Shown: positions 1 to 64,000 of the stretch, one piece after another | Numbering within the stretch: position 1 is the stretch's first letter | Layout of the letters: each line of letters opens with the position of its first letter | NCBI RefSeq assembly: GCF_004363095.1 | Contig: NZ_SNYO01000002.1 | Coordinates: 620,001 to 684,000 of the forward strand | DNA from: Actinomycetospora succinea | GTDB lineage: Bacteria > Actinomycetota > Actinomycetes > Mycobacteriales > Pseudonocardiaceae | DNA length: 64,000 bases | Direction of reading: 5' to 3' | Notes under the pieces: model-generated | What the model saw: the letters and a program-made list of their open reading frames with translations, nothing else | Told to the model about the DNA's origin: nothing | Databases searched by the model: none | Made by a program: the position numbers and the translations under genes

Positions 1-717
1 ATCACGGTCGCGAGCCACCAGCACCTGGCCGCCGCCTACGACCGCGGGTTCTTCGACGACCTGCTGACGCCCTACCTGGGGCTCACCAAGGACAACAACC
101 TGCGCGCCGACTCGACCCTCGAGGGCCTGGCGAAGCTCAAGCCGGTGTTCAGGCCGGCCGGCTACCCCGACACCGAGGCCACGATGACGGCGGCCAACTC
201 CACGCCGCTCACCGACGGCGCCGCGACGGTCCTGCTCGCCAGCGACGAATGGGCCGCCGAGCGCAACCTGCCCGTGCTCGCCCACTTCGTCGACGCCGAG
301 ACCGCCGCCGTCGACTACGTCCACGGCGACGAGGGCCTGCTCATGGCCCCCACCTACGCCGTGCCGCGCCTGCTCGAGCGGAACGGGCTCACGCTGCAGG
401 ACTTCGACTTCTACGAGTTCCACGAGGCCTTTGCCTCGACGATCCTCGCCACGTTCGCGGCGTGGGAGGACCCGATCTTCTGCAAGGAGCGCCTCGGACT
501 CGACGGGCCGCTGGGCACGTTCGACAAGACCAAGCTCAACGTCGCGGGGTCGTCGCTGGCCACGGGCCACCCGTTCGCCGCCACCGGCGCCCGCATCGTC
601 CCGACCCTGGCGAAGCTGCTGCACGAGAAGAGCCAAAGAGATGGCACAGCCGGCCGGGGCCTGATCTCGATCTGCGCCGCCGGTGGTCAGGGCGTCGTCG
701 CCATCCTGGAGGCCTGA
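1..717 (+). CDS. Thiolase (acetyl-CoA acetyltransferase family), 5' truncated
   Basis: The reading frame is open from base 1, so the start lies left of the window; 238 residues of the C-terminal part are visible. The thiolase signatures are clear: HEAFAS near residue 140, GHPFAATG near 187 (catalytic His) and CAAGGQG near the end (second catalytic Cys). The N-terminal nucleophilic Cys is outside the window. Thiolases of this type cleave or form 3-ketoacyl-CoA. The next gene is 5 bp downstream and the third overlaps, giving a thiolase-reductase-hydratase operon like fadA2-fabG4-htdX of mycobacteria, so a role in fatty acyl-CoA turnover is likely. Substrate chain length cannot be told from sequence. 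Confidence 0.93.
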   Translation: MTVASHQHLAAAYDRGFFDDLLTPYLGLTKDNNLRADSTLEGLAKLKPVFRPAGYPDTEATMTAANSTPLTDGAATVLLASDEWAAERNLPVLAHFVDAETAAVDYVHGDEGLLMAPTYAVPRLLERNGLTLQDFDFYEFHEAFASTILATFAAWEDPIFCKERLGLDGPLGTFDKTKLNVAGSSLATGHPFAATGARIVPTLAKLLHEKSQRDGTAGRGLISICAAGGQGVVAILEA

Positions 718-722
718 GAGAC

Positions 723-2096
723 ATGTCCAACGACTGGTACTCCGACTTCGTCAACTCCGGCTTCGGGAAGTCGATCGCCGGCACCGTCGGGCTGCCCCCG
801 GTGCCCCGGCTGCGCCGCTACGAGCCCGGCCAGCCGCTGCTGTCGGGCCCGGCCCTGCTCGGGACGGCGACGGCGAGCGGGCGCGTCGCGAAGGTCGTGC
901 GCTCGCTGCTGACCGACCTGGGCGTCGAGGTCCACGAGGACCCGCAGGCCCCGGTCGGCGGCGGCAGTTCGACGTCGAAGGTGGCCGCCGGGATCGTCGA
1001 CGCGACCGGCCTCTCGTCGCCCGCCGACCTCGCGGCGATCCAGGGCTTCCTCACCCCGGTGATGCGCCGGGTCGGGCCGTCGGGCCGCATCCTCGTGATC
1101 GGCGACGTGCCCGGCGAGGCAGGAGCGCCGTCGGTGCGCGCCGCCCGCCGCGCGCTGGAGGGCCTCGTGCGCTCCGCGGCCAAGGAGGCCCGCTACGGCG
1201 CGACGGTGAACCTCGTCCACGTCGCCGACGGGGCCGAGAACGACATCGAGTCGACGCTGCGCTTCTTCCTCTCGTCGCGCTCGGCGTTCGTCGACGGGCA
1301 GCGCCTCGAGGTCGGCACGGTGCCAGGCTTCGCGGGCTCGAGTCAGGGCGTCGACTGGGACAAGCCGCTCGCCGGGCGCACCGCCGTCGTCACGGGTGCC
1401 GCGCGCGGCATCGGCGCGACCGTGGCGAAGACCCTGCGCCGCGACGGCGCGACGGTGATCTGCGTGGACGTGCCCGCTGCCGGCGACGCGCTCGCGCGCA
1501 CAGCCAACGACGTCGGCGGCAGCGCGCTGCAGCTCGACATCACCGCCGACCACGCGCCCGCGACCCTGCTCGACCACGCGCAGCGCCACGGCGGGCTCGA
1601 CGTCGTCGTGCACAACGCCGGGATCACTCGCGACAAGCTCCTGGCCAACCAGGACCGCGACCGCTGGAACTCGGTCATCGACGTCAACCTCAACGCCCAG
1701 CTCGCGATCAACGACGCGCTGCTGGCGTCCGATGTCTTCCACCGCGGCGGGCGCATCGTCACCGTGTCCTCGATGGCGGGGATCGCGGGCAACCGCGGTC
1801 AGACCGCCTACGGCGCCTCGAAGGCCGGCGTCATCGGGATGGTCGACGCCACGGCCCCGCTGCTCGTGGAGAAGGACGCGACGATCAACGCGGTCGCGCC
1901 GGGCTTCATCGAGACCGACATGACCGCCGCCATGCCCGTCGGCACCCGCGAGGCCGGGCGGCGGTTGTCGTCGATGACCCAGGGCGGGCTGCCGATCGAC
2001 GTCGCCGAGACGATCGCCTGGTTCGCCCAGGGCGCGTCCTACGCCGTCAACGGGCAGGTGCTGCGCGTCGACGGCCAGAACTACCTGGGGGCCTGA
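723..2096 (+). CDS. fabG: 3-oxoacyl-ACP/CoA reductase, FabG4-like (two-domain SDR)
   Basis: 457 residues, about twice a normal FabG. Residues 1 to about 205 form an N-terminal flavodoxin-like region without a cofactor motif; the C-terminal half is a complete ketoreductase SDR with TGAARGIG (NAD(P) binding), HNAGITRD, and the Ser-Tyr-Lys set in VSSMAG and YGASKAG. This layout is that of mycobacterial FabG4, an NADH-dependent 3-ketoacyl-CoA reductase. ATG at 723 follows the thiolase stop by 5 bp. The stop shares a base with the next ATG (TGATG), so translation is probably coupled to the MaoC hydratase, the preceding step in beta-oxidation or the following one in reductive synthesis. Confidence 0.92.
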   Translation: MSNDWYSDFVNSGFGKSIAGTVGLPPVPRLRRYEPGQPLLSGPALLGTATASGRVAKVVRSLLTDLGVEVHEDPQAPVGGGSSTSKVAAGIVDATGLSSPADLAAIQGFLTPVMRRVGPSGRILVIGDVPGEAGAPSVRAARRALEGLVRSAAKEARYGATVNLVHVADGAENDIESTLRFFLSSRSAFVDGQRLEVGTVPGFAGSSQGVDWDKPLAGRTAVVTGAARGIGATVAKTLRRDGATVICVDVPAAGDALARTANDVGGSALQLDITADHAPATLLDHAQRHGGLDVVVHNAGITRDKLLANQDRDRWNSVIDVNLNAQLAINDALLASDVFHRGGRIVTVSSMAGIAGNRGQTAYGASKAGVIGMVDATAPLLVEKDATINAVAPGFIETDMTAAMPVGTREAGRRLSSMTQGGLPIDVAETIAWFAQGASYAVNGQVLRVDGQNYLGA

Positions 2097-2986
2097 TGAC
2101 CGCGCAGCCTCCCCCCGTCGCTCCGCTCGCCCGGGTCGAGACGCTCGATGCGGCGCCCACCCTCGGCGTCCTCTACGGCCGCGCGCTGCTCACGGCTCGG
2201 TCGGGCGGCACGACGCTGCCCGACCGCCGCCTCGAGCTCGCCGGGGTGCGCATCGACGCCGACGCCGTCGCCGACTACGACCACGTGTGCGGGTTCTCCG
2301 TCGGCGGCGTCGTCCCGCCGACCTATCCGCACATGCTGGCGTTCCCGCTGCAGATGCGGCTGATGACCGACCGCGAGTTCCCCCTGCCCGCGCCGGGCAT
2401 GGTGCACCTGCGCAACGTCATCACCCAGGTGCGGCCGCCCGAGGTCGGCGAGCCGCTGCGCGTCGCCGTGCACGCCGACCGGCTCGCCGCGCACCCCAAG
2501 GGCGCGCAGGTCGACCTCGTCACCGCGGTCACCGACGTCGACGGCGCGGAGATCTGGGGCTCGCGCAGCACCTACTTCGTACGCGGCGCCCCGGCCCCCG
2601 AGGGCGCCGACGACGCCGCCTCGCGTGAACCCGAGCCGCACGTCGGCCGGCTCCCGCACGCGATCTGGACGGTGCCGGGCGACATCGGTCGGCGCTACGC
2701 CGCGGTGTCCGGCGACGTGAACCCGATCCACGTCAACGGCCTCGCCGCCAAGGCGTTCGGGATGCCGGGCACCATCGCGCACGGGATGTGGACCAAGGCC
2801 CGCGCGCTCGCCGCGCTCGCGGGTCGGCACGGCCCGGCGTTCACCGTCGACGTCGTGTTCAAGGCGCCCGTTCGCGCGCCGTCGAAGGCGTACTTCCACA
2901 CCGCCCGCGCCGACCGCGGCTGGGACGCGAAGCTCGTGAGCCCGAAGGGCCGCGACCACCTGCTCCTGACGCTGCGCGAGGCCTGA
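2096..2986 (+). CDS. MaoC-like (R)-specific enoyl-CoA hydratase, double hot-dog
   Basis: 296 residues with two hot-dog folds, as in HtdX/HtdY-type hydratases. The C-terminal half carries the MaoC hydratase signature: YAAVSGDVNPIHVN (catalytic Asp and His) followed by GMPGTIAHGMW. It would interconvert trans-2-enoyl-CoA and (R)-3-hydroxyacyl-CoA, matching the FabG4-like reductase whose stop it overlaps by one base. The gene order thiolase, FabG4, MaoC equals the mycobacterial fadA2-fabG4-htdX locus. No export signal is seen, so it should be cytosolic. It is the last gene of the operon, with a long hairpin 47 bp downstream. Confidence 0.9.
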   Translation: MTAQPPPVAPLARVETLDAAPTLGVLYGRALLTARSGGTTLPDRRLELAGVRIDADAVADYDHVCGFSVGGVVPPTYPHMLAFPLQMRLMTDREFPLPAPGMVHLRNVITQVRPPEVGEPLRVAVHADRLAAHPKGAQVDLVTAVTDVDGAEIWGSRSTYFVRGAPAPEGADDAASREPEPHVGRLPHAIWTVPGDIGRRYAAVSGDVNPIHVNGLAAKAFGMPGTIAHGMWTKARALAALAGRHGPAFTVDVVFKAPVRAPSKAYFHTARADRGWDAKLVSPKGRDHLLLTLREA

Positions 2987-3033
2987 CGCTCGACCGCCGG
3001 GACCACGGCACTGCGCCGGGTGCGTCCCGCCCT

Positions 3034-3090
3034 GACGAACGAACGGCGCTTTCGCTGCTTCGCAAGCAGTGAAGGCGCCGTTCGTTCGTC
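3034..3090. terminator. Hairpin between convergent genes
   Basis: A perfect 16-bp inverted repeat (arms 3034-3049 and 3075-3090, starting GACGAACGAACGGCGC) encloses an inner 6-bp stem (CTGCTT/AAGCAG). It lies between the MaoC gene (plus) and the MBL gene (minus) and has no U-tract on either side, as is common for actinobacterial intrinsic terminators. A bidirectional terminator is the simplest reading. Confidence 0.75.
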
Positions 3091-3118
3091 CCGGGGTGGG
3101 CGGGCCGGAGGCGCCCGC

Positions 3119-3922
3119 CTACAGGGCGATCGTGCCGCCGCGGTCCACGACGTCGACGCGGTCCGACCAGCCGCGGCGCTCCACCTCGCCGAGGAACTCC
3201 GACAACGGCGACCGGAAGACGCCGTAGTCGTCGTAGTGGATCGGCGTCGCGCGCTTCGGCGCGATGGTCTCCAGGACGTCGGCGCCCATCCGCCCGTCCA
3301 TGGTGACGACGATCCCGCCGGGCAGGGTCGTGCCGCCGAGGTGCAGGACGGCGCGGTCGACCTCGCCGACGTGCTCGCGAATCTGCGCGATGCCCTCGAA
3401 CGGCAGCGTGTCGCCCGACAGGTAGATCCGGCGCAGGACCTCGCCGGACGGGTCGGCGAACTCCAGCAGGCTGCCCATCACCGGCGGCAGCAGCCCGCCG
3501 ACCGGGCGCGGCGCGTGCCGGCCGGGCAGCGCGGTGACCCGCAGCGTCGCGCCGTCGGGGCGCACGAGCGTGTGCGACTCCCAGGTCGCCAGGCCCAGGG
3601 CGCGCCGGAAGCGCTGCCGCGACTGCAGGGTCCGGGCGGCCGCAGGCGTGGTGATCACGGGCAGGGAGCGGTCGAGACCCCGGCGCGCCACCCGGTCCCA
3701 GTGGTCGCCGTGCAGGTGCGAGAGCACGACGGCGTCGAGGGCCGGCAGCTGCGCCGGGGTGAGCGCGGGCTCGGTGAGCCGCTTCGAGACCAGCCCCTTG
3801 CCGAGGTAGGCCCGCTGGCCGCGGTGCAGGAAGTTCGGGTCGGTGAGGACCGTGAACCCCCCGCACCGCACCAGCGTCGTCGCCGTCCCGACGAAGAACA
3901 GCGAAGGGTCGTCCTCGTTCAC
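3119..3922 (-). CDS. MBL-fold metal-dependent hydrolase
   Basis: 267 residues. The metallo-beta-lactamase metal motif is intact: HLHGDHWD near residue 78, with later His and Asp (YLSGDT, HYDDYG) completing a UlaG-like metal site. Proteins of this L-ascorbate-6-phosphate lactonase-like group hydrolyse phosphoesters or lactones, and the substrate here is unknown. GTG start at 3922 is preceded by a 22-bp repeat (3923-3944) that supplies GGAG seven bases before the start. The upstream alcohol dehydrogenase gene ends at 3951 on the same strand, so the two may be co-transcribed. A short internal start is possible but would remove the first beta strand. Confidence 0.85.
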   Translation of the reverse strand: MNEDDPSLFFVGTATTLVRCGGFTVLTDPNFLHRGQRAYLGKGLVSKRLTEPALTPAQLPALDAVVLSHLHGDHWDRVARRGLDRSLPVITTPAAARTLQSRQRFRRALGLATWESHTLVRPDGATLRVTALPGRHAPRPVGGLLPPVMGSLLEFADPSGEVLRRIYLSGDTLPFEGIAQIREHVGEVDRAVLHLGGTTLPGGIVVTMDGRMGADVLETIAPKRATPIHYDDYGVFRSPLSEFLGEVERRGWSDRVDVVDRGGTIAL

Positions 3923-3944
3923 GGTCCGGCTCCGCTGCGCTGCG
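3923..3944 (-). repeat. 22-bp start-abutting repeat, copy 1
   Basis: Plus-strand reading GGTCCGGCTCCGCTGCGCTG, continuing CG. On the minus strand it ends exactly at the GTG start of the MBL gene and places GGAG seven bases upstream of it. Near-identical copies lie at 21768-21789 (also touching a start codon) and 60875-60896. Confidence 0.7.
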
Positions 3945-3950
3945 CGTCAG

Positions 3951-5132
3951 TCACGGCGACAGGACCACCTTGATGCACTCGTCCTGCTTCTTCTGGAAGA
4001 TGTCGTACCCGTGCGGCGCCGACTCGAGCGGCAGGCGGTGGGTCTCCAGGTCGTGCACGCCGAGCGGGTCCTCGTCGGTGAGCAGCGGGAGGATCTCCGG
4101 GGTCCAGCGCTTCACGTGGGCCTGGCCCATCTGCAGCGAGATGCCCTTGTCGAAGATCTTCAGCATGTTGATCGGGTCGGCGGTGCCGCCGTAGACACCG
4201 GACAGCGAGACGACGCCCGCGCGCCGCACCGCGTCGACGGCCCCGACCAGCGCGGCGGTGCGGTCGACGCCCGCCACCTGCATCAGCGGCGCCGAGATCG
4301 CGTCCGGCAGCTTGTTGACGATCTTCTGCGCGAGCTCCGGGATCGCCGAGCCGCCGTGGGCCTCCATGCCGACCGCGTCGATCGCGGAGTCGGTGCCGCG
4401 GCCGTCGGTGAGGTCGCGGATCGCGGCGGTGACGTCGTCGACCGTGCTCGCGTCGACGACCTCGACGCCGTGCCGGCGCGCCATCGCGTTGCGCTCGGGG
4501 ACGCTGTCGACGGCGATGACCCGGTAGCCCCGGTGACGGGCGATCCGTGCGGCCATCTGCCCGATCGGGCCGAGACCGAACACCGCGACGCTGCCGCCGT
4601 CGGGGATGCGCGCGTACTCGACGGACTGCCACGCGGTGGGCAGCACGTCGGAGAGGTAGAGGAAGCGCTCGTCGGCGGGGCCGTCGGGGACCTTGATCGG
4701 GCCGAACTGCGCCTGCGGCACGCGCAGGTACTCGGCCTGGCCGCCCGGGACCGGCCCGTAGAGCTTCGTGAAGCCGAACAGCGACGCGCCCATGCCCTGG
4801 TTGCGGTTCTGGGTGGTCTCGCAGGCCGCGAACCACTGCCGCTCGCACATCCAGCAGTGCCCGCAGGAGATGTTGAAGGGGACGACGACCCGGTCGCCGA
4901 CCTTCAGGTCACCGGTCTCGGAGCCGACCTCCTCGACGATGCCCATCGGCTCGTGGCCGAGGATGTCGCCCTGGTCGAGGAACGGCCCGAGGACCTCGTA
5001 GAGGTGCAGGTCGGAGCCGCAGATCGCGGTGCTCGTCACCTTGATGATCGCGTCGGTCGGCTCCTGGATCGTGGGGTCCGGGACGGTCTCGACGCGAACG
5101 TCACCCTGTCCCTGCCACGTGAGTGCTCGCAT
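3951..5132 (-). CDS. Zinc-dependent alcohol dehydrogenase, formaldehyde dehydrogenase-like
   Basis: About 393 residues of the medium-chain dehydrogenase family. Visible are the catalytic zinc Cys in ICGSDLHLYE, GHEPMGIVEEVG, a structural zinc region with clustered Cys (CGHCWMCERQWFAAC), and the NAD-binding VFGLGPIGQMAAR. Length and the long C-terminal part match glutathione-independent formaldehyde dehydrogenase-like enzymes, although many close relatives act on other alcohols or aldehydes. I chose ATG 5132 (MRALTWQGQG), where family similarity begins; a GTG at 5186 would add 18 Arg-rich residues and run into the regulatory region of divergent phoX. The 22-bp repeat separates it from the downstream MBL gene. 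Confidence 0.85.
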   Translation of the reverse strand: MRALTWQGQGDVRVETVPDPTIQEPTDAIIKVTSTAICGSDLHLYEVLGPFLDQGDILGHEPMGIVEEVGSETGDLKVGDRVVVPFNISCGHCWMCERQWFAACETTQNRNQGMGASLFGFTKLYGPVPGGQAEYLRVPQAQFGPIKVPDGPADERFLYLSDVLPTAWQSVEYARIPDGGSVAVFGLGPIGQMAARIARHRGYRVIAVDSVPERNAMARRHGVEVVDASTVDDVTAAIRDLTDGRGTDSAIDAVGMEAHGGSAIPELAQKIVNKLPDAISAPLMQVAGVDRTAALVGAVDAVRRAGVVSLSGVYGGTADPINMLKIFDKGISLQMGQAHVKRWTPEILPLLTDEDPLGVHDLETHRLPLESAPHGYDIFQKKQDECIKVVLSP

Positions 5133-5203
5133 CGTCTCGGCTGCCCGACGCCCGCGCCGCCCGAAACGAACCGTCGGGTCGGTCACGCCCCGGAGCTGGG
5201 CGT

Positions 5204-5221
5204 GTTCGGCTGGTGTTCATC
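5204..5221 (+). promoter_or_regulatory. PHO box-like direct repeats upstream of phoX
   Basis: GTTCGGC (5204-5210) and GTTCATC (5215-5221) are spaced exactly 11 bp apart, the spacing and core (GTTCACC) of actinomycete PhoP boxes. A GGTCACG at 5181 lies near the same register. A TAGCGT at about 5256 could be the -10 box. PhoP control of phoX is known in Streptomyces; binding here is inference. Confidence 0.4.
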
Positions 5222-5294
5222 CGCCTCACGCCGCCGCGACGCCCGGCGGACCTAGCGTCGCTGCGACCACCACTTCGGACACACGGGAGATTCC

Positions 5295-7307
5295 GTGCGC
5301 CTGCTGCCGCTCGCCGTCCGCCGCCCCCACGGACGCCCGGCCATCTCGTGCCGCTACCGGTGCGCCGACGCGTGCTCCCGGGAGGCGCCCAACCCGACCG
5401 ACCACACGCCGTTCCGCGAGGTCGCGGCCGCGGCGCTGAGCCGGCGGCGCGTGCTGCAGGCGGGCCTGGTCGCGGGGCTCTCCGGCACCCTCGCCGCGGC
5501 GTGCGGGACGAGCGGCAGTGCGGGTGCCGCGGCGCCCCCGACCGCCCCGATGCCCTCCCCGTTCGGCTTCACCGCGGTCGCCCCGAACACCGAGGACGCC
5601 GTGCGGGTCCCCGAGGGGTTCGACCAGCAGGTCGTCATCCGCTGGGGCGACCCCGTGCTGCCCGGCGCGCCCGCCTTCGACCCGAACGCGCAGACCGCCG
5701 CCGCGCAGGCCCAGCAGTTCGGGTTCAACAACGACTTCCTCGCGCTGCTCGACGTGCCGGGCAGCCCGGGCCGGGCGCTGCTCGTCGCGAACCACGAGTA
5801 CACGACCGAGCCGTTCATGATCCCGGGATACAACCCCGACGCGCCGACCCCCGAGCAGGTCGCGATCGGCATGGCGGCGCACGGGATGTCGGTCGTCATG
5901 GTGCAGCGCGACCCCGCCTCGGGACGCCTGACGCCGGTGATGGACGGGGTCAACCGGCGGATCACCGCGAGCACCCCGATGACGCTGACCGGCCCCGTCG
6001 CCGGCGACGCGCTCGTGCGCACGAGCGCCGACCCCGAGGGCCGCACGGTGCTGGGCACCCTCAACAACTGCGCGGGCGGGGTCACGCCGTGGCGCACGGT
6101 GCTCACCGGCGAGGAGAACATCGACCAGTACTTCGCGAACGGGGAGACGGTCGCCGACCTGGCGCTCGCCCGCTACGGCATGGACGGCGGCGCCACCGAG
6201 CGGAGGTGGGAGGGCGTCGACCCGCGCTTCGACCTCATCCGCGAGCCGAACGAGGCCAACCGCTTCGGCTGGGTCGTCGAGGTCGACCCGTTCGACCCGT
6301 CCTCGACCCCGCGCAAGCACACCGCGCTCGGCCGCTTCAAGCACGAGGGCGCCAACGTCCGCGTCGGCCCGACCGGCACCGTCGCGGCGTACATGGGCGA
6401 CGACGAGCGGTTCGAGTACCTCTACAAGTTCGTCTCCTCGCGCACCCACCGCGCGGGCGACACCCCCGCCGACCGCGAGTCGAACGCCCGCCTGCTCGAC
6501 GAGGGCACGCTGTTCGTCGCCCGCTTCTCACCGGACGCCCCGGGGGGCGGGCCCGACGGCAGCGGCGAGTGGCTGCCGCTGGTGGAGTCGCTCGCCGACG
6601 GCACCGGGCGCTCGTTCGTCCCCGGGATGAGCGCGGCGCAGGTGCTCGTGCACACCCGGATCGCCGCCGACACCGTCGCCCCGACGCCGATGGACCGCCC
6701 CGAGGACGTCCAGCCCCACCCGACCACGGGACGCGTCTACGCCGCGCTGACCAACAACGACGAGCGCGGCACCCCGGGCAAGCCGGGTCCCGACGGCGTC
6801 AACCCGCGCGGCGAGAACACGAACGGCCAGGTCCTCGAGCTCGTCGAGGGCGGCAACGACCCGGGCGCGCGGACGTTCGCGTGGTCCCTGCTGCTGGTGT
6901 GCGGCGACCCCGCCGCCGCGGACACCTACTTCGGCGGCTTCCCGAAGGACCAGGTCTCGCCGATCTCGTGCCCCGACAACGTCGCGTTCGACGCCGTCGG
7001 GAACCTCTGGATCGCGACCGACGGCAACGCGCTGGGCTCCAACGACGGCCTGTTCGCGGTGCCGCTCGAGGGCCCGCAGCGCGGCCGTGTCCAGCAGTTC
7101 CTCACGGTGCCGCGCGGGGCGGAGACGTGCGGGCCGGTGGTCGAGGAGCGCCTGGCGCTGGTGGCGGTGCAGCACCCGGGCGAGTCGGACGACGCGAGCC
7201 TCGCGAACCCGATCTCGCACTGGCCCGACGGCGGGACGAGCGTCGCCCGCCCCGCCGTGGTGTCGGTCTGGCGCGCCGACGGGGGATGGCTCACGCCACG
7301 TGCGTGA
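5295..7307 (+). CDS. phoX: PhoX-family alkaline phosphatase, Tat-exported
   Basis: 670 residues. After a roughly 45-residue N-terminal extension there is a twin-arginine signal, SRRRVLQAG, a hydrophobic stretch, and AAAC, a possible lipobox, so the protein is probably exported folded and may be lipid-anchored. The rest is the PhoX (DUF839) beta-propeller with the typical NHEYTTEPFM, NNCAGGVTPW, TGEEN and YKFVS segments. PhoX enzymes release phosphate from organic monoesters outside the cell, using Ca and Fe. The start is GTG at 5295. PHO box-like repeats upstream and a second secreted phosphatase (PhoD) at 16.8 kb suggest a phosphate-starvation response. The stop codon lies inside a strong hairpin. 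Confidence 0.93.
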   Translation: MRLLPLAVRRPHGRPAISCRYRCADACSREAPNPTDHTPFREVAAAALSRRRVLQAGLVAGLSGTLAAACGTSGSAGAAAPPTAPMPSPFGFTAVAPNTEDAVRVPEGFDQQVVIRWGDPVLPGAPAFDPNAQTAAAQAQQFGFNNDFLALLDVPGSPGRALLVANHEYTTEPFMIPGYNPDAPTPEQVAIGMAAHGMSVVMVQRDPASGRLTPVMDGVNRRITASTPMTLTGPVAGDALVRTSADPEGRTVLGTLNNCAGGVTPWRTVLTGEENIDQYFANGETVADLALARYGMDGGATERRWEGVDPRFDLIREPNEANRFGWVVEVDPFDPSSTPRKHTALGRFKHEGANVRVGPTGTVAAYMGDDERFEYLYKFVSSRTHRAGDTPADRESNARLLDEGTLFVARFSPDAPGGGPDGSGEWLPLVESLADGTGRSFVPGMSAAQVLVHTRIAADTVAPTPMDRPEDVQPHPTTGRVYAALTNNDERGTPGKPGPDGVNPRGENTNGQVLELVEGGNDPGARTFAWSLLLVCGDPAAADTYFGGFPKDQVSPISCPDNVAFDAVGNLWIATDGNALGSNDGLFAVPLEGPQRGRVQQFLTVPRGAETCGPVVEERLALVAVQHPGESDDASLANPISHWPDGGTSVARPAVVSVWRADGGWLTPRA

Positions 7308-7344
7308 TATGGGTCCCTCCGGCGACCCATATCACGCACGTGGC
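7295..7344. terminator. Strong bidirectional hairpin overlapping the phoX stop
   Basis: A perfect 21-bp stem (7295-7315 with 7324-7344, arm beginning GCCACGTGCGTGATATGG) around an 8-base loop. The phoX TGA (7305-7307) is inside the left arm and the convergent MDR gene ends at 7354. There is no U-tract. Confidence 0.85.
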
Positions 7345-7353
7345 CGCAGGCCA

Positions 7354-8370
7354 TCACAGCTTGACGATCATCTTCCCGGTGTTCTCGCCGCGGAGCATGC
7401 CGCGGAAGGCCTCCACGGCGTCGTCGATGCCCTCCGCGGTGGTCTCCGAGAACTTCACCTTGCCCTCGGCCACCCACGGCGTGACCTCCTCGAGGAACGC
7501 GCCCATCCGCTGCCACGAGTCGGTGACGATGAAGCCCTGCAGCGACAGGCGTTTCTTGACGATCTGGAAGAGGTTCGACGGTCCGGGCGTCGGGTCGTCC
7601 GCCGTGTCGTTGTAGTGCGCGATCGCCCCGCACGCGGCGACGCGGGCGAAGTCGTTGGCACACGCGATCGCGGCCTCGAGGTGATCTGCGCCGACGTTGT
7701 CGAAGTAGACGTCGACGCCGTCGGGCATGGCCTTGCGAAGCTGGTCGACGACGGGCCCGTCCTTGTAGTTGAACGCCGCGTCGTAGCCGAGCTCGCCGGT
7801 CAGCCACTGCACCTTGTCGGCGCTCCCGGCGCTGCCGACGACGCGCGAGGCGCCCTTGAGCTTCGCGAGCTGCCCCACGAGGCTGCCGACCGCGCCGGCG
7901 GCGCCGGACACGAACACGGCGTCGCCCTCGCGGAACGCCGCCTTGTCGAGCAGCCCGACCCAGGCGGTCAGACCCGGCATGCCGAGCACGCCGAGGTAGG
8001 CCGACGGGCTGACGCCCTGCGGCGCGGCGACCTTCTGGACCTGCTTGGCGGGCACGACGCCGTGCGTGCGCCACGCGAGGTTGGTGGTGACGACGTCGCC
8101 GACGGCCACGTCGCCGCTGTTGCTCGCGACGACCTCGCCGACCGCGCGCCCGTCCATCGCCTCGTTCAGCGCGAACGGCGGGACGTAGGACGGCACGTCG
8201 TTCATACGCCCGCGCATGTAGGGGTCGACCGAGAAGTACTGGTTCGCGACGAGCACCTCGCCGTCGCCGGGCTCGTCGAGGTCGCGGTCGACGAGGGCGA
8301 AGTCGTCGGGCTCGGGCATGCCCTGCGGGCGGCGGACGAGGTGGACCTCGCGGGCGGTCACGGTGCTCAT
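7354..8370 (-). CDS. NADP-dependent oxidoreductase, MDR family (leukotriene B4 dehydrogenase-like)
   Basis: 338 residues, the usual length for zinc-free medium-chain reductases of the PTGR/CurA group. Features are DPYMRGRM near the N-terminus, GMPGLTAWVGLLD, the cofactor loop VSGAAGAVGSLVGQLAKLKG, and DVYFDNVG, all typical of NADPH-dependent 2-alkenal or enone reductases. The true substrate cannot be assigned. ATG 8370 has GGGAGG just upstream; a longer open frame running to 8925 is the antisense shadow of the clpC-like gene. It converges with phoX across a 21-bp stem hairpin, and its upstream region is shared with the HAIR-controlled clp promoter. Confidence 0.9.
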   Translation of the reverse strand: MSTVTAREVHLVRRPQGMPEPDDFALVDRDLDEPGDGEVLVANQYFSVDPYMRGRMNDVPSYVPPFALNEAMDGRAVGEVVASNSGDVAVGDVVTTNLAWRTHGVVPAKQVQKVAAPQGVSPSAYLGVLGMPGLTAWVGLLDKAAFREGDAVFVSGAAGAVGSLVGQLAKLKGASRVVGSAGSADKVQWLTGELGYDAAFNYKDGPVVDQLRKAMPDGVDVYFDNVGADHLEAAIACANDFARVAACGAIAHYNDTADDPTPGPSNLFQIVKKRLSLQGFIVTDSWQRMGAFLEEVTPWVAEGKVKFSETTAEGIDDAVEAFRGMLRGENTGKMIVKL

Positions 8371-8461
8371 GCCTCCCGCGTGCCCGCGCGGGCGCGTGCC
8401 CATGCCGTGATGCGGGTAGCCCTCCGACGTGAGCGTCATCGACTCATGGTCCACGTCACGA

Positions 8462-8482
8462 CTTGAGTCGCCACCACTCAGG
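8462..8482 (+). promoter_or_regulatory. HAIR operator (HspR site) upstream of the clp gene
   Basis: CTTGAGT, 7 bases, ACTCAGG: this matches the HspR-associated inverted repeat CTTGAGT-N7-ACTCAAG in 13 of 14 defined positions with exact spacing. It lies 88 bp before the clp start codon. In Streptomyces and mycobacteria HspR represses dnaK, clpB and related genes through this site. Confidence 0.8.
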
Positions 8483-8569
8483 AATGAATGATCCCCCCGC
8501 GTTGCTGACCAGTTCAGTGCCGGCGAGACCAGCCGGCTCGAACTCTTGCTGGACCCACTGAGGAGCTTC

Positions 8570-11122
<2,553 letters not shown>

Positions 11123-11136
11123 CCGAGCTGTTCTGA

Positions 11137-11183
11137 GCGAAGGGCACCTTCGGGCGGTCTATCCGCCGGGGGGTGCCCTTCGC
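11137..11183 (+). terminator. Hairpin after the clp gene, first of two
   Basis: 12-bp perfect stem GCGAAGGGCACC (11137-11148) with its complement at 11172-11183, followed 20 bp later by a second hairpin starting with the same arm sequence. It lies 14 bp after the clp stop. Confidence 0.7.
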
Positions 11184-11202
11184 CGGTCGGGCACGTTGTG
11201 AG

Positions 11203-11247
11203 CGAAGGGCACCTTCGATCGAGTAGATCGAGCGAAGGTGCCCTTCG
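11203..11247 (+). terminator. Hairpin, second of the tandem pair
   Basis: 15-bp perfect stem CGAAGGGCACCTTCG (11203-11217 with 11233-11247) preceded by TGTGAG. It shares the AGCGAAGGGCACCTTCG arm with the hairpin at 11137, so the pair looks like a duplicated element. The promoter and RBS of the DUF1918 gene follow. Confidence 0.65.
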
Positions 11248-11295
11248 GCCGTTCCGGGTACCTGCCCGGCGACACCGTCGAGAAGGAGGACCCTC

Positions 11296-11631
11296 GTGAG
11301 CGCGTCCGTGGGCGACCGCATCCGCATGCACTCCAACACCACCGACGTCCCCGACCGGACCGGCACCGTGGTGGCCGTGATCGGCGAGGACGGGCCGCCC
11401 TACCGCGTCCGCTTCGACAGCGGCGAGGAGACGATCGTGACCCCGGGGCCCGACGCGACGATCGAGGCGGGCTCGGTCGGCGACAAGCTGGGCCTGGCCG
11501 CCGAGCACGCGGGCGAGAAGGCCTCCGAGGTCGCCGGCGCGGCGAAGGAGCAGGCCGAGGGCGCGGCGGGCGCCGCGGCGCGCGTCGTCTCCGGGATCGC
11601 CGACGACGTGGCCAAGCGCTTCGAGCGCTGA
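11296..11631 (+). CDS. DUF1918 domain protein with Ala-rich tail
   Basis: 111 residues. Residues 2-55 are a DUF1918 domain (small SH3-like beta barrel; pattern GDRIRMHS, PDRTGTVVAVIGEDG, YRVRFDSGEETIVTPGPDA). Residues 60-111 form an Ala/Glu-rich amphipathic helix unusual for the shorter members. Function of DUF1918 is unknown; it is widespread in actinobacteria. GTG start at 11296 has a clear AGAAGGAGG ribosome binding site. A 12-bp stem hairpin follows at 11651, so it is probably monocistronic. Confidence 0.85.
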   Translation: MSASVGDRIRMHSNTTDVPDRTGTVVAVIGEDGPPYRVRFDSGEETIVTPGPDATIEAGSVGDKLGLAAEHAGEKASEVAGAAKEQAEGAAGAAARVVSGIADDVAKRFER

Positions 11632-11650
11632 GCGTCCCTGCACGACAGAC

Positions 11651-11686
11651 GACCGCCGACCGGCCCTGAGGAGTCGGTCGGCGGTC
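11651..11686 (+). terminator. Intrinsic-type terminator hairpin
   Basis: GACCGCCGACCG (11651-11662) pairs perfectly with 11675-11686 over a 12-base loop and is followed by GTTCCTG. It lies 19 bp after the DUF1918 stop and before the 72-bp repeat. Confidence 0.75.
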
Positions 11687-11696
11687 GTTCCTGTGG

Positions 11697-11768
11697 CGGC
11701 GTGTCGCGTCGGCGAGCATGTGGCGATCCTGGCGATGGACGCCAGCGATGCCGCATCGCTGGTACACC
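11697..11768 (-). repeat. 72-bp dispersed repeat, intergenic copy
   Basis: Read on the minus strand this matches 27702-27773 over 72 bases without gaps, 60 identical by hand count. Its core CCAGCGATGC-G-GCATCGCTGG is a perfect 10-bp palindrome. It lies 10 bp past the stop codon of the DG-repeat gene on the complementary strand. Confidence 0.8.
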
Positions 11769-11778
11769 CCGGGATCGG

Positions 11779-13014
11779 TCAATTGCTGCTGTGCGACGTC
11801 CCGGAGCCGCTCGAACCCGAACCGCTCGAGGAGTTCGAGGAGCCTGAGCTCGAGTTGCCCGAGCTGGAGCCCGAGGTCGAGCCGGACGGGGTGTGCGTGT
11901 CCGTACCCGTCTCGGTGCCGGTCCCGGTCGGGGTCTCCGCGGGGACGGTGCCGTCGGCGGGCGTCTGGGCGTTCGCGTCGGCCGGCGTGCCCTCGTGGTG
12001 CGTGTCCGGCACCGGGTCGGCGGGCGTCTCGGGCTCGTCCGGGGTCGTGTGGTGCGGGTCGACGGTGGTGCCGCCCGGGATGCGGACGGGCGCGCGGGTG
12101 GTGGAGCCGTTCGGGTCGGCGACGGTGCCGTCGGCGCGGGTGATCGACCCGTCGTGGTTGACGGTCTCGCCGGGCTTCGCGTCGTAGCGGGAGGCGAAGT
12201 TGCCGTCCTTGTTCCACACGTCGACGTGGTTGCCGGAGATGACCGTGGCGGTGCCGTCGTAGTTCCACACGACGCGGGCGCCGGTGTTGGCGGGGGTCAG
12301 CGTGCCGTCGGCGTTGATCGTGAAGCCGGGGACCGGGATGCTCCCGCCCTCCGGGGTGCTGGCGGTGCCGGCCGGGATCACGATCGCGGCGCGCGGCGAC
12401 CCGTTGGCGTTGAGCAGCGTGCCGTCGTGCAGCGCGATCGTGCCGTCGGGGAGGCGGTGGGCGCCGTGCGGCAGCGGGAACGCGGGCGAGCGCACCACGC
12501 CGTCCGGGCCGACGACGCGGCCGTCGGAGAGCAGGACCGAGCCGTCGTAGGTGAAGCGACCGGTCAGCGGGGTCGCGGGCGTCGTGCCGGGGTGACCGGG
12601 CGTCGACGAGCTGCCGGCCGCGGGAGCACCGGGCCCTTCGCCGGACGGGCCGCCGACCGGACCGCCGATCGCGGGCGCACCCGCCGACCCGCCGCCCGGG
12701 ACGTCGGTCCCGTCGGCACCCGCGCCGTCGGCCTCCGGCGTACCGCCGGGGGTATCGCCGCCGGTCGGCTCGCTCGACGACGCCGGCGTGAAGGCGCCGG
12801 CGATGGTGCCGTCGGGGCTGGTCGCCATGGCGACGAGCGCCCCGAGGCCCAGCCCGGTGGTGACGGCGACGACCGAGGCCACGACCACCGTGGCGACGCG
12901 ACGCCCGCGCGTCCGGGTGACCCGGGGCGGTGGCGCCTCCCGGACCGGAGCAGCCCCGTGTCGCTGCCCCTGGCCGGGGGCGACGGGACGGGTCTGGTCG
13001 ATGTCGGTCTGCAC
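11779..13014 (-). CDS. Membrane-anchored DG-repeat protein, function unknown
   Basis: 411 residues, not recognised. A basic cytosolic N-terminus (TRTRGRR near 37) is followed by one transmembrane segment (about 40-62), a Gly/Pro/Thr-rich stalk (about 75-150), then a repeated motif of the form aromatic-x-DGT/S-x-hydrophobic at 10 to 25 residue intervals (YDGSVLLSDGRVVGPDG, LPDGTIALHDGT, NADGTLT, NYDGTAT, NKDGNF, NHDGSITRADGTV) up to about residue 320, and a low-complexity Thr/Glu then Ser/Gly tail. The repeats suggest an extracellular beta-hairpin or propeller-like surface domain. ATG at 13014. The upstream 211 bp are shared with a divergent gene. A wall-associated role is inference. Confidence 0.75.
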   Translation of the reverse strand: MQTDIDQTRPVAPGQGQRHGAAPVREAPPPRVTRTRGRRVATVVVASVVAVTTGLGLGALVAMATSPDGTIAGAFTPASSSEPTGGDTPGGTPEADGAGADGTDVPGGGSAGAPAIGGPVGGPSGEGPGAPAAGSSSTPGHPGTTPATPLTGRFTYDGSVLLSDGRVVGPDGVVRSPAFPLPHGAHRLPDGTIALHDGTLLNANGSPRAAIVIPAGTASTPEGGSIPVPGFTINADGTLTPANTGARVVWNYDGTATVISGNHVDVWNKDGNFASRYDAKPGETVNHDGSITRADGTVADPNGSTTRAPVRIPGGTTVDPHHTTPDEPETPADPVPDTHHEGTPADANAQTPADGTVPAETPTGTGTETGTDTHTPSGSTSGSSSGNSSSGSSNSSSGSGSSGSGTSHSSN

Positions 13015-13225
13015 GGTGAGCTCCTGGGCCGGATCGGGGTCCGACCGTTCGGGTCGGGCTCGATCAGCTTCCGGTCTCGCCGGGACCGCGACGATCGCGT
13101 GCTCCCTACGACCGGTGGGGGCTGTCCCTACCTCTCGCGAACTCGATCACCCGTTCGCGCCGGTCGCTTCCTCGTGGCAGTCACGTAGGGTAGTCGTGAC
13201 CCGAGACACCGGAGGGACGACGACC

Positions 13226-13690
13226 GTGACCGAGCCCTGGGGACAGCCGCCACCGCCCGGCCCGCCGCCGCCTCCTCCCCCGCCTCCCGGCCCGCCCGTC
13301 GAGCAGCACGTCCACCACCATCACCACGAGGAGGAGGACGGGTTCTTCGAGGAGCTCTTCGACGGCGACGACCACCACCGGCGCAGCAGCCACCGGCCCC
13401 GCCACTCCGGGGGCGGCGACGTCCTGCACCAGCGGGTCCGGACGCGCTTCGGGCGCACGATCGACGTCGGCGACCTGCTGGCCTGGCTCGACTTCCGCGT
13501 GACCGAGCTCCACGCCGCGGTGCTCGAGGGCGAGCGCCACCCGTCACGGGTGCCCGGCTCGCCGGTGCGGATGTCGGGCCTCGACGCGCTGCTCAACACC
13601 GACGCGACCGCGTTCCGCACACTCACCGAGCTCAGCGGGCGAATGGACCGGATCGAGGAGAAGCTCGACCGGCTGCTCGCGAAGGAGTAG
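13226..13690 (+). CDS. Pro-rich/His-rich small protein, unknown
   Basis: 154 residues, not recognised. It starts with a polyproline tract (residues 7-24), then a His/Glu-rich acidic segment (HVHHHHHEEEDGFFEELFDGDDHH) written here only in outline at about 27-52, then a predicted helical domain (DVGDLLAWLDFRVTELHAAV) and a C-terminal amphipathic helix ending LDRLLAKE. The His cluster could bind metal. GTG 13226 has GGAGGG 10 bp upstream; a longer frame from 12788 is shadow. A TAGGGT at about 13187 could be a -10 box. It converges with the DUF1707 gene, 3 bp between stops. Confidence 0.75.
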   Translation: MTEPWGQPPPPGPPPPPPPPPGPPVEQHVHHHHHEEEDGFFEELFDGDDHHRRSSHRPRHSGGGDVLHQRVRTRFGRTIDVGDLLAWLDFRVTELHAAVLEGERHPSRVPGSPVRMSGLDALLNTDATAFRTLTELSGRMDRIEEKLDRLLAKE

Positions 13691-13693
13691 CGC

Positions 13694-14431
13694 TCACTCC
13701 TCCAGCGCGCGCCGGTCGCCGCGCGCGATCTCGGGCGGCTTGCGGTGCACCGACACCCCGCCCATCAGCGCGAGCCCCGTGACGCGGACGCGCGGGCCGG
13801 TCGTGGACTGCGGGACCCCGGACTCGTCGTCGAACGCGCCCATGAAGCCGAACCCGTCCTCGACGACCGTGGTGTCGGGGTCGACGGTGACGTCGATCCC
13901 GCCCATGATCGCGACCGCCTGGATCGTGACCTCGACGCCGGCCGGGATGCCGCGCAGGTCGATGTTCACGCCGCCCATGATCGCGATCGCGCCGATCACG
14001 AGGCCGGCGTCGTCGAGGCGCGCGTCCGTGAAGGCGAGGTCGGCGCCGCCCCAGAACGCGATCACGCGATGGGTGTGGCCGGGAGTCCACGCGCCGCGCT
14101 TGTCCACACCGGTCAGCACGGCCACCGACGTCGTCGACGCCGGGCGGTCGAGGTGCCCGAGCGGGCGGTGCGCCGGCGACCCCGCCGCCTCCCCCACGGG
14201 CTGCAGGTCGGCGGTGACGGGGACGAGGTCGCGCCGGTACACGGCGGCGTAGACGTCACGCAGGCGCTCGTCGCCCTCGACGATCGTGAGCCGCCCGTCG
14301 GCGACCGCCTGCCGGACGACCTCGGCCACCTGCTCGCGCTCGGTGTCCGACGCCCGCATCGGCGGCGGCGCCGGGGTCGCCGCCGGGCTGCGCTCGGGTT
14401 CCTCGGGCACACCAGGCGCGGGCTCGGTCAT
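13694..14431 (-). CDS. DUF1707 + LiaF-like C-terminal domain protein
   Basis: 245 residues. After a Pro-rich start, residues about 25-75 are a DUF1707 (SHOCT-like) helical domain (RASDTEREQVAEVVRQAV, GRLTIVEGDERL). The C-terminal half has three repeats of AIMGG/ALMGG spaced about 30 residues apart, the beta-helix seen in the cell-wall-active antibiotic response protein LiaF. There is no transmembrane segment. Its ATG overlaps the stop of the sensor kinase gene (ATGA), so it belongs to the two-component operon and is probably translated by coupling. A role in envelope stress signalling is inference from LiaF. Confidence 0.85.
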   Translation of the reverse strand: MTEPAPGVPEEPERSPAATPAPPPMRASDTEREQVAEVVRQAVADGRLTIVEGDERLRDVYAAVYRRDLVPVTADLQPVGEAAGSPAHRPLGHLDRPASTTSVAVLTGVDKRGAWTPGHTHRVIAFWGGADLAFTDARLDDAGLVIGAIAIMGGVNIDLRGIPAGVEVTIQAVAIMGGIDVTVDPDTTVVEDGFGFMGAFDDESGVPQSTTGPRVRVTGLALMGGVSVHRKPPEIARGDRRALEE

Positions 14432-15909
14432 GGCCCGGAGGATAGGACGCCGTCCGGAGCGGCGGGCAGGTCGACGGTGAAGCGGGTCTCCCCCCGCTCG
14501 CTCGCGATCGCCAGGCGCCCGCCGTGCTCCGCGACGACCGCCGAGACGATCGACAGGCCGAGCCCGGTGCTGCCGGTGGTGCGGGCGCGCCCGGTGTCGC
14601 CGCGGGCGAAGCGCTCGGCGACGTGCGGCAGCAGATCGGACGGGATCCCGGGACCGTCGTCGACGACGTCGAGCCGGACCACACCGTCGCCGTCGACCGT
14701 CCGCAGCCCGACGGTGACGAGCGTGCCGGGCGGGGTGTGGGTGCGGGCGTTGGCGAGCAGGTTCGCGACGACCTGGTGCAGCCGCTCGGGGTCGCCGACG
14801 ACCTCGACGGGCTCCTCCCCGGGCAGGTCCAGCGACCACCGGTGCTCCGGCGCGGCGACGTGGGCGTCGGTGACGGCGTCGACGACGAGGCGGGTGAGGT
14901 CGACGGGCTCGCGGGCCAGCGGGCGCCCGGCGTCGAGGCGCGCGAGCAGCAGCAGGTCCTCGACCAGGGCGGTCATGCGCTGCGTCTGCGAGCCCATGCG
15001 GTCGAGCAGGCCGGCGACCTCGGGCGGCAGCTCGTCGGCGCGCCGGGCGGCGAGCTCGTTGTAGCCGCGGATCGCCGCGAGCGGGGTGCGCAGTTCGTGG
15101 CTGGCGTCGGCGACGAACCGGCGCAGCCGCGTCTCGCTGTCCTGGCGGGCGGCGAGCGCGGCGCCGACGTGCCCGAGCATCCGGTTCAGGGCGGCCCCGA
15201 CCTGGCCGACCTCCGAGCGCGGGTCGGCGTCGACGTCGGGGACCCGTTCGGCGAGCTCGACCTCGCCCGACGACAGCGGCAGCTCCGAGACCCGCCGGGC
15301 CGTGGCCGAGACGCGGTGCAGCGGGCGCAGCGTCAGGCGCGTGGTGAACGCCGCCGCGACGGCGGCGAGGACGACGCCGATCCCGAAGATCACCGCCTCG
15401 CGGACCACCAGCTCGCCGACGGTGTCCTCGAGGGCGGCGGTGGACAGGCCGACGACGGTGACCGTGCCGTCGTCACCCGTCGCGGCGGCGAAGCGGAAGC
15501 TCCCGAGCCCCGCGATGTCGAGGGTGTGCGGCGGCTGGCCCGGCGTGGTCGCGATGGCGGGCGCCACCTGCTCGGGCGGCACCGGGCGGCTCGTGCCGGG
15601 ACGCCCGAGCAGGACCGCGCGCACGATCCGGCCGTCGTCGACGGTGACCTCGAGGGTGTTGGCCGGGCGGTCGGGGCCACCGCCGACGAAGCCGCCGCCG
15701 GCGTCGGGCGGCGGGGGACGGCGGTCGGGGTCGCCCTGGGGCGGGTTGCTGCGGAAGCGGGCGATCTCGCTGACCTGGTCGTCGAGCTGCCGGTAGAGGT
15801 AGCCGCGCAGCGACAGCGCCGCGCCGACCCCGACGACGAGGAAAACCACGGTCAGGAGCAGGACCGTCGACACCACGAGGCGGTTCTGCAGGGACCGCAG
15901 GCGCCTCAT
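14428..15909 (-). CDS. Sensor histidine kinase (OmpR-partner type)
   Basis: 493 residues. Two transmembrane helices (about 12-34 and 175-195) flank an extracytoplasmic sensor loop rich in Pro and Asp; a HAMP domain follows, then HisKA with the phospho-accepting His in ASHELRTPLAAIRGYNE, and HATPase_c with NLLANARTHT (N box), DDGPGIP and GSTGLGLSIV. This is the layout of PrrB/TrcS/MprB-type kinases. Start and stop codons overlap those of its neighbours by 4 bp, so response regulator, kinase and DUF1707 protein form one translationally coupled operon. The stimulus is unknown. Confidence 0.93.
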   Translation of the reverse strand: MRRLRSLQNRLVVSTVLLLTVVFLVVGVGAALSLRGYLYRQLDDQVSEIARFRSNPPQGDPDRRPPPPDAGGGFVGGGPDRPANTLEVTVDDGRIVRAVLLGRPGTSRPVPPEQVAPAIATTPGQPPHTLDIAGLGSFRFAAATGDDGTVTVVGLSTAALEDTVGELVVREAVIFGIGVVLAAVAAAFTTRLTLRPLHRVSATARRVSELPLSSGEVELAERVPDVDADPRSEVGQVGAALNRMLGHVGAALAARQDSETRLRRFVADASHELRTPLAAIRGYNELAARRADELPPEVAGLLDRMGSQTQRMTALVEDLLLLARLDAGRPLAREPVDLTRLVVDAVTDAHVAAPEHRWSLDLPGEEPVEVVGDPERLHQVVANLLANARTHTPPGTLVTVGLRTVDGDGVVRLDVVDDGPGIPSDLLPHVAERFARGDTGRARTTGSTGLGLSIVSAVVAEHGGRLAIASERGETRFTVDLPAAPDGVLSSGP

Positions 15910-16640
15910 CCCGCCGCCGGCTTGAGCACGTACCCGGCGCCGCGGACGGTGTGGATCATCGGCGCGCGGCCGGCGTCGATCTTCTTGCGCAGGTAGGAGA
16001 TGTAGAGCTCGACGATGTTCGACTGGCCCCCGAAGTCGTAGTTCCAGACCCGGTCGAGGATCTGGGCCTTCGACAGCACGCGACGCGGGTTGCGCATGAG
16101 GAAGCGCAGCAGCTCGAACTCGGTCGCCGTGAGCTCGACCGGCGCCCCGGCGCGGGCGACCTCGTGGCTGTCCTCGTCGAGGGTCAGGTCGCCGACGGTC
16201 AGCGTCGCGTCGCCGCGGACCGCCGTCGCCACCGCCGCGCGCCGCAGCAGGCCCCGCAGCCGGGCGACGACCTCCTCGAGGCTGAACGGCTTCGTCACGT
16301 AGTCGTCGCCGCCCGCGGTGATGCCGGCGACCCGGTCCTCGACGGCGTCGCGCGCGGTGAGGAAGAGGACGGGCACGTCGGGGCTGTCGGCGCGCAGCCG
16401 GCGCAGCACCTCGAAGCCGTCGATGTCGGGGAGCATCACGTCGAGCACGACGACGTCGGGGCGGAACTCGCGGCCCTGCTTGACGGCGCCCAGCCCGTCG
16501 CCGGCGCTGCGCACGTCCCAGCCCTCGTAGCGCAGGGCCATGGACAGCAGCTCGGCCAGCGTCGGCTCGTCGTCGACGACGAGCGCGCGCACCGGTGTCC
16601 CGTCGGGTCGGCGCAGGTCGGCGCGGGTCGCGGCGTTCAT
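15906..16640 (-). CDS. OmpR-family response regulator (TrcR-like)
   Basis: 244 residues. Receiver domain with the acidic pair DDE, phospho-Asp in VVLDVMLPDIDG and Lys in YVTKPF; winged-helix output domain ends VRGAGYVLKPAAG. ATG 16640 was chosen because it starts 17 residues before the receiver; the longer open frame to 16892 covers the phoD promoter and is not supported. First gene of the operon with the histidine kinase. It is divergent from phoD with 196 bp between, so it might act on phoD, although PHO box-like repeats there suggest PhoP instead. Confidence 0.93.
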   Translation of the reverse strand: MNAATRADLRRPDGTPVRALVVDDEPTLAELLSMALRYEGWDVRSAGDGLGAVKQGREFRPDVVVLDVMLPDIDGFEVLRRLRADSPDVPVLFLTARDAVEDRVAGITAGGDDYVTKPFSLEEVVARLRGLLRRAAVATAVRGDATLTVGDLTLDEDSHEVARAGAPVELTATEFELLRFLMRNPRRVLSKAQILDRVWNYDFGGQSNIVELYISYLRKKIDAGRAPMIHTVRGAGYVLKPAAG

Positions 16641-16708
16641 GGGCGTCAGCCTCGCAGTCCTCCGTCGGCCTCCGCTGGGTGCTTCCTGTGTGTCGGCTGT
16701 GCGGGGTC

Positions 16709-16741
16709 GGTCACGCACCGGATCCAGATCGGTCACGGAAC
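16709..16741 (+). promoter_or_regulatory. Three 11-bp direct repeat units, PHO box-like
   Basis: GGTCACGCACC (16709-16719), GGATCCAGATC (16720-16730), GGTCACGGAAC (16731-16741): three contiguous 11-bp units, the outer two sharing GGTCACG. The 11-bp period and GTTCACC-like core resemble actinomycete PhoP boxes. The site is 95 bp before the phoD start. Confidence 0.45.
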
Positions 16742-16836
16742 GTCCGAACCGCCGGGGAGGGGTCATCCGTTGGTGAGGGCGGGGGAACGACACCGGCTCA
16801 TCGGCGCTCCCCGGTCCGGCCGGACGGAGGAGGCGC

Positions 16837-18384
16837 ATGGGCGGAGTCCGGGTGTCCCGCCGGACGCTGCTCGGCGGCGCGGTGGCGCTCACCGGGGCGG
16901 CGGTGACGCTCGGGGTGCCGTGGGTGTCGGTCGCCGACCCGCCGGCCGCGATGCCCTACCCGTTCACGCTCGGCGTCGCGTCCGGCGACCCGACGCCCGA
17001 CGGGATCGTGCTCTGGACCCGCCTCGCCCCCGACCCGCTGGCCGCGGACGGGCGCGGGGGGATGGCCGACCGGCCGGTGCTCGTCGGGTGGGAGATCGCC
17101 GAGGACGAGGCGTTCGGGCGGGTGGTCGCGCGCGGGAGCGCCGTGGCGAGGCCCGAGGACGCGCACGCCGTGCACGTCGAGGTCGCGGGCCTGCGCCCGC
17201 GCGCCGACTACTGCTACCGCTTCCGCGCCGGGACCGAGACGAGCCCGGTCGGCCGCACGCGCACGGCCCCGGCGCCGGGCGCGCGCGTCGACCGGCTCGC
17301 GTTCGCGGCGGCGAGCTGCCAGTGCCGCCAGGACGGCTTCTACAACGCCTGGGCCGCGATGCTGGGCGACGACCTCGACCTCGTCGTCTGGCTCGGCGAC
17401 TACATCTACGAGAGCCCCGCCGCGAGCGCGCTCGGGCGCGCCCACCTCCCCGCCACCGAGGCGTCCTCGCTCGCCGACTACCGCGTGCGCCACGCCCAGT
17501 ACCGGACCGACCCGGACCTGCAGGCCGCGCACGCCGCGTTCCCGTGGGCGGTCACCGTCGACGACCACGACGTCGAGAACAACTGGGCCGGCGACGTCTC
17601 GCAGCGCGACGGGGAGCCCGACGACGACCCGGCCGTCTTCCGCCTGCGGCGCGCCGACGCCTACCGCGCGTTCTGGGAGCACCTGCCGCTGCGCCGCGCC
17701 CAGCGGCCCGTGGGCCCCGAGATGCTCCTGCACCGCAGGCTCGCGTTCGGCGACCTCGTCGACATGCACCTGCTCGACACCCGCCGCTTCCGCAGCGACC
17801 AGGACCCCGCCCACCCCCGCGACCCGGCGCGGACCCTGCTCGGCGCCGACCAGCGGGCGTGGCTGTGGGACGGGCTCGCGCGGCCGACGGGGCGCTGGAA
17901 CGTGCTCGCCCAGCAGGTGTTCTTCGCGCCGCGCGACCTGGCGGCCGGCCCGTCCGTGGCGCTCGACGAGGACTCGTGGGACGACTGCGCCGTGGAGCGC
18001 GACGCCCTGCGCGACCACCTCGTCGCCGCCCGCACGCCCAACCCCGTGATCCTCACCGGCGACGTGCACGCCCACCACGCGGTCGACGTGCTCGCCGACT
18101 TCAGCGACCCCGGCTCGCGGCCCGTGGCGACCGAGCTCGTGACGTCCTCGATCAGCTCGGGGGGCGACGGCGCGCCGCGGTTCGCGGGCGATGCGGCGTT
18201 GCTGGCGGAGAACCCGCACATCCGCGTCCTCGACCGCCGGCGCGGCTACGTCCGCAGCACGGTGACGCCGCGCGAGTGGCGGGCGGACTTCCAGGTCGTC
18301 GACCGGGTCTCGGTCCGCGGCTCGGCGGCGCGCACGGCGGCGACCGTCGTGGTCCCGGACGGCGCCGGCGGGGCCCGCACCTGA
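16837..18384 (+). CDS. phoD: Alkaline phosphatase D / phosphodiesterase, Tat-exported
   Basis: 515 residues. Twin-arginine signal SRRTLLGG at residues 7-14 with a hydrophobic region to about 33. PhoD domains follow: an N-terminal Ig-like domain (FTLGVASGDPTPDGIVLWTR is the signature region) and a metallophosphatase core with WLGDYIYE, VDDHDVENNW and TGDVHAHHA, which hold metal ligands. PhoD cleaves phosphodiesters and monoesters, with Fe and Ca in B. subtilis, outside the membrane. ATG 16837 has GAGGAGG upstream. Together with PhoX this gives two secreted phosphatases in 13 kb. Two gene-end hairpins follow directly. Confidence 0.94.
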   Translation: MGGVRVSRRTLLGGAVALTGAAVTLGVPWVSVADPPAAMPYPFTLGVASGDPTPDGIVLWTRLAPDPLAADGRGGMADRPVLVGWEIAEDEAFGRVVARGSAVARPEDAHAVHVEVAGLRPRADYCYRFRAGTETSPVGRTRTAPAPGARVDRLAFAAASCQCRQDGFYNAWAAMLGDDLDLVVWLGDYIYESPAASALGRAHLPATEASSLADYRVRHAQYRTDPDLQAAHAAFPWAVTVDDHDVENNWAGDVSQRDGEPDDDPAVFRLRRADAYRAFWEHLPLRRAQRPVGPEMLLHRRLAFGDLVDMHLLDTRRFRSDQDPAHPRDPARTLLGADQRAWLWDGLARPTGRWNVLAQQVFFAPRDLAAGPSVALDEDSWDDCAVERDALRDHLVAARTPNPVILTGDVHAHHAVDVLADFSDPGSRPVATELVTSSISSGGDGAPRFAGDAALLAENPHIRVLDRRRGYVRSTVTPREWRADFQVVDRVSVRGSAARTAATVVVPDGAGGART

Positions 18385-18386
18385 CC

Positions 18387-18430
18387 ACGTGAGCGGAATT
18401 CACGGCGATAGCCGGGAATTCCGCTCACGT
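18387..18430. terminator. Hairpin after phoD
   Basis: 15-bp perfect stem ACGTGAGCGGAATTC (18387-18401 with 18416-18430), with CGGC/GCCG pairing inside the loop. It begins 2 bp after the phoD stop. The outer GTGAGCG/CGCTCAC arms recur in other gene-end hairpins of the window. Confidence 0.8.
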
Positions 18431-18443
18431 AGGCCGGACGGAG

Positions 18444-18489
18444 TATGTGAGCGAACTTCGGTGCTATAGCACCGAAGTTCGCTCACATA
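18444..18489. terminator. Perfect 46-bp palindrome at a gene end
   Basis: Arms 18444-18466 and 18467-18489 are exact reverse complements with no spacer, centre CTATAG, outer ends TATGTGAGCG. It includes the TGA stop (18485-18483) of the minus-strand gene. It lies between convergent phoD and the selenoprotein operon, and probably ends the latter. Confidence 0.8.
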
Positions 18490-19403
18490 CGGACGGTGAC
18501 GGGGCGGGAGCCGCCCATCCAGCCGGGCAGGTGGAGCATCTTGACGCCCGGGCCGCCGGCGACGATCGGGAGGACGTCGCCGACCCGGTGGCCCAGCGCC
18601 GCATCGCCTCGTCGTCGCAGCTCCGCCACGAGATCGGCGACGTCGGGGAAGGTCGGCGCGAGGCGCGCCGCGACCTCGGGCGGGAGGACGACCGCCTGGG
18701 TCAGGTCGCGCCCGAGGGTGAGGTCACCGGCGGCGCGGACGGCGCCGGCGAGCGCCTCGGCGAGGGGGTCGAGCACGGCGTCCGGGTCGGGGCGGTCGTC
18801 GCGCGGCAGGACCTCGGCGGTGCCGCCGATCGGGAGCACGGTGACCGAGTCCGGCGCCGTGCCCCACGGTCCGGACGGGTCCGCGGCGAGGCAGCACGTG
18901 TAGCGGGCGGGCTGGGCGGTGGTCGCCATCGTCGTGGTGCCGGGCTGCACGCCGCCGGCGGTCGCCAGGGTCAGCGCCAGCGCCCGGCCGACCGCGCCGT
19001 TCGTGTGCGGTCCGGGGCCGAGCATCCCGGTGCCGTGGGTCAGCCCGATCCGCGCGGCGACCGGCCCGGCGACGATCATCGCCACGGCCGCCGTCCCGGT
19101 CGTCGTCGCGACGCCGAGCAGGTTGAGCTCCGGCGCCAGGCACGCCGTGGCGGCCGTGAGCACGACGGGCAGCGCGCCCGCCGGCGCCCCCGCCAGCACG
19201 CAGCAGGTCGCCGTCAGCCGCGCCGTCAGCGACCCGAACAGCGGCGGCACCGCCCCGAGCTCGGCGTCCGGGTCATCGGTGTCCCCGAGCACCGCCGCCA
19301 CCCGCGACGGCGTCGGCGGCACCACCGGGAGCCCGTCCCCGATGCCCTCCGCGAGCAAGGACGCCGTGGCCTCGACGACGTCGGTGCCCTCGGGGACGAT
19401 CAC
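18483..19403 (-). CDS. UGSC-operon partner protein B (same family as domain fused to UGSC selenoprotein)
   Basis: 306 residues, no characterised family that I can name. It starts with IGDGLPVVPPTPSRVAAVL, shared in pattern with the gene at 19400 (GDGLPTIPPTEERVAAML) and with the C-terminal region of the 21796 gene (TDGLPIVPPTPERVAAFL). All three then share a Cys-containing segment before PVVL/PVLL, Gly-rich ...GPV..R.G..... and NGAVGRAL/NAVIGRAL/NTAVGRFL. Members are Cys-containing cytosolic proteins without signal peptide. GTG 19403 overlaps the stop of the upstream gene (GTGA). It is the last gene of the operon; its stop is in the 46-bp palindrome. Partnership with the selenoproteins is inferred from operon and fusion. 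Confidence 0.75.
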   Translation of the reverse strand: MIVPEGTDVVEATASLLAEGIGDGLPVVPPTPSRVAAVLGDTDDPDAELGAVPPLFGSLTARLTATCCVLAGAPAGALPVVLTAATACLAPELNLLGVATTTGTAAVAMIVAGPVAARIGLTHGTGMLGPGPHTNGAVGRALALTLATAGGVQPGTTTMATTAQPARYTCCLAADPSGPWGTAPDSVTVLPIGGTAEVLPRDDRPDPDAVLDPLAEALAGAVRAAGDLTLGRDLTQAVVLPPEVAARLAPTFPDVADLVAELRRRGDAALGHRVGDVLPIVAGGPGVKMLHLPGWMGGSRPVTVRM

Positions 19404-20413
19404 GGCACCACGCGCGACACCAGCGCCGTCCCGCCGAAGGACGGGATCCACGCCGAGTGCTTGCCGGCCCCGCCGGCCACGGCGATGTGCAGGTTCTCCG
19501 GGTCGTCGCTGACCGTGTACGCGTCCCCGTCGGGCTCGACGCCCCACTCGACGAACTGCCGCCTGTTGCCCTCCGAGACGTGCGCGACCGGGATGCGCGC
19601 GTGCTCCCAGAGGTGCGCGCGGATCGACGCGGGCGTCCACCCGTCGCGGGCCAGCGTCGCGGCGTGCTCGGGCCCGAGCAGCAGCAGGTGCGGCCCGCGG
19701 ACGTAGACGTTGTTCGAGCCCGGCTGCGCCATCGTCCCGGCGACGGTCAGGAGGATCTCCGCGCCGGTGGTGCTGCCGTGGTCGTTGACGTTGTGCGGCG
19801 GTTCGGCGGCCATGACGGACACGACGCTGTCGCCCGCCGCGAACCCCCGCTGCACCGCCAGCGGGTCCCACGGCGTCTCGTCGGACTCGGCGAAGCAGAA
19901 CGTGTACTTGGCCGGCGAGCCCTGCGTGGAGCGGTCGAGCACGCCCGGTCGCGCGCCGCCGACGTGCAGCAGGACGAGCGAGAGCGCCCGCCCGATCACG
20001 GCGTTGGCCCGCGCGCCCTGGCCGAGGCAGTTGCCGCCGCCGTTGAGCCCGAGCGCTGCGCGCACCGGGCCCGAGACCATCACCATCGGCGCGCACGGGT
20101 GCGTCGTCGCGAGCGATCCGTGCAGGTTGTAGGCCTCGTCCTGCACCGCGCCGACCGCCGCGAGCACCACCGGCAGGTCCGCCGGCCGGCACCCCGCCAT
20201 CACCGCGTTCGCCGCGATCGAGCGCAGCGTCGGCGTGACCCCGCGCGGCGGGAGCGGGCCGAGCTCGACCGCCGGTGCCCCCGCCAGCATCGCCGCCACC
20301 CGCTCCTCGGTCGGCGGGATCGTCGGCAGCCCGTCGCCCCAGCCACGCTCCTCGCACGCGGCCATCCACGCCCAGGCGTCGTCGACGTCCGGTAGGTCCA
20401 GCACGTCGCTCAC
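19400..20413 (-). CDS. UGSC-operon partner protein A
   Basis: 337 residues, paralogue of the 18483 gene and of the C-terminal domain of the fused selenoprotein. Recognisable blocks: GDGLPTIPPTEERVAAML near residue 26, ANAVMAGCRPADLPVVLAAV near 70 (the fused protein has NGVMAGCRPQDLPVLLAIV), MVSGPVRAALG near 112, RANAVIGRALSLVL near 135, and a C-terminal IRAHLWEHARIPVAHV. The conserved Cys in MAGC is a candidate redox or substrate-binding residue. GTG 20413 overlaps the stop of the small selenoprotein gene by 4 bases, so the pair is translationally coupled, supporting complex formation. Reaction unknown. Confidence 0.78.
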   Translation of the reverse strand: MSDVLDLPDVDDAWAWMAACEERGWGDGLPTIPPTEERVAAMLAGAPAVELGPLPPRGVTPTLRSIAANAVMAGCRPADLPVVLAAVGAVQDEAYNLHGSLATTHPCAPMVMVSGPVRAALGLNGGGNCLGQGARANAVIGRALSLVLLHVGGARPGVLDRSTQGSPAKYTFCFAESDETPWDPLAVQRGFAAGDSVVSVMAAEPPHNVNDHGSTTGAEILLTVAGTMAQPGSNNVYVRGPHLLLLGPEHAATLARDGWTPASIRAHLWEHARIPVAHVSEGNRRQFVEWGVEPDGDAYTVSDDPENLHIAVAGGAGKHSAWIPSFGGTALVSRVVP

Positions 20414-20940
20414 GACAGTTCCCCCATCCCGCGCAGCTCCGCGACCACCCCGGCGTACGCCGCCTCCTCGCGCCCGGCGAACTCCTCCGGCGACAGCCCG
20501 CCGATGGGGTGGTCGACGACGACGAGCCGGGGTTCGGCGCGGCGTGCCTTGGCCTGCGCCTGCACGAGCGGCAGGAACGACGAGGTGACGACGAGGATCG
20601 AGCGCATGCCGCGGCGCTCGAGCTCGAGCGAGTCGTGGAGACTCCACGACGAGCACGAGCCTCAATCACCGATCGCGACGACGGCGAGGCGGTACTGCGC
20701 GGCGAGGTGGTCGAGCAGCTCCGGGTCCGCGCCGACGGCCGCGCTCGGCTTCGCCTCCAGCCCGTTCGGCCCGATCCCGTGGTCGTCGGCGAGGCGCCGC
20801 CCGACGGCCTCGAGGAGGTCGTGGGCGCCGGGCTTGGAGTTGGAGAGGCCGCAGAGGGCGCCCGCCCGGCTCCCCTCGGAGACGGCCACGGCCACCGTCT
20901 CCGACGACGCGATCCCGGACGTCGGGTCGACGATGTGCAT
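20410..20940 (-). CDS. UGSC-family selenoprotein (in-frame UGA at 20664-20662 read as Sec)
   Basis: 176 residues if the UGA codon 93 is read through as selenocysteine (U). Up to it: MHIVDPTSG..., LCGLSNSKPGAHDLLEAV, then VVAIGD-U-GSC-SSWSLHD, and the same frame continues without interruption as LELERRGMRSILVVTSSF to MGELS. Both halves are coding-like, neither is a complete domain alone, and U-G-S-C is the defining motif of the UGSC family (seleno)proteins. A hairpin starts right behind the UGA (20622-20661). ATG 20940 shares a base with the stop of the flavoprotein gene and has GAGGAG upstream. The Sec reading needs selA/B/C/D elsewhere in the genome. Function of the family is unknown; UxxC suggests redox chemistry. 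Confidence 0.85.
20622..20661 (-). promoter_or_regulatory. Predicted bacterial SECIS hairpin, small UGSC gene
   Basis: Directly after the UGA the mRNA can pair GCUCG with CGAGC (outer 5 bp), a symmetric 5x5 internal loop, then GUCGUGGA with UCCACGAC (8 bp) around the apical loop GUC. The loop starts with G and lies 20 bases after the UGA, inside the 16-37 base window of bacterial SECIS elements. Confidence 0.65.
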
Positions 20941-21767
20941 CAGGACTCCTCGAGACGGGCGACGACGGCGAGCCCGGCGCGCAGCCCGTCCGCGGCGGCC
21001 GTGAGCAGGGTCCGGTCGGCGCCGGTGACGTCGCCGGCGGACCACACCGCGGCGTCGGCGGGCAGCCCGTCGAGCAGCTCGCTCCGCGGGTCGGCGTGGG
21101 TGTAGACGAAGACGCCCGACGCGTCGAGCACCTCACCGTCGGCGAGCCGGACCGCGCCGAGCGTCCCGTCGCCCTCGAGCGCGGTCACCGTGCCGGTCCG
21201 CACCTCCACGGCCTCGGCGAGGCGACGCGTCGAGGAGGCGGACCACCCCGGCGCCGCACCGACCAGCGTGACCCTCTTCGCGATCCCGGCGAGCTCGAGC
21301 GCCTCGCGCGCGGTCCACTCGTCGTCGCCGACGACCACGACCTCGCGCCCGGCGTGGAGCGGCCCGTCGCACGTCGCGCAGTGCGAGAGCCCGCGGCCCT
21401 CCCAGGCGTCGGCGCCGGGGACGTCGAGACGTCCCGGCCGCCGGCCGGTGGCGACGACGACCGCGCGCGTCGTGACCGGGCCCTCGGCGGCCTCGACGGT
21501 CAGCGGGTCGGCGCGCAGGCCCGTGACCTCGCCGTACGCGATCTCGACGCCGCGGTCCATGACGTCGGTGAGCAGCGCGCCCATGAGGTCGGGACCGGTG
21601 GTCGGCGGCCCGGGCCAGTCGGCGAGCGCGCCGAGGTTGATCAGCTGCCCGCCGGGCGCGAGCGCGTCGTGGGCGACGACGCGCAGGTCGCGCTCGGCGC
21701 AGGCCCGAGCCGCGGTCAGGCCGGCGATGCCGGCCCCCACGACCACGACGTCCCAGTCGGTGCTCAT
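20940..21767 (-). CDS. Thioredoxin reductase-like flavoprotein of the UGSC operon
   Basis: 275 residues. FAD-binding GAGIAGLTAARACAER near residue 10, the redox-active CATCDGPL near 130 as in thioredoxin reductases (CATCDG), ATGRRPG, and a C-terminal FAD motif VWSAGDVTGADRTLL. It is about 35 residues shorter than normal TrxB, and the NADPH motif GGGDSA is replaced by VGDDEWTAREALELA, so the electron donor may differ. The disulfide CxxC is intact. Located between the two selenoprotein genes, with its stop sharing a base with the start of the small one, it is the obvious candidate to reduce their UGSC centres; this is inference. Confidence 0.85.
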   Translation of the reverse strand: MSTDWDVVVVGAGIAGLTAARACAERDLRVVAHDALAPGGQLINLGALADWPGPPTTGPDLMGALLTDVMDRGVEIAYGEVTGLRADPLTVEAAEGPVTTRAVVVATGRRPGRLDVPGADAWEGRGLSHCATCDGPLHAGREVVVVGDDEWTAREALELAGIAKRVTLVGAAPGWSASSTRRLAEAVEVRTGTVTALEGDGTLGAVRLADGEVLDASGVFVYTHADPRSELLDGLPADAAVWSAGDVTGADRTLLTAAADGLRAGLAVVARLEES

Positions 21768-21789
21768 GGTCGAGCTCCGCTGCGCTGCG
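21768..21789 (-). repeat. 22-bp start-abutting repeat, copy 2
   Basis: Plus-strand GGTCGAGCTCCGCTGCGCTG, continuing CG; 20 of 22 bases equal copy 1 at 3923. On the minus strand it ends at the ATG of the flavoprotein gene, giving GGAG seven bases before the start. Confidence 0.7.
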
Positions 21790-21795
21790 TCTCCG

Positions 21796-23505
21796 TCACT
21801 CCGAGCCCTCCTCGATCCGCCGGCTCACCGGCACACCCTGCACGTGGTTCTGCACGAAGCCGCGGGACTGGTTGCGGCTCGCGTTGCCCGCCAGCACGAT
21901 CCCGATGTCCTCCGCCCGCGGCACCATCGGGACGAGCCGGTCGGGGTCGGCGCCCGCGTAGCGCTCGTCGAGCTCGCCGGCCGCCACCGAGGCGTCGAGG
22001 TCGAAGCTCGTCGACCCGACGTTCCAGGCGCAGGCCTGGAGCTGGCGCACCGGCACCCGCATGTGCTCGGCGAGGTGGCTCCGCAGCGCGTCCTTGTCGA
22101 CACCGAAGCCCGCGAGCGCCGTCGCCACCGCCGGCCCGAGGACGAGCAGCGGGTGGAACGCGCCGAACTCCAGCCCCGTGTAGGCCCAGGGTCCGATCGC
22201 GTTGCCGAAGATCGTCGTCAGCGCCTCGAGGTGGTCGGCGGCCGTCTCGCCGCCGGAGTAGATCGGTGCGCTCACGGCGACGACGCTCTGCACGGTGACG
22301 ACGCTGTCGCCGTCGTCGAAGCCCCGGTCGACGCGGAACGACGGCCAGCCCAGCGACCGCACGGCGGCGTCGTCCTCGGCCAGCGCGACGTGCCACGTCG
22401 AGGCGATCGCGCCCTGGTCGGTCTGCCCGGGCAGGATGCGCAGGCCCGCGATGTTGCGCAGGTACAGGCGCAGGAAGCGCCCGACGGCGGTGTTCGCGCG
22501 CCGCCCGACCCGCAGCGCACCGGTGCCGCTGTGGAAGCCGAGTCGCTCCACGACCGGCCCGGACAGGACGACCAGGGGCTCCCACCCCGGCGTCGATCCC
22601 GCGTCCTGGACGCGGAACACCGGGTCGGCGACGCACTCCACGATCGCCAGCAGCACCGGGAGGTCCTGCGGCCGGCAGCCGGCCATGACGCCGTTGACCG
22701 CGACGCTGCGCACCGTCGCCTGCCGCAGCTCAGGCGCGAGCACGCCGAGGACCTCGTCGGGGTCGCGGCGGGTGTGGTCGAGGAACGCCGCGACCCGCTC
22801 CGGCGTGGGCGGCACGATCGGCAGGCCGTCGGTCCAGCCGCGGGCGTCGAACAGGTCGTGCACCGCGTCCAGGTCACCGCGGGCGACGATCTCGGTGGGG
22901 CCGTGGTCGTCCTGCTCCGGCTCCTCCGGCACCACCGTCGCCGAGCCCGCCACCAGCGCGTCCACCACCGCCGGCGCCACCTGCTCGCGCATCTTCTGCC
23001 GGAACACCTCGGTGGGGTCGGTGAGGATGACGCCGGGGTAGCTGACGATCGGGACGTGCCCGACGCCGAGCGACTTCCCGACGGCCCGCCCCATGCCCTC
23101 GAACCCCGCGCCGCCGATCGCGACCGCCGGGACCCCGGCGCGCTCGGCGGTGGCCGCTGCCCGCATCACGGCAGGCATGCAGGAGCCTCAAGCACCGACC
23201 GCGGCGACCACGAGGTCGACGCGGTGGGCGCGCAGCAGCTCCGGCAGGGCCTCGAGGACGCGGCGCTCCTCGGCGGCCGACGCGTGGAAGTTGCCGAACT
23301 CCTCCCACCCGACGAACCCGACGTCGCCGTGCCGCTCGCGCGCCACCTCGGAGATCACGACGAACATCTCCGGGCCGCGGAAGAGCTCGTCCCAGAGGTA
23401 GGCCACCCGCCGGCCCGCCAGCGACGACGGACGCTCGTGCTCGGCGACGTCGCCGACCTCGCGGGGGCCCAGCGGGCCCAGGACCTCGTAGTGCGGCTCG
23501 CTCAC
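21796..23505 (-). CDS. UGSC selenoprotein fused to partner domain (in-frame UGA at 23190-23188)
   Basis: 569 residues with Sec at position 106. The N-terminal part (VSEPHYEVLGPLG ... LVVAAVGA) runs to the UGA; translation continues in frame as U-GSC-MPAVMRAAATAERAG, GGAGFEGMG, SYPGVILTDPTEVF to about residue 210. A short acidic linker leads to a C-terminal domain (about 240-560) homologous to the proteins at 18483 and 19400. The UGSC motif sits at the same place relative to the following ER-x-G-V/M segment as in the 20410 gene. GTG 23505 has AGGGAG upstream and starts 8 bp after the transporter stop. Conventional calling would give a fragment beginning at the ATG four codons after UGA. Function unknown; a Sec-dependent redox enzyme is inferred. 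Confidence 0.85.
23153..23176 (-). promoter_or_regulatory. Predicted bacterial SECIS hairpin, fused UGSC gene
   Basis: Starting 11 bases after the UGA: GCCUGCC pairs with GGCA-(GC bulge)-GGC around an 8-base loop GUGAUGCG whose first base is G. The loop begins 19 bases after UGA, nearly the same as in the small gene. The stem is weaker than there. Confidence 0.45.
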
Positions 23506-23513
23506 GGGGCTCC

Positions 23514-24830
23514 CTACTCGTCCGCGGTGATGACGCGACCGGCGCGGTCGCGCAGGAACAGGGCGGCGACGGTGACGATCGCGGCGCCGACGACGGCGAT
23601 GCCGACCGCGATCCCGTAGCCGGCGCTCGTGGCGACCACGCCGCCGATGATCGTCCCGATGCCCGACAGGCCCCGGCCGATGTTGTAGGCGGCGGCCGAG
23701 CCCAGCGAGCGGATGCGGGTCGGGAACAGCTCGCCGAACCACACCCCGAAGATGCCGAAGTAGCCGAGGAACAGGCTGGACGCCAGGTAGAGCCAGACGA
23801 AGTTGTTCAGCCCCGTCCCGCCGAGCGCGAGCACCAGCATCACCGCGAACGTGACGGTCTGGAGCGCGGCGAACGTGACGAACACGCGCCGGCGTCCCCA
23901 GCGGTCGGACATCCAGCCGGCGAGGATGAAGCCGACGAACGAGATCGCCGAGGCGACGTAGAGCACGAGGCTCGCGGTGCCCGCGTCGAAGCCGAGGTCG
24001 GACTTGAGCATCGAGGGCATCCACGCCGTCGCCGTGTAGGGCACCCACTGCGCACCGAACGCGACGACCAGGCCGACGAGCACGATCGGCAGCGAGTCCC
24101 GCGCGACGAGCTGCCGCCACGGCGAGCGCGACGCCTTCTCCGCCGTCGTGCCGGTGAGCAGGCCCGCGGCCTTGCGCCGCTGCAGCTCCTCCCACTGGCG
24201 CGACTCGCGGCACCCGAAGCGGATCCAGATGCAGGCGAGCGCGGGCAGGACGCCGATGAGGAAGGCGAGCCGCCAGTTGTCCGAGACGAGCTGGGCGACG
24301 AGCACGGCGAGCGCGTAGGCGGGCCACAGCGACGCCTGCACGACGCCGCCGCCGAGCCCGCGGCGCTTCGGTGCCCAGGCCTCGTTGAGCCAGGCGAAGC
24401 CGACGGCCCACTCGCCGCCGGTGCCGATGCCGGTGAGGATCCGCAGCACGAGGAACACCGCGAAGTTCGGCGCGAAGAAGACCAGACCGGTGGCGATCGA
24501 GTAGATGAGGATCGACCAGATCAGCGTGCGCCGGCGCCCGTACCGGTCACCGAGCCAGCCGAAGAGCACGCCGCCGATCGCCGAGCCGACCAGCTGGCCC
24601 GCCACGGCGACGCCGAAGAGGCCGGCCGAGACGTCGAAGTCGGCCATGATCGCCGCCGCGAGCAGCGTCGGGAGCATGAAGTCGAAGTACTCCATGCCCC
24701 AGCCCAGGCACGCCGCGCCGAGGATGCGGCGCCGCTCGCCGGGGGTGTACTCCGGCGGCTCCGTCCCGGCCGGCGCGGCGGTCCGCGTCGTGCCCGCGCC
24801 GGTGTCCGGGCGGTCCTGCTCGGCGGTCAT
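23514..24830 (-). CDS. MFS transporter, metabolite:H+ symporter type
   Basis: 438 residues, 12 predicted transmembrane helices. MFS signatures: GWLGDRYGRRRTL in loop 2-3, RILTGIGTGGEW in helix 4, and GWMSDRWGRRRV in loop 8-9, typical of the sugar/aromatic acid/sialate symporter branch. It probably imports an organic acid. ATG 24830 was preferred over GTG 24848 because GGAGGA lies seven bases before it. First gene of the selenoprotein operon; a GntR operator lies 86 bp upstream. The substrate is likely what the operon and the divergent acyl-CoA genes process; that is inference. Confidence 0.9.
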   Translation of the reverse strand: MTAEQDRPDTGAGTTRTAAPAGTEPPEYTPGERRRILGAACLGWGMEYFDFMLPTLLAAAIMADFDVSAGLFGVAVAGQLVGSAIGGVLFGWLGDRYGRRRTLIWSILIYSIATGLVFFAPNFAVFLVLRILTGIGTGGEWAVGFAWLNEAWAPKRRGLGGGVVQASLWPAYALAVLVAQLVSDNWRLAFLIGVLPALACIWIRFGCRESRQWEELQRRKAAGLLTGTTAEKASRSPWRQLVARDSLPIVLVGLVVAFGAQWVPYTATAWMPSMLKSDLGFDAGTASLVLYVASAISFVGFILAGWMSDRWGRRRVFVTFAALQTVTFAVMLVLALGGTGLNNFVWLYLASSLFLGYFGIFGVWFGELFPTRIRSLGSAAAYNIGRGLSGIGTIIGGVVATSAGYGIAVGIAVVGAAIVTVAALFLRDRAGRVITADE

Positions 24831-24905
24831 GGGTTCCTCCGCGGTCACCGCGCGTCGCTGCGCGCGCCGTTCGTGTGACGGAGGTTAGGTGGGTCACAGC
24901 GACCG

Positions 24906-24931
24906 CGTCCAGAGCGGATTGGATACGATTT
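24906..24931 (-). promoter_or_regulatory. GntR operator copy 1 and -35 region for the transporter/selenoprotein operon
   Basis: Plus strand GGATTGGATACGATTT at 24916-24931; its first 13 bases repeat exactly at 25655. On the minus strand TGGACG (24911-24906) could be the -35, with TAACCT 18 bp further as -10, so the site sits just upstream of the promoter. Confidence 0.65.
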
Positions 24932-24934
24932 TGG

Positions 24935-25609
24935 CTACGCCCTCGGGGGCAGCCCCAGGGCGGCGCTCAGGTCGGCGACGGTGTGGTCGCGGTGCGCGTC
25001 CATCAGCGCGACCACCGCCTCGGTGTCCCCGCGGCGCAGCGCGGTGATCATCTTGCGGTGCTCGCGCACCACCCGGGCGCGGCCGCCGGAGTCGTAGAGG
25101 TGCACCGTCCGGTAGGGCTCGCTGCGCCGCCACAGGCGGTCGATCTCGTCGACGACGAGGTCGAGCCCCGAGAGCCGGAACATCGCGAAGTGGAACGCCT
25201 GGTTGGCGGCGACGATGCCGGCCACGTCGACCTTGTCGACCTGCTCGGTGATCGCCTCGTTGAGCGCCGTGAGCTCGCGGAGCTGGTCGGCGGAGAGCCG
25301 CGGGAAGGCGCGGATGACCTCGGTCTCCAGGGCCCGGCGCATGAGGTAGACCTGCGCGAGCTCGTCGGCGTTGAGCCGCGCCACGGCGTAGCCGACGTGC
25401 GGCTCGTGGCGCAGGACGCCCTCGGCCTCGAGCGTCTTGAGGGCCTCGCGCACCGGGATGCGGCTGACGCCGAGGCGCGCCGCGAGCGTCTCCTGGCGCA
25501 CCTGCTGGCCGGGGACCAGCTCGCGCGAGCGCAGCATCCGGCGGATCTCCGCCACCGCGCGCTGCACGCTCGTCGCCCGTCGCGCGGGCTCCGTCTCCGT
25601 GCTGACCAC
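24935..25609 (-). CDS. GntR/FCD-family transcriptional regulator
   Basis: 224 residues. Winged helix at about 15-80 (RQETLAARLGVSRIPVREALKTLEAEG is the GntR signature region) and an FCD ligand-binding domain with metal-binding His and Asp residues (FHFAMF, EHRKMITALRRGD, HRDHT). FCD regulators usually sense organic acids. GTG 25609 has GGGGAGGTGG upstream. It lies between the two putative operators at 24916 and 25655, which flank it exactly, so autoregulation and control of both the transporter-selenoprotein operon and the divergent acyl-CoA operon are likely. Confidence 0.9.
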   Translation of the reverse strand: MVSTETEPARRATSVQRAVAEIRRMLRSRELVPGQQVRQETLAARLGVSRIPVREALKTLEAEGVLRHEPHVGYAVARLNADELAQVYLMRRALETEVIRAFPRLSADQLRELTALNEAITEQVDKVDVAGIVAANQAFHFAMFRLSGLDLVVDEIDRLWRRSEPYRTVHLYDSGGRARVVREHRKMITALRRGDTEAVVALMDAHRDHTVADLSAALGLPPRA

Positions 25610-25654
25610 CGCTCCACCTCCCCCGCAGGAGCGTAACGGGTGCGCGTCTGCACA

Positions 25655-25713
25655 GGATTGGATACGAAATGATGTTCCATCGGTTGTGCCGTCCCGGTCC
25701 GCCGACCTAGGTT
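25655..25713 (+). promoter_or_regulatory. GntR operator copy 2 and promoter of the acyl-CoA operon
   Basis: GGATTGGATACGAAAT (25655-25670) repeats the 13-base core seen at 24916. Downstream, TTGTGC (25684-25689) and TAGGTT (25708-25713) are spaced 18 bp. The GTG start at 25721 is 7 bases after the -10, so the transcript is probably leaderless. Confidence 0.6.
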
Positions 25714-25720
25714 CGGGCTC

Positions 25721-27805
25721 GTGAGCACCGACTGGGACCGGGTCCTCGCGCCGCGCTCGGTCGCCCTCATCGGCGCCACCGGCCGTGCGGACAACCCCAT
25801 GGCGCGCCCGCTGCGCTGGCTCACCGAGCGGGGCTTCGCCGGACGGGTGCACCCGGTCAACCCGAAGTACGCCGAGCTGGGCGGGGTGCCGTGCGTCGCC
25901 TCGCTCGCCGAGGTCCCGGGCGGCGTCGACCTCGCGCTCGCCCTCGTCCCCGCCGAGCGGGCCGCCGCCGCCGTCACCGAGGCCGGGGCGGCCGGCGCGG
26001 CCGCGGTGGTCGTGTTCGCGTCCGGGTTCGCCGAGGTCGGCGACGAGGGCCGGGCGCTGCAGGACGAGCTGGTCGCCGCCGCGCGCGCGGCCGGCACCCG
26101 CGTCCTCGGGCCCAACTGCCAGGGCCTCTACGACGCGCGCAGCCGCCTGTTCGCGACGTTCACCGGCGCCGGCGAGCGCCCGCTGACCGGCTCCAGCGGC
26201 ATCGCCTACGTCGGGCAGAGCGGGGCGATCGGGGGCTCGGTGCTCGACGTCGCCGCCGAGCGCGGGCTCGACCTGTCGGCCTGGGTCAGCACCGGCAACG
26301 AGGCCGACGTGTCGCTCACCGAGATCGGGCGCCACCTCGTCGCCAACCCCGAGATCACGGTGCTCACCGTCTACGCCGAGTCGCTGCCCGACCCCGACGA
26401 CTACGCCGCGCTCGCGGCCGAGGCCCGGGCGCACGCCACGGCCCTGGTCGTCCTGCGCTCCGGGCGCTCCGAGCCCGGGCGGCGCGCCGCGGTCTCGCAC
26501 ACCGGCGCGATGCTCGGCGACGACACGGCCTTCCGCCTGGTCTCGCGCCGCCACGGCGTGGTGCTCGTCGACGACGTCGAGGAGCTGCTCGCGGCCGCCA
26601 CCATGCTGCGGGGCCGGCACGGGCCCGCCGGGCGCTCGGTCGGGCTGGTCACGAGCTCGGGCGGCGCCGGCATCCTCGCCGCCGACCGGGCCAGCGACGC
26701 CGGACTCGCGGTCCCCGAGCTGACCGCCGAGACCCAGGAGAAGCTCGCCCGCCTCGTGCCCGCCTTCGGCGCGGTGGCCAACCCCGTCGACGTCACCGCG
26801 CAGCTGTTCAACGACGGCGGCGAGTTCGGCGAGGTCTGCGGCATCGTGCGCGCCGACGCGTCGGTGGACGCGGTGCTCGTGCTGCTGACGATGCTCGTCG
26901 GCGAGACCGCGGTGGCGCTCGCCCGCGACCTCGCCGCCACCGTCGCCGAGCAGGGCCCCGACGCCCCGCCCGTCGCCGTCGTCTGGATGGCCGGCGAGGA
27001 CGGCACCGCGCCCGCCCGGGCGCTGCTGCGCGAGGCCGGCATCCCGGTGTTCTCGTCGATCGCGCTCGCGGTGCGGGTGCTCGACGCCGTCGCAGCGCCG
27101 CCCGGAGCGGTCCCGGCACCGACCGCTCCCCTCGACCCGGTCCCCGGCGACGGCTGGGACCTGCTCGACGCGCTGGGCGTGCGGCGGGCGCGGTCGCTGC
27201 GGTCCTCCGACCCGGCCGGCGACGTCGCCGAGCTCGGCGGCACCGCCGTCCTCAAGGCCGAGGGGCTCGAGCACAAGACGGAGTCCGGGGCGGTCCGGCT
27301 CGGCGTCCGGACGAGCGAGGCGGCCGCGGTGCACGCCGAGCTGGCCGCGCTGCCGGGCGTCACCGGCGTGCTCGTGCAGGAGCAGGTGCCGGCCGGGGTG
27401 GAGCTGCTGGTGTCGGTGGACGGCGGGCGGGACGGCTGGCCGCCGGTGCTCACGGTCGGGCACGGCGGCACGGCCACCGAGGTGCACCGCGACGTCGTCC
27501 ACGCCCTCGCGCCGGTCACGCCCGAGACGGCGCGGACCATGCTGGGCGAGCTGCGCTGCTGGCCGCTGCTGGAAGGTCACCGCGGCGCCCCGGGCGTGGA
27601 CCTCGACGCCGCCGTCGACGCGATCGTCCGCCTCTCCCGCGCGTGCGACGTCCCCGGGCTCGGCGAGCTGGAGGTCAACCCGCTGGTCCTCCGGCCGGCG
27701 AGTCGTACCAGCGATGCGGCTTCGCTGGCGTCAGAAGCCAGGATCGCCACACGCTCGGATCCGCGACACGCCGTGGCGGTCGACGTGCTCAGGACGGAGA
27801 AGTAG
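25721..27805 (+). CDS. Acyl-CoA synthetase (NDP-forming type) with in-frame repeat insertion
   Basis: 694 residues. Domains: CoA-binding Rossmann (1-130, GATGRADNPMARP), succinyl-CoA ligase-like flavodoxin domains (about 145-450) with the phospho-His segment VSHTGAMLGDD near 257, and a C-terminal ATP-grasp domain (about 480-690, VLKAEGLEHKTESGAVRLG, ELEVNPLVLRP). This layout is shared by ADP-forming acetyl-CoA synthetases and pimeloyl-CoA synthetase-like ligases that activate organic acids. Between NPLVLRPA and AVAVDVL lie about 24 extra residues (RTSDAASLASEARIATRSDP) encoded by the 72-bp repeat at 27702; relatives normally pass straight from NPL to AVAVDV. Leaderless GTG start. First gene of a five-gene operon. 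Confidence 0.88.
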   Translation: MSTDWDRVLAPRSVALIGATGRADNPMARPLRWLTERGFAGRVHPVNPKYAELGGVPCVASLAEVPGGVDLALALVPAERAAAAVTEAGAAGAAAVVVFASGFAEVGDEGRALQDELVAAARAAGTRVLGPNCQGLYDARSRLFATFTGAGERPLTGSSGIAYVGQSGAIGGSVLDVAAERGLDLSAWVSTGNEADVSLTEIGRHLVANPEITVLTVYAESLPDPDDYAALAAEARAHATALVVLRSGRSEPGRRAAVSHTGAMLGDDTAFRLVSRRHGVVLVDDVEELLAAATMLRGRHGPAGRSVGLVTSSGGAGILAADRASDAGLAVPELTAETQEKLARLVPAFGAVANPVDVTAQLFNDGGEFGEVCGIVRADASVDAVLVLLTMLVGETAVALARDLAATVAEQGPDAPPVAVVWMAGEDGTAPARALLREAGIPVFSSIALAVRVLDAVAAPPGAVPAPTAPLDPVPGDGWDLLDALGVRRARSLRSSDPAGDVAELGGTAVLKAEGLEHKTESGAVRLGVRTSEAAAVHAELAALPGVTGVLVQEQVPAGVELLVSVDGGRDGWPPVLTVGHGGTATEVHRDVVHALAPVTPETARTMLGELRCWPLLEGHRGAPGVDLDAAVDAIVRLSRACDVPGLGELEVNPLVLRPASRTSDAASLASEARIATRSDPRHAVAVDVLRTEK
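27702..27773 (+). repeat. 72-bp dispersed repeat inside a coding sequence
   Basis: Same element as 11697-11768 (reverse orientation), 60 of 72 positions identical by hand count. Core CCAGCGATGC-G-GCTTCGCTGG keeps the palindrome with one mismatch. 72 is a multiple of three, so the host gene remains open and gains about 24 codons. Confidence 0.8.
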
Positions 27806-28543
27806 ATGGGCTCCATCGGTCTCGAGATCACCGACGGCGTCGCGGTCCTGACCGTCGACGCCCCCGACGTCCGCAACGCGCTGACCCCGGTGATGGGCCG
27901 CGAGCTGGCCGACGCGTGCGACACCGTCGACGCCGACCGTTCCGTCGGCGCCGCCGTCGTCCGCGGCGCGAACGGCACGTTCTGCTCGGGCGCCGACCGC
28001 CGCACCTGGAACCCCGGCGCCGACCAGGCCGAGGACGGCGCCTTCCGCGACACCGGCGCGGTCTACGGCGCGTTCCGGCGCGTCGGCACCCTCGCCGTCC
28101 CGACGATCGCCGCCGTCCGCGGCGCCGCGGTCGGTGCCGGGATCAACCTCATGCTCGCCACCGACCTGCGCGTCGTCGCCCGCGACGCCCGCCTCCTCGC
28201 GGGCTTCCTGCGCATCGGCCTGCACCCCGGCGGCGGCTTCTTCACGATCGCGAACCGCACCGCCGGCCGCGAGGCGACCGCCGCGATGGGCCTGTTCGGC
28301 GAGGAGATCGACGGCACCCGGGCGGCCGAGATCGGGCTGGCCTGGCGCGCGGTCGCCGACGAGGACGTCGACGACACCGCCCTCGCGCTCGCGGCCGTGC
28401 CGGCGAAGGATCCGGACCTGGCCCGCGAGGCCGCGCGCTCGTTCCGCACCGAGACCGGCCCGCCGGGCCTGCCGTGGGACGCGGCCGTCGAGTTCGAGCG
28501 CGCCACGCAGATGTGGAGCCAGCGCCGGAGGGGAACCCAGTGA
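27806..28543 (+). CDS. Enoyl-CoA hydratase/isomerase family protein (first)
   Basis: 245 residues, crotonase fold: ITDGVAVLTVDAPDVRNALTP, oxyanion-hole segments FCSGADRRTW and AAVRGAAVGAGINLMLATDLRV. In the catalytic region GFLRIGLHPGGGFF the usual hydratase glutamates are not evident, so it may be an isomerase, thioesterase-like or C-C hydrolase member rather than a classic hydratase. ATG directly follows the stop of the ligase gene (TAGATG), so it is co-translated. The start of the next gene overlaps its stop (GTGA). Confidence 0.85.
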   Translation: MGSIGLEITDGVAVLTVDAPDVRNALTPVMGRELADACDTVDADRSVGAAVVRGANGTFCSGADRRTWNPGADQAEDGAFRDTGAVYGAFRRVGTLAVPTIAAVRGAAVGAGINLMLATDLRVVARDARLLAGFLRIGLHPGGGFFTIANRTAGREATAAMGLFGEEIDGTRAAEIGLAWRAVADEDVDDTALALAAVPAKDPDLAREAARSFRTETGPPGLPWDAAVEFERATQMWSQRRRGTQ

Positions 28544-29685
28544 TCTTCGACCCGACCCCGCTGTCCGCCGACGAGGAGAAGCTGCGCGAGGAGGTCCGCG
28601 CGTTCCTCGCCGACACCCTCCCCGACGGCTTCCGGCCCGGACTGGGCCTCGGCGGGCGCCACGACCCGGAGTTCACGCGCACGCTCGCGAAGCGCGGCTG
28701 GGTGGGCATGTCGATCCCCACCCGGTACGGCGGCGCGGGCGCCAGCACGGTGCGCCGATTCGTCGTCATCGAGGAGCTGCTCGCCGCGGGCGCCCCGATC
28801 GCCGCGCACTGGATCGCCGAGCGCCAGTCCGCGCCCGCCTTCCTGCGCTTCGGCACCGAGGAGCAGCGCGAGTGGTTCCTGCCCCGGATCGCGGCCGGCG
28901 AGTGCTGGTTCTCGCTCGGCATGAGCGAGCCCGACGCCGGCTCCGACCTCGCGTCGGTGCGCACCGCGGCCACCCGCGTCGACGGTGGCTGGCGCGTCAC
29001 CGGCACCAAGGTGTGGACCACCAACGCCCACCTCAACCACTTCGCCGCGATGCTCTGCCGCACGACCCCGCAGGGCGAGGGCGATCGTCACGCCGGGCTC
29101 TCGCAGCTCATCGTCGACCTGTCCGACGAGGACGTGCACGTCTCGCCGATCCCGCTGATCGACGGCGAGGAGCACGTCAACGAGGTCGTGCTCGACGGCG
29201 TGTTCGTCCCCGACGAGCGGGTGCTCGGCGAGGTCGGGCAGGGCTGGGCGCAGGTCACCGCCGAGCTCGCCCACGAGCGCTCGGGCCCCGACCGCTACCT
29301 CTCGGTCCTCGGCCTCTACCGCGCGTTCCTCGACGTCCACGGGCGCGTCCCCGACGACGTCCGCGCCGCCGCGATCGGACGGATCGGCGCGCAGATGTGG
29401 ACGATCCGCCAGCTCTCCCTGGCCGTCGCGCGCGCCCTCGACGAGGGCGAGGCCCCCGCGGTGGAGGCGTCGCTGGTCAAGGACATCGGCACCACGTTCG
29501 AGCAGCAGGTCGTCGAGACGCTGCGCGACGCCGCGGGCGGCGAGATCGACCCGGGAGGCCCGACGATGTTCGACGTGCTGCTCGCCGAGTGCGTGCTCAA
29601 CGCCCCGACGTGGACGCTGCGCGGCGGCACCACCGAGGTGCTGCGCGGGATCGCCGCCAAGGCGCTGACGCGGGGTGCGCGATGA
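28540..29685 (+). CDS. Acyl-CoA dehydrogenase, subunit 1 of an adjacent pair
   Basis: 381 residues. Family motifs: GWVGMSIPTRYGGAGAS in the N-terminal helical domain, WFSLGMSEPDAGSDLAS and WRVTGTKVWTTNAHLNH around the FAD site, and the C-terminal RGGTTEVLRGIAAKAL. It oxidises an acyl-CoA to the enoyl-CoA with FAD. GTG 28540 overlaps the previous stop and has GGAGGGG upstream. The following gene encodes a second, shorter and divergent acyl-CoA dehydrogenase with a 4-bp overlap. Such pairs form heterotetramers in mycobacterial sterol and acid catabolism, so a heteromeric enzyme is likely. Confidence 0.92.
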   Translation: MIFDPTPLSADEEKLREEVRAFLADTLPDGFRPGLGLGGRHDPEFTRTLAKRGWVGMSIPTRYGGAGASTVRRFVVIEELLAAGAPIAAHWIAERQSAPAFLRFGTEEQREWFLPRIAAGECWFSLGMSEPDAGSDLASVRTAATRVDGGWRVTGTKVWTTNAHLNHFAAMLCRTTPQGEGDRHAGLSQLIVDLSDEDVHVSPIPLIDGEEHVNEVVLDGVFVPDERVLGEVGQGWAQVTAELAHERSGPDRYLSVLGLYRAFLDVHGRVPDDVRAAAIGRIGAQMWTIRQLSLAVARALDEGEAPAVEASLVKDIGTTFEQQVVETLRDAAGGEIDPGGPTMFDVLLAECVLNAPTWTLRGGTTEVLRGIAAKALTRGAR

Positions 29686-30737
29686 GCGCCGGGGCCGATC
29701 TGCGCGAGGTCCGCGACGCCGTCGCCGACCTGCTCGCCGACCGCGTCTCCCCGGAGGTCCTCGAGGCCGCCGAGCGCGACGGCTGGGCCGCCGGGGTGTG
29801 GGAGCCGCTGCACGCGGGCGGGTTCACGACGGTCGGCGTCCCCGAGTCCGCGGGAGGCGCGGGCGGCTCGGTGGCCGAGGCGTGCGCGGTGCTCGAGGCC
29901 GCCGGTGCCGCGGCCGCGCCGGTGCCCGTCGCCGAGACCGGGCTGCTGGCCGGGCGCCTGCTCGCCTCCGCCGGTCTCGCGCTGCCGGACGGGGCGCTGA
30001 CGACCGGCACCGGTGACGTCCGGTTGCGCGACGGGTCCCTGGCGGGCCGGCTCGCGCGGGTCCCGTGGGCGTCGGCCTCGTCCCGGATCGCGGTGCTCGC
30101 CGACGGTCCCGACGGCGTGGTGGTCGCGGTCGTCGACCCGGCCGCCGCCCGCATCTCCGCTGGTCACAACCTCGCCGGCGAGCCCCGCGAGAGCGTCGAC
30201 CTCGACGGCGTCGTCCCCGAGACCACCGCCCCGGCGCCCGCCGACGCCCGCGACCTCCTGGCCCGCCGCGGCTCCCTCGCGCGCGCCGCGCAGATCGCCG
30301 GCGCCGCCCGCCGGGTCCTCGAGGTCACCGTCACCTACACCGGCGAGCGCGTGCAGTTCGGGCGCCCGGTCTCGAAGTTCCCGGCCGTCGCCGACCACCT
30401 CGTCCGCCTCGCCGAGCAGGCCGAGATGGCGGCGATGGCCGCGCGGTCCGCGGCGGTCGGCGCCGGCCCGGACGGCGAGCCGGCGGAGCTCGACGTCGCT
30501 GCCGCGTCCGCCGTCGCCTCCGAGGCGGCCGGCCTCGTCGCCGCGGCTGCGCACCAGGCGACCGGGGCGATGGGCGTGACCCGCGAGTTCTCGCTCGGCG
30601 TCCTGACCCGGCGGCTCTGGTCCTGGCGCGACGAGTGGGGCGGTGAACGGGCGTGGTCGACGCGGCTCGGCCACACCCTCGCCGCGGGCGGCCCGGAGGC
30701 GCTGTGGCCGACGATCTCCCGCGGAGTGAGGGTCTGA
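29682..30737 (+). CDS. Acyl-CoA dehydrogenase-like protein, subunit 2
   Basis: 351 residues. It has the helical N-terminal domain (FTTVGVPESAGGAGG) and a C-terminal domain (GERVQFGRPVSKFPAVADHLVRLAE, HQATGAMGVTREFSLGVLTRRLW), but the middle beta domain is short and lacks the MSEPDAGSD motif, so FAD and substrate contacts are incomplete. Together with the 4-bp overlap to subunit 1 this fits the non-catalytic partner of a heteromeric acyl-CoA dehydrogenase. ATG 29682. One base separates its stop from the next start. Confidence 0.87.
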   Translation: MSAGADLREVRDAVADLLADRVSPEVLEAAERDGWAAGVWEPLHAGGFTTVGVPESAGGAGGSVAEACAVLEAAGAAAAPVPVAETGLLAGRLLASAGLALPDGALTTGTGDVRLRDGSLAGRLARVPWASASSRIAVLADGPDGVVVAVVDPAAARISAGHNLAGEPRESVDLDGVVPETTAPAPADARDLLARRGSLARAAQIAGAARRVLEVTVTYTGERVQFGRPVSKFPAVADHLVRLAEQAEMAAMAARSAAVGAGPDGEPAELDVAAASAVASEAAGLVAAAAHQATGAMGVTREFSLGVLTRRLWSWRDEWGGERAWSTRLGHTLAAGGPEALWPTISRGVRV

Positions 30738-30738
30738 C

Positions 30739-31524
30739 GTGCGCACGGAGAACGGCCTCGTCGTCGAGGTCGCCGACCGGGTCGCGACGGTGACCCTGGA
30801 CCGGCCCGAGCGTCTCAACGCGCTCTCGACCGGTCTCCAGCGCGACCTCGTCGCCGCGTTCGACGGGTTCGCCGACGACCCCGACGTCTGGGTCGTCGTC
30901 CTCACCGGCGCCGGGGAGCGGGCGTTCTGCGCGGGGGTCGACCTGCGGGAGATCCGCGAGAACGACACCGCCTCGGACAGAGGTCTGCGACCGATGGGCG
31001 GCGTGTCTCGCAACGTCTTCGAGACCGTCCTCGAGTGCCCGCGGCCGACGATCGCCGCGATCAACGGCTGGGCCCTCGGCGGCGGCTTCGAGCTCGCCCT
31101 GGCGTGCGACATCCGGCTGGTCGCCGACCACGCCCGCGTCGGTCTCCCCGAGGCCAAGCGGGGCATGGGCGCGAACTTCGGCGCCCACCTCGTGAGCCGC
31201 ATGCTCCCGCCCGGCATCGCCTACGAGATCCTCTACACCGGCGACGACATCGCCCCCGACGACGCCGCCCGCTGGGGCCTGGTCAACCGCGTCGTCCCGG
31301 GCGCCGAGCTCGCCGGCGATGCGGCATCGCTGGCGTCGCGCATCGCCGCCAACGCCCCGCTGACCGTGCGTCGCTACAAGGCCGCGCTGGGCAAGGGCGC
31401 CTCGCTGCCCCTGTCGGCGGCGCTGCGCCTCGACGTCGGCCCGGACCCGTACACCAGCGAGGACCGCGTCGAGGGCGTCGCGGCGTTCGTCGAGAAGCGG
31501 GACCCGGTCTGGCGCGCGCGCTGA
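30739..31524 (+). CDS. Enoyl-CoA hydratase (crotonase family, second)
   Basis: 261 residues. Crotonase features: VATVTLDRPERLNALS, FCAGVDLREI, NGWALGGGFELALACDIRL and a Glu-containing VGLPEAKRGMGANFG region. It probably hydrates the enoyl-CoA made by the dehydrogenase pair. GTG 30739 follows the previous stop by one base. Within it, bases 31316-31337 are identical over 22 nt to the core of the 72-bp repeat, encoding DAASLAS at a place where length is normal for the family. Last gene of the acyl-CoA operon. Confidence 0.9.
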   Translation: MRTENGLVVEVADRVATVTLDRPERLNALSTGLQRDLVAAFDGFADDPDVWVVVLTGAGERAFCAGVDLREIRENDTASDRGLRPMGGVSRNVFETVLECPRPTIAAINGWALGGGFELALACDIRLVADHARVGLPEAKRGMGANFGAHLVSRMLPPGIAYEILYTGDDIAPDDAARWGLVNRVVPGAELAGDAASLASRIAANAPLTVRRYKAALGKGASLPLSAALRLDVGPDPYTSEDRVEGVAAFVEKRDPVWRAR

Positions 31525-31589
31525 CCCGTGTGATCCAGCCGTGTGATCTGGACGACGCGCGGGGACGCGCACAGCGGGTACTCGGCCGT

Positions 31590-32228
31590 GTGGACGTCAC
31601 CGTGTTCGGCGGCACCGGCAAGATCGGCCGCCTCGTCGTGGAACGCCTGCTCGACGAGGGTCACGAGGTCACCGCGCTGGTGCGCTCGCCCGAGAAGCTG
31701 ACCATCGAGGACCCGCATCTCGACGTCGTCGTCGCCGAGCTGGACGACGCGCCGGCGATCCGGAAGGTCGTCGACGGCGCCGACGCCGTGATCAGCGCCC
31801 TCGGTCCCGCGATCGACCCGTTCCTGCGCGCCGGTCCCCTGACCGACGCGACGCGGACGATCGTCGACGCCATGCACGAGTCCGGCGTGCGGCGACTGAT
31901 CGCCCTCGGGACCGTCAGCGTCCCCGACCCCCGCGACCGCCCGAGCGTGATCGAGCGCCTCGTCCCGGTCGGGATCGGGCTGCTGATCCCGGGCGCGCTG
32001 AAGGAGGTCCAGGGGATCAGCGAGGTCGTCGCGACCTCGGGCCTGGACTGGACGCTGGCCCGGATGACGGCCCCGGTCGACATCCCCTCGAACGGCACGC
32101 AGCGCGCCGGGTTCCTCGGCCGCGACGACGTCGGGACCCCGATGGCGCGCGTCGACGTCGCGGCGTTCCTCGTCGATCAGCTCACCGACGAGCGCTTCAT
32201 CGGCGCGGCGCCGGCCATCAGCAACTAG
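31590..32228 (+). CDS. NAD(P)H-binding atypical SDR
   Basis: 212 residues. VDVTVFGGTGKIGRLVVERL is the TGxxGxxG-type cofactor loop of atypical SDRs (NmrA/BVR-B group), followed by VTALVRSPEKL and ADAVISALGP; no Tyr-x-x-x-Lys pair is evident. Members act as NADPH-dependent flavin or quinone reductases or as redox sensors. GTG 31590 was chosen because the Rossmann fold starts there; GTG 31530 would add 20 residues. Whether it belongs to the acyl-CoA operon, whose last gene ends 65 bp before, is unclear. Confidence 0.8.
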   Translation: MDVTVFGGTGKIGRLVVERLLDEGHEVTALVRSPEKLTIEDPHLDVVVAELDDAPAIRKVVDGADAVISALGPAIDPFLRAGPLTDATRTIVDAMHESGVRRLIALGTVSVPDPRDRPSVIERLVPVGIGLLIPGALKEVQGISEVVATSGLDWTLARMTAPVDIPSNGTQRAGFLGRDDVGTPMARVDVAAFLVDQLTDERFIGAAPAISN

Positions 32229-32232
32229 TCGC

Positions 32233-32598
32233 TCACCCGCGCCCCCGGAAGTCCTCCTCGAGGGTCTGTTCCCGCTGACGCCTGCGTGCGCGCTCCAGCG
32301 CCAGCGCCGTCAGCCCGTACACCCCGCCGAGGACCAGCAGGAAGATCCCGATCCGGACGACGACCAGCTGGACCCCGGCGAGGCCGAGGTCCGCGCTCGC
32401 CACCAGGGTCAGCAGGCCCAGGGCGAACAGGTAGTAGAGGGTGACCAGCAGGTAGTTCAGCGAGGCCGAGAGCGACCGGTCCCCGTAGACCTCCGCGAGG
32501 AAGTCGCGGGCGATCCGGCGCAGGAGCACGCCCACCACCACCGTGATGACGATGCCGACGACCACCGTCGTCACGAAGCTCGCCGTCGAGACCCCCAT
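32233..32598 (-). CDS. Small membrane protein, unknown
   Basis: 121 residues, not recognised. Three predicted transmembrane helices (about 8-26, 48-66, 78-98), an N-terminal amphipathic stretch between helix 1 and 2, and a basic C-terminus (RARRRQREQ). ATG 32598. It converges with the SDR gene with 4 bp between stops. Upstream 124 bp hold no gene and no clear signal. Confidence 0.7.
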   Translation of the reverse strand: MGVSTASFVTTVVVGIVITVVVGVLLRRIARDFLAEVYGDRSLSASLNYLLVTLYYLFALGLLTLVASADLGLAGVQLVVVRIGIFLLVLGGVYGLTALALERARRRQREQTLEEDFRGRG

Positions 32599-32722
32599 CG
32601 GTGACCGCCCTCGTTGGTCCGGTGCGCGATGGGTCCGGCAGCGACGTGGGGCCTCAGAGCGCGCGGCGTACCGATCGGGCTACCCGGACCCGGTCCGCCA
32701 CCAACCCGGGGCCGCTCGGTCG

Positions 32723-33094
32723 CTAGCCGCGCTTCTCGTCCCCGTCCGACGAGGACGACCGCGACCCCGGCACGACCTGCGACTCCAGGCGCGCCCAGGT
32801 CGCGCTCCACTCCGCCAGCGGCACGAGCAGGCGCTGCAACACCTGGAGCTGCTCGTCGAAGGCCGCGAGCTGGCTCTGCATGGCGGCGACGGCGTCGCGC
32901 TGCGCCTGGATCGCCGTGCGCATCGCCCCGAGCTGCGCCGCCGACATCGCGCCCGGGTGCGTCGCGACCTCGGGCAGCGCCGGCAGCTCGCTGAGCGGCG
33001 CACCGGCCGCGCGGACCACGTTCTCGGCCATGCCGCGCAGGCCGCTGATGACACCCCACAGCGGGTTCTGCCCGCCCGACGGCTCCTCGCTCAT
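32723..33094 (-). CDS. Small helical protein, unknown
   Basis: 123 residues, not recognised. WGVISGLRGMAENVVRAAG is followed by a long predicted coiled coil (about 48-110, SAAQLGAMRTAIQAQRDAV and LAAFDEQLQVLQRLL) and a Ser/Asp-rich tail. No signal or membrane segment. Such proteins include polyhydroxyalkanoate granule-associated helpers, but that match is only in general character. ATG 33094; same strand and close to the SRPBCC gene, so perhaps one operon. Confidence 0.65.
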   Translation of the reverse strand: MSEEPSGGQNPLWGVISGLRGMAENVVRAAGAPLSELPALPEVATHPGAMSAAQLGAMRTAIQAQRDAVAAMQSQLAAFDEQLQVLQRLLVPLAEWSATWARLESQVVPGSRSSSSDGDEKRG

Positions 33095-33111
33095 GCCCGG
33101 TGGATACCCGT

Positions 33112-33741
33112 TCAGACCTCCGCGCCCGTGTAGAACGCGACCGTGCGGTCGGCGCGGGCCTCGGCCTCCCCGCGCTCCATGCCGGACGCGACGCTCGCCT
33201 CGGCCCACGCGCGTCCGCTGCCGAGGACGAACAGCCGCCCCTCGTCGGACGCCGACCACTCCTCCGCCTGCTCGGGCGTGACGCCGGCGCCGGTCCCGAG
33301 GTGCAGGCCCAGCCCCAGCAGCCCGAGGTCCCACCCGATCCCCGCGGCGCCCGGGCCGTAGATGCGCCAGTGGTCGTCGTCGACGTGCGCGATGTGGGTC
33401 AGTGTGAAGCGCGCGCCGTCGCCGTCGGGGGTCAGCCGCACCTCGATCCAGCTGACCCCGCCCCCGAACTCCCACGTCGCGTCGAAGCCGCTCGGCGGGT
33501 CGCAGGCGGTGACGGTGCCGCCGGCGTTGCCCTCGAGCTGGTACTGCCCGCCGAGGCGCAGCTCGCCGCTGACCGGCAGGAACCAGCGGCCGATGCGGTC
33601 GGCCTCGGTGCACGCGGACCAGAGGTCGGCGACGTCGGTGGGGAACGCGCGGCTCAGGGTGACGACCGCGGCCTCCCCGGCCTCGAGGGTGCGGGAGCCG
33701 ACGGTGCGGCGGGTCGCCGCGATCTCGTGGTGGACGTCCAT
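33112..33741 (-). CDS. SRPBCC (AHSA1-like) domain protein
   Basis: 209 residues. The START/AHSA1 helix-grip pattern is clear: VTLSRAFPTDVADLWSACTEADRIGRWFLPVSGELRLGG, then SWIEVRLTPDGDGARFTLTHIAHV, and a C-terminal region with WDLGLLGLGLHLG and TPEQAEEW. Members bind hydrophobic ligands and are often paired with an ArsR regulator, which is absent here. ATG 33741 (MDVHHE). An inverted repeat TTGACT-N6-AGTCAA lies just upstream. The MeaB gene ends 25 bp upstream on the same strand. Confidence 0.82.
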   Translation of the reverse strand: MDVHHEIAATRRTVGSRTLEAGEAAVVTLSRAFPTDVADLWSACTEADRIGRWFLPVSGELRLGGQYQLEGNAGGTVTACDPPSGFDATWEFGGGVSWIEVRLTPDGDGARFTLTHIAHVDDDHWRIYGPGAAGIGWDLGLLGLGLHLGTGAGVTPEQAEEWSASDEGRLFVLGSGRAWAEASVASGMERGEAEARADRTVAFYTGAEV

Positions 33742-33752
33742 GCCTATGAGTA

Positions 33753-33770
33753 TTGACTGATATAAGTCAA
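33753..33770. promoter_or_regulatory. Inverted repeat upstream of the SRPBCC gene
   Basis: TTGACT-GATATA-AGTCAA, 6-bp perfect arms, AT-rich for this genome and overlapping the meaB stop codon. It lies 12 bp before the SRPBCC start, so it may be an operator or include promoter elements. Confidence 0.4.
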
Positions 33771-34750
33771 GACTCAAGAAAGGAGTCGAGAATCCTGTCG
33801 GCCGCCAGGGCCGGGGTCAGCTCGCCCGCCTCGACCTCGCGCTCCAGCTCGCCGCGCATCCCCTTGACCTCCGGGTGGTCCTTGAGCCGGCCCAGCAGCC
33901 GGTCGCGCACCATCTGCCAGGTCCAGTCGACCTGCTGGCGCGCCCGCTTCGCGGCCAGCCCGCCCTCGGACTCGAGGTGCTCCTGGTGGCGCACGAGCGC
34001 CGACCACACGTCGTCGAGGCCGGTCTTCTCGGCGGCGCTGCAGGTCAGCACCGGCACCTTCCACGTCTCGCGCTCACCGCGGAGCATCGCGAGCGCCTGC
34101 TCGAGCTCGCGCGCGGCGCGCTTGGCCTCGCGCGCGTGCGGCCCGTCCGCCTTGTTCACGGCGATGACGTCGGCGATCTCGAGGATGCCGCGCTTGATGC
34201 CCTGCAGCGAGTCGCCGGTGCGCGCGAGGGTCAGGAAGAGGAACGAGTCGACCATCTGCGCGACGGTCGTCTCGGACTGCCCGACGCCGACGGTCTCGAC
34301 GATGACGACGTCGTAACCCGCCGCCTCCATCACGACCATCGTCTCGCGGGTGGCCTTGGCGACGCCGCCGAGCGTCCCGGCGGTCGGCGAGGGCCGGATG
34401 AACGCGTCGTCGTCGGTCGCCAGCTCGTTCATGCGCGTCTTGTCGCCGAGGATCGAGCCGCCGGACTTCGTCGAGCTCGGGTCGACCGCGAGCACCGCGA
34501 CCTTCGACCCGGCCGCCGTGAGCGTCGAGCCCAGCGCGCCGATGAACGTCGACTTCCCGACCCCGGGCACCCCGGAGATGCCGATCCGCCGCGCCCCGCC
34601 GGCGTGCGGGAGCAGCTCGACGAGCAGCTCCTGGGCGGCCTCGCGGTGGTCGGGACGCGACGACTCGACCAGCGTGATCGCGCGCCCGATCCAGAGCCGC
34701 GAGCCGGACCGGACGCCGTCGACGTACTTCTCGATGTCGATGTCGCTCAC
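33767..34750 (-). CDS. meaB: Methylmalonyl-CoA mutase-associated GTPase MeaB
   Basis: 327 residues. G3E-family P-loop GTPase: Walker A GVPGVGKST near residue 62, VDPSSTKSGGSILGDKTRM, IVETVGVGQSE (Mg/switch) and NKAD (base specificity). MeaB/ArgK protects adenosylcobalamin-dependent methylmalonyl-CoA mutase and gates cofactor loading. GTG 34750 begins the family similarity (VSDIDIEKYVDGVRSG). The mutase subunit genes lie 1.8 kb upstream on the same strand, separated by an antitoxin-like gene and an oppositely oriented Fic gene. A TAGAAT at 34793-34788 may be its -10 box. Confidence 0.93.
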   Translation of the reverse strand: MSDIDIEKYVDGVRSGSRLWIGRAITLVESSRPDHREAAQELLVELLPHAGGARRIGISGVPGVGKSTFIGALGSTLTAAGSKVAVLAVDPSSTKSGGSILGDKTRMNELATDDDAFIRPSPTAGTLGGVAKATRETMVVMEAAGYDVVIVETVGVGQSETTVAQMVDSFLFLTLARTGDSLQGIKRGILEIADVIAVNKADGPHAREAKRAARELEQALAMLRGERETWKVPVLTCSAAEKTGLDDVWSALVRHQEHLESEGGLAAKRARQQVDWTWQMVRDRLLGRLKDHPEVKGMRGELEREVEAGELTPALAADRILDSFLES

Positions 34751-34892
34751 GTCGTCTGTCCGGTATCCGCGTAGGACATGATCGGTGATTCTACGGTCAC
34801 GGGAGCGCCACCCGGAGTCGTCGTGCTCGACGCCGCTGCTCTGATCGATCGCATCCGACGCCTTCGGCCCCTGGACGACACGGATCAGCTCA

Positions 34893-35048
34893 TCAGGCGG
34901 AGGGAGGCTCCGACGAACCACGAGGCAACACGAGACGAGCAACCGGCCTGCCGTCGCGGGCGATGACGAACTCCTCGCCTGTCGCGACACGGTCGAGCAG
35001 CTCGTCGAGTCGCTCCTGCGCCTCGTCCACGCCGATCCGCTCGGTCAC
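34893..35048 (-). CDS. Orphan Phd/YefM-like antitoxin, very small
   Basis: 51 residues from GTG 35048: VTERIGVDEAQERLDELLDR, then VATGEEFVIARDGRPVARLV, LPRGSSEPPSA. The pattern (I-x-V-x-E-A-x-x-x-L-x-x-L-L, G-E-x-F-V-I-x-R-x-G-x-P-V-A-R-L) is that of Phd/YefM antitoxin N-terminal DNA-binding domains. No cognate toxin frame follows: within 140 bp downstream comes the meaB start. It may be a remnant or a stand-alone regulator. The antitoxin C-terminal toxin-binding tail is short, which also fits a remnant. Confidence 0.6.
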   Translation of the reverse strand: MTERIGVDEAQERLDELLDRVATGEEFVIARDGRPVARLVLPRGSSEPPSA

Positions 35049-35209
35049 GACGTCAATCTAGCGACTGAGCCTGATGGTCGGGACCATCTCAGGCCTGCCC
35101 CGAGCAGCCTGAACAGGACGGTATCCGGCAAGCCTTGACGTCGGCGCCGTCCGTTAAACTTTAGTTGCCAAACCTGAGTCGGCGTGTGTGTGAGCAAGGG
35201 TTGAGACCT

Positions 35210-36517
35210 ATGGCTACATGGCTGGACCAGCGGTGGGAACCGGCCCTCGGCGCGCCGGGGAGCCGTGATCGCCGGGGCGGAATCTTCCACGCCTACCGCC
35301 CGGACGAGCTCGCCGACCGACCGATCTCACTGCCCCCACCCCTCGGGCGACGGGCGAACCAGGTCGAGCGGGCCATCGCCGATCTCGTCGCCGGTCCCGA
35401 GATCGGCGCGTTGGAGGGGTTGGCCCGCTTCCTCCTGCGCTCGGAAGCGATCGCCTCGTCCCGGATCGAGGGCCTCCAGGTCTCGGCGCGGCAGGTCGCC
35501 CTCGCCGAGCTCGCCGAAGGAGAGGGGCTAGGTCGAGGTGGCTTCACCAGCACCGCGCAGCTCGTCGCGAACAACGTGACAGTCCTCCGCGCCGCGGCGT
35601 CGAGCCTGGTCGAGGCGGACGTCGTCAGCGTGGACGGCATCGAGGATCTCCATCGCGCGCTCCTTCCGGACGAGCAACTGCACGGAGTGCGGAGTGCCCA
35701 GAACTGGATCGGAGGGAGCGCCTGGAATCCACTCGAAGCCGACTTCGTGCCTCCCCCTGCCCGCTTGGTCCAAGGGCTCATGGAGGACCTCACGGACTAC
35801 GTGGACAACGCGACGGCCGGGCCGCTCGTCCACGCAGCGCTCGTCCACGCCCAGTTCGAGACCATCCATCCGTTCGTCGACGGCAACGGTCGGGTCGGTC
35901 GAGCCCTCATCCACACGGTCCTCACTCGACGGGGCTTGACGCAGGGCTCGGTCCTCCCGGTCAGTCTCGTCCTCCTCACCCGGTCCGAGGACTACATCCG
36001 CGGATTGGCCGCCTTTCGCCACACCGGTTCGCCGACGAGTCGAGCCGCCAACGACGGACTCGCCGCATGGGTGGAGCTGTTCGTCGAAGCCGCCTCGACC
36101 GCGGTCGACCAGGCTCGGACGTTCGCGGATCAGCTCCGCTCCCTGACCTCTGAGTGGGAAGAACGGTTGAGCACCGCGCGAGTCGAACGCGGAGTGCGCG
36201 AGAAGCCGCGCAGTGGATCGGGGGTCGCCCGTCTCCTGGAGCTCCTGCCCGGGACGCCGATCATGACGACGAAGACCGTGCAGCGTCTCCTCGGGGACAT
36301 CTCGTTCCCACCGGCTCGTGCCGCCTTGGAGGAGCTGGCCGAGGCAGGGATCGTCGTCCGCCAGCAGCTCGACGGGCGCACAACCGGCTACCTCGCGACC
36401 GAGGTCTTCGACCTGCTGACGATTGCCGAACGACGGCTCGCCAGCACCCGATGGGACACCCGAGAGTCAGCGCCGGCTCGCCCGGTCCCGGCCCGCCCTC
36501 AGCGCGGGCGGAGCTGA
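35210..36517 (+). CDS. Fic-family protein (AMPylase-like)
   Basis: 435 residues. Fic_N domain, then the Fic core with HPFVDGNGRVGRAL near residue 224 (active-site HxFx[D/E]GNGRxxR complete), and a C-terminal winged-helix-like region (PIMTTKTVQRLLGDISFPPARAALEELAEAG outlined at about 345-390). The inhibitory motif S/T-x-x-x-E-G/N is present N-terminally as SRIEG near residue 83, so it is a class II, self-inhibited enzyme that would transfer AMP or another nucleotide moiety to a protein target. ATG 35210. Codon use is less GC-biased than its neighbours, suggesting recent transfer. An AT-rich TTAAACTTTAGTT lies upstream. Confidence 0.88.
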   Translation: MATWLDQRWEPALGAPGSRDRRGGIFHAYRPDELADRPISLPPPLGRRANQVERAIADLVAGPEIGALEGLARFLLRSEAIASSRIEGLQVSARQVALAELAEGEGLGRGGFTSTAQLVANNVTVLRAAASSLVEADVVSVDGIEDLHRALLPDEQLHGVRSAQNWIGGSAWNPLEADFVPPPARLVQGLMEDLTDYVDNATAGPLVHAALVHAQFETIHPFVDGNGRVGRALIHTVLTRRGLTQGSVLPVSLVLLTRSEDYIRGLAAFRHTGSPTSRAANDGLAAWVELFVEAASTAVDQARTFADQLRSLTSEWEERLSTARVERGVREKPRSGSGVARLLELLPGTPIMTTKTVQRLLGDISFPPARAALEELAEAGIVVRQQLDGRTTGYLATEVFDLLTIAERRLASTRWDTRESAPARPVPARPQRGRS

Positions 36518-36528
36518 CCGCAGCGCCG

Positions 36529-38736
36529 TCAGGACGCCCCGTGCCCCAGGCGCTCGGTCAGCGTCTCCAGCAGCTGCGTCGCCGCCTCCGCGATCACCGT
36601 GCCCGGCCCGAAGATCGCGCTGGCGCCGTTGTCCAGGAGCTCCTGGTGGTCGCCGGGCGGGATGACGCCGCCGGCGACGATGAGGATCTCCTCCGCGCCG
36701 GTCTCCTTCAGCTCGTCCCGCAACGACGGGACCAGCGACAGGTGCCCGGCCGCGAGCGACGAGACGCCGACGACGTGCACGTCGGCCTCGACGGCCTGGC
36801 GGGCGACCTCGGCCGGCGTCTGGAACAGCGGGCCCACGTCGACGTCGAAGCCGAGGTCGGCGAACGCGGTGGCGATGACCTTCTGCCCGCGGTCGTGGCC
36901 GTCCTGGCCCATCTTCGCGACGAGGATGCGGGGCCGGCGGCCCTCGGCCTCCTCGAAGCGCTGGGCCGCGGCGCGCGCCTGCTCGACGGCGGAGTTCTCG
37001 CCCACCTCGTCACGGTAGACCCCGGAGATCGTCCGGACGTCCGAGCGGTGCCGGCCGTAGACCTCCTCGAGCGCGTCGGAGATCTCGCCGACGCTCGCCT
37101 TGGCCCGCGCGGCGTCGATGGCGAGCTTGAGCAGGTTGCCGTCCAGCCCGCTCTCGCGCGTCCCCTCGGACGCGGCGCGCGCGGCGTTGGTCAGGGCCTC
37201 GAGCGAGGACCGGACCGCGTCGCCGTCGCGGTCGTCGCGCAGCTGCTGCAGGCGCTCGACCTGCTGGCGCAGCACGTCCTTGTTGTCGACCTTGAGGACG
37301 TCGACCTCCTCGCCGGAGGTCAGCGGGTACTTGTTGACGCCGATCAGCGGCTGGCGCCCGGAGTCGATGCGCGCCTGGGTGCGCGCGGCCGCCTCCTCGA
37401 TGCGCATCTTCGGCAGGCCCTCATCGATCGCCTGCGCCATGCCGCCGGTGGACTCGACCTCCTGGATGTGGGCCCAGGCGCGCTCGGCGAGCTGGCGGGT
37501 CAGGCGCTCGACGTACGCCGAGCCGCCCCACGGGTCGACGGTGCGCGTCGTGCCCGACTCCTGCTGCAGCAGCAGCTGGGTGTTGCGGGCGATGCGCGCG
37601 GAGAAGTCGGTCGGCAGCGCCAGCGCCTCGTCGAGGGCGTTGGTGTGCAGCGACTGGGTGTGGCCCTGGGTGGCGGCCATCGCCTCGACGCAGGTGCGGA
37701 CGACGTTGTTGTAGACGTCCTGCGCGGTCAGCGACCAGCCGGAGGTCTGCGAGTGCGTGCGCAGGCTCAAGGACTTCGGGTTCTTCGCGCCGAACGCGTG
37801 GACGAGCTTGGCCCACAGCAGGCGCGCCGCGCGTAGCTTGGCGATCTCCATGAAGTAGTTCATGCCGATGCCCCAGAAGAACGAGAGGCGCGGCGCGAAC
37901 TTGTCGACGTCGAGGCCGGCGTTGCTCCCGGCTCGCAGGTACTCCACCCCGTCGGCCAGCGTGTAGGCCAGCTCCAGGTCGGCCGAGGCTCCGGCCTCCT
38001 GGATGTGGTAGCCGGAGATGGAGATCGAGTTGAACTTCGGCATCTTCTCGCTGGTGTAGCTGAAGATGTCCGAGATGATCTGCATCGACGGCTTCGGCGG
38101 GTAGATGTAGGTGTTGCGGACCATGAACTCCTTGAGGATGTCGTTCTGGATGGTCCCGGCCAGCTGCTCCGGCGACACCCCCTGCTCCTCGGCGGCGGCG
38201 ACGTAGAGCGCCATCACCGGGAGCACGGCCCCGTTCATGGTCATCGACACCGACATGCGGTCCAGCGGGATGCCGTCGAACAGCTGGCGCATGTCGAGGA
38301 TCGAGTCGATCGACACCCCGGCCATGCCGACGTCGCCGGACACCCGGGGGTTGTCGGAGTCGTAGCCGCGGTGCGTGGGCAGGTCGAACGCGACAGACAG
38401 GCCCTTCTGCCCGGCGGCGAGGTTGCGCCGATAGAACGCGTTCGACTCCGCGGCCGTGGAGAACCCGGCGTACTGGCGCACGGTCCACGGCTGCGTCACG
38501 TACATCGTCGGGTACGGCCCGCGCAGGTAGGGCGTGACGCCCGGGTAGGTGCGCAGGAAGTCGAGGCCCTCGAGGTCGGCCTGCGTGTAGAGCGGCTTGA
38601 CCCCGATGCCCTCGGGGGTCTCCCAGACGAGGTCCTCGGCGCCCTTGCCGGTGGCCTCCTCGAGGGCGGCCTCCCAGTCGCGGGACGTGGCCTCGGGCGT
38701 GCCCAGCTCGACGTCGCCGAAGTTCGGGATGCTCAT
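36529..38736 (-). CDS. mutB: Methylmalonyl-CoA mutase large subunit
   Basis: 735 residues, full length. The TIM-barrel substrate domain ([36 protein letters not shown]) is followed by the C-terminal cobalamin-binding domain with DGHDRG near 620, whose His is the lower axial cobalt ligand, and [17 protein letters not shown]. It interconverts (R)-methylmalonyl-CoA and succinyl-CoA in propionate, odd-chain and branched-chain degradation. ATG 38736 overlaps the stop of the small subunit gene (ATGA), giving coupled translation of the heterodimer. MeaB is encoded nearby. Confidence 0.97.
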
Positions 38737-40607
38737 CGGACCTCCAGAGCCTCGAGGGTGTCGCGGAGGACGCCCGCGGCGTCGCACCCGGCGTAGAGCG
38801 TGGCATCGACGCCCTCGACGTCCTTCTTCCCCGCCAGCAGGATGCGCGTCGCCCCGGCCTCGCGCAGGGCGGCCGCGACGTCGGCGGCGTGCTGGTCGTA
38901 GAGCTTGTCCGACGACGCGATCACCGCGACCGGCGTCCCGGAGCCGCGGAAGGCCTCGGCGATCTCCTGCGCGTCGGTGCCGCCCGGGCCCTCGACGGTG
39001 GCGACGCCGCCGGCGCCGAACAGGTTCGTCGTGAACGAGACGCGGGCGGTGTACTCGGCGAGCTTGCCGACGGTGGCGAGGAAGACGGTCGGGCGCTCCT
39101 CGGCGGCGTCGGCGCGGTCGCGCAGCTCCTCGAAGACCTGGGCGTAGCGCCGGCGGGGCAGGCCGCCCTCGTGGTCGGCGTCCGGGAACGGGTCGCGCGT
39201 CGGGAGCACCTCGGCGAGGTTCGGGAACTCGCTGACGCCGGTGATCGGGTCCTTGCGCCGGGCGATGCGCGTCGCGCGCTGCTCCCACGTCGCGTCGAGG
39301 CGGGCGAGCAGGCTCCCGTCGTCGAGGACGGCCTCGATCCCGCCGTCGCGCTCGATGCGCGTGAACTCCTCCCACGCGGCGTGGGCCAGCGCGTCGGTGA
39401 GCGACTCGACGTACCAGGAGCCGCCTGCCGGATCGATGACGTGGGCGAGGTGCGACTCCTCGAGCAGCAGTGCCTGGGTGTTGCGCGCCAGGCGCCGGGC
39501 GGCCTCGTCGGGGCGGCCCAGCTCGCTGTCGAAGGGCAGCACGGTGACGGCGCCCGCCCCGCCGAGCCCGGCGCCGACGGCCGCGACGGTGGTGCGCAGC
39601 ATGTTCACCCACGGGTCGCGGCGGGTGACCATCGCCGGGCTCGTGACGGCGTGCTGGTGCATGGCGCGGGCGCTCTCGGAGGCGCCGCTGACGCTCCCGA
39701 TGCGCTCCCAGCAGCGGCGCGCGGCGCGGAGCTTGGCGAGCGTGGCGAACTGGTCGGCGGTGGCGGCGACGCGGAACTCGATGCGCGCGAAGGCCTCGTC
39801 GGTGGTGAGCCCTGCGTGCGTCAGGACCCGCAGCGCGTGCACCCCGGCGGCCAGGGCGGCCCCGAGCTCCTGGGCGTCGCTGCCGCCGGCGCGGTGGTAG
39901 GGCAGGGCGTCGGCGACGACCGTGCGCAGGTCGGGGTGGCTCTGGGCGGCGGCCTTGGCGTGCTCGAGGAGGCCGTTCTCGTACGCCTCGTCCAGCGCCG
40001 GCCCGCCCTGCGTGCGGTCGAGCAGCGGGTCGTAGCCGAGCGACCCGCCGATGGCCCCGGACCCGGCCTGCTCGGCGAACCGCAGCAGCGCGGCGGCGGC
40101 GTCCGGGGTGTCGCGACCGGCCTCGAGGGCGATCGGCGCGAGGTCGACGAACACGCCGTCGAGCAGGGTCGGCAGCGCGTCGACGGGCGGGCCGCCGGCG
40201 TCACCGAGCACGAGCCAGAGCGACGAGACGCCGTTCTCCAGCTCGGCCATGAGGACGTCGTGGGCGTCCTCGAGGTTCGCGTCGCGCGCGAAGGCGTGGC
40301 GCTGGCGCACCAGCCACCCGTCGGCGACCTGGCCCTCCGGCCGCGCGCCGCGCACGAACGGCGGCAGCCCGGGCACGCCGGTGTCCACGTCCGGCGCGTC
40401 CTCCGCGGCGTAGAGCCCGGCGATCGTGATGTCGTCGTCGGTGATCGTCGCGATCGCCGCCTCGGCCTCCTCCGGGGAGACCTCGCGGCCCGACTTCGCC
40501 AGCACCCCGGCGACCAGCTCGCGCCACTGCTCGCGCGTCGGGGCGTCGAACTCCCCCGCCAGGGTGAGCTCCTCCGGCGCCTCGTCGTCCAGCTCCGCCG
40601 ATGTCAT
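38733..40607 (-). CDS. mutA: Methylmalonyl-CoA mutase small subunit
   Basis: 624 residues. Same fold as the large subunit but degenerate: barrel domain with [20 protein letters not shown] and [15 protein letters not shown], and a C-terminal flavodoxin-like domain ([33 protein letters not shown]) lacking the DxHxxG cobalamin motif, as expected for the structural beta subunit. Some small subunits of actinobacteria have this length. ATG 40607. Its stop overlaps the start of mutB. The 133 bp upstream include an inverted repeat that ends the XRE gene. Confidence 0.95.
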
Positions 40608-40699
40608 GCGCGGATCGTAGAACGGTCAGCACGCACCGTTTCTCCACCGTGCGACAGGCCACCGGTGTGAGCGAGCGGAATCGTTCGAGATGGGCTGCG

Positions 40700-40749
40700 C
40701 CCACGTGAGTGGTATGGGTCGCCAGGGCCGCCCATTCCACTCACCTGGG
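40700..40749. terminator. Imperfect hairpin at the end of the XRE-cupin gene
   Basis: CCCACGTGAGTGGTATGGG (40700-40718) pairs with 40731-40749 with two mismatches. It overlaps the XRE gene stop (40743-40741). The arm CACGTG-x-GTG-x-TATGGGTC is close to the phoX hairpin at 7295. Confidence 0.65.
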
Positions 40750-41316
40750 CGGAGCCCCTCGCATGTGCACGCGCTCGCCCTGGCGTCCGAACAGCGCCAG
40801 CACCTCGACGGGACCGTCGCCCGTGCTGCCGAGCCAGTGCGGACGGCGGGTGTCGATCTCGGTGGCCTCGCCCGGGCGCAGGACGAGGTCGTCGTCGCCG
40901 TTGATCACGCGCAGCCGCCCGGCGAGGACGTAGACCCACTCCCAGCCCAGGTGGGTGGGCAGCTCGGCGGGCGGGGTTCTCCGCGCCGGGGAGAACACGA
41001 ACTTGTACGCCGCGGGCTGGCCGGGGCTGCGCGACAGCCGGTACATGACCGTGTCCTCGGTGCGCGAGACCGGTTCGTCGCGGGCCGGTGTCGCCTCGCG
41101 GATCCCGATCAGCTCGTCGATGCCGGTGCCGTAGACCGTCGCCAGCGGCAGGAGCAGCTCGAGGGTGGCGCGCCGCCCGCCGTGCTCGAGGCGCGAGAGG
41201 GTGCTGGTGGAGATCCCGGTGCGCTCGGAGAGCTCGGCGAGGCCGAGCCCCTCGCGGCGGCGGCGGGTCGCGAGGCGGGCGCCCAGGTCGTCGAGCACGT
41301 CGGTCACGCTTGCCAT
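40741..41316 (-). CDS. XRE-family regulator with C-terminal cupin
   Basis: 191 residues. HTH_3 domain at about 8-65 (LGLAELSERTGISTSTLSRLEHG) and a small cupin at about 110-175 (GWEWVYVLAGRLRVINGDDDLVLRPGE). HTH-cupin regulators sense small ligands through the beta barrel. ATG 41316 sits inside a perfect inverted repeat (CTTGCCA-TCC-TGGCAAG), which suggests direct autorepression and control of the divergent flavoprotein gene 50 bp away. Confidence 0.9.
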   Translation of the reverse strand: MASVTDVLDDLGARLATRRRREGLGLAELSERTGISTSTLSRLEHGGRRATLELLLPLATVYGTGIDELIGIREATPARDEPVSRTEDTVMYRLSRSPGQPAAYKFVFSPARRTPPAELPTHLGWEWVYVLAGRLRVINGDDDLVLRPGEATEIDTRRPHWLGSTGDGPVEVLALFGRQGERVHMRGAPPR

Positions 41317-41325
41317 CCTGGCAAG
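41309..41325. promoter_or_regulatory. Perfect inverted repeat covering the XRE start codon
   Basis: CTTGCCA-TCC-TGGCAAG with 7-bp exact arms and 3-bp spacer. The ATG of the XRE gene is inside. It lies 41 bp before the divergent flavoprotein start, a fitting operator for the pair. Confidence 0.7.
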
Positions 41326-41365
41326 AATCCTCGCCGCGCGCCGGGCCGCGGAGCACGGTGGGGAC

Positions 41366-42331
41366 ATGACCGACGAACCCCTCGACACCCTCGTCATCGG
41401 GGGCGGCGCGGCCGGCCTGTCCGGCGCCCTGACCCTCGCCCGATCCCGCCGCTCGGTGCTCGTCCTCGACGCCGGCGAGCCCCGCAACGCCCCCGCCGAC
41501 GGCGTGCACGCGTTCCTCACCCGCGACGGCCTGCCGCCCGCCGAGCTGGTGCGCCTCGGGCGCGCCGAGGTCGAGTCGTACGGCGGCCACATCCGGTCCG
41601 GGCGCGCCGTGGCCGCCCGTCGTGCCGGCGACCTGTTCGCCGTCGACACCGCCGCCGGCGACACGCTGCACGCGCGCCGGCTGCTCGTCGCCACCGGGCT
41701 CGTCGACGAGCTGCCCGACCTGCCCGGCGTCCGCGAGCTGTGGGGCCACGACGTGCTGCACTGCCCGTACTGCCACGGCTGGGAGGTGCGCGACCGGGCC
41801 GTCGCGGTGCTCGGCACCGGACCGAACGCCCTCCACCAGGTGAAGCTCTTCTCCCAGCTCACCGACGATCTCGTCTACCTGCGCCACCAGGCTCCCCCGC
41901 TCACCGCCGAGGAGGCGGAGCAGCTCGCGGCGCTGGACGTCGCCGTGATCGACGAGGAGGTGACCGGCCTCGAGATCGCCGACGGTCGCCTGGTCGGCGC
42001 GCGCCTCGCCGACGGCCGGGTCGTCGCCCGCCAGGCGCTCGTCGTCGGACCGCGCTTCGTCGCCCGCAGCGCGGTGCTCGAGGACCTCGGTGTCCAGGTC
42101 CTCGACCACCCCATCGGTGGGCGCTACGTCGCCACCGTCGACGCCACCGGGCTGACCGAGGCGCCGGGCGTCTGGGTCGCGGGCAATGTCAGCAACCTGT
42201 CCGCGCAGGTCGTCGCCGCGGCCGCGGAGGGCACCCTCGCGGGCGCGCGCATCAACGCCGACCTCGTCGAGGAGGACATCGCGCGAGCCGTCGCGCGTCA
42301 CCGGGCCGGTCAGGACGAGGGAGCCGCATGA
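41366..42331 (+). CDS. NAD(P)/FAD-dependent oxidoreductase, thioredoxin reductase-like
   Basis: 321 residues. FAD motif IGGGAAGLSGALTLARSRR, CPYCHGWEVRD (CxxC, a variant of the CATC motif), NADPH region VLGTGPNALHQVKL, and GVWVAGNVSN near the C-terminus. This family accompanies methyltransferases and HTH-cupin regulators in many actinobacteria and may reduce small disulfides or metalloid compounds; no substrate is proven. ATG 41366. Its stop overlaps the methyltransferase start (ATGA). Confidence 0.88.
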   Translation: MTDEPLDTLVIGGGAAGLSGALTLARSRRSVLVLDAGEPRNAPADGVHAFLTRDGLPPAELVRLGRAEVESYGGHIRSGRAVAARRAGDLFAVDTAAGDTLHARRLLVATGLVDELPDLPGVRELWGHDVLHCPYCHGWEVRDRAVAVLGTGPNALHQVKLFSQLTDDLVYLRHQAPPLTAEEAEQLAALDVAVIDEEVTGLEIADGRLVGARLADGRVVARQALVVGPRFVARSAVLEDLGVQVLDHPIGGRYVATVDATGLTEAPGVWVAGNVSNLSAQVVAAAAEGTLAGARINADLVEEDIARAVARHRAGQDEGAA

Positions 42332-42963
42332 GCACGCACGACCAGTTCACCGCCGCGTTCTGGGACGAGCGCTACCGGAGCTCCGAGAAGATCTGGAGCG
42401 GCGAGCCCAACGCCGTGCTGGTCCAGGAGATCGCCGACCTCGCGCCCGGCACGGCGCTCGACGTCGGCAGCGGCGAGGGCGGCGACGCCGTGTGGCTCGC
42501 CGCGCGCGGGTGGCGGGTCACGGCGATCGACGTCTCGCAGGTCGGCCTCGACCGGGTCGCGGCGCGCGCCGCCGCCGAGGGCCTCGCCGAGCGGGTGACG
42601 ACGGCGCGGGTCGACGTCCTCCACGACCCGGTCCCCGGGACGTACGACCTCGTCACCGCGCACTTCATGCAGCTGTGGACCGACGTGCGCGCGCCGATCT
42701 TCGCGGGGCTCGCCGGCGCCGTGGCCCCGGGCGGGCGGCTGCTGCTCGTCGGGCACGACCCGGAGGGCATGCCCGAGGAGTTCGCGCACCACCACCCGCC
42801 GGAGTTCTTCGCGACCGCCGACCAGCTCGTCGCCGAGCTCGGGGACGCCCTGGCCGGCTGGACGATCGAGGTCGCCGAGCGCCGCGCACGCACCGGCGTC
42901 CAGCCCGACGGGCGCCCGGGCTTCCCGTACGACGCCGTCCTGCGCGCTCGCCGTCCCATGTGA
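42328..42963 (+). CDS. Class I SAM-dependent methyltransferase
   Basis: 211 residues. FWDERYRSSEKIWSGEPN at the N-terminus, SAM motif I ALDVGSGEGGDAVWLAARGW, motif II VTAIDVSQVGL and YDLVTAHFMQ. The N-terminal W-D-x-R-Y and W-S-G-x-P-N pattern is that of the TehB/thiopurine-like methyltransferases often involved in detoxifying small chalcogen or thiol compounds. Coupled to the flavoprotein gene by a 4-bp overlap. The gene ends in a 13-bp stem hairpin that includes the TGA. Confidence 0.88.
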   Translation: MSTHDQFTAAFWDERYRSSEKIWSGEPNAVLVQEIADLAPGTALDVGSGEGGDAVWLAARGWRVTAIDVSQVGLDRVAARAAAEGLAERVTTARVDVLHDPVPGTYDLVTAHFMQLWTDVRAPIFAGLAGAVAPGGRLLLVGHDPEGMPEEFAHHHPPEFFATADQLVAELGDALAGWTIEVAERRARTGVQPDGRPGFPYDAVLRARRPM

Positions 42964-43001
42964 GCGGTTTCCGGCCCTATAGGGGCAGAAACCGCTCACA
43001 T
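42958..43001. terminator. Bidirectional hairpin between convergent genes
   Basis: ATGTGAGCGGTTT (42958-42970) pairs perfectly with 42989-43001; the loop can pair further (GCCC/GGGC around TATA). The methyltransferase TGA is inside the left arm and the convergent ligase stop (43004) directly follows. Outer arms GTGAGCG/CGCTCAC. Confidence 0.8.
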
Positions 43002-43003
43002 AC

Positions 43004-44443
43004 CTAGAGCCGGGCCTTCTGGACCTTGCCCATCGCGTTGCGGGGCAGGGCGTCGACGACGCGGACCTCGCGGGGGCGCTTGTGGGCGGAGAGGCGGTCG
43101 GCGACGAAGGCGATGACCTCGTCGGGGTCGATCGGGTCGCCGCTGACCACGACGTGGGCGACGATCCGCTGGCCCAGGTCGTCGTCGGGCTCGCCGACCA
43201 CCGCCGCCTCGCTGATGCCCACGTGCTCGAGCAGCGCGGTCTCGATCTCGCCGGCGCCGACGCGGTAGCCGCCGGTCTTGATCAGGTCCACACTGCGCCG
43301 CCCGACGATCCGGTGGTAGCCGCCGGCGTCGATCACCGCGGCGTCGCCGGTGCGGAACCACCCGTCGTCGGTCCAGGTCGCGGCGGTCGCCTCGGGCCGG
43401 CCGAGGTAGCCGGTGAAGAGGCCGGGGCCCTGGAGCTGGAGCTCGCCGATCGTCTCGCCGTCGTGCGGGAGCAGCTCGCCCTCGTTCTCCTCGTCGGTCG
43501 ACACGATGCGCGTCGAGACGCCGGCGACGGGCTGCCCGACCCAGCCCGGGCGGCGCTCACCGTCCGCCCGGACCGACAGGGTGATCATGGTCTCGCTCAT
43601 CCCGTACCGCTCGACCGGCGCCTGGCCGGTGAGCTCCCGCACGCGCTCGAACACGGGCACGGGCAGCGGGGCGCTCCCGGAGACGAGCAGGCGCGCCGGG
43701 CGCAGGGCCCCGGCGGAGTCCGGGTCGGCGGCGATGCGCGACCAGATCGTCGGCACCCCGAACAGCAGGGTGGCGCCGTGGTCGCGGACGGCGGCCGCGT
43801 AGAGCTCGGGCTTCGGGCGCCCGACGTGGACCAGCCGCGACCCGATCCGCAGCGCGCCGAACACCCCGAGACCGAGCCCGTGCACGTGGAACAGGGGCAG
43901 GCCGTGGGCGAGCGTGTCGTCCGCGGTCCAGTCCCAGGCGTCGGCGAGCCCGTCGAGCCCGGCGGCCATCGCGGCCCGGGAGAGCAGCACGCCCTTGGGC
44001 GCGCCGGTGGTCCCCGACGTGTAGAGGATCAGCGCGGGCCCGTCGTTCGGGGCCTCGCGGGTCTGGTCGCCGCTGCGCTGCCGGAGGTCGACCTTGCGCA
44101 CGGGCAGCGTGACCTCGGGCGGCCGCTCGCCGATCCAGAGCGACGCGCCGGAGTCGGTGAGCACGTGGCCGCGCTCGCCGGGCCCGGTGTCGGGCGGCAC
44201 CGGGACGACGGGCACGCCGGCGAGCAGGGCGCCGACCATCGCGACGACGGTCTGCGCGGTCGGCTCGGCGAGCACCGCGACCGGGCCCTCGTCGGGACGC
44301 TCGACGATCTGGTCGGCGACGACGGCCGCCGCGCCGAGCAGTTCGGGACCGGTCATCGCGACGTCGCCGACCCGGATCGCCTCGGGGTCGTCGAGCGCCC
44401 CGTCGAGCAGCGCCGCCAGCAGGGTCGTCATGGCGCCCATCAT
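43004..44443 (-). CDS. AMP-forming acyl-CoA ligase (malonyl-CoA synthetase-like)
   Basis: 479 residues, ANL superfamily. YTSGTTGAPKGVLLS (P-loop), LPLFHVHGLGLGVFGAL, RYGMSETMI, DGWFRTGDAA, IKTGGYRVGAGEIE and the C-terminal catalytic Lys in GKVQKARL. Short length and the HVHGLG region resemble malonyl-CoA/methylmalonyl-CoA synthetases (MatB). Start at ATG 44443 with GAGGTG upstream; ATG 44431 is an alternative. A link to the methylmalonyl-CoA mutase genes 2.4 kb away is possible but not shown. TetR gene lies just upstream on the same strand. Confidence 0.85.
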   Translation of the reverse strand: MMGAMTTLLAALLDGALDDPEAIRVGDVAMTGPELLGAAAVVADQIVERPDEGPVAVLAEPTAQTVVAMVGALLAGVPVVPVPPDTGPGERGHVLTDSGASLWIGERPPEVTLPVRKVDLRQRSGDQTREAPNDGPALILYTSGTTGAPKGVLLSRAAMAAGLDGLADAWDWTADDTLAHGLPLFHVHGLGLGVFGALRIGSRLVHVGRPKPELYAAAVRDHGATLLFGVPTIWSRIAADPDSAGALRPARLLVSGSAPLPVPVFERVRELTGQAPVERYGMSETMITLSVRADGERRPGWVGQPVAGVSTRIVSTDEENEGELLPHDGETIGELQLQGPGLFTGYLGRPEATAATWTDDGWFRTGDAAVIDAGGYHRIVGRRSVDLIKTGGYRVGAGEIETALLEHVGISEAAVVGEPDDDLGQRIVAHVVVSGDPIDPDEVIAFVADRLSAHKRPREVRVVDALPRNAMGKVQKARL

Positions 44444-44469
44444 GGGCACCTCGGACCGGCGGCGCGCGC

Positions 44470-45162
44470 CTACCCCGGGGTCCGGCTCTGCGCGAGCAGC
44501 CCGTCGACGATCACCCGCAGCTTCCACGCGTCGCGCTCGTCGCCCCCGCCGGCGGTCAGCAGACCGCGCAGGGCGGTGATCGTCGGGAACGCGGCGGGGT
44601 CGAGCCCGGCGTAGACCGCGTCGAGGCGCCCGACGAAGTCCGCGCCCATCGCCTCCTCGGTGGCCCGTGTCTCCCGCTGCGCCCGGTTCCACGCCGCCTG
44701 TTCGAGCGCCGCGGAGGCGATGTACTGGACGAGCAGGTCGATCGCCCAGGCGCACGCCGCGTCGTCGACCCCGCCCTCGCGCAGCAGGCGCAGCATCTCC
44801 TCGTTGAGGCGCAGGAAGTGCGGGCCGAGCGGGACCGCCGCGATCGCGGCCGTCGCGAGGTCGTTGTGCGCGGCGAGCGCGGCGACGGTGCGGGTGACCA
44901 GGAGCTCGAGGCGGGCACGCCAGTCGCCCGCGGTCGGCACCTCGACGTCGGCCAGCGCGAGGTCGTGGGCGGCCGCCATGAGCTCGCGACGGTCGGCGAC
45001 GTAGACGTAGAGCGACGCCGGCCCCGTCTCGAGCGCCGTGGCGACCCGGCGCATGCTCGCCGCCTCGAACCCGACCTCGTCCACGACGTCCAGCGCCGCG
45101 GCCACGACGGCCTCGCGGCTCAGCGCGGCCTTCGCGGGGCGGGTGCGCGGGCTGACGGGCAT
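44470..45162 (-). CDS. TetR-family regulator
   Basis: 230 residues. N-terminal TetR HTH at about 14-60 (LSREAVVAAALDVVDEVGFE, MRRVATALETGPASLYVYVADR); the C-terminal part resembles the TetR_C_1 group. ATG 45162 was chosen; GTG 45165 is one codon earlier. Two identical-type inverted repeats (ACGAAC-N3-GTTCGT) lie in the 78 bp between it and the divergent NmrA-like gene, so it probably represses both. The downstream ligase gene, 26 bp away on the same strand, may be in its operon. Confidence 0.88.
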   Translation of the reverse strand: MPVSPRTRPAKAALSREAVVAAALDVVDEVGFEAASMRRVATALETGPASLYVYVADRRELMAAAHDLALADVEVPTAGDWRARLELLVTRTVAALAAHNDLATAAIAAVPLGPHFLRLNEEMLRLLREGGVDDAACAWAIDLLVQYIASAALEQAAWNRAQRETRATEEAMGADFVGRLDAVYAGLDPAAFPTITALRGLLTAGGGDERDAWKLRVIVDGLLAQSRTPG

Positions 45163-45175
45163 CACCGGAGTCTAG

Positions 45176-45225
45176 TTGACGAACGACGTTCGTCGCGTAC
45201 GGTGTTCGTTACGAACAACGTTCGT
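45176..45225 (+). promoter_or_regulatory. Two TetR operators over a divergent promoter
   Basis: ACGAACGACGTTCGT (45179-45193) and ACGAACAACGTTCGT (45211-45225) are perfect 6-bp-arm repeats 32 bp apart. TTGACG (45176-45181) and TACGGT (45198-45203), spaced 16 bp, form a plus-strand promoter overlapped by the first operator. Confidence 0.75.
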
Positions 45226-45240
45226 GGGAGAGGTGCCCGC

Positions 45241-46071
45241 ATGATCCTCGTGACCGGAGCCCGCGGCCGTGTCGGCCGCGCCGTCCTCGACGGCCTGCTC
45301 GCCGCCGGCGTCCCCGCCGCCGAGCTGCGCGCGTCGGGACGCGACCCGTCACTGCTCGACCTGCCCGAGGGCGTCACCGGCGTCACGCTCGACCTCGCCG
45401 AGCCCGCGTCGCTCGCCGCCGCGTTCGCGGGCGCCGACCAGGTGTTCCTCTACGCCTCCGGCGACGCCCCCACGGTCGCCGACGCCGCGCGCACCGCCGG
45501 CGTGGACCACGTCGTGCTGCTGTCCTCGCTCTCGTCCCTCGAGGCGGACCCGGACGACCGGATCGGCGCGATGCACCGCGCGGCCGAGGCGCCCTGGCAC
45601 GACGTCGGCGTGGAGGTGACGTTCCTGCGCCCCGGGGCGTTCGCGACCAACACGCTCGACTGGACCGACGGCGTGCGCGCCGGGGTCGTCGAGCTGCCAC
45701 GGCCCGACAGCCACGTGACCCCGATCCACGAGGACGACATCGCCGACGTGGCCGTCAGCGCCCTGACCGGCGGGGACGCGCGCGGCAGCGCCCGTCCGCT
45801 CAGCGGCCCGGAGTCGCTGTCCTTCCGCGAGCAGGTCGCGATCATCGGCGCGGAGGTGGGCCGCGAGGTCGAGCTCCGGGCGCTCACCGACCAGGAGTAC
45901 CGCGACCGGATGGGCCGCTGGGCCCCGCCGTGGATCGCCGACTCGCTGCTGCACCTGTGGTCGGCCTCCGACGGCGTGCCCCAGCCGGTGCACGACGTCG
46001 AGCCGCTGCTCGGGAAGCCGGGGCGCACCTTCGCGCAGTGGGCGCACGAGCACCGGGCCGCGTTCGTCTGA
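45241..46071 (+). CDS. NmrA/NAD(P)H-binding SDR
   Basis: 276 residues. MILVTGARGRVGRAVLDGLL is the cofactor loop of NmrA-like atypical SDRs; VDHVVLLSSLSSLE and TPIHEDDIADVAVSALTG are family blocks. Members are NAD(P)H-dependent quinone or aldehyde reductases or redox sensors. ATG 45241 follows GTGGGAGAGG. Placed behind two TetR operators, so likely induced by a xenobiotic or reactive compound. It converges with the ABC permease gene, 1 bp between stops. Confidence 0.87.
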   Translation: MILVTGARGRVGRAVLDGLLAAGVPAAELRASGRDPSLLDLPEGVTGVTLDLAEPASLAAAFAGADQVFLYASGDAPTVADAARTAGVDHVVLLSSLSSLEADPDDRIGAMHRAAEAPWHDVGVEVTFLRPGAFATNTLDWTDGVRAGVVELPRPDSHVTPIHEDDIADVAVSALTGGDARGSARPLSGPESLSFREQVAIIGAEVGREVELRALTDQEYRDRMGRWAPPWIADSLLHLWSASDGVPQPVHDVEPLLGKPGRTFAQWAHEHRAAFV

Positions 46072-46072
46072 C

Positions 46073-46927
46073 CTACCCGTCGCGGCGCCGCATCCGGACG
46101 ACGGTCACGGCGACGCCGAGGACGAGGTAGACCAGCGCCCGCAGCGAGCTCGAGGCCAGGCCGTCGAGCGGCAGCGGGTCGCGCAGGGCGTCGGTGCCCG
46201 CGCCCCAGCCCGTCGTCAGCAGCAGGGGCTGGAGCCACTCGAGCGACGGGATCGCGGCCAGCACCCCGAAGACGATCAGCCCGCCGAGCACGGCCGCGAG
46301 CACGACGAGCGGGTGCTCGGTGAACGACGAGATCGCGAGCGCCACGGCGGCGACCGCGAGGAGCTGGCCGATCGTCCAGCCGGCGACGAGCGCGACCCGC
46401 CCGAGCGCCTCGCCGAGCCCGAGCGTGGTGCCGGACAGGGTGATCAGGGTGCCGCTCGGGCCGCCGACCACGACCATCCCGGTGATCACGCCGACGACCG
46501 CGACGACGACAACGGCCAGCACGGCGACCGCGAGCACGCCGGCGGCCTTCATGACGACCAGCCGGCCCCGGCCGACGGGCGCCAGCAGGAGGCCCCGCAG
46601 CGTGCCGTGGGAGGCCTCGCCGGCGAGGGCGTCGGCGGACGCGGTGGCCACCGTGAGCGGCAGCAGCAGCGCCAGCGCGAGCCCGAGGGCGGCGATCGGC
46701 AGGACCAGCCCGTTGCCGGCCACCGCCGCGACGAGGCCGGGCCCGTCGCCGTCCTCGCCGGCACCCGGCCCGCCGGTGAGCGCGATCCCGATGCCGAGCG
46801 CGACCGGGATCAGCCCCAGCAGGGCGAGCAGCACGAGCGTGCGCGGGCGGCGCAGGACCCAGCGGACCTCGGCGGCGGCGAGCCGTCCGAGCGGCGCGCT
46901 GGTGCGGGTCGGCACGGCCGTGGTCAC
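46073..46927 (-). CDS. ABC transporter permease (ABC-2 type)
   Basis: 284 residues with about six transmembrane helices and an N-terminal cytosolic segment (LAAAEVRWVLRRPRTLVLL), the normal layout of ABC-2 permeases such as those in drug or lipid export. A large extracytoplasmic loop follows helix 1. GTG 46927 overlaps the ATPase stop by 4 bases. It forms an exporter with the ATPase and probably dimerises. The substrate is unknown. Confidence 0.88.
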   Translation of the reverse strand: MTTAVPTRTSAPLGRLAAAEVRWVLRRPRTLVLLALLGLIPVALGIGIALTGGPGAGEDGDGPGLVAAVAGNGLVLPIAALGLALALLLPLTVATASADALAGEASHGTLRGLLLAPVGRGRLVVMKAAGVLAVAVLAVVVVAVVGVITGMVVVGGPSGTLITLSGTTLGLGEALGRVALVAGWTIGQLLAVAAVALAISSFTEHPLVVLAAVLGGLIVFGVLAAIPSLEWLQPLLLTTGWGAGTDALRDPLPLDGLASSSLRALVYLVLGVAVTVVRMRRRDG

Positions 46928-47886
46928 GCGTCCTCCTCGGTCAGGCGGGCGAAGAGCTCCTCGAGGTGGGCGCGCCGGCGGTGGACCTCCCACACGGCGA
47001 CCCCGGCCCCGACGAGCGCCGCCACGATCTCGGGCGCCTCGAGCGAGCCCGGCGGGACGGCCACGCCGCCGTCGGCGCGGTACGACGGCGCCCCGGCCTC
47101 GCGCAGCGCCAGGATGGCGTCGTCGACGTCCGGCGTGCTGACGACCAGCCCGCCGGTGTCCGCGTCGAGCAGCGCGCGCAGCTCGCCGGACACCAGCAGC
47201 GTGCCGGTCTGCAGCACGGCCACGTGGGTGCACACGGCCTCGACCTCGGCGAGCAGGTGCGACGAGAGCAGCACCGTCGCGCCGGCGTCGCGCAGGTCGG
47301 CGACCACCCGGCGCACGTCGCGCGTCCCGGCGGGGTCGAGCCCGTTGGTGGGCTCGTCGAGCACGACCAGCCGGCGCGGCACGAGCAGCGCCGCCGCGAG
47401 CCCGAGGCGCTGCTTCATGCCGAGCGAGTAGCCGCGGTAGCGCCGGCGGGCGGCGTCGGCGAGCCCGACGCGCTCGAGAGCCGCGTCGACGGGGCCGCGC
47501 AGGTCGCCGTCGAGGCGGGGCTCGGTGGCGGCGCAGCGCAGCAGGTTGTCGCGCCCGGAGAGGAACGGGTGGAAGCCGGGGCCCTCGACGAGCGCCCCGA
47601 CGTCGGGCAGCGCCGCCGCGAGGTCGTCGCCGCCGTGCCCGAGGAGCTCCACCGTCCCGGCGGTCGGGCGCGTGAGCCCGAGCAGCATCCGGATCAGCGT
47701 GGTCTTGCCCGACCCGTTCGGCCCGAGCATCCCGAGCACGGCGCCGGCGGGGACGTCGAGGTCGACGTCGTCGATCGCGACGGTGGACCCGAACGTCTTG
47801 CGCAGGCCACGGACCCGGGCGGCGACCGTGGCGTCCGGCGGCGCGGGCGCCTGCGACGTCGACGGGCGGGAGGTCGCCGCCGTCAC
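46924..47886 (-). CDS. ABC transporter ATP-binding protein
   Basis: 320 residues. Walker A GPNGSGKTT, Q-loop region, signature YSLGMKQRLGLA, Walker B LVVLDEPTNGLDP and switch His in LLSSHLLAEVE. The C-terminal 80 residues form a regulatory extension (STPDVDDAILALREAG). BcrA/CcmA-like family used by ABC-2 exporters. GTG 47886 overlaps the stop of the LolA-like gene (GTGA) and its own stop overlaps the permease start, so the three genes are a coupled operon. Confidence 0.92.
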   Translation of the reverse strand: MTAATSRPSTSQAPAPPDATVAARVRGLRKTFGSTVAIDDVDLDVPAGAVLGMLGPNGSGKTTLIRMLLGLTRPTAGTVELLGHGGDDLAAALPDVGALVEGPGFHPFLSGRDNLLRCAATEPRLDGDLRGPVDAALERVGLADAARRRYRGYSLGMKQRLGLAAALLVPRRLVVLDEPTNGLDPAGTRDVRRVVADLRDAGATVLLSSHLLAEVEAVCTHVAVLQTGTLLVSGELRALLDADTGGLVVSTPDVDDAILALREAGAPSYRADGGVAVPPGSLEAPEIVAALVGAGVAVWEVHRRRAHLEELFARLTEEDA

Positions 47887-48929
47887 TGCGCGAGGGCCTC
47901 GGTGAGCACCTGCTGCGGCACCGCGCCCGCCGCGATCCGGCCGTCGTCGGTGACGATCACGGTGGCGACCGCCGTGGTGATCGCGCGCCCGCTGCCCCAC
48001 GGGCCGCTGACCGGGGTGCCGAGCGCGGAGAGGTCCGGCGCGCCCTCGGGACGCTGCTGCTGCTCCCCGCCCTCACGGGCGGGCGCGCGGCCGACGATCA
48101 CCGTGTCCCAGCCGTCGCCGACGGTGCGGCGCTCGCCCTCGGGGCGGCCCTGCTGCCCGTCGGGTCGACCCCCGTCCTGGCCGTCGCGCACGGTCGTCCC
48201 GGGCGGCGGGGTGAAGGTGAACAGCGACGGGTCCTGCGGACCGTAGGTGATCTCGGAGAAGCCGACCTGCAGCGCCGGCTCGGCCGATCCCTGCGCGAGC
48301 ACGGTGAGCTGCAGCGGCAGGCGCGTCTCGGCGTCGACGGCGACCCGCACCTCGCGCAGCAGCGTGCGCTCGGTGGGCTGCGGCGTCAGCACCAGCTGGT
48401 ACGCGGCGCGCCCGGCGACCTCGGCCGTGCCGTCGACCGCGACGGTGCTGGTCTGGCGCAGGGTGGCGATGGCCTGGGTGGCCGCGGTGGTCGGGTCCTG
48501 GTCCTGGCCCGGGGCACCCTCGGGCGGACCCTGGTGGTCGCCGGCCGGCGAGCGCGTCGCCGTGCGGTCCTGCGAGTCGTACGCCCAGCGCGTCGTCCCG
48601 TCGGAGACGAGCGTGCGCTCGCCGTCCGGCGACGGGATCGCGACCCGGCCGCGGCCCTCGCCACCGGACCACACGCGGATCGTCGACGTGCCGTTCGCGA
48701 GCTGGGGCGCGCCGGGGACGGCGGGCAGCCCGAGGGCGTTGTCGACCTCGACCTCGCCGGCCAGCGGGCCGCGCTGCGCGGTCATCACCGAGGACACGAG
48801 GTCCTCCGGGCTGATCGGCGGCAGCACCGGCGCCGCGGCGGCCCCAGCCGGCGCCACCACGAGCCCCACCCCGACGGCGGCCACCAGCCCGGCCCCGAGC
48901 CCTGCCCCGACCCACTTCCTGCGTCCCAT
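47883..48929 (-). CDS. Exported LolA-like lipoprotein carrier-fold protein
   Basis: 348 residues. An N-terminal signal peptide (MGRRKWVGAGLGAGLVAAVG, Ala-rich cleavage region near 35) precedes a LolA/LppX-like domain: PLAGEVEVDN, STIRVWSGGEGRGRVAIPS, TRWAYDSQDRTATR, AYQLVLTPQPTERTLLREVRVAVDAET. A Gln/Gly/Glu-rich insertion (about 255-300) and a C-terminal TTAVATVIVTDDGRIAAGAVPQ follow. Its place as first gene of the ABC operon suggests a periplasm-side lipid or glycolipid handover function; inference. ATG 48929. An 8-bp inverted repeat lies 23 bp upstream. Confidence 0.82.
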   Translation of the reverse strand: MGRRKWVGAGLGAGLVAAVGVGLVVAPAGAAAAPVLPPISPEDLVSSVMTAQRGPLAGEVEVDNALGLPAVPGAPQLANGTSTIRVWSGGEGRGRVAIPSPDGERTLVSDGTTRWAYDSQDRTATRSPAGDHQGPPEGAPGQDQDPTTAATQAIATLRQTSTVAVDGTAEVAGRAAYQLVLTPQPTERTLLREVRVAVDAETRLPLQLTVLAQGSAEPALQVGFSEITYGPQDPSLFTFTPPPGTTVRDGQDGGRPDGQQGRPEGERRTVGDGWDTVIVGRAPAREGGEQQQRPEGAPDLSALGTPVSGPWGSGRAITTAVATVIVTDDGRIAAGAVPQQVLTEALAQ

Positions 48930-48951
48930 GACCCCATCGTGGTCGCCGGTT

Positions 48952-48968
48952 GCTGAGACGGTCTCAGC
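48952..48968. promoter_or_regulatory. Inverted repeat upstream of the LolA-ABC operon
   Basis: GCTGAGAC-G-GTCTCAGC, 8-bp perfect arms around one base, 23 bp before the LolA-like start codon. Likely an operator. Confidence 0.55.
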
Positions 48969-48984
48969 GTCGGCGGCTCGGCGT

Positions 48985-49419
48985 GGTGATCAGGAGCGTC
49001 GTGGTGCGCCGAGCGCACGGGGAGGTGCGTGGGAACGCCCGTGGTCTCCGCGCCCATCGTCCGCGCCCGCCGGGCGCCCCAAGATCGCTCCGGGTGCTCC
49101 TCCGACCCCATCTGACGTGGTTCCCGGAGCACCTGCGGCGATCTCGGGACCGAGGCGTACCGGACACATCCCTGACACCCATTGAGCCGGTGATCAGGGG
49201 CGTCGTGGTGCACCCTGCGCGCCCGCGGAGGTGCCTGTGGTCGCCCCCTGATCACCACCCCGGCGCACGCCCCATGGTCAGCAGGCCGATGGGCACCGCG
49301 AAGCCCGCCCGCGAGGTGCCCTTCCGCCTGCTGATCACCGCGGACCTCGGGCCCACGCCCCGAGGCCCGTGATCAGGAGCGTCGTGGTGCACCCCGAGCG
49401 CGCGCCGAGGTGCGTGTCG
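48985..49419. repeat. Cluster of TGATCAGG(A/G)GCGTCGTGGTGC repeats
   Basis: Three direct copies begin at 48985, 49189 and 49368, each starting with GTGATCAGG-R-GCGTCGTGG and ending in GAGGTGC-x-TG. Inverted copies of the end GGTGATCAG lie at 49248 and 49331, forming a 12-bp-arm palindrome 49189-49256 and a nested hairpin 49331-49376 (CTGATCAC outer, CCTCGGG/CCCGAGG inner). Confidence 0.75.
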
Positions 49420-49454
49420 CCGCACCCGTCGTCCCGGCGGCCTACGGTCGTGGC

Positions 49455-50126
49455 GTGCCGAGGGTGCTGGTGGTCGACGACGAGCTCGGGGTGCGCGACG
49501 CCCTGACCCGCGGGCTGGGCGCCGAGGGCATGGAGGTGCACGCCGTCGCCGACGGTCCCGCCGGCCTGCGCGAGGCGGCGACCGGCGCGTACGACGCCGT
49601 GGTCCTCGACATCATGCTGCCGGGGATGTCGGGCTACCGGGTGCTCGAGGCGCTGCGCAGCGAGGGCGTCGCGACGCCGGTGCTGCTGCTCTCGGCGAAG
49701 GACGGCGAGGTCGACCAGGCCGACGGGCTCGACCTCGGCGCCGACGGCTACCTCGTCAAGCCGTTCTCGTTCGTCGTGCTCGTCGCCCAGCTGCGGGCGA
49801 TGCTGCGCCGCTCGGGGCCCGCGACGGCGCGGGTCGAGCGCGGCGCGCTGCGTCTCGACCCGACGTCGCGGTCGACGACGTGGGCGGGCCGCGAGGTCGA
49901 GCTCTCGGAGCGCGAGTTCGCGCTGCTCTACGCGATCGCGCTGCACCCGGCCGGGGTGGTGACGAAGGACGAGCTGCTCACGGCCGTGTGGGGCGGCGGC
50001 GGGTCGGTCAGCCGCAACGTCGTCGAGGTCTACGTCGGCTACCTGCGCCGCAAGCTCGCCGCGGTCGGCGCGGGCGATCTCGTCCTGACCGAGCGCGGGC
50101 GCGGCTACCGCCTGGGGGCCGGGTGA
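49455..50126 (+). CDS. OmpR-family response regulator (second system)
   Basis: 223 residues. Receiver with VVDDE, phospho-Asp in VVLDIMLPGMSG, LLSAKDGEVD and Lys in YLVKPFS; winged-helix domain ends LTERGRGYRLGAG. GTG 49455 is directly at the start of the receiver (VPRVLVVDDE); a GTG/ATG-like longer frame from 49410 is unlikely. Its last codons overlap the kinase start (GTGA). Resembles PrrA/MprA-type regulators; target genes unknown. Confidence 0.92.
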   Translation: MPRVLVVDDELGVRDALTRGLGAEGMEVHAVADGPAGLREAATGAYDAVVLDIMLPGMSGYRVLEALRSEGVATPVLLLSAKDGEVDQADGLDLGADGYLVKPFSFVVLVAQLRAMLRRSGPATARVERGALRLDPTSRSTTWAGREVELSEREFALLYAIALHPAGVVTKDELLTAVWGGGGSVSRNVVEVYVGYLRRKLAAVGAGDLVLTERGRGYRLGAG

Positions 50127-51481
50127 GGCGGTCCGGCTGGTGGGCGCGGTCCGGCTCGTGGGCGCGGTCCGGCTCGTGGGCGCGGTCCGGCTGGTGGGCG
50201 CGGCGCTCGCTGCAGACGCGGATCACCCTCGTCGTGGGGATCGTGACCGTCGCCGCGCTGCTCGCGCTCGGCCGGGTGGCGGGCGAGCTGCTGTTCTCGG
50301 CGGCGCTGACCAGCGGCGACGCCGCGCTGACCGAGCGGGCCCTCGGGGCGGCGTCGGCCGTCGCGGCGGGCACGGCGGTGCCGCCGGGGGTGCGGGTGAC
50401 CGACGTCGCGGGCGCGCCGGTCGACGGCCGCGGTCCGCGCCCGGTGGACGCCGACGCCGTGCGCCGGCTCGGTGCCGGGGAGCCGGTGACGACGCCGGGC
50501 GGGCCGGACGGGCCGCAGCGCTGGGTCGCCGTGCCGGTGCCGGCGCCCGACGGGTCCCCGCGGCTCGTCCTCGCCTCGCGCGACCTCGTCGGCGCGGCCG
50601 CCCTGTTCGCCGACGGTGCCCGCGGGCTGGTGGTCACCGCCCTGCTCGGGGCGCTCGCCGTCGTCGCCGCGACGTGGACCGCCGCGCGCCTGGCCCTGCG
50701 GCCGGTCGGCCGGATGCGGACCGCGGCGGCGGCGCTGCCGCCCGGCGAGCGCCTGCCCGTGCCGCCCGCGCGCGACGAGCTCGCCGCCCTCGCCGTCGAG
50801 ATCAACGGGCTCCTGGCCCGCCGGGACGACGCCGTGGCCCGCCTCGAGCGGTTCACCAGCGAGGCCGCCCACGAGCTGCGCTCCCCCATCGCCGCCCTGC
50901 GCGCCCAGGCCGACGTCGCCGTCGCCCACCCGGAGAAGGCTCCGCCCGACGAGACCTGGACGTCGGTGGCGCGGGAGGCCGAGCGGCTGTCCGGCCTGGT
51001 CGGCGACCTGCTGGCGCTCGCGCGCGCCGACGCCGGCGAGCGGATGCCCGCCCGGCCGGTGGGCCTCGTCGACGCCGTGGGCGACGCGTTCACCCGCCTG
51101 CCCGAGGAGCCGGCGGTCGCGATGACCCTGTGGGCGCCGATGCCCGTGACGGTCGCCGCGACGCCGGCCGAGGTGGCGATCGTGCTCGACAACGTCCTCG
51201 CCAACGCCCGGCGGCACGCCGCGACCGTGGTGCACGTGTCGGTCGTGCCCGCCGGGCGGTGGGTGCGCCTGCTCGTCGACGACGACGGCCCCGGCATCCC
51301 GCCCGACGAGCGGGAGCGGGTCTTCGACCGCTTCACCCGCCTGCAGCCCGACGCGGGCGAGGGGAGCGGGCTGGGCCTCGCGCTGGTCGGACGCCTCGTC
51401 GCCGGCCGCCACGGCACGACCCGCGCCACGACGTCACCGGACGGCGGCACGCGCCTGGTGGTGCGCTGGCCGGTGGGCTGA
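50123..51481 (+). CDS. Sensor histidine kinase with N-terminal tandem hexapeptide repeats
   Basis: 452 residues. The first 28 residues contain four copies of a hexapeptide of form R-S-G-W/S-W-A, encoded by exact-length 18-bp DNA repeats, before the first transmembrane helix (about 35-55). Then an extracytoplasmic domain, second helix near 175-195, HAMP, HisKA with EAAHELRSPIAALRAQ, and HATPase_c with NVLANARRHA, DDDGPGIP and GSGLGLALVG. GTG 50123 overlaps the response regulator stop; the next plausible start would be after the repeats (near residue 26), so the repeats might lie in the leader of a shorter protein. Confidence 0.9.
   Translation: MRRSGWWARSGSWARSGSWARSGWWARRSLQTRITLVVGIVTVAALLALGRVAGELLFSAALTSGDAALTERALGAASAVAAGTAVPPGVRVTDVAGAPVDGRGPRPVDADAVRRLGAGEPVTTPGGPDGPQRWVAVPVPAPDGSPRLVLASRDLVGAAALFADGARGLVVTALLGALAVVAATWTAARLALRPVGRMRTAAAALPPGERLPVPPARDELAALAVEINGLLARRDDAVARLERFTSEAAHELRSPIAALRAQADVAVAHPEKAPPDETWTSVAREAERLSGLVGDLLALARADAGERMPARPVGLVDAVGDAFTRLPEEPAVAMTLWAPMPVTVAATPAEVAIVLDNVLANARRHAATVVHVSVVPAGRWVRLLVDDDGPGIPPDERERVFDRFTRLQPDAGEGSGLGLALVGRLVAGRHGTTRATTSPDGGTRLVVRWPVG
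50131..50202 (+). repeat. Four 18-bp tandem repeats in the kinase gene
   Basis: Unit GTCCGGCT(G/C)GTGGGCGCG at 50131, 50149, 50167 and 50185. Units 1 and 4 are identical, as are 2 and 3; they differ at one base. Copy number change would keep the frame. Confidence 0.95.
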
Positions 51482-51495
51482 CGGCGCGCGTGGCG

Positions 51496-51548
51496 GGAGC
51501 GAGGGACTCGCTCGCTGCGTGCCACGCACCCAGGGGCTCCCTCGCTCC
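51496..51548 (+). terminator. Hairpin after the kinase gene, family shared with 53398
   Basis: GGAGCGAGGGA (51496-51506) pairs with 51538-51548, with a small GCGTG/CACGC hairpin in the loop. Sequence is about 85 percent identical to the hairpin at 53396-53449, including the loop. Confidence 0.7.
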
Positions 51549-51665
51549 GCGCGGAGCGCGCGAGGGGTCGGCGCTGTCGGGGGTCGCGGGCAGAATCGGT
51601 GGTGTCGCGCTTCCCCCGCGGCGCTGCTGATCAGCCGTGTGCCGGTCCTGCCCGAGGGGAGCCCC

Positions 51666-51923
51666 ATGTCCTCCGTCGACCACCGACGCGCCCGCGCGCG
51701 TCTCGACGCCGAGACCATCGACCGCGCCGCCGCCGTGCTCCGGCGGCGGGTGGCGATCGGTCGCTACGCCGGCCTCGCCGGCGACTACGCCGGGTTCGAG
51801 GTGTGCGCGCTGCTCGAGGCCGTCGCGCACTCCTCGGCAGAGGACGCGCGCTCGTCGCGCATCCGCGACGCGGCGCTGCGGGTGGCACGGGCGGTGCTCG
51901 CCGACGAGCCGGGCGCGCCGTGA
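51666..51923 (+). CDS. Small protein, unknown, overlapping EamA gene antisense
   Basis: 85 residues, not recognised. Helical, Ala/Arg-rich: RARLDAETIDRAAAVLRRRV, GRYAGLAGDYAGFEVCALLE, RDAALRVARAVLADEP. ATG 51666 has GAGGGGAG seven bases upstream, a good ribosome binding site. Its last 139 bp overlap the 3' end of the convergent EamA gene. The balanced amino acid pattern on this strand versus the low-complexity tail on the other argues that this small gene is real. Confidence 0.6.
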   Translation: MSSVDHRRARARLDAETIDRAAAVLRRRVAIGRYAGLAGDYAGFEVCALLEAVAHSSAEDARSSRIRDAALRVARAVLADEPGAP

Positions 51924-52825
51924 TCGGCCGCGAGAGCCCGCTCCCGGCGCCCGTCGGCGACCACCGCGAGGGCGACGCCGGCCACCAGGGCCACCTCGCC
52001 GATCAGGGCCACCGGACCGGGCAGGGCGCCCGCGAGCAGGGCCGCGAACACGAAGCCCCACGCGGTCTCGAGCGCCATGAGCTGGCTGACCAGTACCGGC
52101 GAGAGCCGCGCGGCGGCGGCGTGCCACGCCCGCACCGCGAGCCACGACGACACCAGCCCGAGGAAGAGCACGACGAGCAGCGCGCGCACCGGCTGGGCGG
52201 GCACGCCCTCGGTCGCGAGCAGCCAGATCGCCGCCGGCAGGGCCAGCACGCCCGCCGCGAGTCCCTGGGCGCCGGCGAGCACCGGGCCGAGGTCGGGGCG
52301 CGCGGCGAGCAGGCGGTGCGAGTCGAGGCCGTACCAGCTCCAGGAGGCGACGGCGACGAGCGCGAGCACCGTGCCGATCACCGCGGACGTCCCGCCCGGC
52401 CCGGGCACGGGGCTGAGGTGCACGAGCACCTGCCCGACGCCGACGAGCACCAGCGCCGGCAGCAGCGCCCGCACGCCGACCAGCCCCCGCTTGTTGGAGA
52501 GCAGCGCCATCACCACGGGCACGAGCCCGATCGTCGCGACGGCGATGGTCGGGCCCGCGAGCCGGACCGAGAGCGCGACGAGGGCGAAGTACAGCAGCGA
52601 GCCGGTGACGGCGTGCCCGGCGACGCGGCCCCACGGGATGTCCGCGCGCAGGACGGCGGGGAGCTGGGGCAGCGACACCACCCCGAACGCCACGAACCGC
52701 CCCATGGCCAGCAGCAGGGCGGGCGCGAGCGGCGCCAGCTCCGGGGCCACGAACACCGCGGCCCACCCCGCGCAGGCGAACGTCATCGCTGCGAGCGCCG
52801 TGCGGCGCGACATGCCTCCCGTCAT
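51785..52825 (-). CDS. EamA/DMT-family permease
   Basis: 346 residues with ten predicted transmembrane helices, two EamA repeats (about 10-140 and 155-290) as in RhaT/YdcZ-type drug/metabolite exporters: FACAGWAAVFVAPELAPL, SLLYFALVALSVRLAGPTIA, SSWLAVRAWHAAAARLSPVLVSQ. The last 45 residues are polar, Ala/Ser/Arg-rich and overlap the small gene on the other strand; they are probably not part of the fold. Start ATG 52825 or 52813, both with GGAGG very close. Divergent Lrp-type regulator gene suggests amino acid export. Confidence 0.85.
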   Translation of the reverse strand: MTGGMSRRTALAAMTFACAGWAAVFVAPELAPLAPALLLAMGRFVAFGVVSLPQLPAVLRADIPWGRVAGHAVTGSLLYFALVALSVRLAGPTIAVATIGLVPVVMALLSNKRGLVGVRALLPALVLVGVGQVLVHLSPVPGPGGTSAVIGTVLALVAVASWSWYGLDSHRLLAARPDLGPVLAGAQGLAAGVLALPAAIWLLATEGVPAQPVRALLVVLFLGLVSSWLAVRAWHAAAARLSPVLVSQLMALETAWGFVFAALLAGALPGPVALIGEVALVAGVALAVVADGRRERALAADHGAPGSSASTARATRSAASRMRDERASSAEECATASSSAHTSNPA

Positions 52826-52905
52826 GCCTCCACGATGCGCGCGCGAGGGTGGGCGATGTCGGGCGATCTTCGACCCCGAGGGCCGCCGAAGCGCATCATC
52901 GACCC

Positions 52906-53394
52906 ATGACCGCGCCGCAGCGTGCACGATCCGCCCAACCGGCCCTCGACCGCGTCGATCGCCGCATCCTCGACCACCTCGCCGACCACGGACGGTCGAG
53001 CATCGCCGACCTCGCGGAGGCGGTGTCGATCTCCGCGTCGTCGGCGCAACGGCGGCTGCGACGCCTCGAGAGCGAGGAGGTCGTGCGCGGCTACCGGGCC
53101 GTGCTCGACCCGATCGCGGTCGACCGGGGCCTCGTCGTGCACCTGGCGGTGACGCTCGTCGACCACACGACGAACACCGTCGGCCGCTTCGAGCGCCACG
53201 TCCTCGACCTGGCGGGCCTCGTGAGCTGCCACCACGTCACCGGGGACGTCGACTACCTGATGCGCGTCGACGTCGCCGACGTCGAGGCCCTCGACGTGCT
53301 GCTGCGCCGCACCCTCGCGCGCCTCCCGGGCGTCGCGCGGCTGACGACGATGGTCGCGACCTCGGCAGTCGTCGACCGGGTCACGCAGGTCTGA
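52906..53394 (+). CDS. Lrp/AsnC-family regulator
   Basis: 162 residues. N-terminal HTH (LDRVDRRILDHLADHGRSSI, LAEAVSISASSAQRRLRRLE) and C-terminal RAM ligand-binding domain (VRGYRAVLDPIAVDRGL, CHHVTGDVDYLMRVDVADVEAL). Members bind amino acids and often control an adjacent exporter; the divergent EamA gene 80 bp away is the likely target. ATG 52906. A hairpin directly follows its stop. Confidence 0.92.
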   Translation: MTAPQRARSAQPALDRVDRRILDHLADHGRSSIADLAEAVSISASSAQRRLRRLESEEVVRGYRAVLDPIAVDRGLVVHLAVTLVDHTTNTVGRFERHVLDLAGLVSCHHVTGDVDYLMRVDVADVEALDVLLRRTLARLPGVARLTTMVATSAVVDRVTQV

Positions 53395-53397
53395 AGG

Positions 53398-53447
53398 GAG
53401 CGAGGGACGCCCTCGCTGCGCCCACGCAGCCAGGGAGTCCCTCGCTC
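53398..53447. terminator. Hairpin between convergent Lrp and glycosyltransferase genes
   Basis: GAGCGAGGGA (53398-53407) pairs with 53438-53447; inside, CTGCG-CCCA-CGCAG forms a second stem. It is a near copy of the hairpin at 51496, and the two flank the small-ORF/EamA/Lrp block. Confidence 0.7.
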
Positions 53448-53451
53448 ACCC

Positions 53452-54831
53452 TCAGCCCGCCGTCAGCCGGTCCACCTCGGTGAGCAGGTCCGACACCTGC
53501 TTGACGACGCTGAACCCGTCGCGCGCGTAGCGGGCGGCCTCGCCGCCCTTGGCCTGCTTCCAGCCCTCGTCGAACGAGCGCTGCACGGCGGCGGCCAGGG
53601 AGTCGGCGAGCGCCTGCCGGTCGTCGGTCTCGGGCACGAGCGTGCCGACCGCGTCGGTGACGAAGTCGCGCGGTCCGCCCGAGTCGGCGCCGATCACCGG
53701 CGTCCCGCACGCCATGCACTCGAGGAACACCAGGCCGAACGGCTCGCGGTAGGACGGGAACACGCCGACGTCGGCGCAGGCGAAGATCGTGGCGAGCTCG
53801 TCCTGCGGGCGCGGCCCGAGGAAGTAGGTCCGCTCGAGGCCCAGCTCGGCGGCGAGCTCGTGCATCTTGACCTGCTCCTCGACCGGACCGGAGCCGGCGA
53901 CGAGGGTCAGGACTCGCTGGTCCCCTCGCTCGTACGACGCGGCCGCCCGCAGCAGCGCGTCGAGGCGCTTCCAGTCGGCGAACTTGCCGACGAAGGCGAC
54001 GACGGCGTCGAACCCGCCCTCGGGCGCCACGGCCTCCGGTCCGCGCGCGGCACCCGGCGGCGGCTGCGTCGTGAAGCCGGCGAGCACGCGCTCGCGGTCG
54101 GCGTACGTCTCGGGCGCCGGGTGGAAGACGTCCTGGTTGTAGCCGTTGTGCGAGAGCACGATCCGCTCGCGCGGGAACTCCGGGAAGACCGAGGCGAACG
54201 CGTCGATCTGCTCGGACGAGATCGAGGCGACGACGTCGACGCCGTGCTCCGGGCCCGCCGACCAGTCGAAGATCTTCTCTTCCTGCATGAACGGCAGGAA
54301 CCGCCACGGGAACTCGGCCGGGTTCTCCCCGCGCTGCTCGTGGACGTACATCTTGAGCTCGGTGCCGTGCGCGAAGTCCACGAGCGGGATGCGCGGCCGG
54401 CCGGCCTGGACGCGCGCGCGGATGACGTCGCGCATCACCACCGCGTTCATGAAGGCGTGGTGGGCGATGGCGAGGCCGAACTCGTCGCCCGTCGCGGCCT
54501 CGACGTCGTCGATGAACGCGGTGACCTCGGCGGTCAGGCGCGCCCGGTAGGCGGCGACCTCCTCGGGAGGCATCGCGTGCCACCGGTAGCTGCTGACCGG
54601 GGAGATCGACTCGCAGATCGGGATGTCGTGGTCGAGGGCGAACACACGCACGTCGTCCTCGCCCGGGCGGGTGCGCTGGACCCGCGAGGGATACATCGAG
54701 TAGCAGCGCACGCCGGGCAGCTCGTTGTAGGCGCGGTGGTGCGCCTCGTGGAGGATCCCCGAGCCGGGGGCGAACTCCCCGTCGCGCTGCCAGTTGTTGG
54801 TGCCCAGCTGGAAGATCAGCCGGTCGCCCAT
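53452..54831 (-). CDS. Glycosyltransferase family 4
   Basis: 459 residues, GT-B fold. N-terminal acceptor domain (LIFQLGTNNWQRDGEFAPGSGILHEAHH), C-terminal nucleotide-sugar domain with VAFVGKFADWKRLDALLRAA, LVAGSGPVEEQV and the E-x7-E motif in PSYREPFGLVFLECMACGTPV. It transfers a sugar from an activated donor, retaining configuration. Acceptor unknown. ATG 54831. It stands alone between convergent Lrp and the pob-pca operon on the same strand, which is separated by a 48-bp gap. Confidence 0.9.
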   Translation of the reverse strand: MGDRLIFQLGTNNWQRDGEFAPGSGILHEAHHRAYNELPGVRCYSMYPSRVQRTRPGEDDVRVFALDHDIPICESISPVSSYRWHAMPPEEVAAYRARLTAEVTAFIDDVEAATGDEFGLAIAHHAFMNAVVMRDVIRARVQAGRPRIPLVDFAHGTELKMYVHEQRGENPAEFPWRFLPFMQEEKIFDWSAGPEHGVDVVASISSEQIDAFASVFPEFPRERIVLSHNGYNQDVFHPAPETYADRERVLAGFTTQPPPGAARGPEAVAPEGGFDAVVAFVGKFADWKRLDALLRAAASYERGDQRVLTLVAGSGPVEEQVKMHELAAELGLERTYFLGPRPQDELATIFACADVGVFPSYREPFGLVFLECMACGTPVIGADSGGPRDFVTDAVGTLVPETDDRQALADSLAAAVQRSFDEGWKQAKGGEAARYARDGFSVVKQVSDLLTEVDRLTAG

Positions 54832-54879
54832 GCGGTACCCCCGGGTCTGGAGATCGTCGGGAGCCGCAGCCTAGGGCCG

Positions 54880-56079
54880 CTACACGGCGCCGAGCGCGAG
54901 GCCCCGGTAGTTCTCCGCCAGCGCGCGGCGCGCCGACTCCGAGGTCTCGATGTGGTGCAGGTGGGACAGGGCGAGCTGCTCGTCGAACGGGTCGCCGTCG
55001 GGGTCGACGTGCAGCATCGTGGTCATCGTCCAGGAGAAGTGCGAGGCCCTCCAGACGCGGCGCAGCACCGACGGCGAGTAGGCGTCGATGAGGCGCTCGT
55101 CCTTGGTCGCGAACCACTCGGCCAGCGCCTCGGCCAGCACGCGCACGTCGGCGACGGCGAGGTTGAGGCCCTTCGCGCCGGTCGGCGGCACGATGTGCGC
55201 GGCGTCGCCGGCGAGGAAGAGCCGCCCGTGGCGCATCGGCTCGGTGACCATGCTGCGCATCGGCGTCACGGACTTGTCGGTGATCGGCCCGCGCGCCAGC
55301 CTGAACGACCGGTCGTCGAGCGCGAAACGGTCCGAGAGCTCGTCCCAGATCGCCTCGTCGGCCCAGCTCTGCGGGTCGGTCCCGTTCGGCACCTGGATGT
55401 AGGCGCGGGTCACCGACGGCGAGCGCATCGAGGCCAGCGCGAACCCGGTGCGGCCGCGCGCGTAGATCAGCTCGTGGGACGAGGGCGCGACGTCGGCGAG
55501 GATCCCCAGCCACGAGTAGGGGTAGACGCGCTCGAAGCGGCGCAGCAGGTGCTCGGGGATCGCGCGACGCGACGGCCCGTACGACCCGTCGGCGCCGACG
55601 ACGACGTCGGCGTGCAGCACGTGCTCGGCGCCGCCGTGGCGGTAGCGCACCGACGGGCTGTCCGTCTCGACGTCGGAGACCGTCAGCACCTCGGCGTCGA
55701 ACACCAGCGGCTCGCCCTGCTCCAACCGGAGCGCGATGAGGTCCTTCGTGACCTCGGTCTGCGCCCAGATCATGACGCGCTCGCCGGTGAGCTCCTGCAT
55801 GTCGACGCGGACGCCGCGGCCGGCGAAGCGCAGCTCGAAGCCGTCGTGGGGCATGCCGAGCTCGTCCATCCGCGCGTCGGCGCCGACCTCGCGCAGGGCC
55901 TCGACGGTGCCGTGCTCGAGGATGCCGGCGCGCTGGCGGGTCTCGACGCGGTCGCGGGGCCGGGACTCGAGCACCACGGAGTCGACCCCGCGCAGGCGCA
56001 GCAGGTGCGCCAGCATCAGCCCGGCCGGCCCGCCCCCGACGATCGCGACCTGGGTGCGCTCGGGCGCCGGAGCGCTCAT
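54880..56079 (-). CDS. pobA: 4-hydroxybenzoate 3-monooxygenase
   Basis: 399 residues. Flavoprotein hydroxylase: FAD GGGPAGLMLAHLL at the N-terminus, ADGSYGPSRRAIP (DG motif), and FLAGDAAHIVPPTGAKGLNLAVADV near 290. Length and the segments QRAGILEHGTVEALRE and PYSWLGILAD match p-hydroxybenzoate hydroxylase, which makes protocatechuate with NAD(P)H and oxygen. ATG 56079 overlaps the pcaG stop. It feeds the next two gene products, which open the protocatechuate ring. Confidence 0.94.
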   Translation of the reverse strand: MSAPAPERTQVAIVGGGPAGLMLAHLLRLRGVDSVVLESRPRDRVETRQRAGILEHGTVEALREVGADARMDELGMPHDGFELRFAGRGVRVDMQELTGERVMIWAQTEVTKDLIALRLEQGEPLVFDAEVLTVSDVETDSPSVRYRHGGAEHVLHADVVVGADGSYGPSRRAIPEHLLRRFERVYPYSWLGILADVAPSSHELIYARGRTGFALASMRSPSVTRAYIQVPNGTDPQSWADEAIWDELSDRFALDDRSFRLARGPITDKSVTPMRSMVTEPMRHGRLFLAGDAAHIVPPTGAKGLNLAVADVRVLAEALAEWFATKDERLIDAYSPSVLRRVWRASHFSWTMTTMLHVDPDGDPFDEQLALSHLHHIETSESARRALAENYRGLALGAV

Positions 56080-56681
56080 GCCGGCGTCTCGGTGGTGGCC
56101 GGCGGCTCGCCGGTGGCGTACGTCGACAGGTCGAGGAAGACCGTCTCGCCGGCGCCCTGCATGCGCACGTCGAAGCGGTAGCCGGGGCCGGTCGGGCCGC
56201 CGTCGGGCACCGCGATCAGCGTGGCCCGGCGGTCCTCGTCCAGCGACGCCAGCAGCGGGTCGGCGGCGTTCGCGTCGACGTGGTTCGGGAAGTAGACGCG
56301 GGTGAACAGGTGGTGCAGCAGGCCGCGGGCGAACACGGTGACCGCGAGGTGCGGGGCGTGCGGCGAGCCGGTCGGCGCGGCCGGACGCAGCGTGCGCAGG
56401 TGGTAGTCGCCGGCCCGGTCGGTCGGGACGCGGGCGAACCCGGTGAAGCTGCGCCCGTCGCGGTGCAACGACCCGGGCCGGGTCGGCAGACGCCCGTCCG
56501 GACCGGCCTGCCAGAACTCGAGCAGCGCGTCGGGGACCGGGGCGCCGCTGCCGTCGCGCACCGTGCCGTACAGCGTGATCGCGCCGGGCGTGCCGGTCGG
56601 GACGACGTCGCCGCCGCCGTCGAAGGGCAGGCCGAACGCGAAGAACGGGCCGACGGTCTGGGAGGGGGTCACCTCGGACAT
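56076..56681 (-). CDS. pcaG: Protocatechuate 3,4-dioxygenase alpha subunit
   Basis: 201 residues, normal for PcaG. TPSQTVGPFFAFGLPF is the typical N-terminus of the alpha subunit, followed by the intradiol dioxygenase beta-sandwich (YGTVRDGSGAPVPDALLEFWQAG, GFARVPTDRAGDYHLRTL). The iron-ligand set is supplied mainly by the beta subunit. ATG 56681 shares one base with the pcaH stop (TGATG), so alpha and beta are co-translated. Converts protocatechuate to 3-carboxy-cis,cis-muconate in the beta-ketoadipate pathway. Confidence 0.94.
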   Translation of the reverse strand: MSEVTPSQTVGPFFAFGLPFDGGGDVVPTGTPGAITLYGTVRDGSGAPVPDALLEFWQAGPDGRLPTRPGSLHRDGRSFTGFARVPTDRAGDYHLRTLRPAAPTGSPHAPHLAVTVFARGLLHHLFTRVYFPNHVDANAADPLLASLDEDRRATLIAVPDGGPTGPGYRFDVRMQGAGETVFLDLSTYATGEPPATTETPA

Positions 56682-57433
56682 CAGTCGCGGTCCTCCGGCG
56701 TGGCGTGGGCACCGTCGAGCACGATGTCCCAGGAGTAGCCCAGGGCCCACTCGGGCTGGGTGACGTCGTGGTCGTAGGTCGCGACCAGCCGCTGCTGGGC
56801 CTTCTCATCGGTGACCGACTGGAAGATCGGGTCGAGGCCGAACAGCGGGTCGCCCGGGAAGTACATCTGGGTCACCAGGCGCTGGGTGAACGCGGTGCCG
56901 AACAGCGAGAAGTGGATGTGCGCGGGCCGCCAGGCGTTGGTGTGGTTGCGCCACGGGTACGCGCCGGGCTTGATCGTCACGAAGCGGTAGCGGCCGTCGT
57001 CGTCGGTGAGCGCGCGCCCGCCGCCGGTGAAGTTCGGGTCGAGCGGCGCCGGGTGCTGGTCGCCGTCGTGCCGGTAGCGCCCGGACGCGTTGGCCTGCCA
57101 GATCTCGAGGAGCTGGTTGCGCACCGGACGGCCGTCCCCGTCGAGCACCCGGCCGGTCACGATGATCCGCTCGCCGAGCGGCTCGCCCGCGTGGTGGCGG
57201 GTCAGGTCGGCCTCGATCGGCGCGACGTCCCGCGCGCCGAACACCGGCGCGGCGAGCTCGGTGAGGCTCGGCGGCGAGACGACCAGCGGCTGGTGCGGCG
57301 ACCGCAGCGCGGTGCTGCGGTACGGCGCGTAGGCCCGGTCGGGGTGGCCGTCGGGGCGCGGGGGTGCGCCGGCGGCGGCGGCGATCTCGACGGAGACCTC
57401 CCGCTGCGTCGCGGGCTGCTGGGGTGCGCTCAC
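56681..57433 (-). CDS. pcaH: Protocatechuate 3,4-dioxygenase beta subunit
   Basis: 250 residues. Intradiol dioxygenase with the Fe(III) ligands in place: Tyr in GRYRHDGDQHPAPLDPNF, Tyr in PGAYPWRNHTNAWRPAHIHF with the His-x-His of HIHF. RPVRNQLLEIWQANASG and YFPGDPLFGLDPIF are family blocks. GTG 57433 (VSAPQQPATQ) chosen; the open frame to 57499 would cross the regulator operator. First gene of pcaH-pcaG-pobA; the later pathway genes (pcaB, pcaC, pcaD) are not in the window. Confidence 0.94.
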   Translation of the reverse strand: MSAPQQPATQREVSVEIAAAAGAPPRPDGHPDRAYAPYRSTALRSPHQPLVVSPPSLTELAAPVFGARDVAPIEADLTRHHAGEPLGERIIVTGRVLDGDGRPVRNQLLEIWQANASGRYRHDGDQHPAPLDPNFTGGGRALTDDDGRYRFVTIKPGAYPWRNHTNAWRPAHIHFSLFGTAFTQRLVTQMYFPGDPLFGLDPIFQSVTDEKAQQRLVATYDHDVTQPEWALGYSWDIVLDGAHATPEDRD

Positions 57434-57475
57434 CCGGGCCAGGGTGCCTGCTCGGCCCGCCGTGCCAGAATCGAG

Positions 57476-57492
57476 CTTCCGGTGACCGGAAG
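57476..57492. promoter_or_regulatory. Operator between pcaH and IclR genes
   Basis: CTTCCGG-TGA-CCGGAAG, 7-bp perfect arms, 8 bp before the IclR start codon and 42 bp before pcaH. It also carries the GGAAGGAG ribosome binding site region of the IclR gene. Likely bound by the IclR protein. Confidence 0.65.
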
Positions 57493-57500
57493 GAGCCACG

Positions 57501-58328
57501 GTGAGCCCGACGCAGGGCGGTCAGAGCGGACCCTCGGTCACCGAGCGCGTTCTCGGGATCCTCTCCGCGTTCGGCCCCGGGGCCGAGTCGCTGACGCTCT
57601 CGGGCATCGCCCGCACCGCGGGGCTGCCGCTCTCGACCGCGCACCGGCTCGTCGGCGAGCTCGCGGCCTGGGGTGCGCTCGAGCGCGGCGAGGACGGGCG
57701 CTACCGGATCGGCCTGCGGCTCTGGGAGGTCGGCGCGCTCGCCCCGCGCAGCCTGGGCCTGCGGGAACGCGCGATGCCCTACCTCGAGGACCTCTACGAG
57801 GCGACCCGGCAGAACGTGCAGCTCGCGGTGCGCGACGGGCACGAGGTCGTCTACGTCGAGCGGCTCGCGCACCCCGAGGCGGTCCGCGTGTTCAGCCGGG
57901 TCGGCGGGCGGATGCCGCTGAACGCCACCGGTGTCGGGCAGGTGCTGCTCGCCTTCGCGCCGCCCGCGGTGCAGGAGGAGGTGCTCGCGGGCCCGCTGCC
58001 CGCGCTCACCCCGCGGACCATCACCGACTCCGGGGACCTGCGCCGCACGCTCGCCGCCGTGCGCCGCGAGGGCGTGGCGGTGTGCGACGGGATGGTCGAC
58101 CTGCTCTCGCTGTCGGTCGCGGCCCCGGTGCGCGGCGAGGACGAGCGGGTCGTCGCGTCGCTGTCGGTCGTCGTGCCCAGCGCGGGCGCGGAGCCGCGGA
58201 TGATCGTCCCCGCGGTGCGCGCGGCGGCCCGCGGCATCTCGCGGGCCCTCGGTGCCCCCTCGGCCCGGCGGCGGCCCGCGGGCGTCGTCACCCCGCTCCC
58301 GACCGCGCCGGCCGACGCCTCGCCGTGA
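57501..58328 (+). CDS. IclR-family regulator (PcaR/PobR-like)
   Basis: 275 residues. N-terminal winged helix (SVTERVLGILSAFGPGAESL, LSGIARTAGLPLSTAHRLVGELAAWG) and IclR effector domain (RQNVQLAVRDGHEVVYVERL, MPLNATGVGQVLLAF, GVAVCDGMVDLLSLSVAAPVRG). IclR proteins typically control protocatechuate and hydroxybenzoate genes (PcaU, PcaR, PobR). GTG 57501 with AAGGAG upstream, divergent from pcaH. Confidence 0.92.
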   Translation: MSPTQGGQSGPSVTERVLGILSAFGPGAESLTLSGIARTAGLPLSTAHRLVGELAAWGALERGEDGRYRIGLRLWEVGALAPRSLGLRERAMPYLEDLYEATRQNVQLAVRDGHEVVYVERLAHPEAVRVFSRVGGRMPLNATGVGQVLLAFAPPAVQEEVLAGPLPALTPRTITDSGDLRRTLAAVRREGVAVCDGMVDLLSLSVAAPVRGEDERVVASLSVVVPSAGAEPRMIVPAVRAAARGISRALGAPSARRRPAGVVTPLPTAPADASP

Positions 58329-58398
58329 CCCGCGGCACCGCCCGTCGTTGGTCCGTCCGGGTGTCTTGATCGAGTCGCCCTCGACGGGAGGGCGCGCG

Positions 58399-59457
58399 AT
58401 GAAGGTCTGGGGTCTCGTGGCCGGCGTGGTGCTGGCGCTCGTCGCGCTCGGGGCACCCGCGATCGCCGACCCCGGTCCGCAGCTGCCGCTGCCGATCCCC
58501 CAGCCCGAGCGCGAGTACGCGCCGCTGGACCGACCGGGCCCGGCCCTGCGGGTCGCCGAGGGGAAGCTCGCCGACGCGCTGGACTGCACCGCGTCGGTCG
58601 ACGGCGCGCGGCGCCCGCCGGTGCTGCTGATCCCGGGCACGACGCTGACCGCCGAGGAGAACTTCTCCTGGAACTACGAGCGCGCCTTCGCCGCCGACGA
58701 CCGCCCGTACTGCACGGTCACGCTGCCGAACCACGCGATGAGCGACATCCAGGTCTCCGCGGAGTACGTCGTCGCGGCGATCCGGGCGATGCACGAGCGC
58801 AGCGGTCAGCGCGTGGCCGTCGTCGGCTTCAGCCAGGGCGGCATGATCGGCCGCTGGGCGCTGCGGTTCTGGCCGGACACGCGGGACCAGGTGGCCGAGG
58901 TGATCGGCATCGACCCGTCGAACCACGGCACGCTCGACGCCTACCCGGTGTGCGCGGCCGCGGGCTGCGCGCCGGCGTTCTGGCAGCAGCAGACGCTCTC
59001 GGCGTTCACGACCGCGCTGAACTCGCGCACCGAGACCTTCGCCGGCATCGACTACACCCAGATGTGGACCCCGACCGACGAGGTCGTCACCCCCAACCTG
59101 GGTCCGCGCCCGAGCTCGGCGCTGACCACCGGCGAGGGCCGGCGCGCCAACATCTCGACGTTCGACGTCTGCCCGGGCCACGTCGCCGAGCACCTGTCGA
59201 TGGGCTCGTTCGACGCCGTCGCGTACGCCCTGGTGGTGGACGCGCTCGACCACGACGGGCCGGCCCGCGCGGCGCGCGTCGACCGGTCGGTGTGCCTCGC
59301 GCCGTTCCACGAGGGCGTCGACCCGGTGACCTTCCCGGGGCGTCTCGCGACCTACACCGCGGGGATCGGCGCCCAGGTCGCGCTCTACCCGCACGTGCTC
59401 GCCGAGCCGCCGCTCGCGCCGTACGTGCTCGAGGAGGGGTTTGCCGCCGGGCGGTGA
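58399..59457 (+). CDS. Secreted lipase, alpha/beta hydrolase
   Basis: 352 residues. Sec signal peptide (MKVWGLVAGVVLALVALGAP, cleavage near AIA-DP). The nucleophile elbow GFSQGG (near residue 143), the oxyanion region PVLLIPGTTLTAEENFSWNYERAF, Asp in YTQMWTPTDEVV and His in CPGHVAEHLSM make a complete catalytic triad as in Streptomyces/CALB-type secreted lipases. Several Cys (DCTAS, YCTV, CAAAGCAP, VCPG, VCLA) suggest disulfides. ATG 58399; GGAGGG upstream. Confidence 0.9.
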   Translation: MKVWGLVAGVVLALVALGAPAIADPGPQLPLPIPQPEREYAPLDRPGPALRVAEGKLADALDCTASVDGARRPPVLLIPGTTLTAEENFSWNYERAFAADDRPYCTVTLPNHAMSDIQVSAEYVVAAIRAMHERSGQRVAVVGFSQGGMIGRWALRFWPDTRDQVAEVIGIDPSNHGTLDAYPVCAAAGCAPAFWQQQTLSAFTTALNSRTETFAGIDYTQMWTPTDEVVTPNLGPRPSSALTTGEGRRANISTFDVCPGHVAEHLSMGSFDAVAYALVVDALDHDGPARAARVDRSVCLAPFHEGVDPVTFPGRLATYTAGIGAQVALYPHVLAEPPLAPYVLEEGFAAGR

Positions 59458-59496
59458 TCGGCGACACCCGGGGACCACCACCACCCGGAGGCCCCC

Positions 59497-60378
59497 GTGC
59501 GCCCGTTCGACGACATCGACCGCCTCGCCAAGTCGCCCGCCCTCGACAAGGTCGCCGCGCCGCTGCGCGACGCCGTGCACAAGGTGCTGCGCCGTCAGGA
59601 CGTGAAGGACGCGCTGCACGGGGTCTGGCTCGGCCACCCGCTGCACCCGATGCTCGCCCAGCTCTCGCTCGGCAGCTTCGTCTCCGCGGGCGTGCTCGAC
59701 GTCGTCCCCCGGACTCGCCGCCCCGCGACCGCGCTCATCGCCCTCGGGCTCGTCTCGGCCGTCCCGACGGCCGCGGCCGGATGGGCCGACTACGCCGACG
59801 GGCACGAGGAGCAGCAGCGCGTCGGCGTCGTCCACGCCGCGGCGAACGGGGTGATGCTCGCCGGGTACGCCGCCTCCCTCGTCGCCCGTCTGCGCGGCCG
59901 GGGCGGGCGCGGCGCCCTGATCGGCTGGGCCGCCCTGGCCGTCGGCAGCGCCGGCGCCGCCCTCGGCGGCCACATGGCCTATCACCAGGCCATGGGCGCC
60001 AACCACGCCGAGGGCTACCCGCACATCGGCCCCGGCGACTGGACCGACGTCGGCACCGTCGCCGAGCTGCCCGAGGGCGAGCCCACGCGCCGGATCATCG
60101 GCGACGTCGGCGTGCTCGTCGTCCGCCGCGGCGAGCAGGTCCACGCCCTCGCCGACCGCTGCGCGCACGCCTCGGCGCCGCTGCACGAGGGCCGGGTGAC
60201 GAACGGGGACGGCCCGCCGTGCGTCGTCTGCCCGTGGCACGGGAGCGTGTTCCGGCTCGACGACGGCGCGGTCGTGCACGGCCCCGCGACCGCGCCGCAG
60301 CCGACGTTCCGCACGCGGGTGCGCGACGGCCGCCTCGAGCTCGCCGTTACCGGGTACGCGGCCGTACCGGCGAGCTGA
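59497..60378 (+). CDS. DUF2231-Rieske fusion membrane protein
   Basis: 293 residues. Residues 40-170 carry about four transmembrane helices of DUF2231 (HGVWLGHPLHPMLAQLSLGSFVSAGVLD is the signature region, split by conserved His). Residues 180-293 are a Rieske domain with Cys-x-His (CAHASAPL) and Cys-x-x-His (CPWHGSVF), so a 2Fe-2S cluster is expected. The fusion suggests a membrane-bound redox protein, perhaps linked to haem or quinone through the DUF2231 His residues; inference. GTG 59497. Confidence 0.88.
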   Translation: MRPFDDIDRLAKSPALDKVAAPLRDAVHKVLRRQDVKDALHGVWLGHPLHPMLAQLSLGSFVSAGVLDVVPRTRRPATALIALGLVSAVPTAAAGWADYADGHEEQQRVGVVHAAANGVMLAGYAASLVARLRGRGGRGALIGWAALAVGSAGAALGGHMAYHQAMGANHAEGYPHIGPGDWTDVGTVAELPEGEPTRRIIGDVGVLVVRRGEQVHALADRCAHASAPLHEGRVTNGDGPPCVVCPWHGSVFRLDDGAVVHGPATAPQPTFRTRVRDGRLELAVTGYAAVPAS

Positions 60379-60442
60379 GTCACGAGTTCGGCAGCGTGTC
60401 CATCGGGCACCCCGGGTCGTTCCCGACCGCAGGAGGTGCCCG

Positions 60443-60733
60443 ATGACCGCGCACGCCCTCGTCGACTTCCCCACCGAGGGGTTCGACCACTTCCGCCAGG
60501 CCTTCCAGGAGTCCCTCGCCGACGACGGCCCGGCGCGCGAGTGCCGGGAGGCCCGGGTGTTCCGGTCCGAGGAGGACCGGGTCCTCGTCCTGCTCGCGTT
60601 CGGTGACACCGACGCCCTCGCCCGGTTCCGCGCCGAGATCGAGAAGGACGTGTCGGCGGGTGGCGACATGGCGCCGCCGGTGATCACCGAGCTCCGCGAG
60701 GACGACGACCTCGTCACATCGGCGCGCGCGTGA
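60443..60733 (+). CDS. Small cytosolic protein, unknown
   Basis: 96 residues, not recognised. Balanced composition (FPTEGFDHFRQAFQESLADD, VLVLLAFGDTDALARFRAEI) with a beta-alpha pattern suggestive of a dimeric alpha/beta barrel, but no motif proves it. ATG 60443 has GCAGGAGG upstream. 64 bp after the Rieske gene, so possibly co-transcribed. Confidence 0.7.
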   Translation: MTAHALVDFPTEGFDHFRQAFQESLADDGPARECREARVFRSEEDRVLVLLAFGDTDALARFRAEIEKDVSAGGDMAPPVITELREDDDLVTSARA

Positions 60734-60874
60734 TCGGGCGCGCCTGCGACGTCCGGGTGAGCGCCCAGCGTCCGTCGGGCCAACCTCGTGGGGCGCTCGT
60801 GCCACGGCCCGGGGCCTCGGCGCTCGGTATCCCGGACGCCGTGTCAGGGTGGAGTCGCACATTCAACTTTCGAT

Positions 60875-60896
60875 GGTCCAGCTCCGCTCCGCTTCG
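60875..60896 (-). repeat. 22-bp repeat, copy 3 (decayed)
   Basis: Plus-strand GGTCCAGCTCCGCTCCGCTT, continuing CG; differs from copies 1 and 2 at three or four bases. On the minus strand the base triplet after it is ATC, not a start codon. It lies in the 226-bp gap before the desaturase gene, where nothing else is recognisable. Confidence 0.55.
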
Positions 60897-60959
60897 TGTC
60901 CGCCTCCGGCCGACGAGCCCGTCGCCGAGGACCGCCCGCCCCCTCGGGAGCTTCCCCGC

Positions 60960-61955
60960 ATGACGTCCGGTCCGGCCTCTCCCCCCGCCGACCCGCCTGT
61001 CGACCCCGTTGCCGGCCCCGCCGTGGACCGCCCTGCGGCCCCGCAGGGCGACCTCTCCGACCACGAGCGCCACATCGCGCCGCACGTCATGGTCTACCTG
61101 TTCGCGTTCGTGCCGTTCGTCGCGCTGATCGCCGCGGTCCCGCTCGCCTGGGGCTGGGGGCTGAGCTGGCTGGACGTGGGACTGACCGCCGGCTTCTACG
61201 TGCTGACGATGCTCGGCGTCACCGTCGGGTTCCACCGGTACTTCACCCACGGCGCCTTCCGCGCCCGCCGCGGCCTGCGGATCGCGCTGGGTGTCGCGGG
61301 CAGCATGGCCGTCCAGGGCCCGATCCGGCACTGGGTCGCCGACCACCGGCGTCACCACCTGTTCGCCGACAAGGAGGGCGACCCGCACTCGCCCTGGGCG
61401 TTCGGCACCTCGCCGGCGGCGCTCGTGCGCGGTTTCTGGCACGCGCACATGGGCTGGATCTTCGAGCGCTCGCTGACAAACCAGCAGCGCTTCACCCCGG
61501 ACCTCCTCGCCGACCCGGACATGCGCTTCGTTCACCGCGCCTTCACGTGGCTGACGGTGGCGAGCCTCGCCGCGCCGCCGCTGATCGGCGGGCTGGTGAC
61601 GTGGTCGTGGTGGGGCGCGCTCACGGCGTTCTTCTGGGCGAGCCTCGTGCGGGTCGGCCTGACCCACCACGTCGCCTGGTCCACGAACTCGATCTGCCAC
61701 CTGGTCGGCGAGCGTCCGTGGGGCGCGCGCGACCGGTCGACGAACGTCTGGCTGCTCGCGATCCCGAGCATGGGCGAGTCGTGGCACAACCTGCACCACG
61801 CCGACCCCACCTCGGCCCGCCACGGCGTCGGCCGCGGGCAGCTCGACATCTCGGCGCGCACGATCTGGCTGTTCGAGAAGCTCGGCTGGGTCTCGCACGT
61901 CAAGTGGCCGACGTCGCGGCGCCTCGACAAGCTCGCGGCCCGCGCCGCCGCCTAG
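60960..61955 (+). CDS. Acyl-CoA (stearoyl-type) delta-9 desaturase
   Basis: 331 residues. Three His boxes of membrane desaturases are present: HRYFTH near 85, HRRHH near 122 and HNLHH near 270, with two pairs of transmembrane helices between. It introduces a cis double bond into saturated acyl-CoA using a di-iron centre. No fused cytochrome b5 or ferredoxin domain. A Pro-rich N-terminus of about 40 residues precedes the fold. ATG 60960. Its stop overlaps the stop of the convergent DUF1206 gene. Confidence 0.93.
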   Translation: MTSGPASPPADPPVDPVAGPAVDRPAAPQGDLSDHERHIAPHVMVYLFAFVPFVALIAAVPLAWGWGLSWLDVGLTAGFYVLTMLGVTVGFHRYFTHGAFRARRGLRIALGVAGSMAVQGPIRHWVADHRRHHLFADKEGDPHSPWAFGTSPAALVRGFWHAHMGWIFERSLTNQQRFTPDLLADPDMRFVHRAFTWLTVASLAAPPLIGGLVTWSWWGALTAFFWASLVRVGLTHHVAWSTNSICHLVGERPWGARDRSTNVWLLAIPSMGESWHNLHHADPTSARHGVGRGQLDISARTIWLFEKLGWVSHVKWPTSRRLDKLAARAAA

Positions 61956-62812
61956 TAGGCCCTGCGGTAGCGGGCGTCGAGACCGCAGTAGAGCCCGAAC
62001 GCCGCGAGGCCGAGCGAGATCGCGACCAGGGGTGTCACCCCCTGCCAGCGTCCGACGACGGCGCGCAGGGCCTGGTCGAGGCCGCCGACGCGCTCGGGAT
62101 CGGCCTGCACGGCCCCGACGGCGAACAGCACGCCGACGGCGCCGAACGCCAAGGCACGGGCGATGTTGCCGACGGCGCCGAGCACGACCCCGGCCCGGTG
62201 CGCCCAGGTGGGCAGGTCGTCGATGAGGTCGCCCATGAAGGTGCGGGCGATCCCGGTGTAGACCATGGTGCCGGCGATCACCAAGATGGTGATCGCGACG
62301 GCGCCCACCAGCAGGTTCCCGGCAGGGAGGGCGAGCAGCGAGGCGACGAGACGCTGCGGGCCGGCGCGGCCGCTCGCGGCGTCGCCGAGGACGGTCCGCG
62401 CGGCGACGACCGCGATCGCGAGCACCGCGATCGCCTTCGACGCGGCGCCCACCCGCTTGCGGAAGCGCTCGCCGCCGGAGACCCAGCGGAAGCCGGCCAC
62501 GGCCGCGGTGACCTGCCACGCCGCGAACGCCACGAGCCCCGCCACGAACAGCACGAGGACGACGACGCCCGCGACACCCACCGAGGCGACCGCCGAGACC
62601 GCGCCCTGCTGGTCGACCTCGGCGGCGCTGCCGAACGCCAGCCGCAGGCCCAGACCGGCGACGAGCAGGTGCACCACGCCGTAGGCGACCAGGCCCGCCC
62701 GTCCCAGGACCTCCACGAGGCGGCTGGGCGCGTCGCCGCCGCCGTGCACGGTCCGGTCGGCGGCCTCGTGCACCGCGTGCTCGGCGGCCTCCTCCACTCC
62801 CTCGGTCGTCAC
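61952..62812 (-). CDS. DUF1206 membrane protein
   Basis: 286 residues with six predicted transmembrane helices arranged as three DUF1206 units, each beginning R-x-G-x-x-x-x-G (LGRAGLVAYGVVHLLVA, and NIARALAFGAVGVLFAVGA). Function unknown. GTG 62812. Stops of this and the desaturase gene share 3 bases. Confidence 0.87.
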   Translation of the reverse strand: MTTEGVEEAAEHAVHEAADRTVHGGGDAPSRLVEVLGRAGLVAYGVVHLLVAGLGLRLAFGSAAEVDQQGAVSAVASVGVAGVVVLVLFVAGLVAFAAWQVTAAVAGFRWVSGGERFRKRVGAASKAIAVLAIAVVAARTVLGDAASGRAGPQRLVASLLALPAGNLLVGAVAITILVIAGTMVYTGIARTFMGDLIDDLPTWAHRAGVVLGAVGNIARALAFGAVGVLFAVGAVQADPERVGGLDQALRAVVGRWQGVTPLVAISLGLAAFGLYCGLDARYRRAY

Positions 62813-62849
62813 CGAGGGGATGTCGCCGGATGCCGCGGCCGGCGAAACC

Positions 62850-63176
62850 TCAGAAGTCGGGCCCGTAGTCCGTCGGCACGGCCGAGGCCATGGGCACGCG
62901 CTGCAGGTGCACGCGGCGGGCGAAGCGGATCACCGGCCGGATCAGGAGCTCCACGCTGCCGATGACGAAGAACCAGGTGCCGACGTAGGTCGTCTCGGCG
63001 GAGAAGAACAGGATGCTCCCGACGAGGAACCAGAGACCGACGAGGATGTCGTTGACGATCGACAGCACCTCGTAGCGGCGGCGGATCACGAGCTCCTCGT
63101 GACCGAGCTTGTAGATCAGCGGCGGGGCGTGCCCGCCCGAGGTCTCACTGCTGCCGCCGCCCGTCGGTGCGCTCAT
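62850..63176 (-). CDS. YrhK-domain membrane protein
   Basis: 108 residues. Gly/Ser-rich start, then KLGHEELVIRRRYEVLSIVNDILVGLWFLVGS and FSAETTYVGTWFFVIGSVELLIRP, the pattern of YrhK-like proteins with two transmembrane helices. Function unknown. ATG 63176 chosen; open frame to 63329 is shadow. Confidence 0.8.
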   Translation of the reverse strand: MSAPTGGGSSETSGGHAPPLIYKLGHEELVIRRRYEVLSIVNDILVGLWFLVGSILFFSAETTYVGTWFFVIGSVELLIRPVIRFARRVHLQRVPMASAVPTDYGPDF

Positions 63177-63208
63177 GGTGCGGAGCTTGCCCGCTCGCGC
63201 GTCGTCCG

Positions 63209-64000
63209 TCAGGTCCGGGCACCGACCGTGCGAGCGTGCCGCTCGGCGGTGTCGGCGTCCTCGCGGGCGCGGTCGGCCTCGCGGCGGCGGGTGTCGCGCT
63301 CGCGGCCGGCCGTGTCGGACCGCTCCCACGCGGCGCGCCGGGCCTCCTCGGCCGCGTCGAGGCGGGCGCGCAGGTCGCTGACGGTCGCGTCGGCCTCCTC
63401 CGCCTCCCCGGTGGCGGCGTCGGCGGCCTCGGAGGCCTCGCGAGCCTGCTCGGCGAGGTCGTCGGCGCGCTCGCGGGCCTTTCGGGCGGCCTGCTCGGCG
63501 CGCTCGCGCTCCTCGCGCTCCCGGCGTTCCCGCTCGGCGCGCTCGCGCTCCTCCTGCTCGGCGCGCTCGCGGTCCTCGCGCTCGCGCGTCTCCTGGTCGT
63601 CCCGGATGTCGTCGGTGTCGTCGGTGTCGTCCTCGTGCAGCTCGTCGGCGTCGTCCTCGTCCGGCTCGGGCGCCGGGCGGGGCGCCCGACGGTCGGGGCG
63701 CACGCGGGTGGGGCGGCTGGGGCCGTCGCGCCGGGCCGCGCGGGCGCCGGACGCCGGGCCGCCGAGGGCCGCGCTGATCCCGCCCTCGCCGAGCCCGGGG
63801 CCCGCCTCCATGCCGCCGGCGAGCTGCCCGCCCGCGAGGGCCCGGGCGGCCGCGGGGTCGGCGAGCGCGGCGCCGATCGTGCGCTCCAGCTCCCGGACCG
63901 CCGGGTCGCCGAGGCGCACGGCCTCCTCGCGGGCGATGCGCCTGCCCCGTTCGACCAGCGCGTTGATGAGCCCGTGGCGCTGGCGGGAGAGCTGGCGCAG
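63209..64000 (-). CDS. Highly charged coiled-coil protein, N-terminal part beyond the window
   Basis: At least 263 residues; the frame stays open at the window edge (LRQLSRQRHGLINALVERG upstream of the first internal start at 63919), so the gene is cut. A helical N-terminal part with Gly/Ala, a basic then acidic linker (APEPDEDDADELHEDD, DDTDDI), and a roughly 110-residue Glu/Arg helix (repeats like ERERAEQEERERAE, RARERADDLAEQ) that should form a long single alpha helix or coiled coil. No known domain recognised. No signal or membrane segment in the visible part. Confidence 0.7.
   Translation of the reverse strand: MRQLSRQRHGLINALVERGRRIAREEAVRLGDPAVRELERTIGAALADPAAARALAGGQLAGGMEAGPGLGEGGISAALGGPASGARAARRDGPSRPTRVRPDRRAPRPAPEPDEDDADELHEDDTDDTDDIRDDQETREREDRERAEQEERERAERERREREERERAEQAARKARERADDLAEQAREASEAADAATGEAEEADATVSDLRARLDAAEEARRAAWERSDTAGRERDTRRREADRAREDADTAERHARTVGART

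Follow-up and report, generated by a model that had tools for sequence, protein, structure and literature searches.

A predicted selenoprotein of Actinomycetospora succinea joining a UGSC domain to an unnamed partner domain, and the two-component reductase it may represent

In the analysed stretch of the Actinomycetospora succinea genome (64,000 nucleotides of contig NZ_SNYO01000002.1, referred to here as the window), a long minus-strand reading frame is interrupted by a single TGA followed by codons for Gly-Ser-Cys, and the question raised by this locus is whether one long protein or two shorter ones are made from it and what the product would do. Annotation would split the gene in two at the stop; one selenium-containing protein is almost certainly made instead. 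The reading preferred here, which is given a probability of about two in three as a whole, is that the gene encodes a selenocysteine (Sec)-containing fusion whose two domains are components of one enzyme, a reductase of the GrdB/PrdB kind fed by a thioredoxin reductase (TrxR)-like flavoprotein.

An earlier note on this DNA had claimed that a second TGA (23190-23188) is followed in frame by GSC within a joined product of 569 residues, that a UGSC domain is there fused to a partner domain, and that two UGSC selenoproteins, one free and one fused, lie in one operon. These claims were borne out. The minus-strand frame read from the GTG at 23505 to 21796 was reproduced with that TGA as its sole internal stop and a joined product of 569 amino acids, and the sequence after the TGA reads GSC-MPAVMRAAATAERAG. 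The Pfam profile PF24696 matches the fused product with 84.5 bits (gathering score 25) over residues 8-185, across the TGA, and the C-terminal domain can be aligned to the two free-standing proteins that end at 19400 and 18483. The U/C-G-S-C motif that marks PF24696 is present as UGSC at residue 106 in eight of eight genomes. A search of both strands for the word TGA-Gly-Ser-Cys (TGAGGN followed by Ser and Cys codons) has revealed exactly two occurrences in the window, in the fused gene and in the small UGSC gene, and the features of the region are collected in Table 1. The G+C content by codon position in the fused gene was 0.84/0.44/0.97 before the TGA and 0.77/0.52/0.98 just after it, and by this measure an antisense or overlapping frame was ruled out as the real gene.

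Table 1. Features of the fused gene and its surroundings in the window
Feature	Position	Strand	Basis or detail
UGSC-partner fusion, predicted selenoprotein gene	21796..23505	-	GTG start, 569 aa via one TGA
In-frame TGA, predicted Sec106, motif AUGSC	23188..23190	-	frame, relatives and codon comparison
UGSC domain (PF24696), residues 8-185	22951..23484	-	Pfam profile; AF2 model
Predicted bSECIS hairpin of the fused gene, 7 bp stem, 6-nt loop CGUGAU	23158..23177	-	begins 17 nt after the TGA
Partner domain of the fusion (copy C), residues 209-569 approximately	21799..22881	-	alignment to A and B
TrxR-like flavoprotein, CATC motif, 275 aa	20940..21767	-	profile match
Small free-standing UGSC, predicted selenoprotein, 176 aa via one TGA	20410..20940	-	Pfam profile and frame
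In-frame TGA (predicted Sec) of the small UGSC gene, motif DUGSCSSWS	20662..20664	-	relatives
bSECIS hairpin predicted in the small UGSC gene (stem of 8 bp, loop GUC)	20632..20650	-	folding
Partner A (337 aa), separate homologue of the fusion's partner domain	19400..20413	-	alignment
Partner B (306 aa), a further separate homologue	18483..19403	-	alignment
MFS transporter, first gene of the run	23514..24848	-	profile match
GntR/FCD regulator, upstream of the run	24935..25639	-	
Divergent catabolic genes, whole block	25721..30737	+	
ADP-forming acyl-CoA synthetase-like	25721-27805	+	
Enoyl-CoA hydratase	27806-28543	+	
Acyl-CoA dehydrogenase family proteins, two	28540-29685 and 29676-30737	+	

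A scan of named genomes has provided seven relatives for comparison, six of Actinomycetospora and one of Pseudonocardia ammonioxydans, the closest (81-94% identical) being Actinomycetospora. The fusion, its TGA and the GSC codons are kept in all seven (8/8 genomes with its own), the opposite of an absence from all relatives, which the earlier note had named as the outcome that would count against it, and the TGA of the small UGSC gene is likewise kept in 7/7. The same TGA in the same frame in all seven relatives rules out a sequencing error or a pseudogene. Purifying selection acts on the frame before the TGA, where 6% of comparisons show a difference at codon positions 1 and 2 as against 26% at position 3, and chance read-through is ruled out on this ground as well.

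Over the next 18 codons, beyond the TGA, third-position differences fall to 5%, in contrast to the 26% upstream. Fourfold sites of the fused gene vary at 3 of 13 in codons +1 to +18 versus 53 of 68 elsewhere in the compared stretch (Fisher p 2.6e-4), and those of the small UGSC gene at 4 of 10 versus 37 of 45 (p 0.012). This synonymous-site freeze overlies the predicted hairpin, whose stem, loop sequence and distance from the UGA are the same in 8/8 distinct fused-gene rows. Of the distinct UGSC rows taken from the loci, 43 of 46 with Sec but 6 of 36 with Cys have, after that codon, a stem of 7 bp or more whose loop carries a G at its first or second position; because the rows are related, these figures are a contrast and not a test. 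The 38 Sec rows that do not belong to the fused group show a compensated stem pair (C-G in 24, G-C in 13, neither in one). The stability of the hairpin of the fused gene is unremarkable (z -0.65; for the 8 distinct fused-gene rows, codon-preserving shuffles give p 0.20-0.34); over all rows the mean z was -1.2 for Sec versus -0.25 for Cys, with p <=0.05 in 13/46 versus 5/36, and an Rfam scan of the window gave no matches at gathering scores. The folding comparison draws on 82 distinct rows that have the motif, 46 of them with Sec and 36 with Cys, and on one more, L102, a UGSC match that lacks it.

Components for Sec insertion were found in the genome: tRNA-Sec (74.8 bits), SelA (402 bits) and SelB (253.9 bits, cut-off 242.25), with selA, selB and tRNA-Sec sharing one region with a formate dehydrogenase. 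tRNA-Sec scores above cut-off in all 18 genomes of the genus that were searched, its own included, and UGSC is found in 13 of these 18, where the 27 UGSC places listed contain exactly one TGA each. In the proteome of Actinomycetospora chiangmaiensis SelA, SelB, SelD and formate dehydrogenases (FdhA) with predicted Sec were detected, and formate built up without selenite and hardly with added selenite (PMC7176365). An in-frame UGA kept across 8/8 genomes, with Cys homologues at the equivalent place, is what is expected of a bacterial selenoprotein. The claim of a selenoprotein, already made from the sequence, is thereby strengthened by the machinery, the kept TGA, the hairpin with its frozen synonymous sites and an uninterrupted Cys-containing fusion in another member of the family (L035), and decoding of the TGA at 23190-23188 as Sec appears close to certain. 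On contig 16 of the same genome (L027, 11922-14516), a formate dehydrogenase alpha frame that begins at profile position 223 lies near selA, selB and tRNA-Sec, and it is possibly another Sec gene cut at its TGA.

The C-terminal domain of the fusion is 36% identical to partner A over 318 columns and 30% to partner B over 296 columns, the fused domain, A and B being three paralogues of 30-36% identity. No match was obtained for the partner domain or proteins in Pfam and NCBIfam at E values up to 1, the partner profile retrieved from PDB sequences only two 'timeless' chains (E 0.22), and the fused protein had no match in the PDB by sequence. Five small-UGSC rows, which had been forced onto the partner domain, were left out of the partner alignment. 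Searches located the partner in 15/120 genomes of the family and 18/296 of the class, and UGSC in 28/396 of the phylum.

The two families are nearly always found together. Searches starting from UGSC gave 29 loci (L058-L086, the best 29 of 46 places listed) and those starting from the partner gave 54 (L029-L057 and L087-L111), two sets that overlap within genomes, so that their counts are non-independent. In the first set the partner adjoins on the same strand in 28 of 29 loci, 27 by profiles built for this analysis plus L083, where the partner lies beside a partial Pfam UGSC match in a single open frame of 583 amino acids; L084, which is under the Pfam cut-off, has neither UGSC nor partner by these profiles. 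In the second set UGSC adjoins on the same strand in 50 of 54 loci, the rest being three fragments (L057, L103 and L111) and L106. Both gene orders occur, in 63 and 36 of 99 overlapping UGSC matches. Eight annotated plasmid records were examined of 24 with a match, and in these eight the pair was found on plasmids of Variovorax, Roseovarius, Arthrobacter, Natrinema, Halalkalicoccus and Paracoccus, with the partner annotated as 'hypothetical protein' in all eight and the selenoprotein gene cut at its TGA in one. Because the partner family nearly always adjoins this kind of selenoprotein, the halves most likely cooperate, and from this genomic evidence joint action of UGSC and partner is considered highly probable. 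The earlier note had reached the same conclusion by a 'Rosetta-stone' argument, which the near-obligate adjacency in many lineages and the repeated fusion make stronger than was claimed.

Two single records are worth mentioning in this context. L106 (G598, contig 1) is alone among the 54 partner-first loci in carrying a near-full-length partner that lacks a UGSC within 1.5 kb. In plasmid CP038202 of Paracoccus ferrooxidans (L188), the UGSC selenoprotein at 6360-6929 is split into two hypothetical proteins at the TGA, with the partner gene beside it and selB 3.3 kb further along.

UGSC and partner in one frame with no further stop were found in the group of the window (the named relatives L020-L026, together with G042 and G118, two other genomes of the genus), and the search for other fusions that the earlier note had suggested has also revealed them in L032 (Sec, another genus of the same family), in L035 of that family with Cys, and, with Sec-like UDGC, in L082 of another family. 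L035 is a natural control, with the same architecture, Cys at the motif and no stop. Single annotated proteins of 561 and 574 amino acids, in which a UGSC-like domain with the motif MGTS is joined to the partner, occur in Vibrio europaeus and Sporomusa termitida, respectively; lacking both residues, they show that the two domains can be paired where neither Sec nor Cys is present. When fusion is mapped on a tree built from 93 partner rows, four changes are required, at least two of them forced by well-supported branches; several rows lie on long branches, and L083 was left unlabelled as fused.

The fused frame of L082 (genome G305) has its TGA in the motif U-D-G-C and is without a good hairpin, so that Sec is unsure in this case; the same genome contains a second place on contig 47. 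The MGTS fusions are plasmid-borne (L187, 6392-8077, in Vibrio europaeus; L186, 6284-8008, in Sporomusa termitida) and lie near genes for aconitase X and DUF126.

The fused gene belongs to a minus-strand run of close or overlapping genes in the order MFS transporter, fused gene, TrxR-like gene, small UGSC gene, partner A and partner B. The TrxR-like protein shares with TrxB a pyridine-nucleotide-disulfide oxidoreductase domain and a CxxC motif, which is CATC, CASC or CAAC in 8/8 operons, although it is short and divergent and reaches only 140.7 bits with TIGR01292, below the equivalog cut-off of 343.45. A TrxR-like gene was found within 6 kb in 14 of 56 loci, eight of which are the operon type of the window itself, the others being Variovorax, Roseovarius and Arthrobacter, whose genes were seeds of the search profile, together with L112, L129 and L137, the last with the gene on the opposite strand. 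An annotated trxB adjoins the pair in Roseovarius, trxB and trxA do so in Arthrobacter, and trxB is two genes off in Variovorax. Neighbours at other loci include SDRs, ABC and TRAP transporters, CoA-transferases, acyl-CoA dehydrogenases and IclR or LysR regulators.

The structure of the joined product, whose prediction the earlier note had proposed as a check, has been modelled with AF2 at middling confidence (mean pLDDT 76, pTM 0.67). In the model Sec106 lies between strand 98-102 and helix 110-122 of a parallel alpha/beta sheet. The PDB matches of the UGSC model are generic alpha/beta, Rossmann-like folds (best Z 10.8). A thioredoxin fold had been suggested for UGSC in a 2008 paper (PMC2398784); the AF2 model, at its middling confidence, does not support it. 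Partner A was modelled with a pLDDT of 80 and a pTM of 0.82, and its comparison with the PDB by Foldseek and VIA-align gave a best E of 5e-3 and no Z of 5 or more, a result that assigns no known fold to the partner and gives no proof of a new one.

The Sec-bearing half was compared with known selenoproteins by profile alignment in hhalign. UGSC aligned to the Sec half of GrdB with 77.6% and 1.9e-5 in a single comparison, Sec on Sec, versus 0.1% for reversed GrdB, and to PrdB with a weak 37%, Sec on Sec and Cys on Cys, versus 0.8% for reversed PrdB; an earlier set with fewer UGSC rows had given 47.6% for GrdB and 35.6% for PrdB, the latter with Sec one column off. The partner scored 0.1% with the GrdE profile (PF09338), equal to its reversed control (0.1%), and PF07355 had no match in the fused product at E values up to 1 and none in its own genome. 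On these comparisons the Sec half appears GrdB-like, and the partner shows no resemblance to GrdE, the known neighbour subunit of GrdB. The systems have in common a U-x-x-C motif, taken for GrdB and PrdB from the table of a review (PMC9312934), and a neighbouring gene for a second component (GrdE in the case of GrdB, the partner in that of UGSC), while they differ in that UGSC has no PF07355 match and the partner no detectable likeness to GrdE. Full-length GrdB was found in 11 of the 246 genomes of the phylum searched, with GrdE adjoining in ten and a GrdE fragment in the eleventh (L152-L162, L190-L201), and these are glycine-reductase-type operons in actinobacterial lineages.

The preferred reading can be set out as follows. 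One selenoprotein of 569 amino acids would be made, consisting of a UGSC domain, whose Sec106-Gly-Ser-Cys109 stands where a helix begins, and a partner domain; UGSC and partner would be two components of one enzyme, encoded here by the fusion, one separate UGSC gene and two separate partner genes. NADPH would reduce the CxxC of the neighbouring TrxR-like flavoprotein, and the electrons would then pass to the Sec-x-x-Cys of UGSC, perhaps via thioredoxin. In glycine reductase, electrons are supplied by thioredoxin. The selenolate might attack a small imported substrate, probably of carboxylate type, held or activated by the partner domain, and the resulting selenosulfide would be reduced again, in a working mode likened to that of the selenoproteins GrdB and PrdB of glycine and D-proline reductase. 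The enzyme would accordingly be a catabolic reductase fed from NADPH, and the odds that it is a reductase of the GrdB type are judged to be even. Sequence evidence shows the unbroken frame with its kept TGA, the hairpin, the Sec machinery, the near-obligate pairing and the repeated fusion; the path of the electrons, the reductive chemistry, the part played by the partner and the class of substrate are inferred.

A different function has been considered for the same fused protein, namely that of a peroxidase, a disulfide reductase or another protein of thiol-redox protection in which the partner is a scaffold or client-recognition domain. The U-x-x-C motif and the linkage to TrxR would suit such a role, but it is rather unlikely in view of the UGSC model, which at middling confidence is a parallel Rossmann-like sheet with no obvious thioredoxin fold, of the profile link, which is to GrdB, and of neighbours of catabolic type (transporters, CoA-transferases, acyl-CoA dehydrogenases, SDRs and LysR, IclR or GntR regulators). 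It is distinctly improbable that the partner domain catalyses a non-redox reaction, such as an isomerisation, elimination or hydrolysis, with Sec or Cys serving in regulation or as a nucleophile lost in some lineages; the MGTS fusions of Vibrio europaeus and Sporomusa termitida near aconitase X genes would be explained in this manner, but Sec or Cys occupies the motif in all 82 distinct rows described above, a set outside which these two fusions lie and to which only the motif-less L102 has to be added. A non-redox role is also disfavoured by the cost of Sec, which is normally reserved for catalysis of a redox or nucleophilic kind. Hardly credible is an ordinary stop at the TGA giving a 105-amino acid protein and then, by reinitiation or translational coupling, a separate 460-amino acid protein from the ATG four codons on, for although this ATG (23178) is kept in all 8 genomes compared and has a GAGG 7 nt ahead of it, that GAGG belongs to the TGA-GGC codons themselves, PF24696 is complete only with both halves, the GSC motif and the hairpin straddle the break, the TGA is kept in 8/8 genomes though sense codons would be free to arise, and the Cys homologue L035 reads through in a single frame. 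A short form may be made alongside the long one.

Turning from these alternatives to the Sec-containing fusion and its family, UGSC and a fusion of UGSC to a domain named 'Unknown_1', conceivably the partner discussed here, were reported in 2008, and UGSC was among the commonest selenoprotein families in ocean metagenomes, with 255 sequences in the table of that paper (PMC2398784). A 2026 review lists the family as NF041046 in a group of selenoproteins with largely uncharacterised functions (PMC13188914). The fused copy shares with the known family (PF24696, NF041046) the domain, the Sec-Gly-Ser-Cys motif and the existence of Sec and Cys forms, and differs from it in scoring below the NCBIfam equivalog cut-off (45 versus 125 bits), in having MPAV after the motif and in its partner without a Pfam or NCBIfam match; the small UGSC protein, with 106.8 bits, is also under the same cut-off. 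A search by title among open-licence papers has returned nothing recognisable on the function of UGSC, the partner family, their pairing or a link to GrdB. As a tentative proposal, held at slightly less than even odds, UGSC and its unnamed partner may constitute an undescribed class of two-component selenoenzymes, a TrxR-driven reductase whose GrdB-like Sec domain would act on a substrate that is bound by a partner of possibly new fold, occurring in actinobacteria, proteobacteria and haloarchaea (and in firmicutes as a motif-less fusion only, in the record examined), in many catabolic operons and fused more than once. Through its near-obligate pairing, the reductase encoded nearby and the connection to glycine reductase, UGSC becomes an enzyme system that can be tested.

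A third UGSC selenoprotein gene of this genome, of the UGSCTSCS type and with one TGA, is located on contig 8 at 47780-49287 (L009, L028). It belongs to a subfamily other than that of the operon in the window, and the profile match of a fourth partner gene ends about 20 nt away from it.
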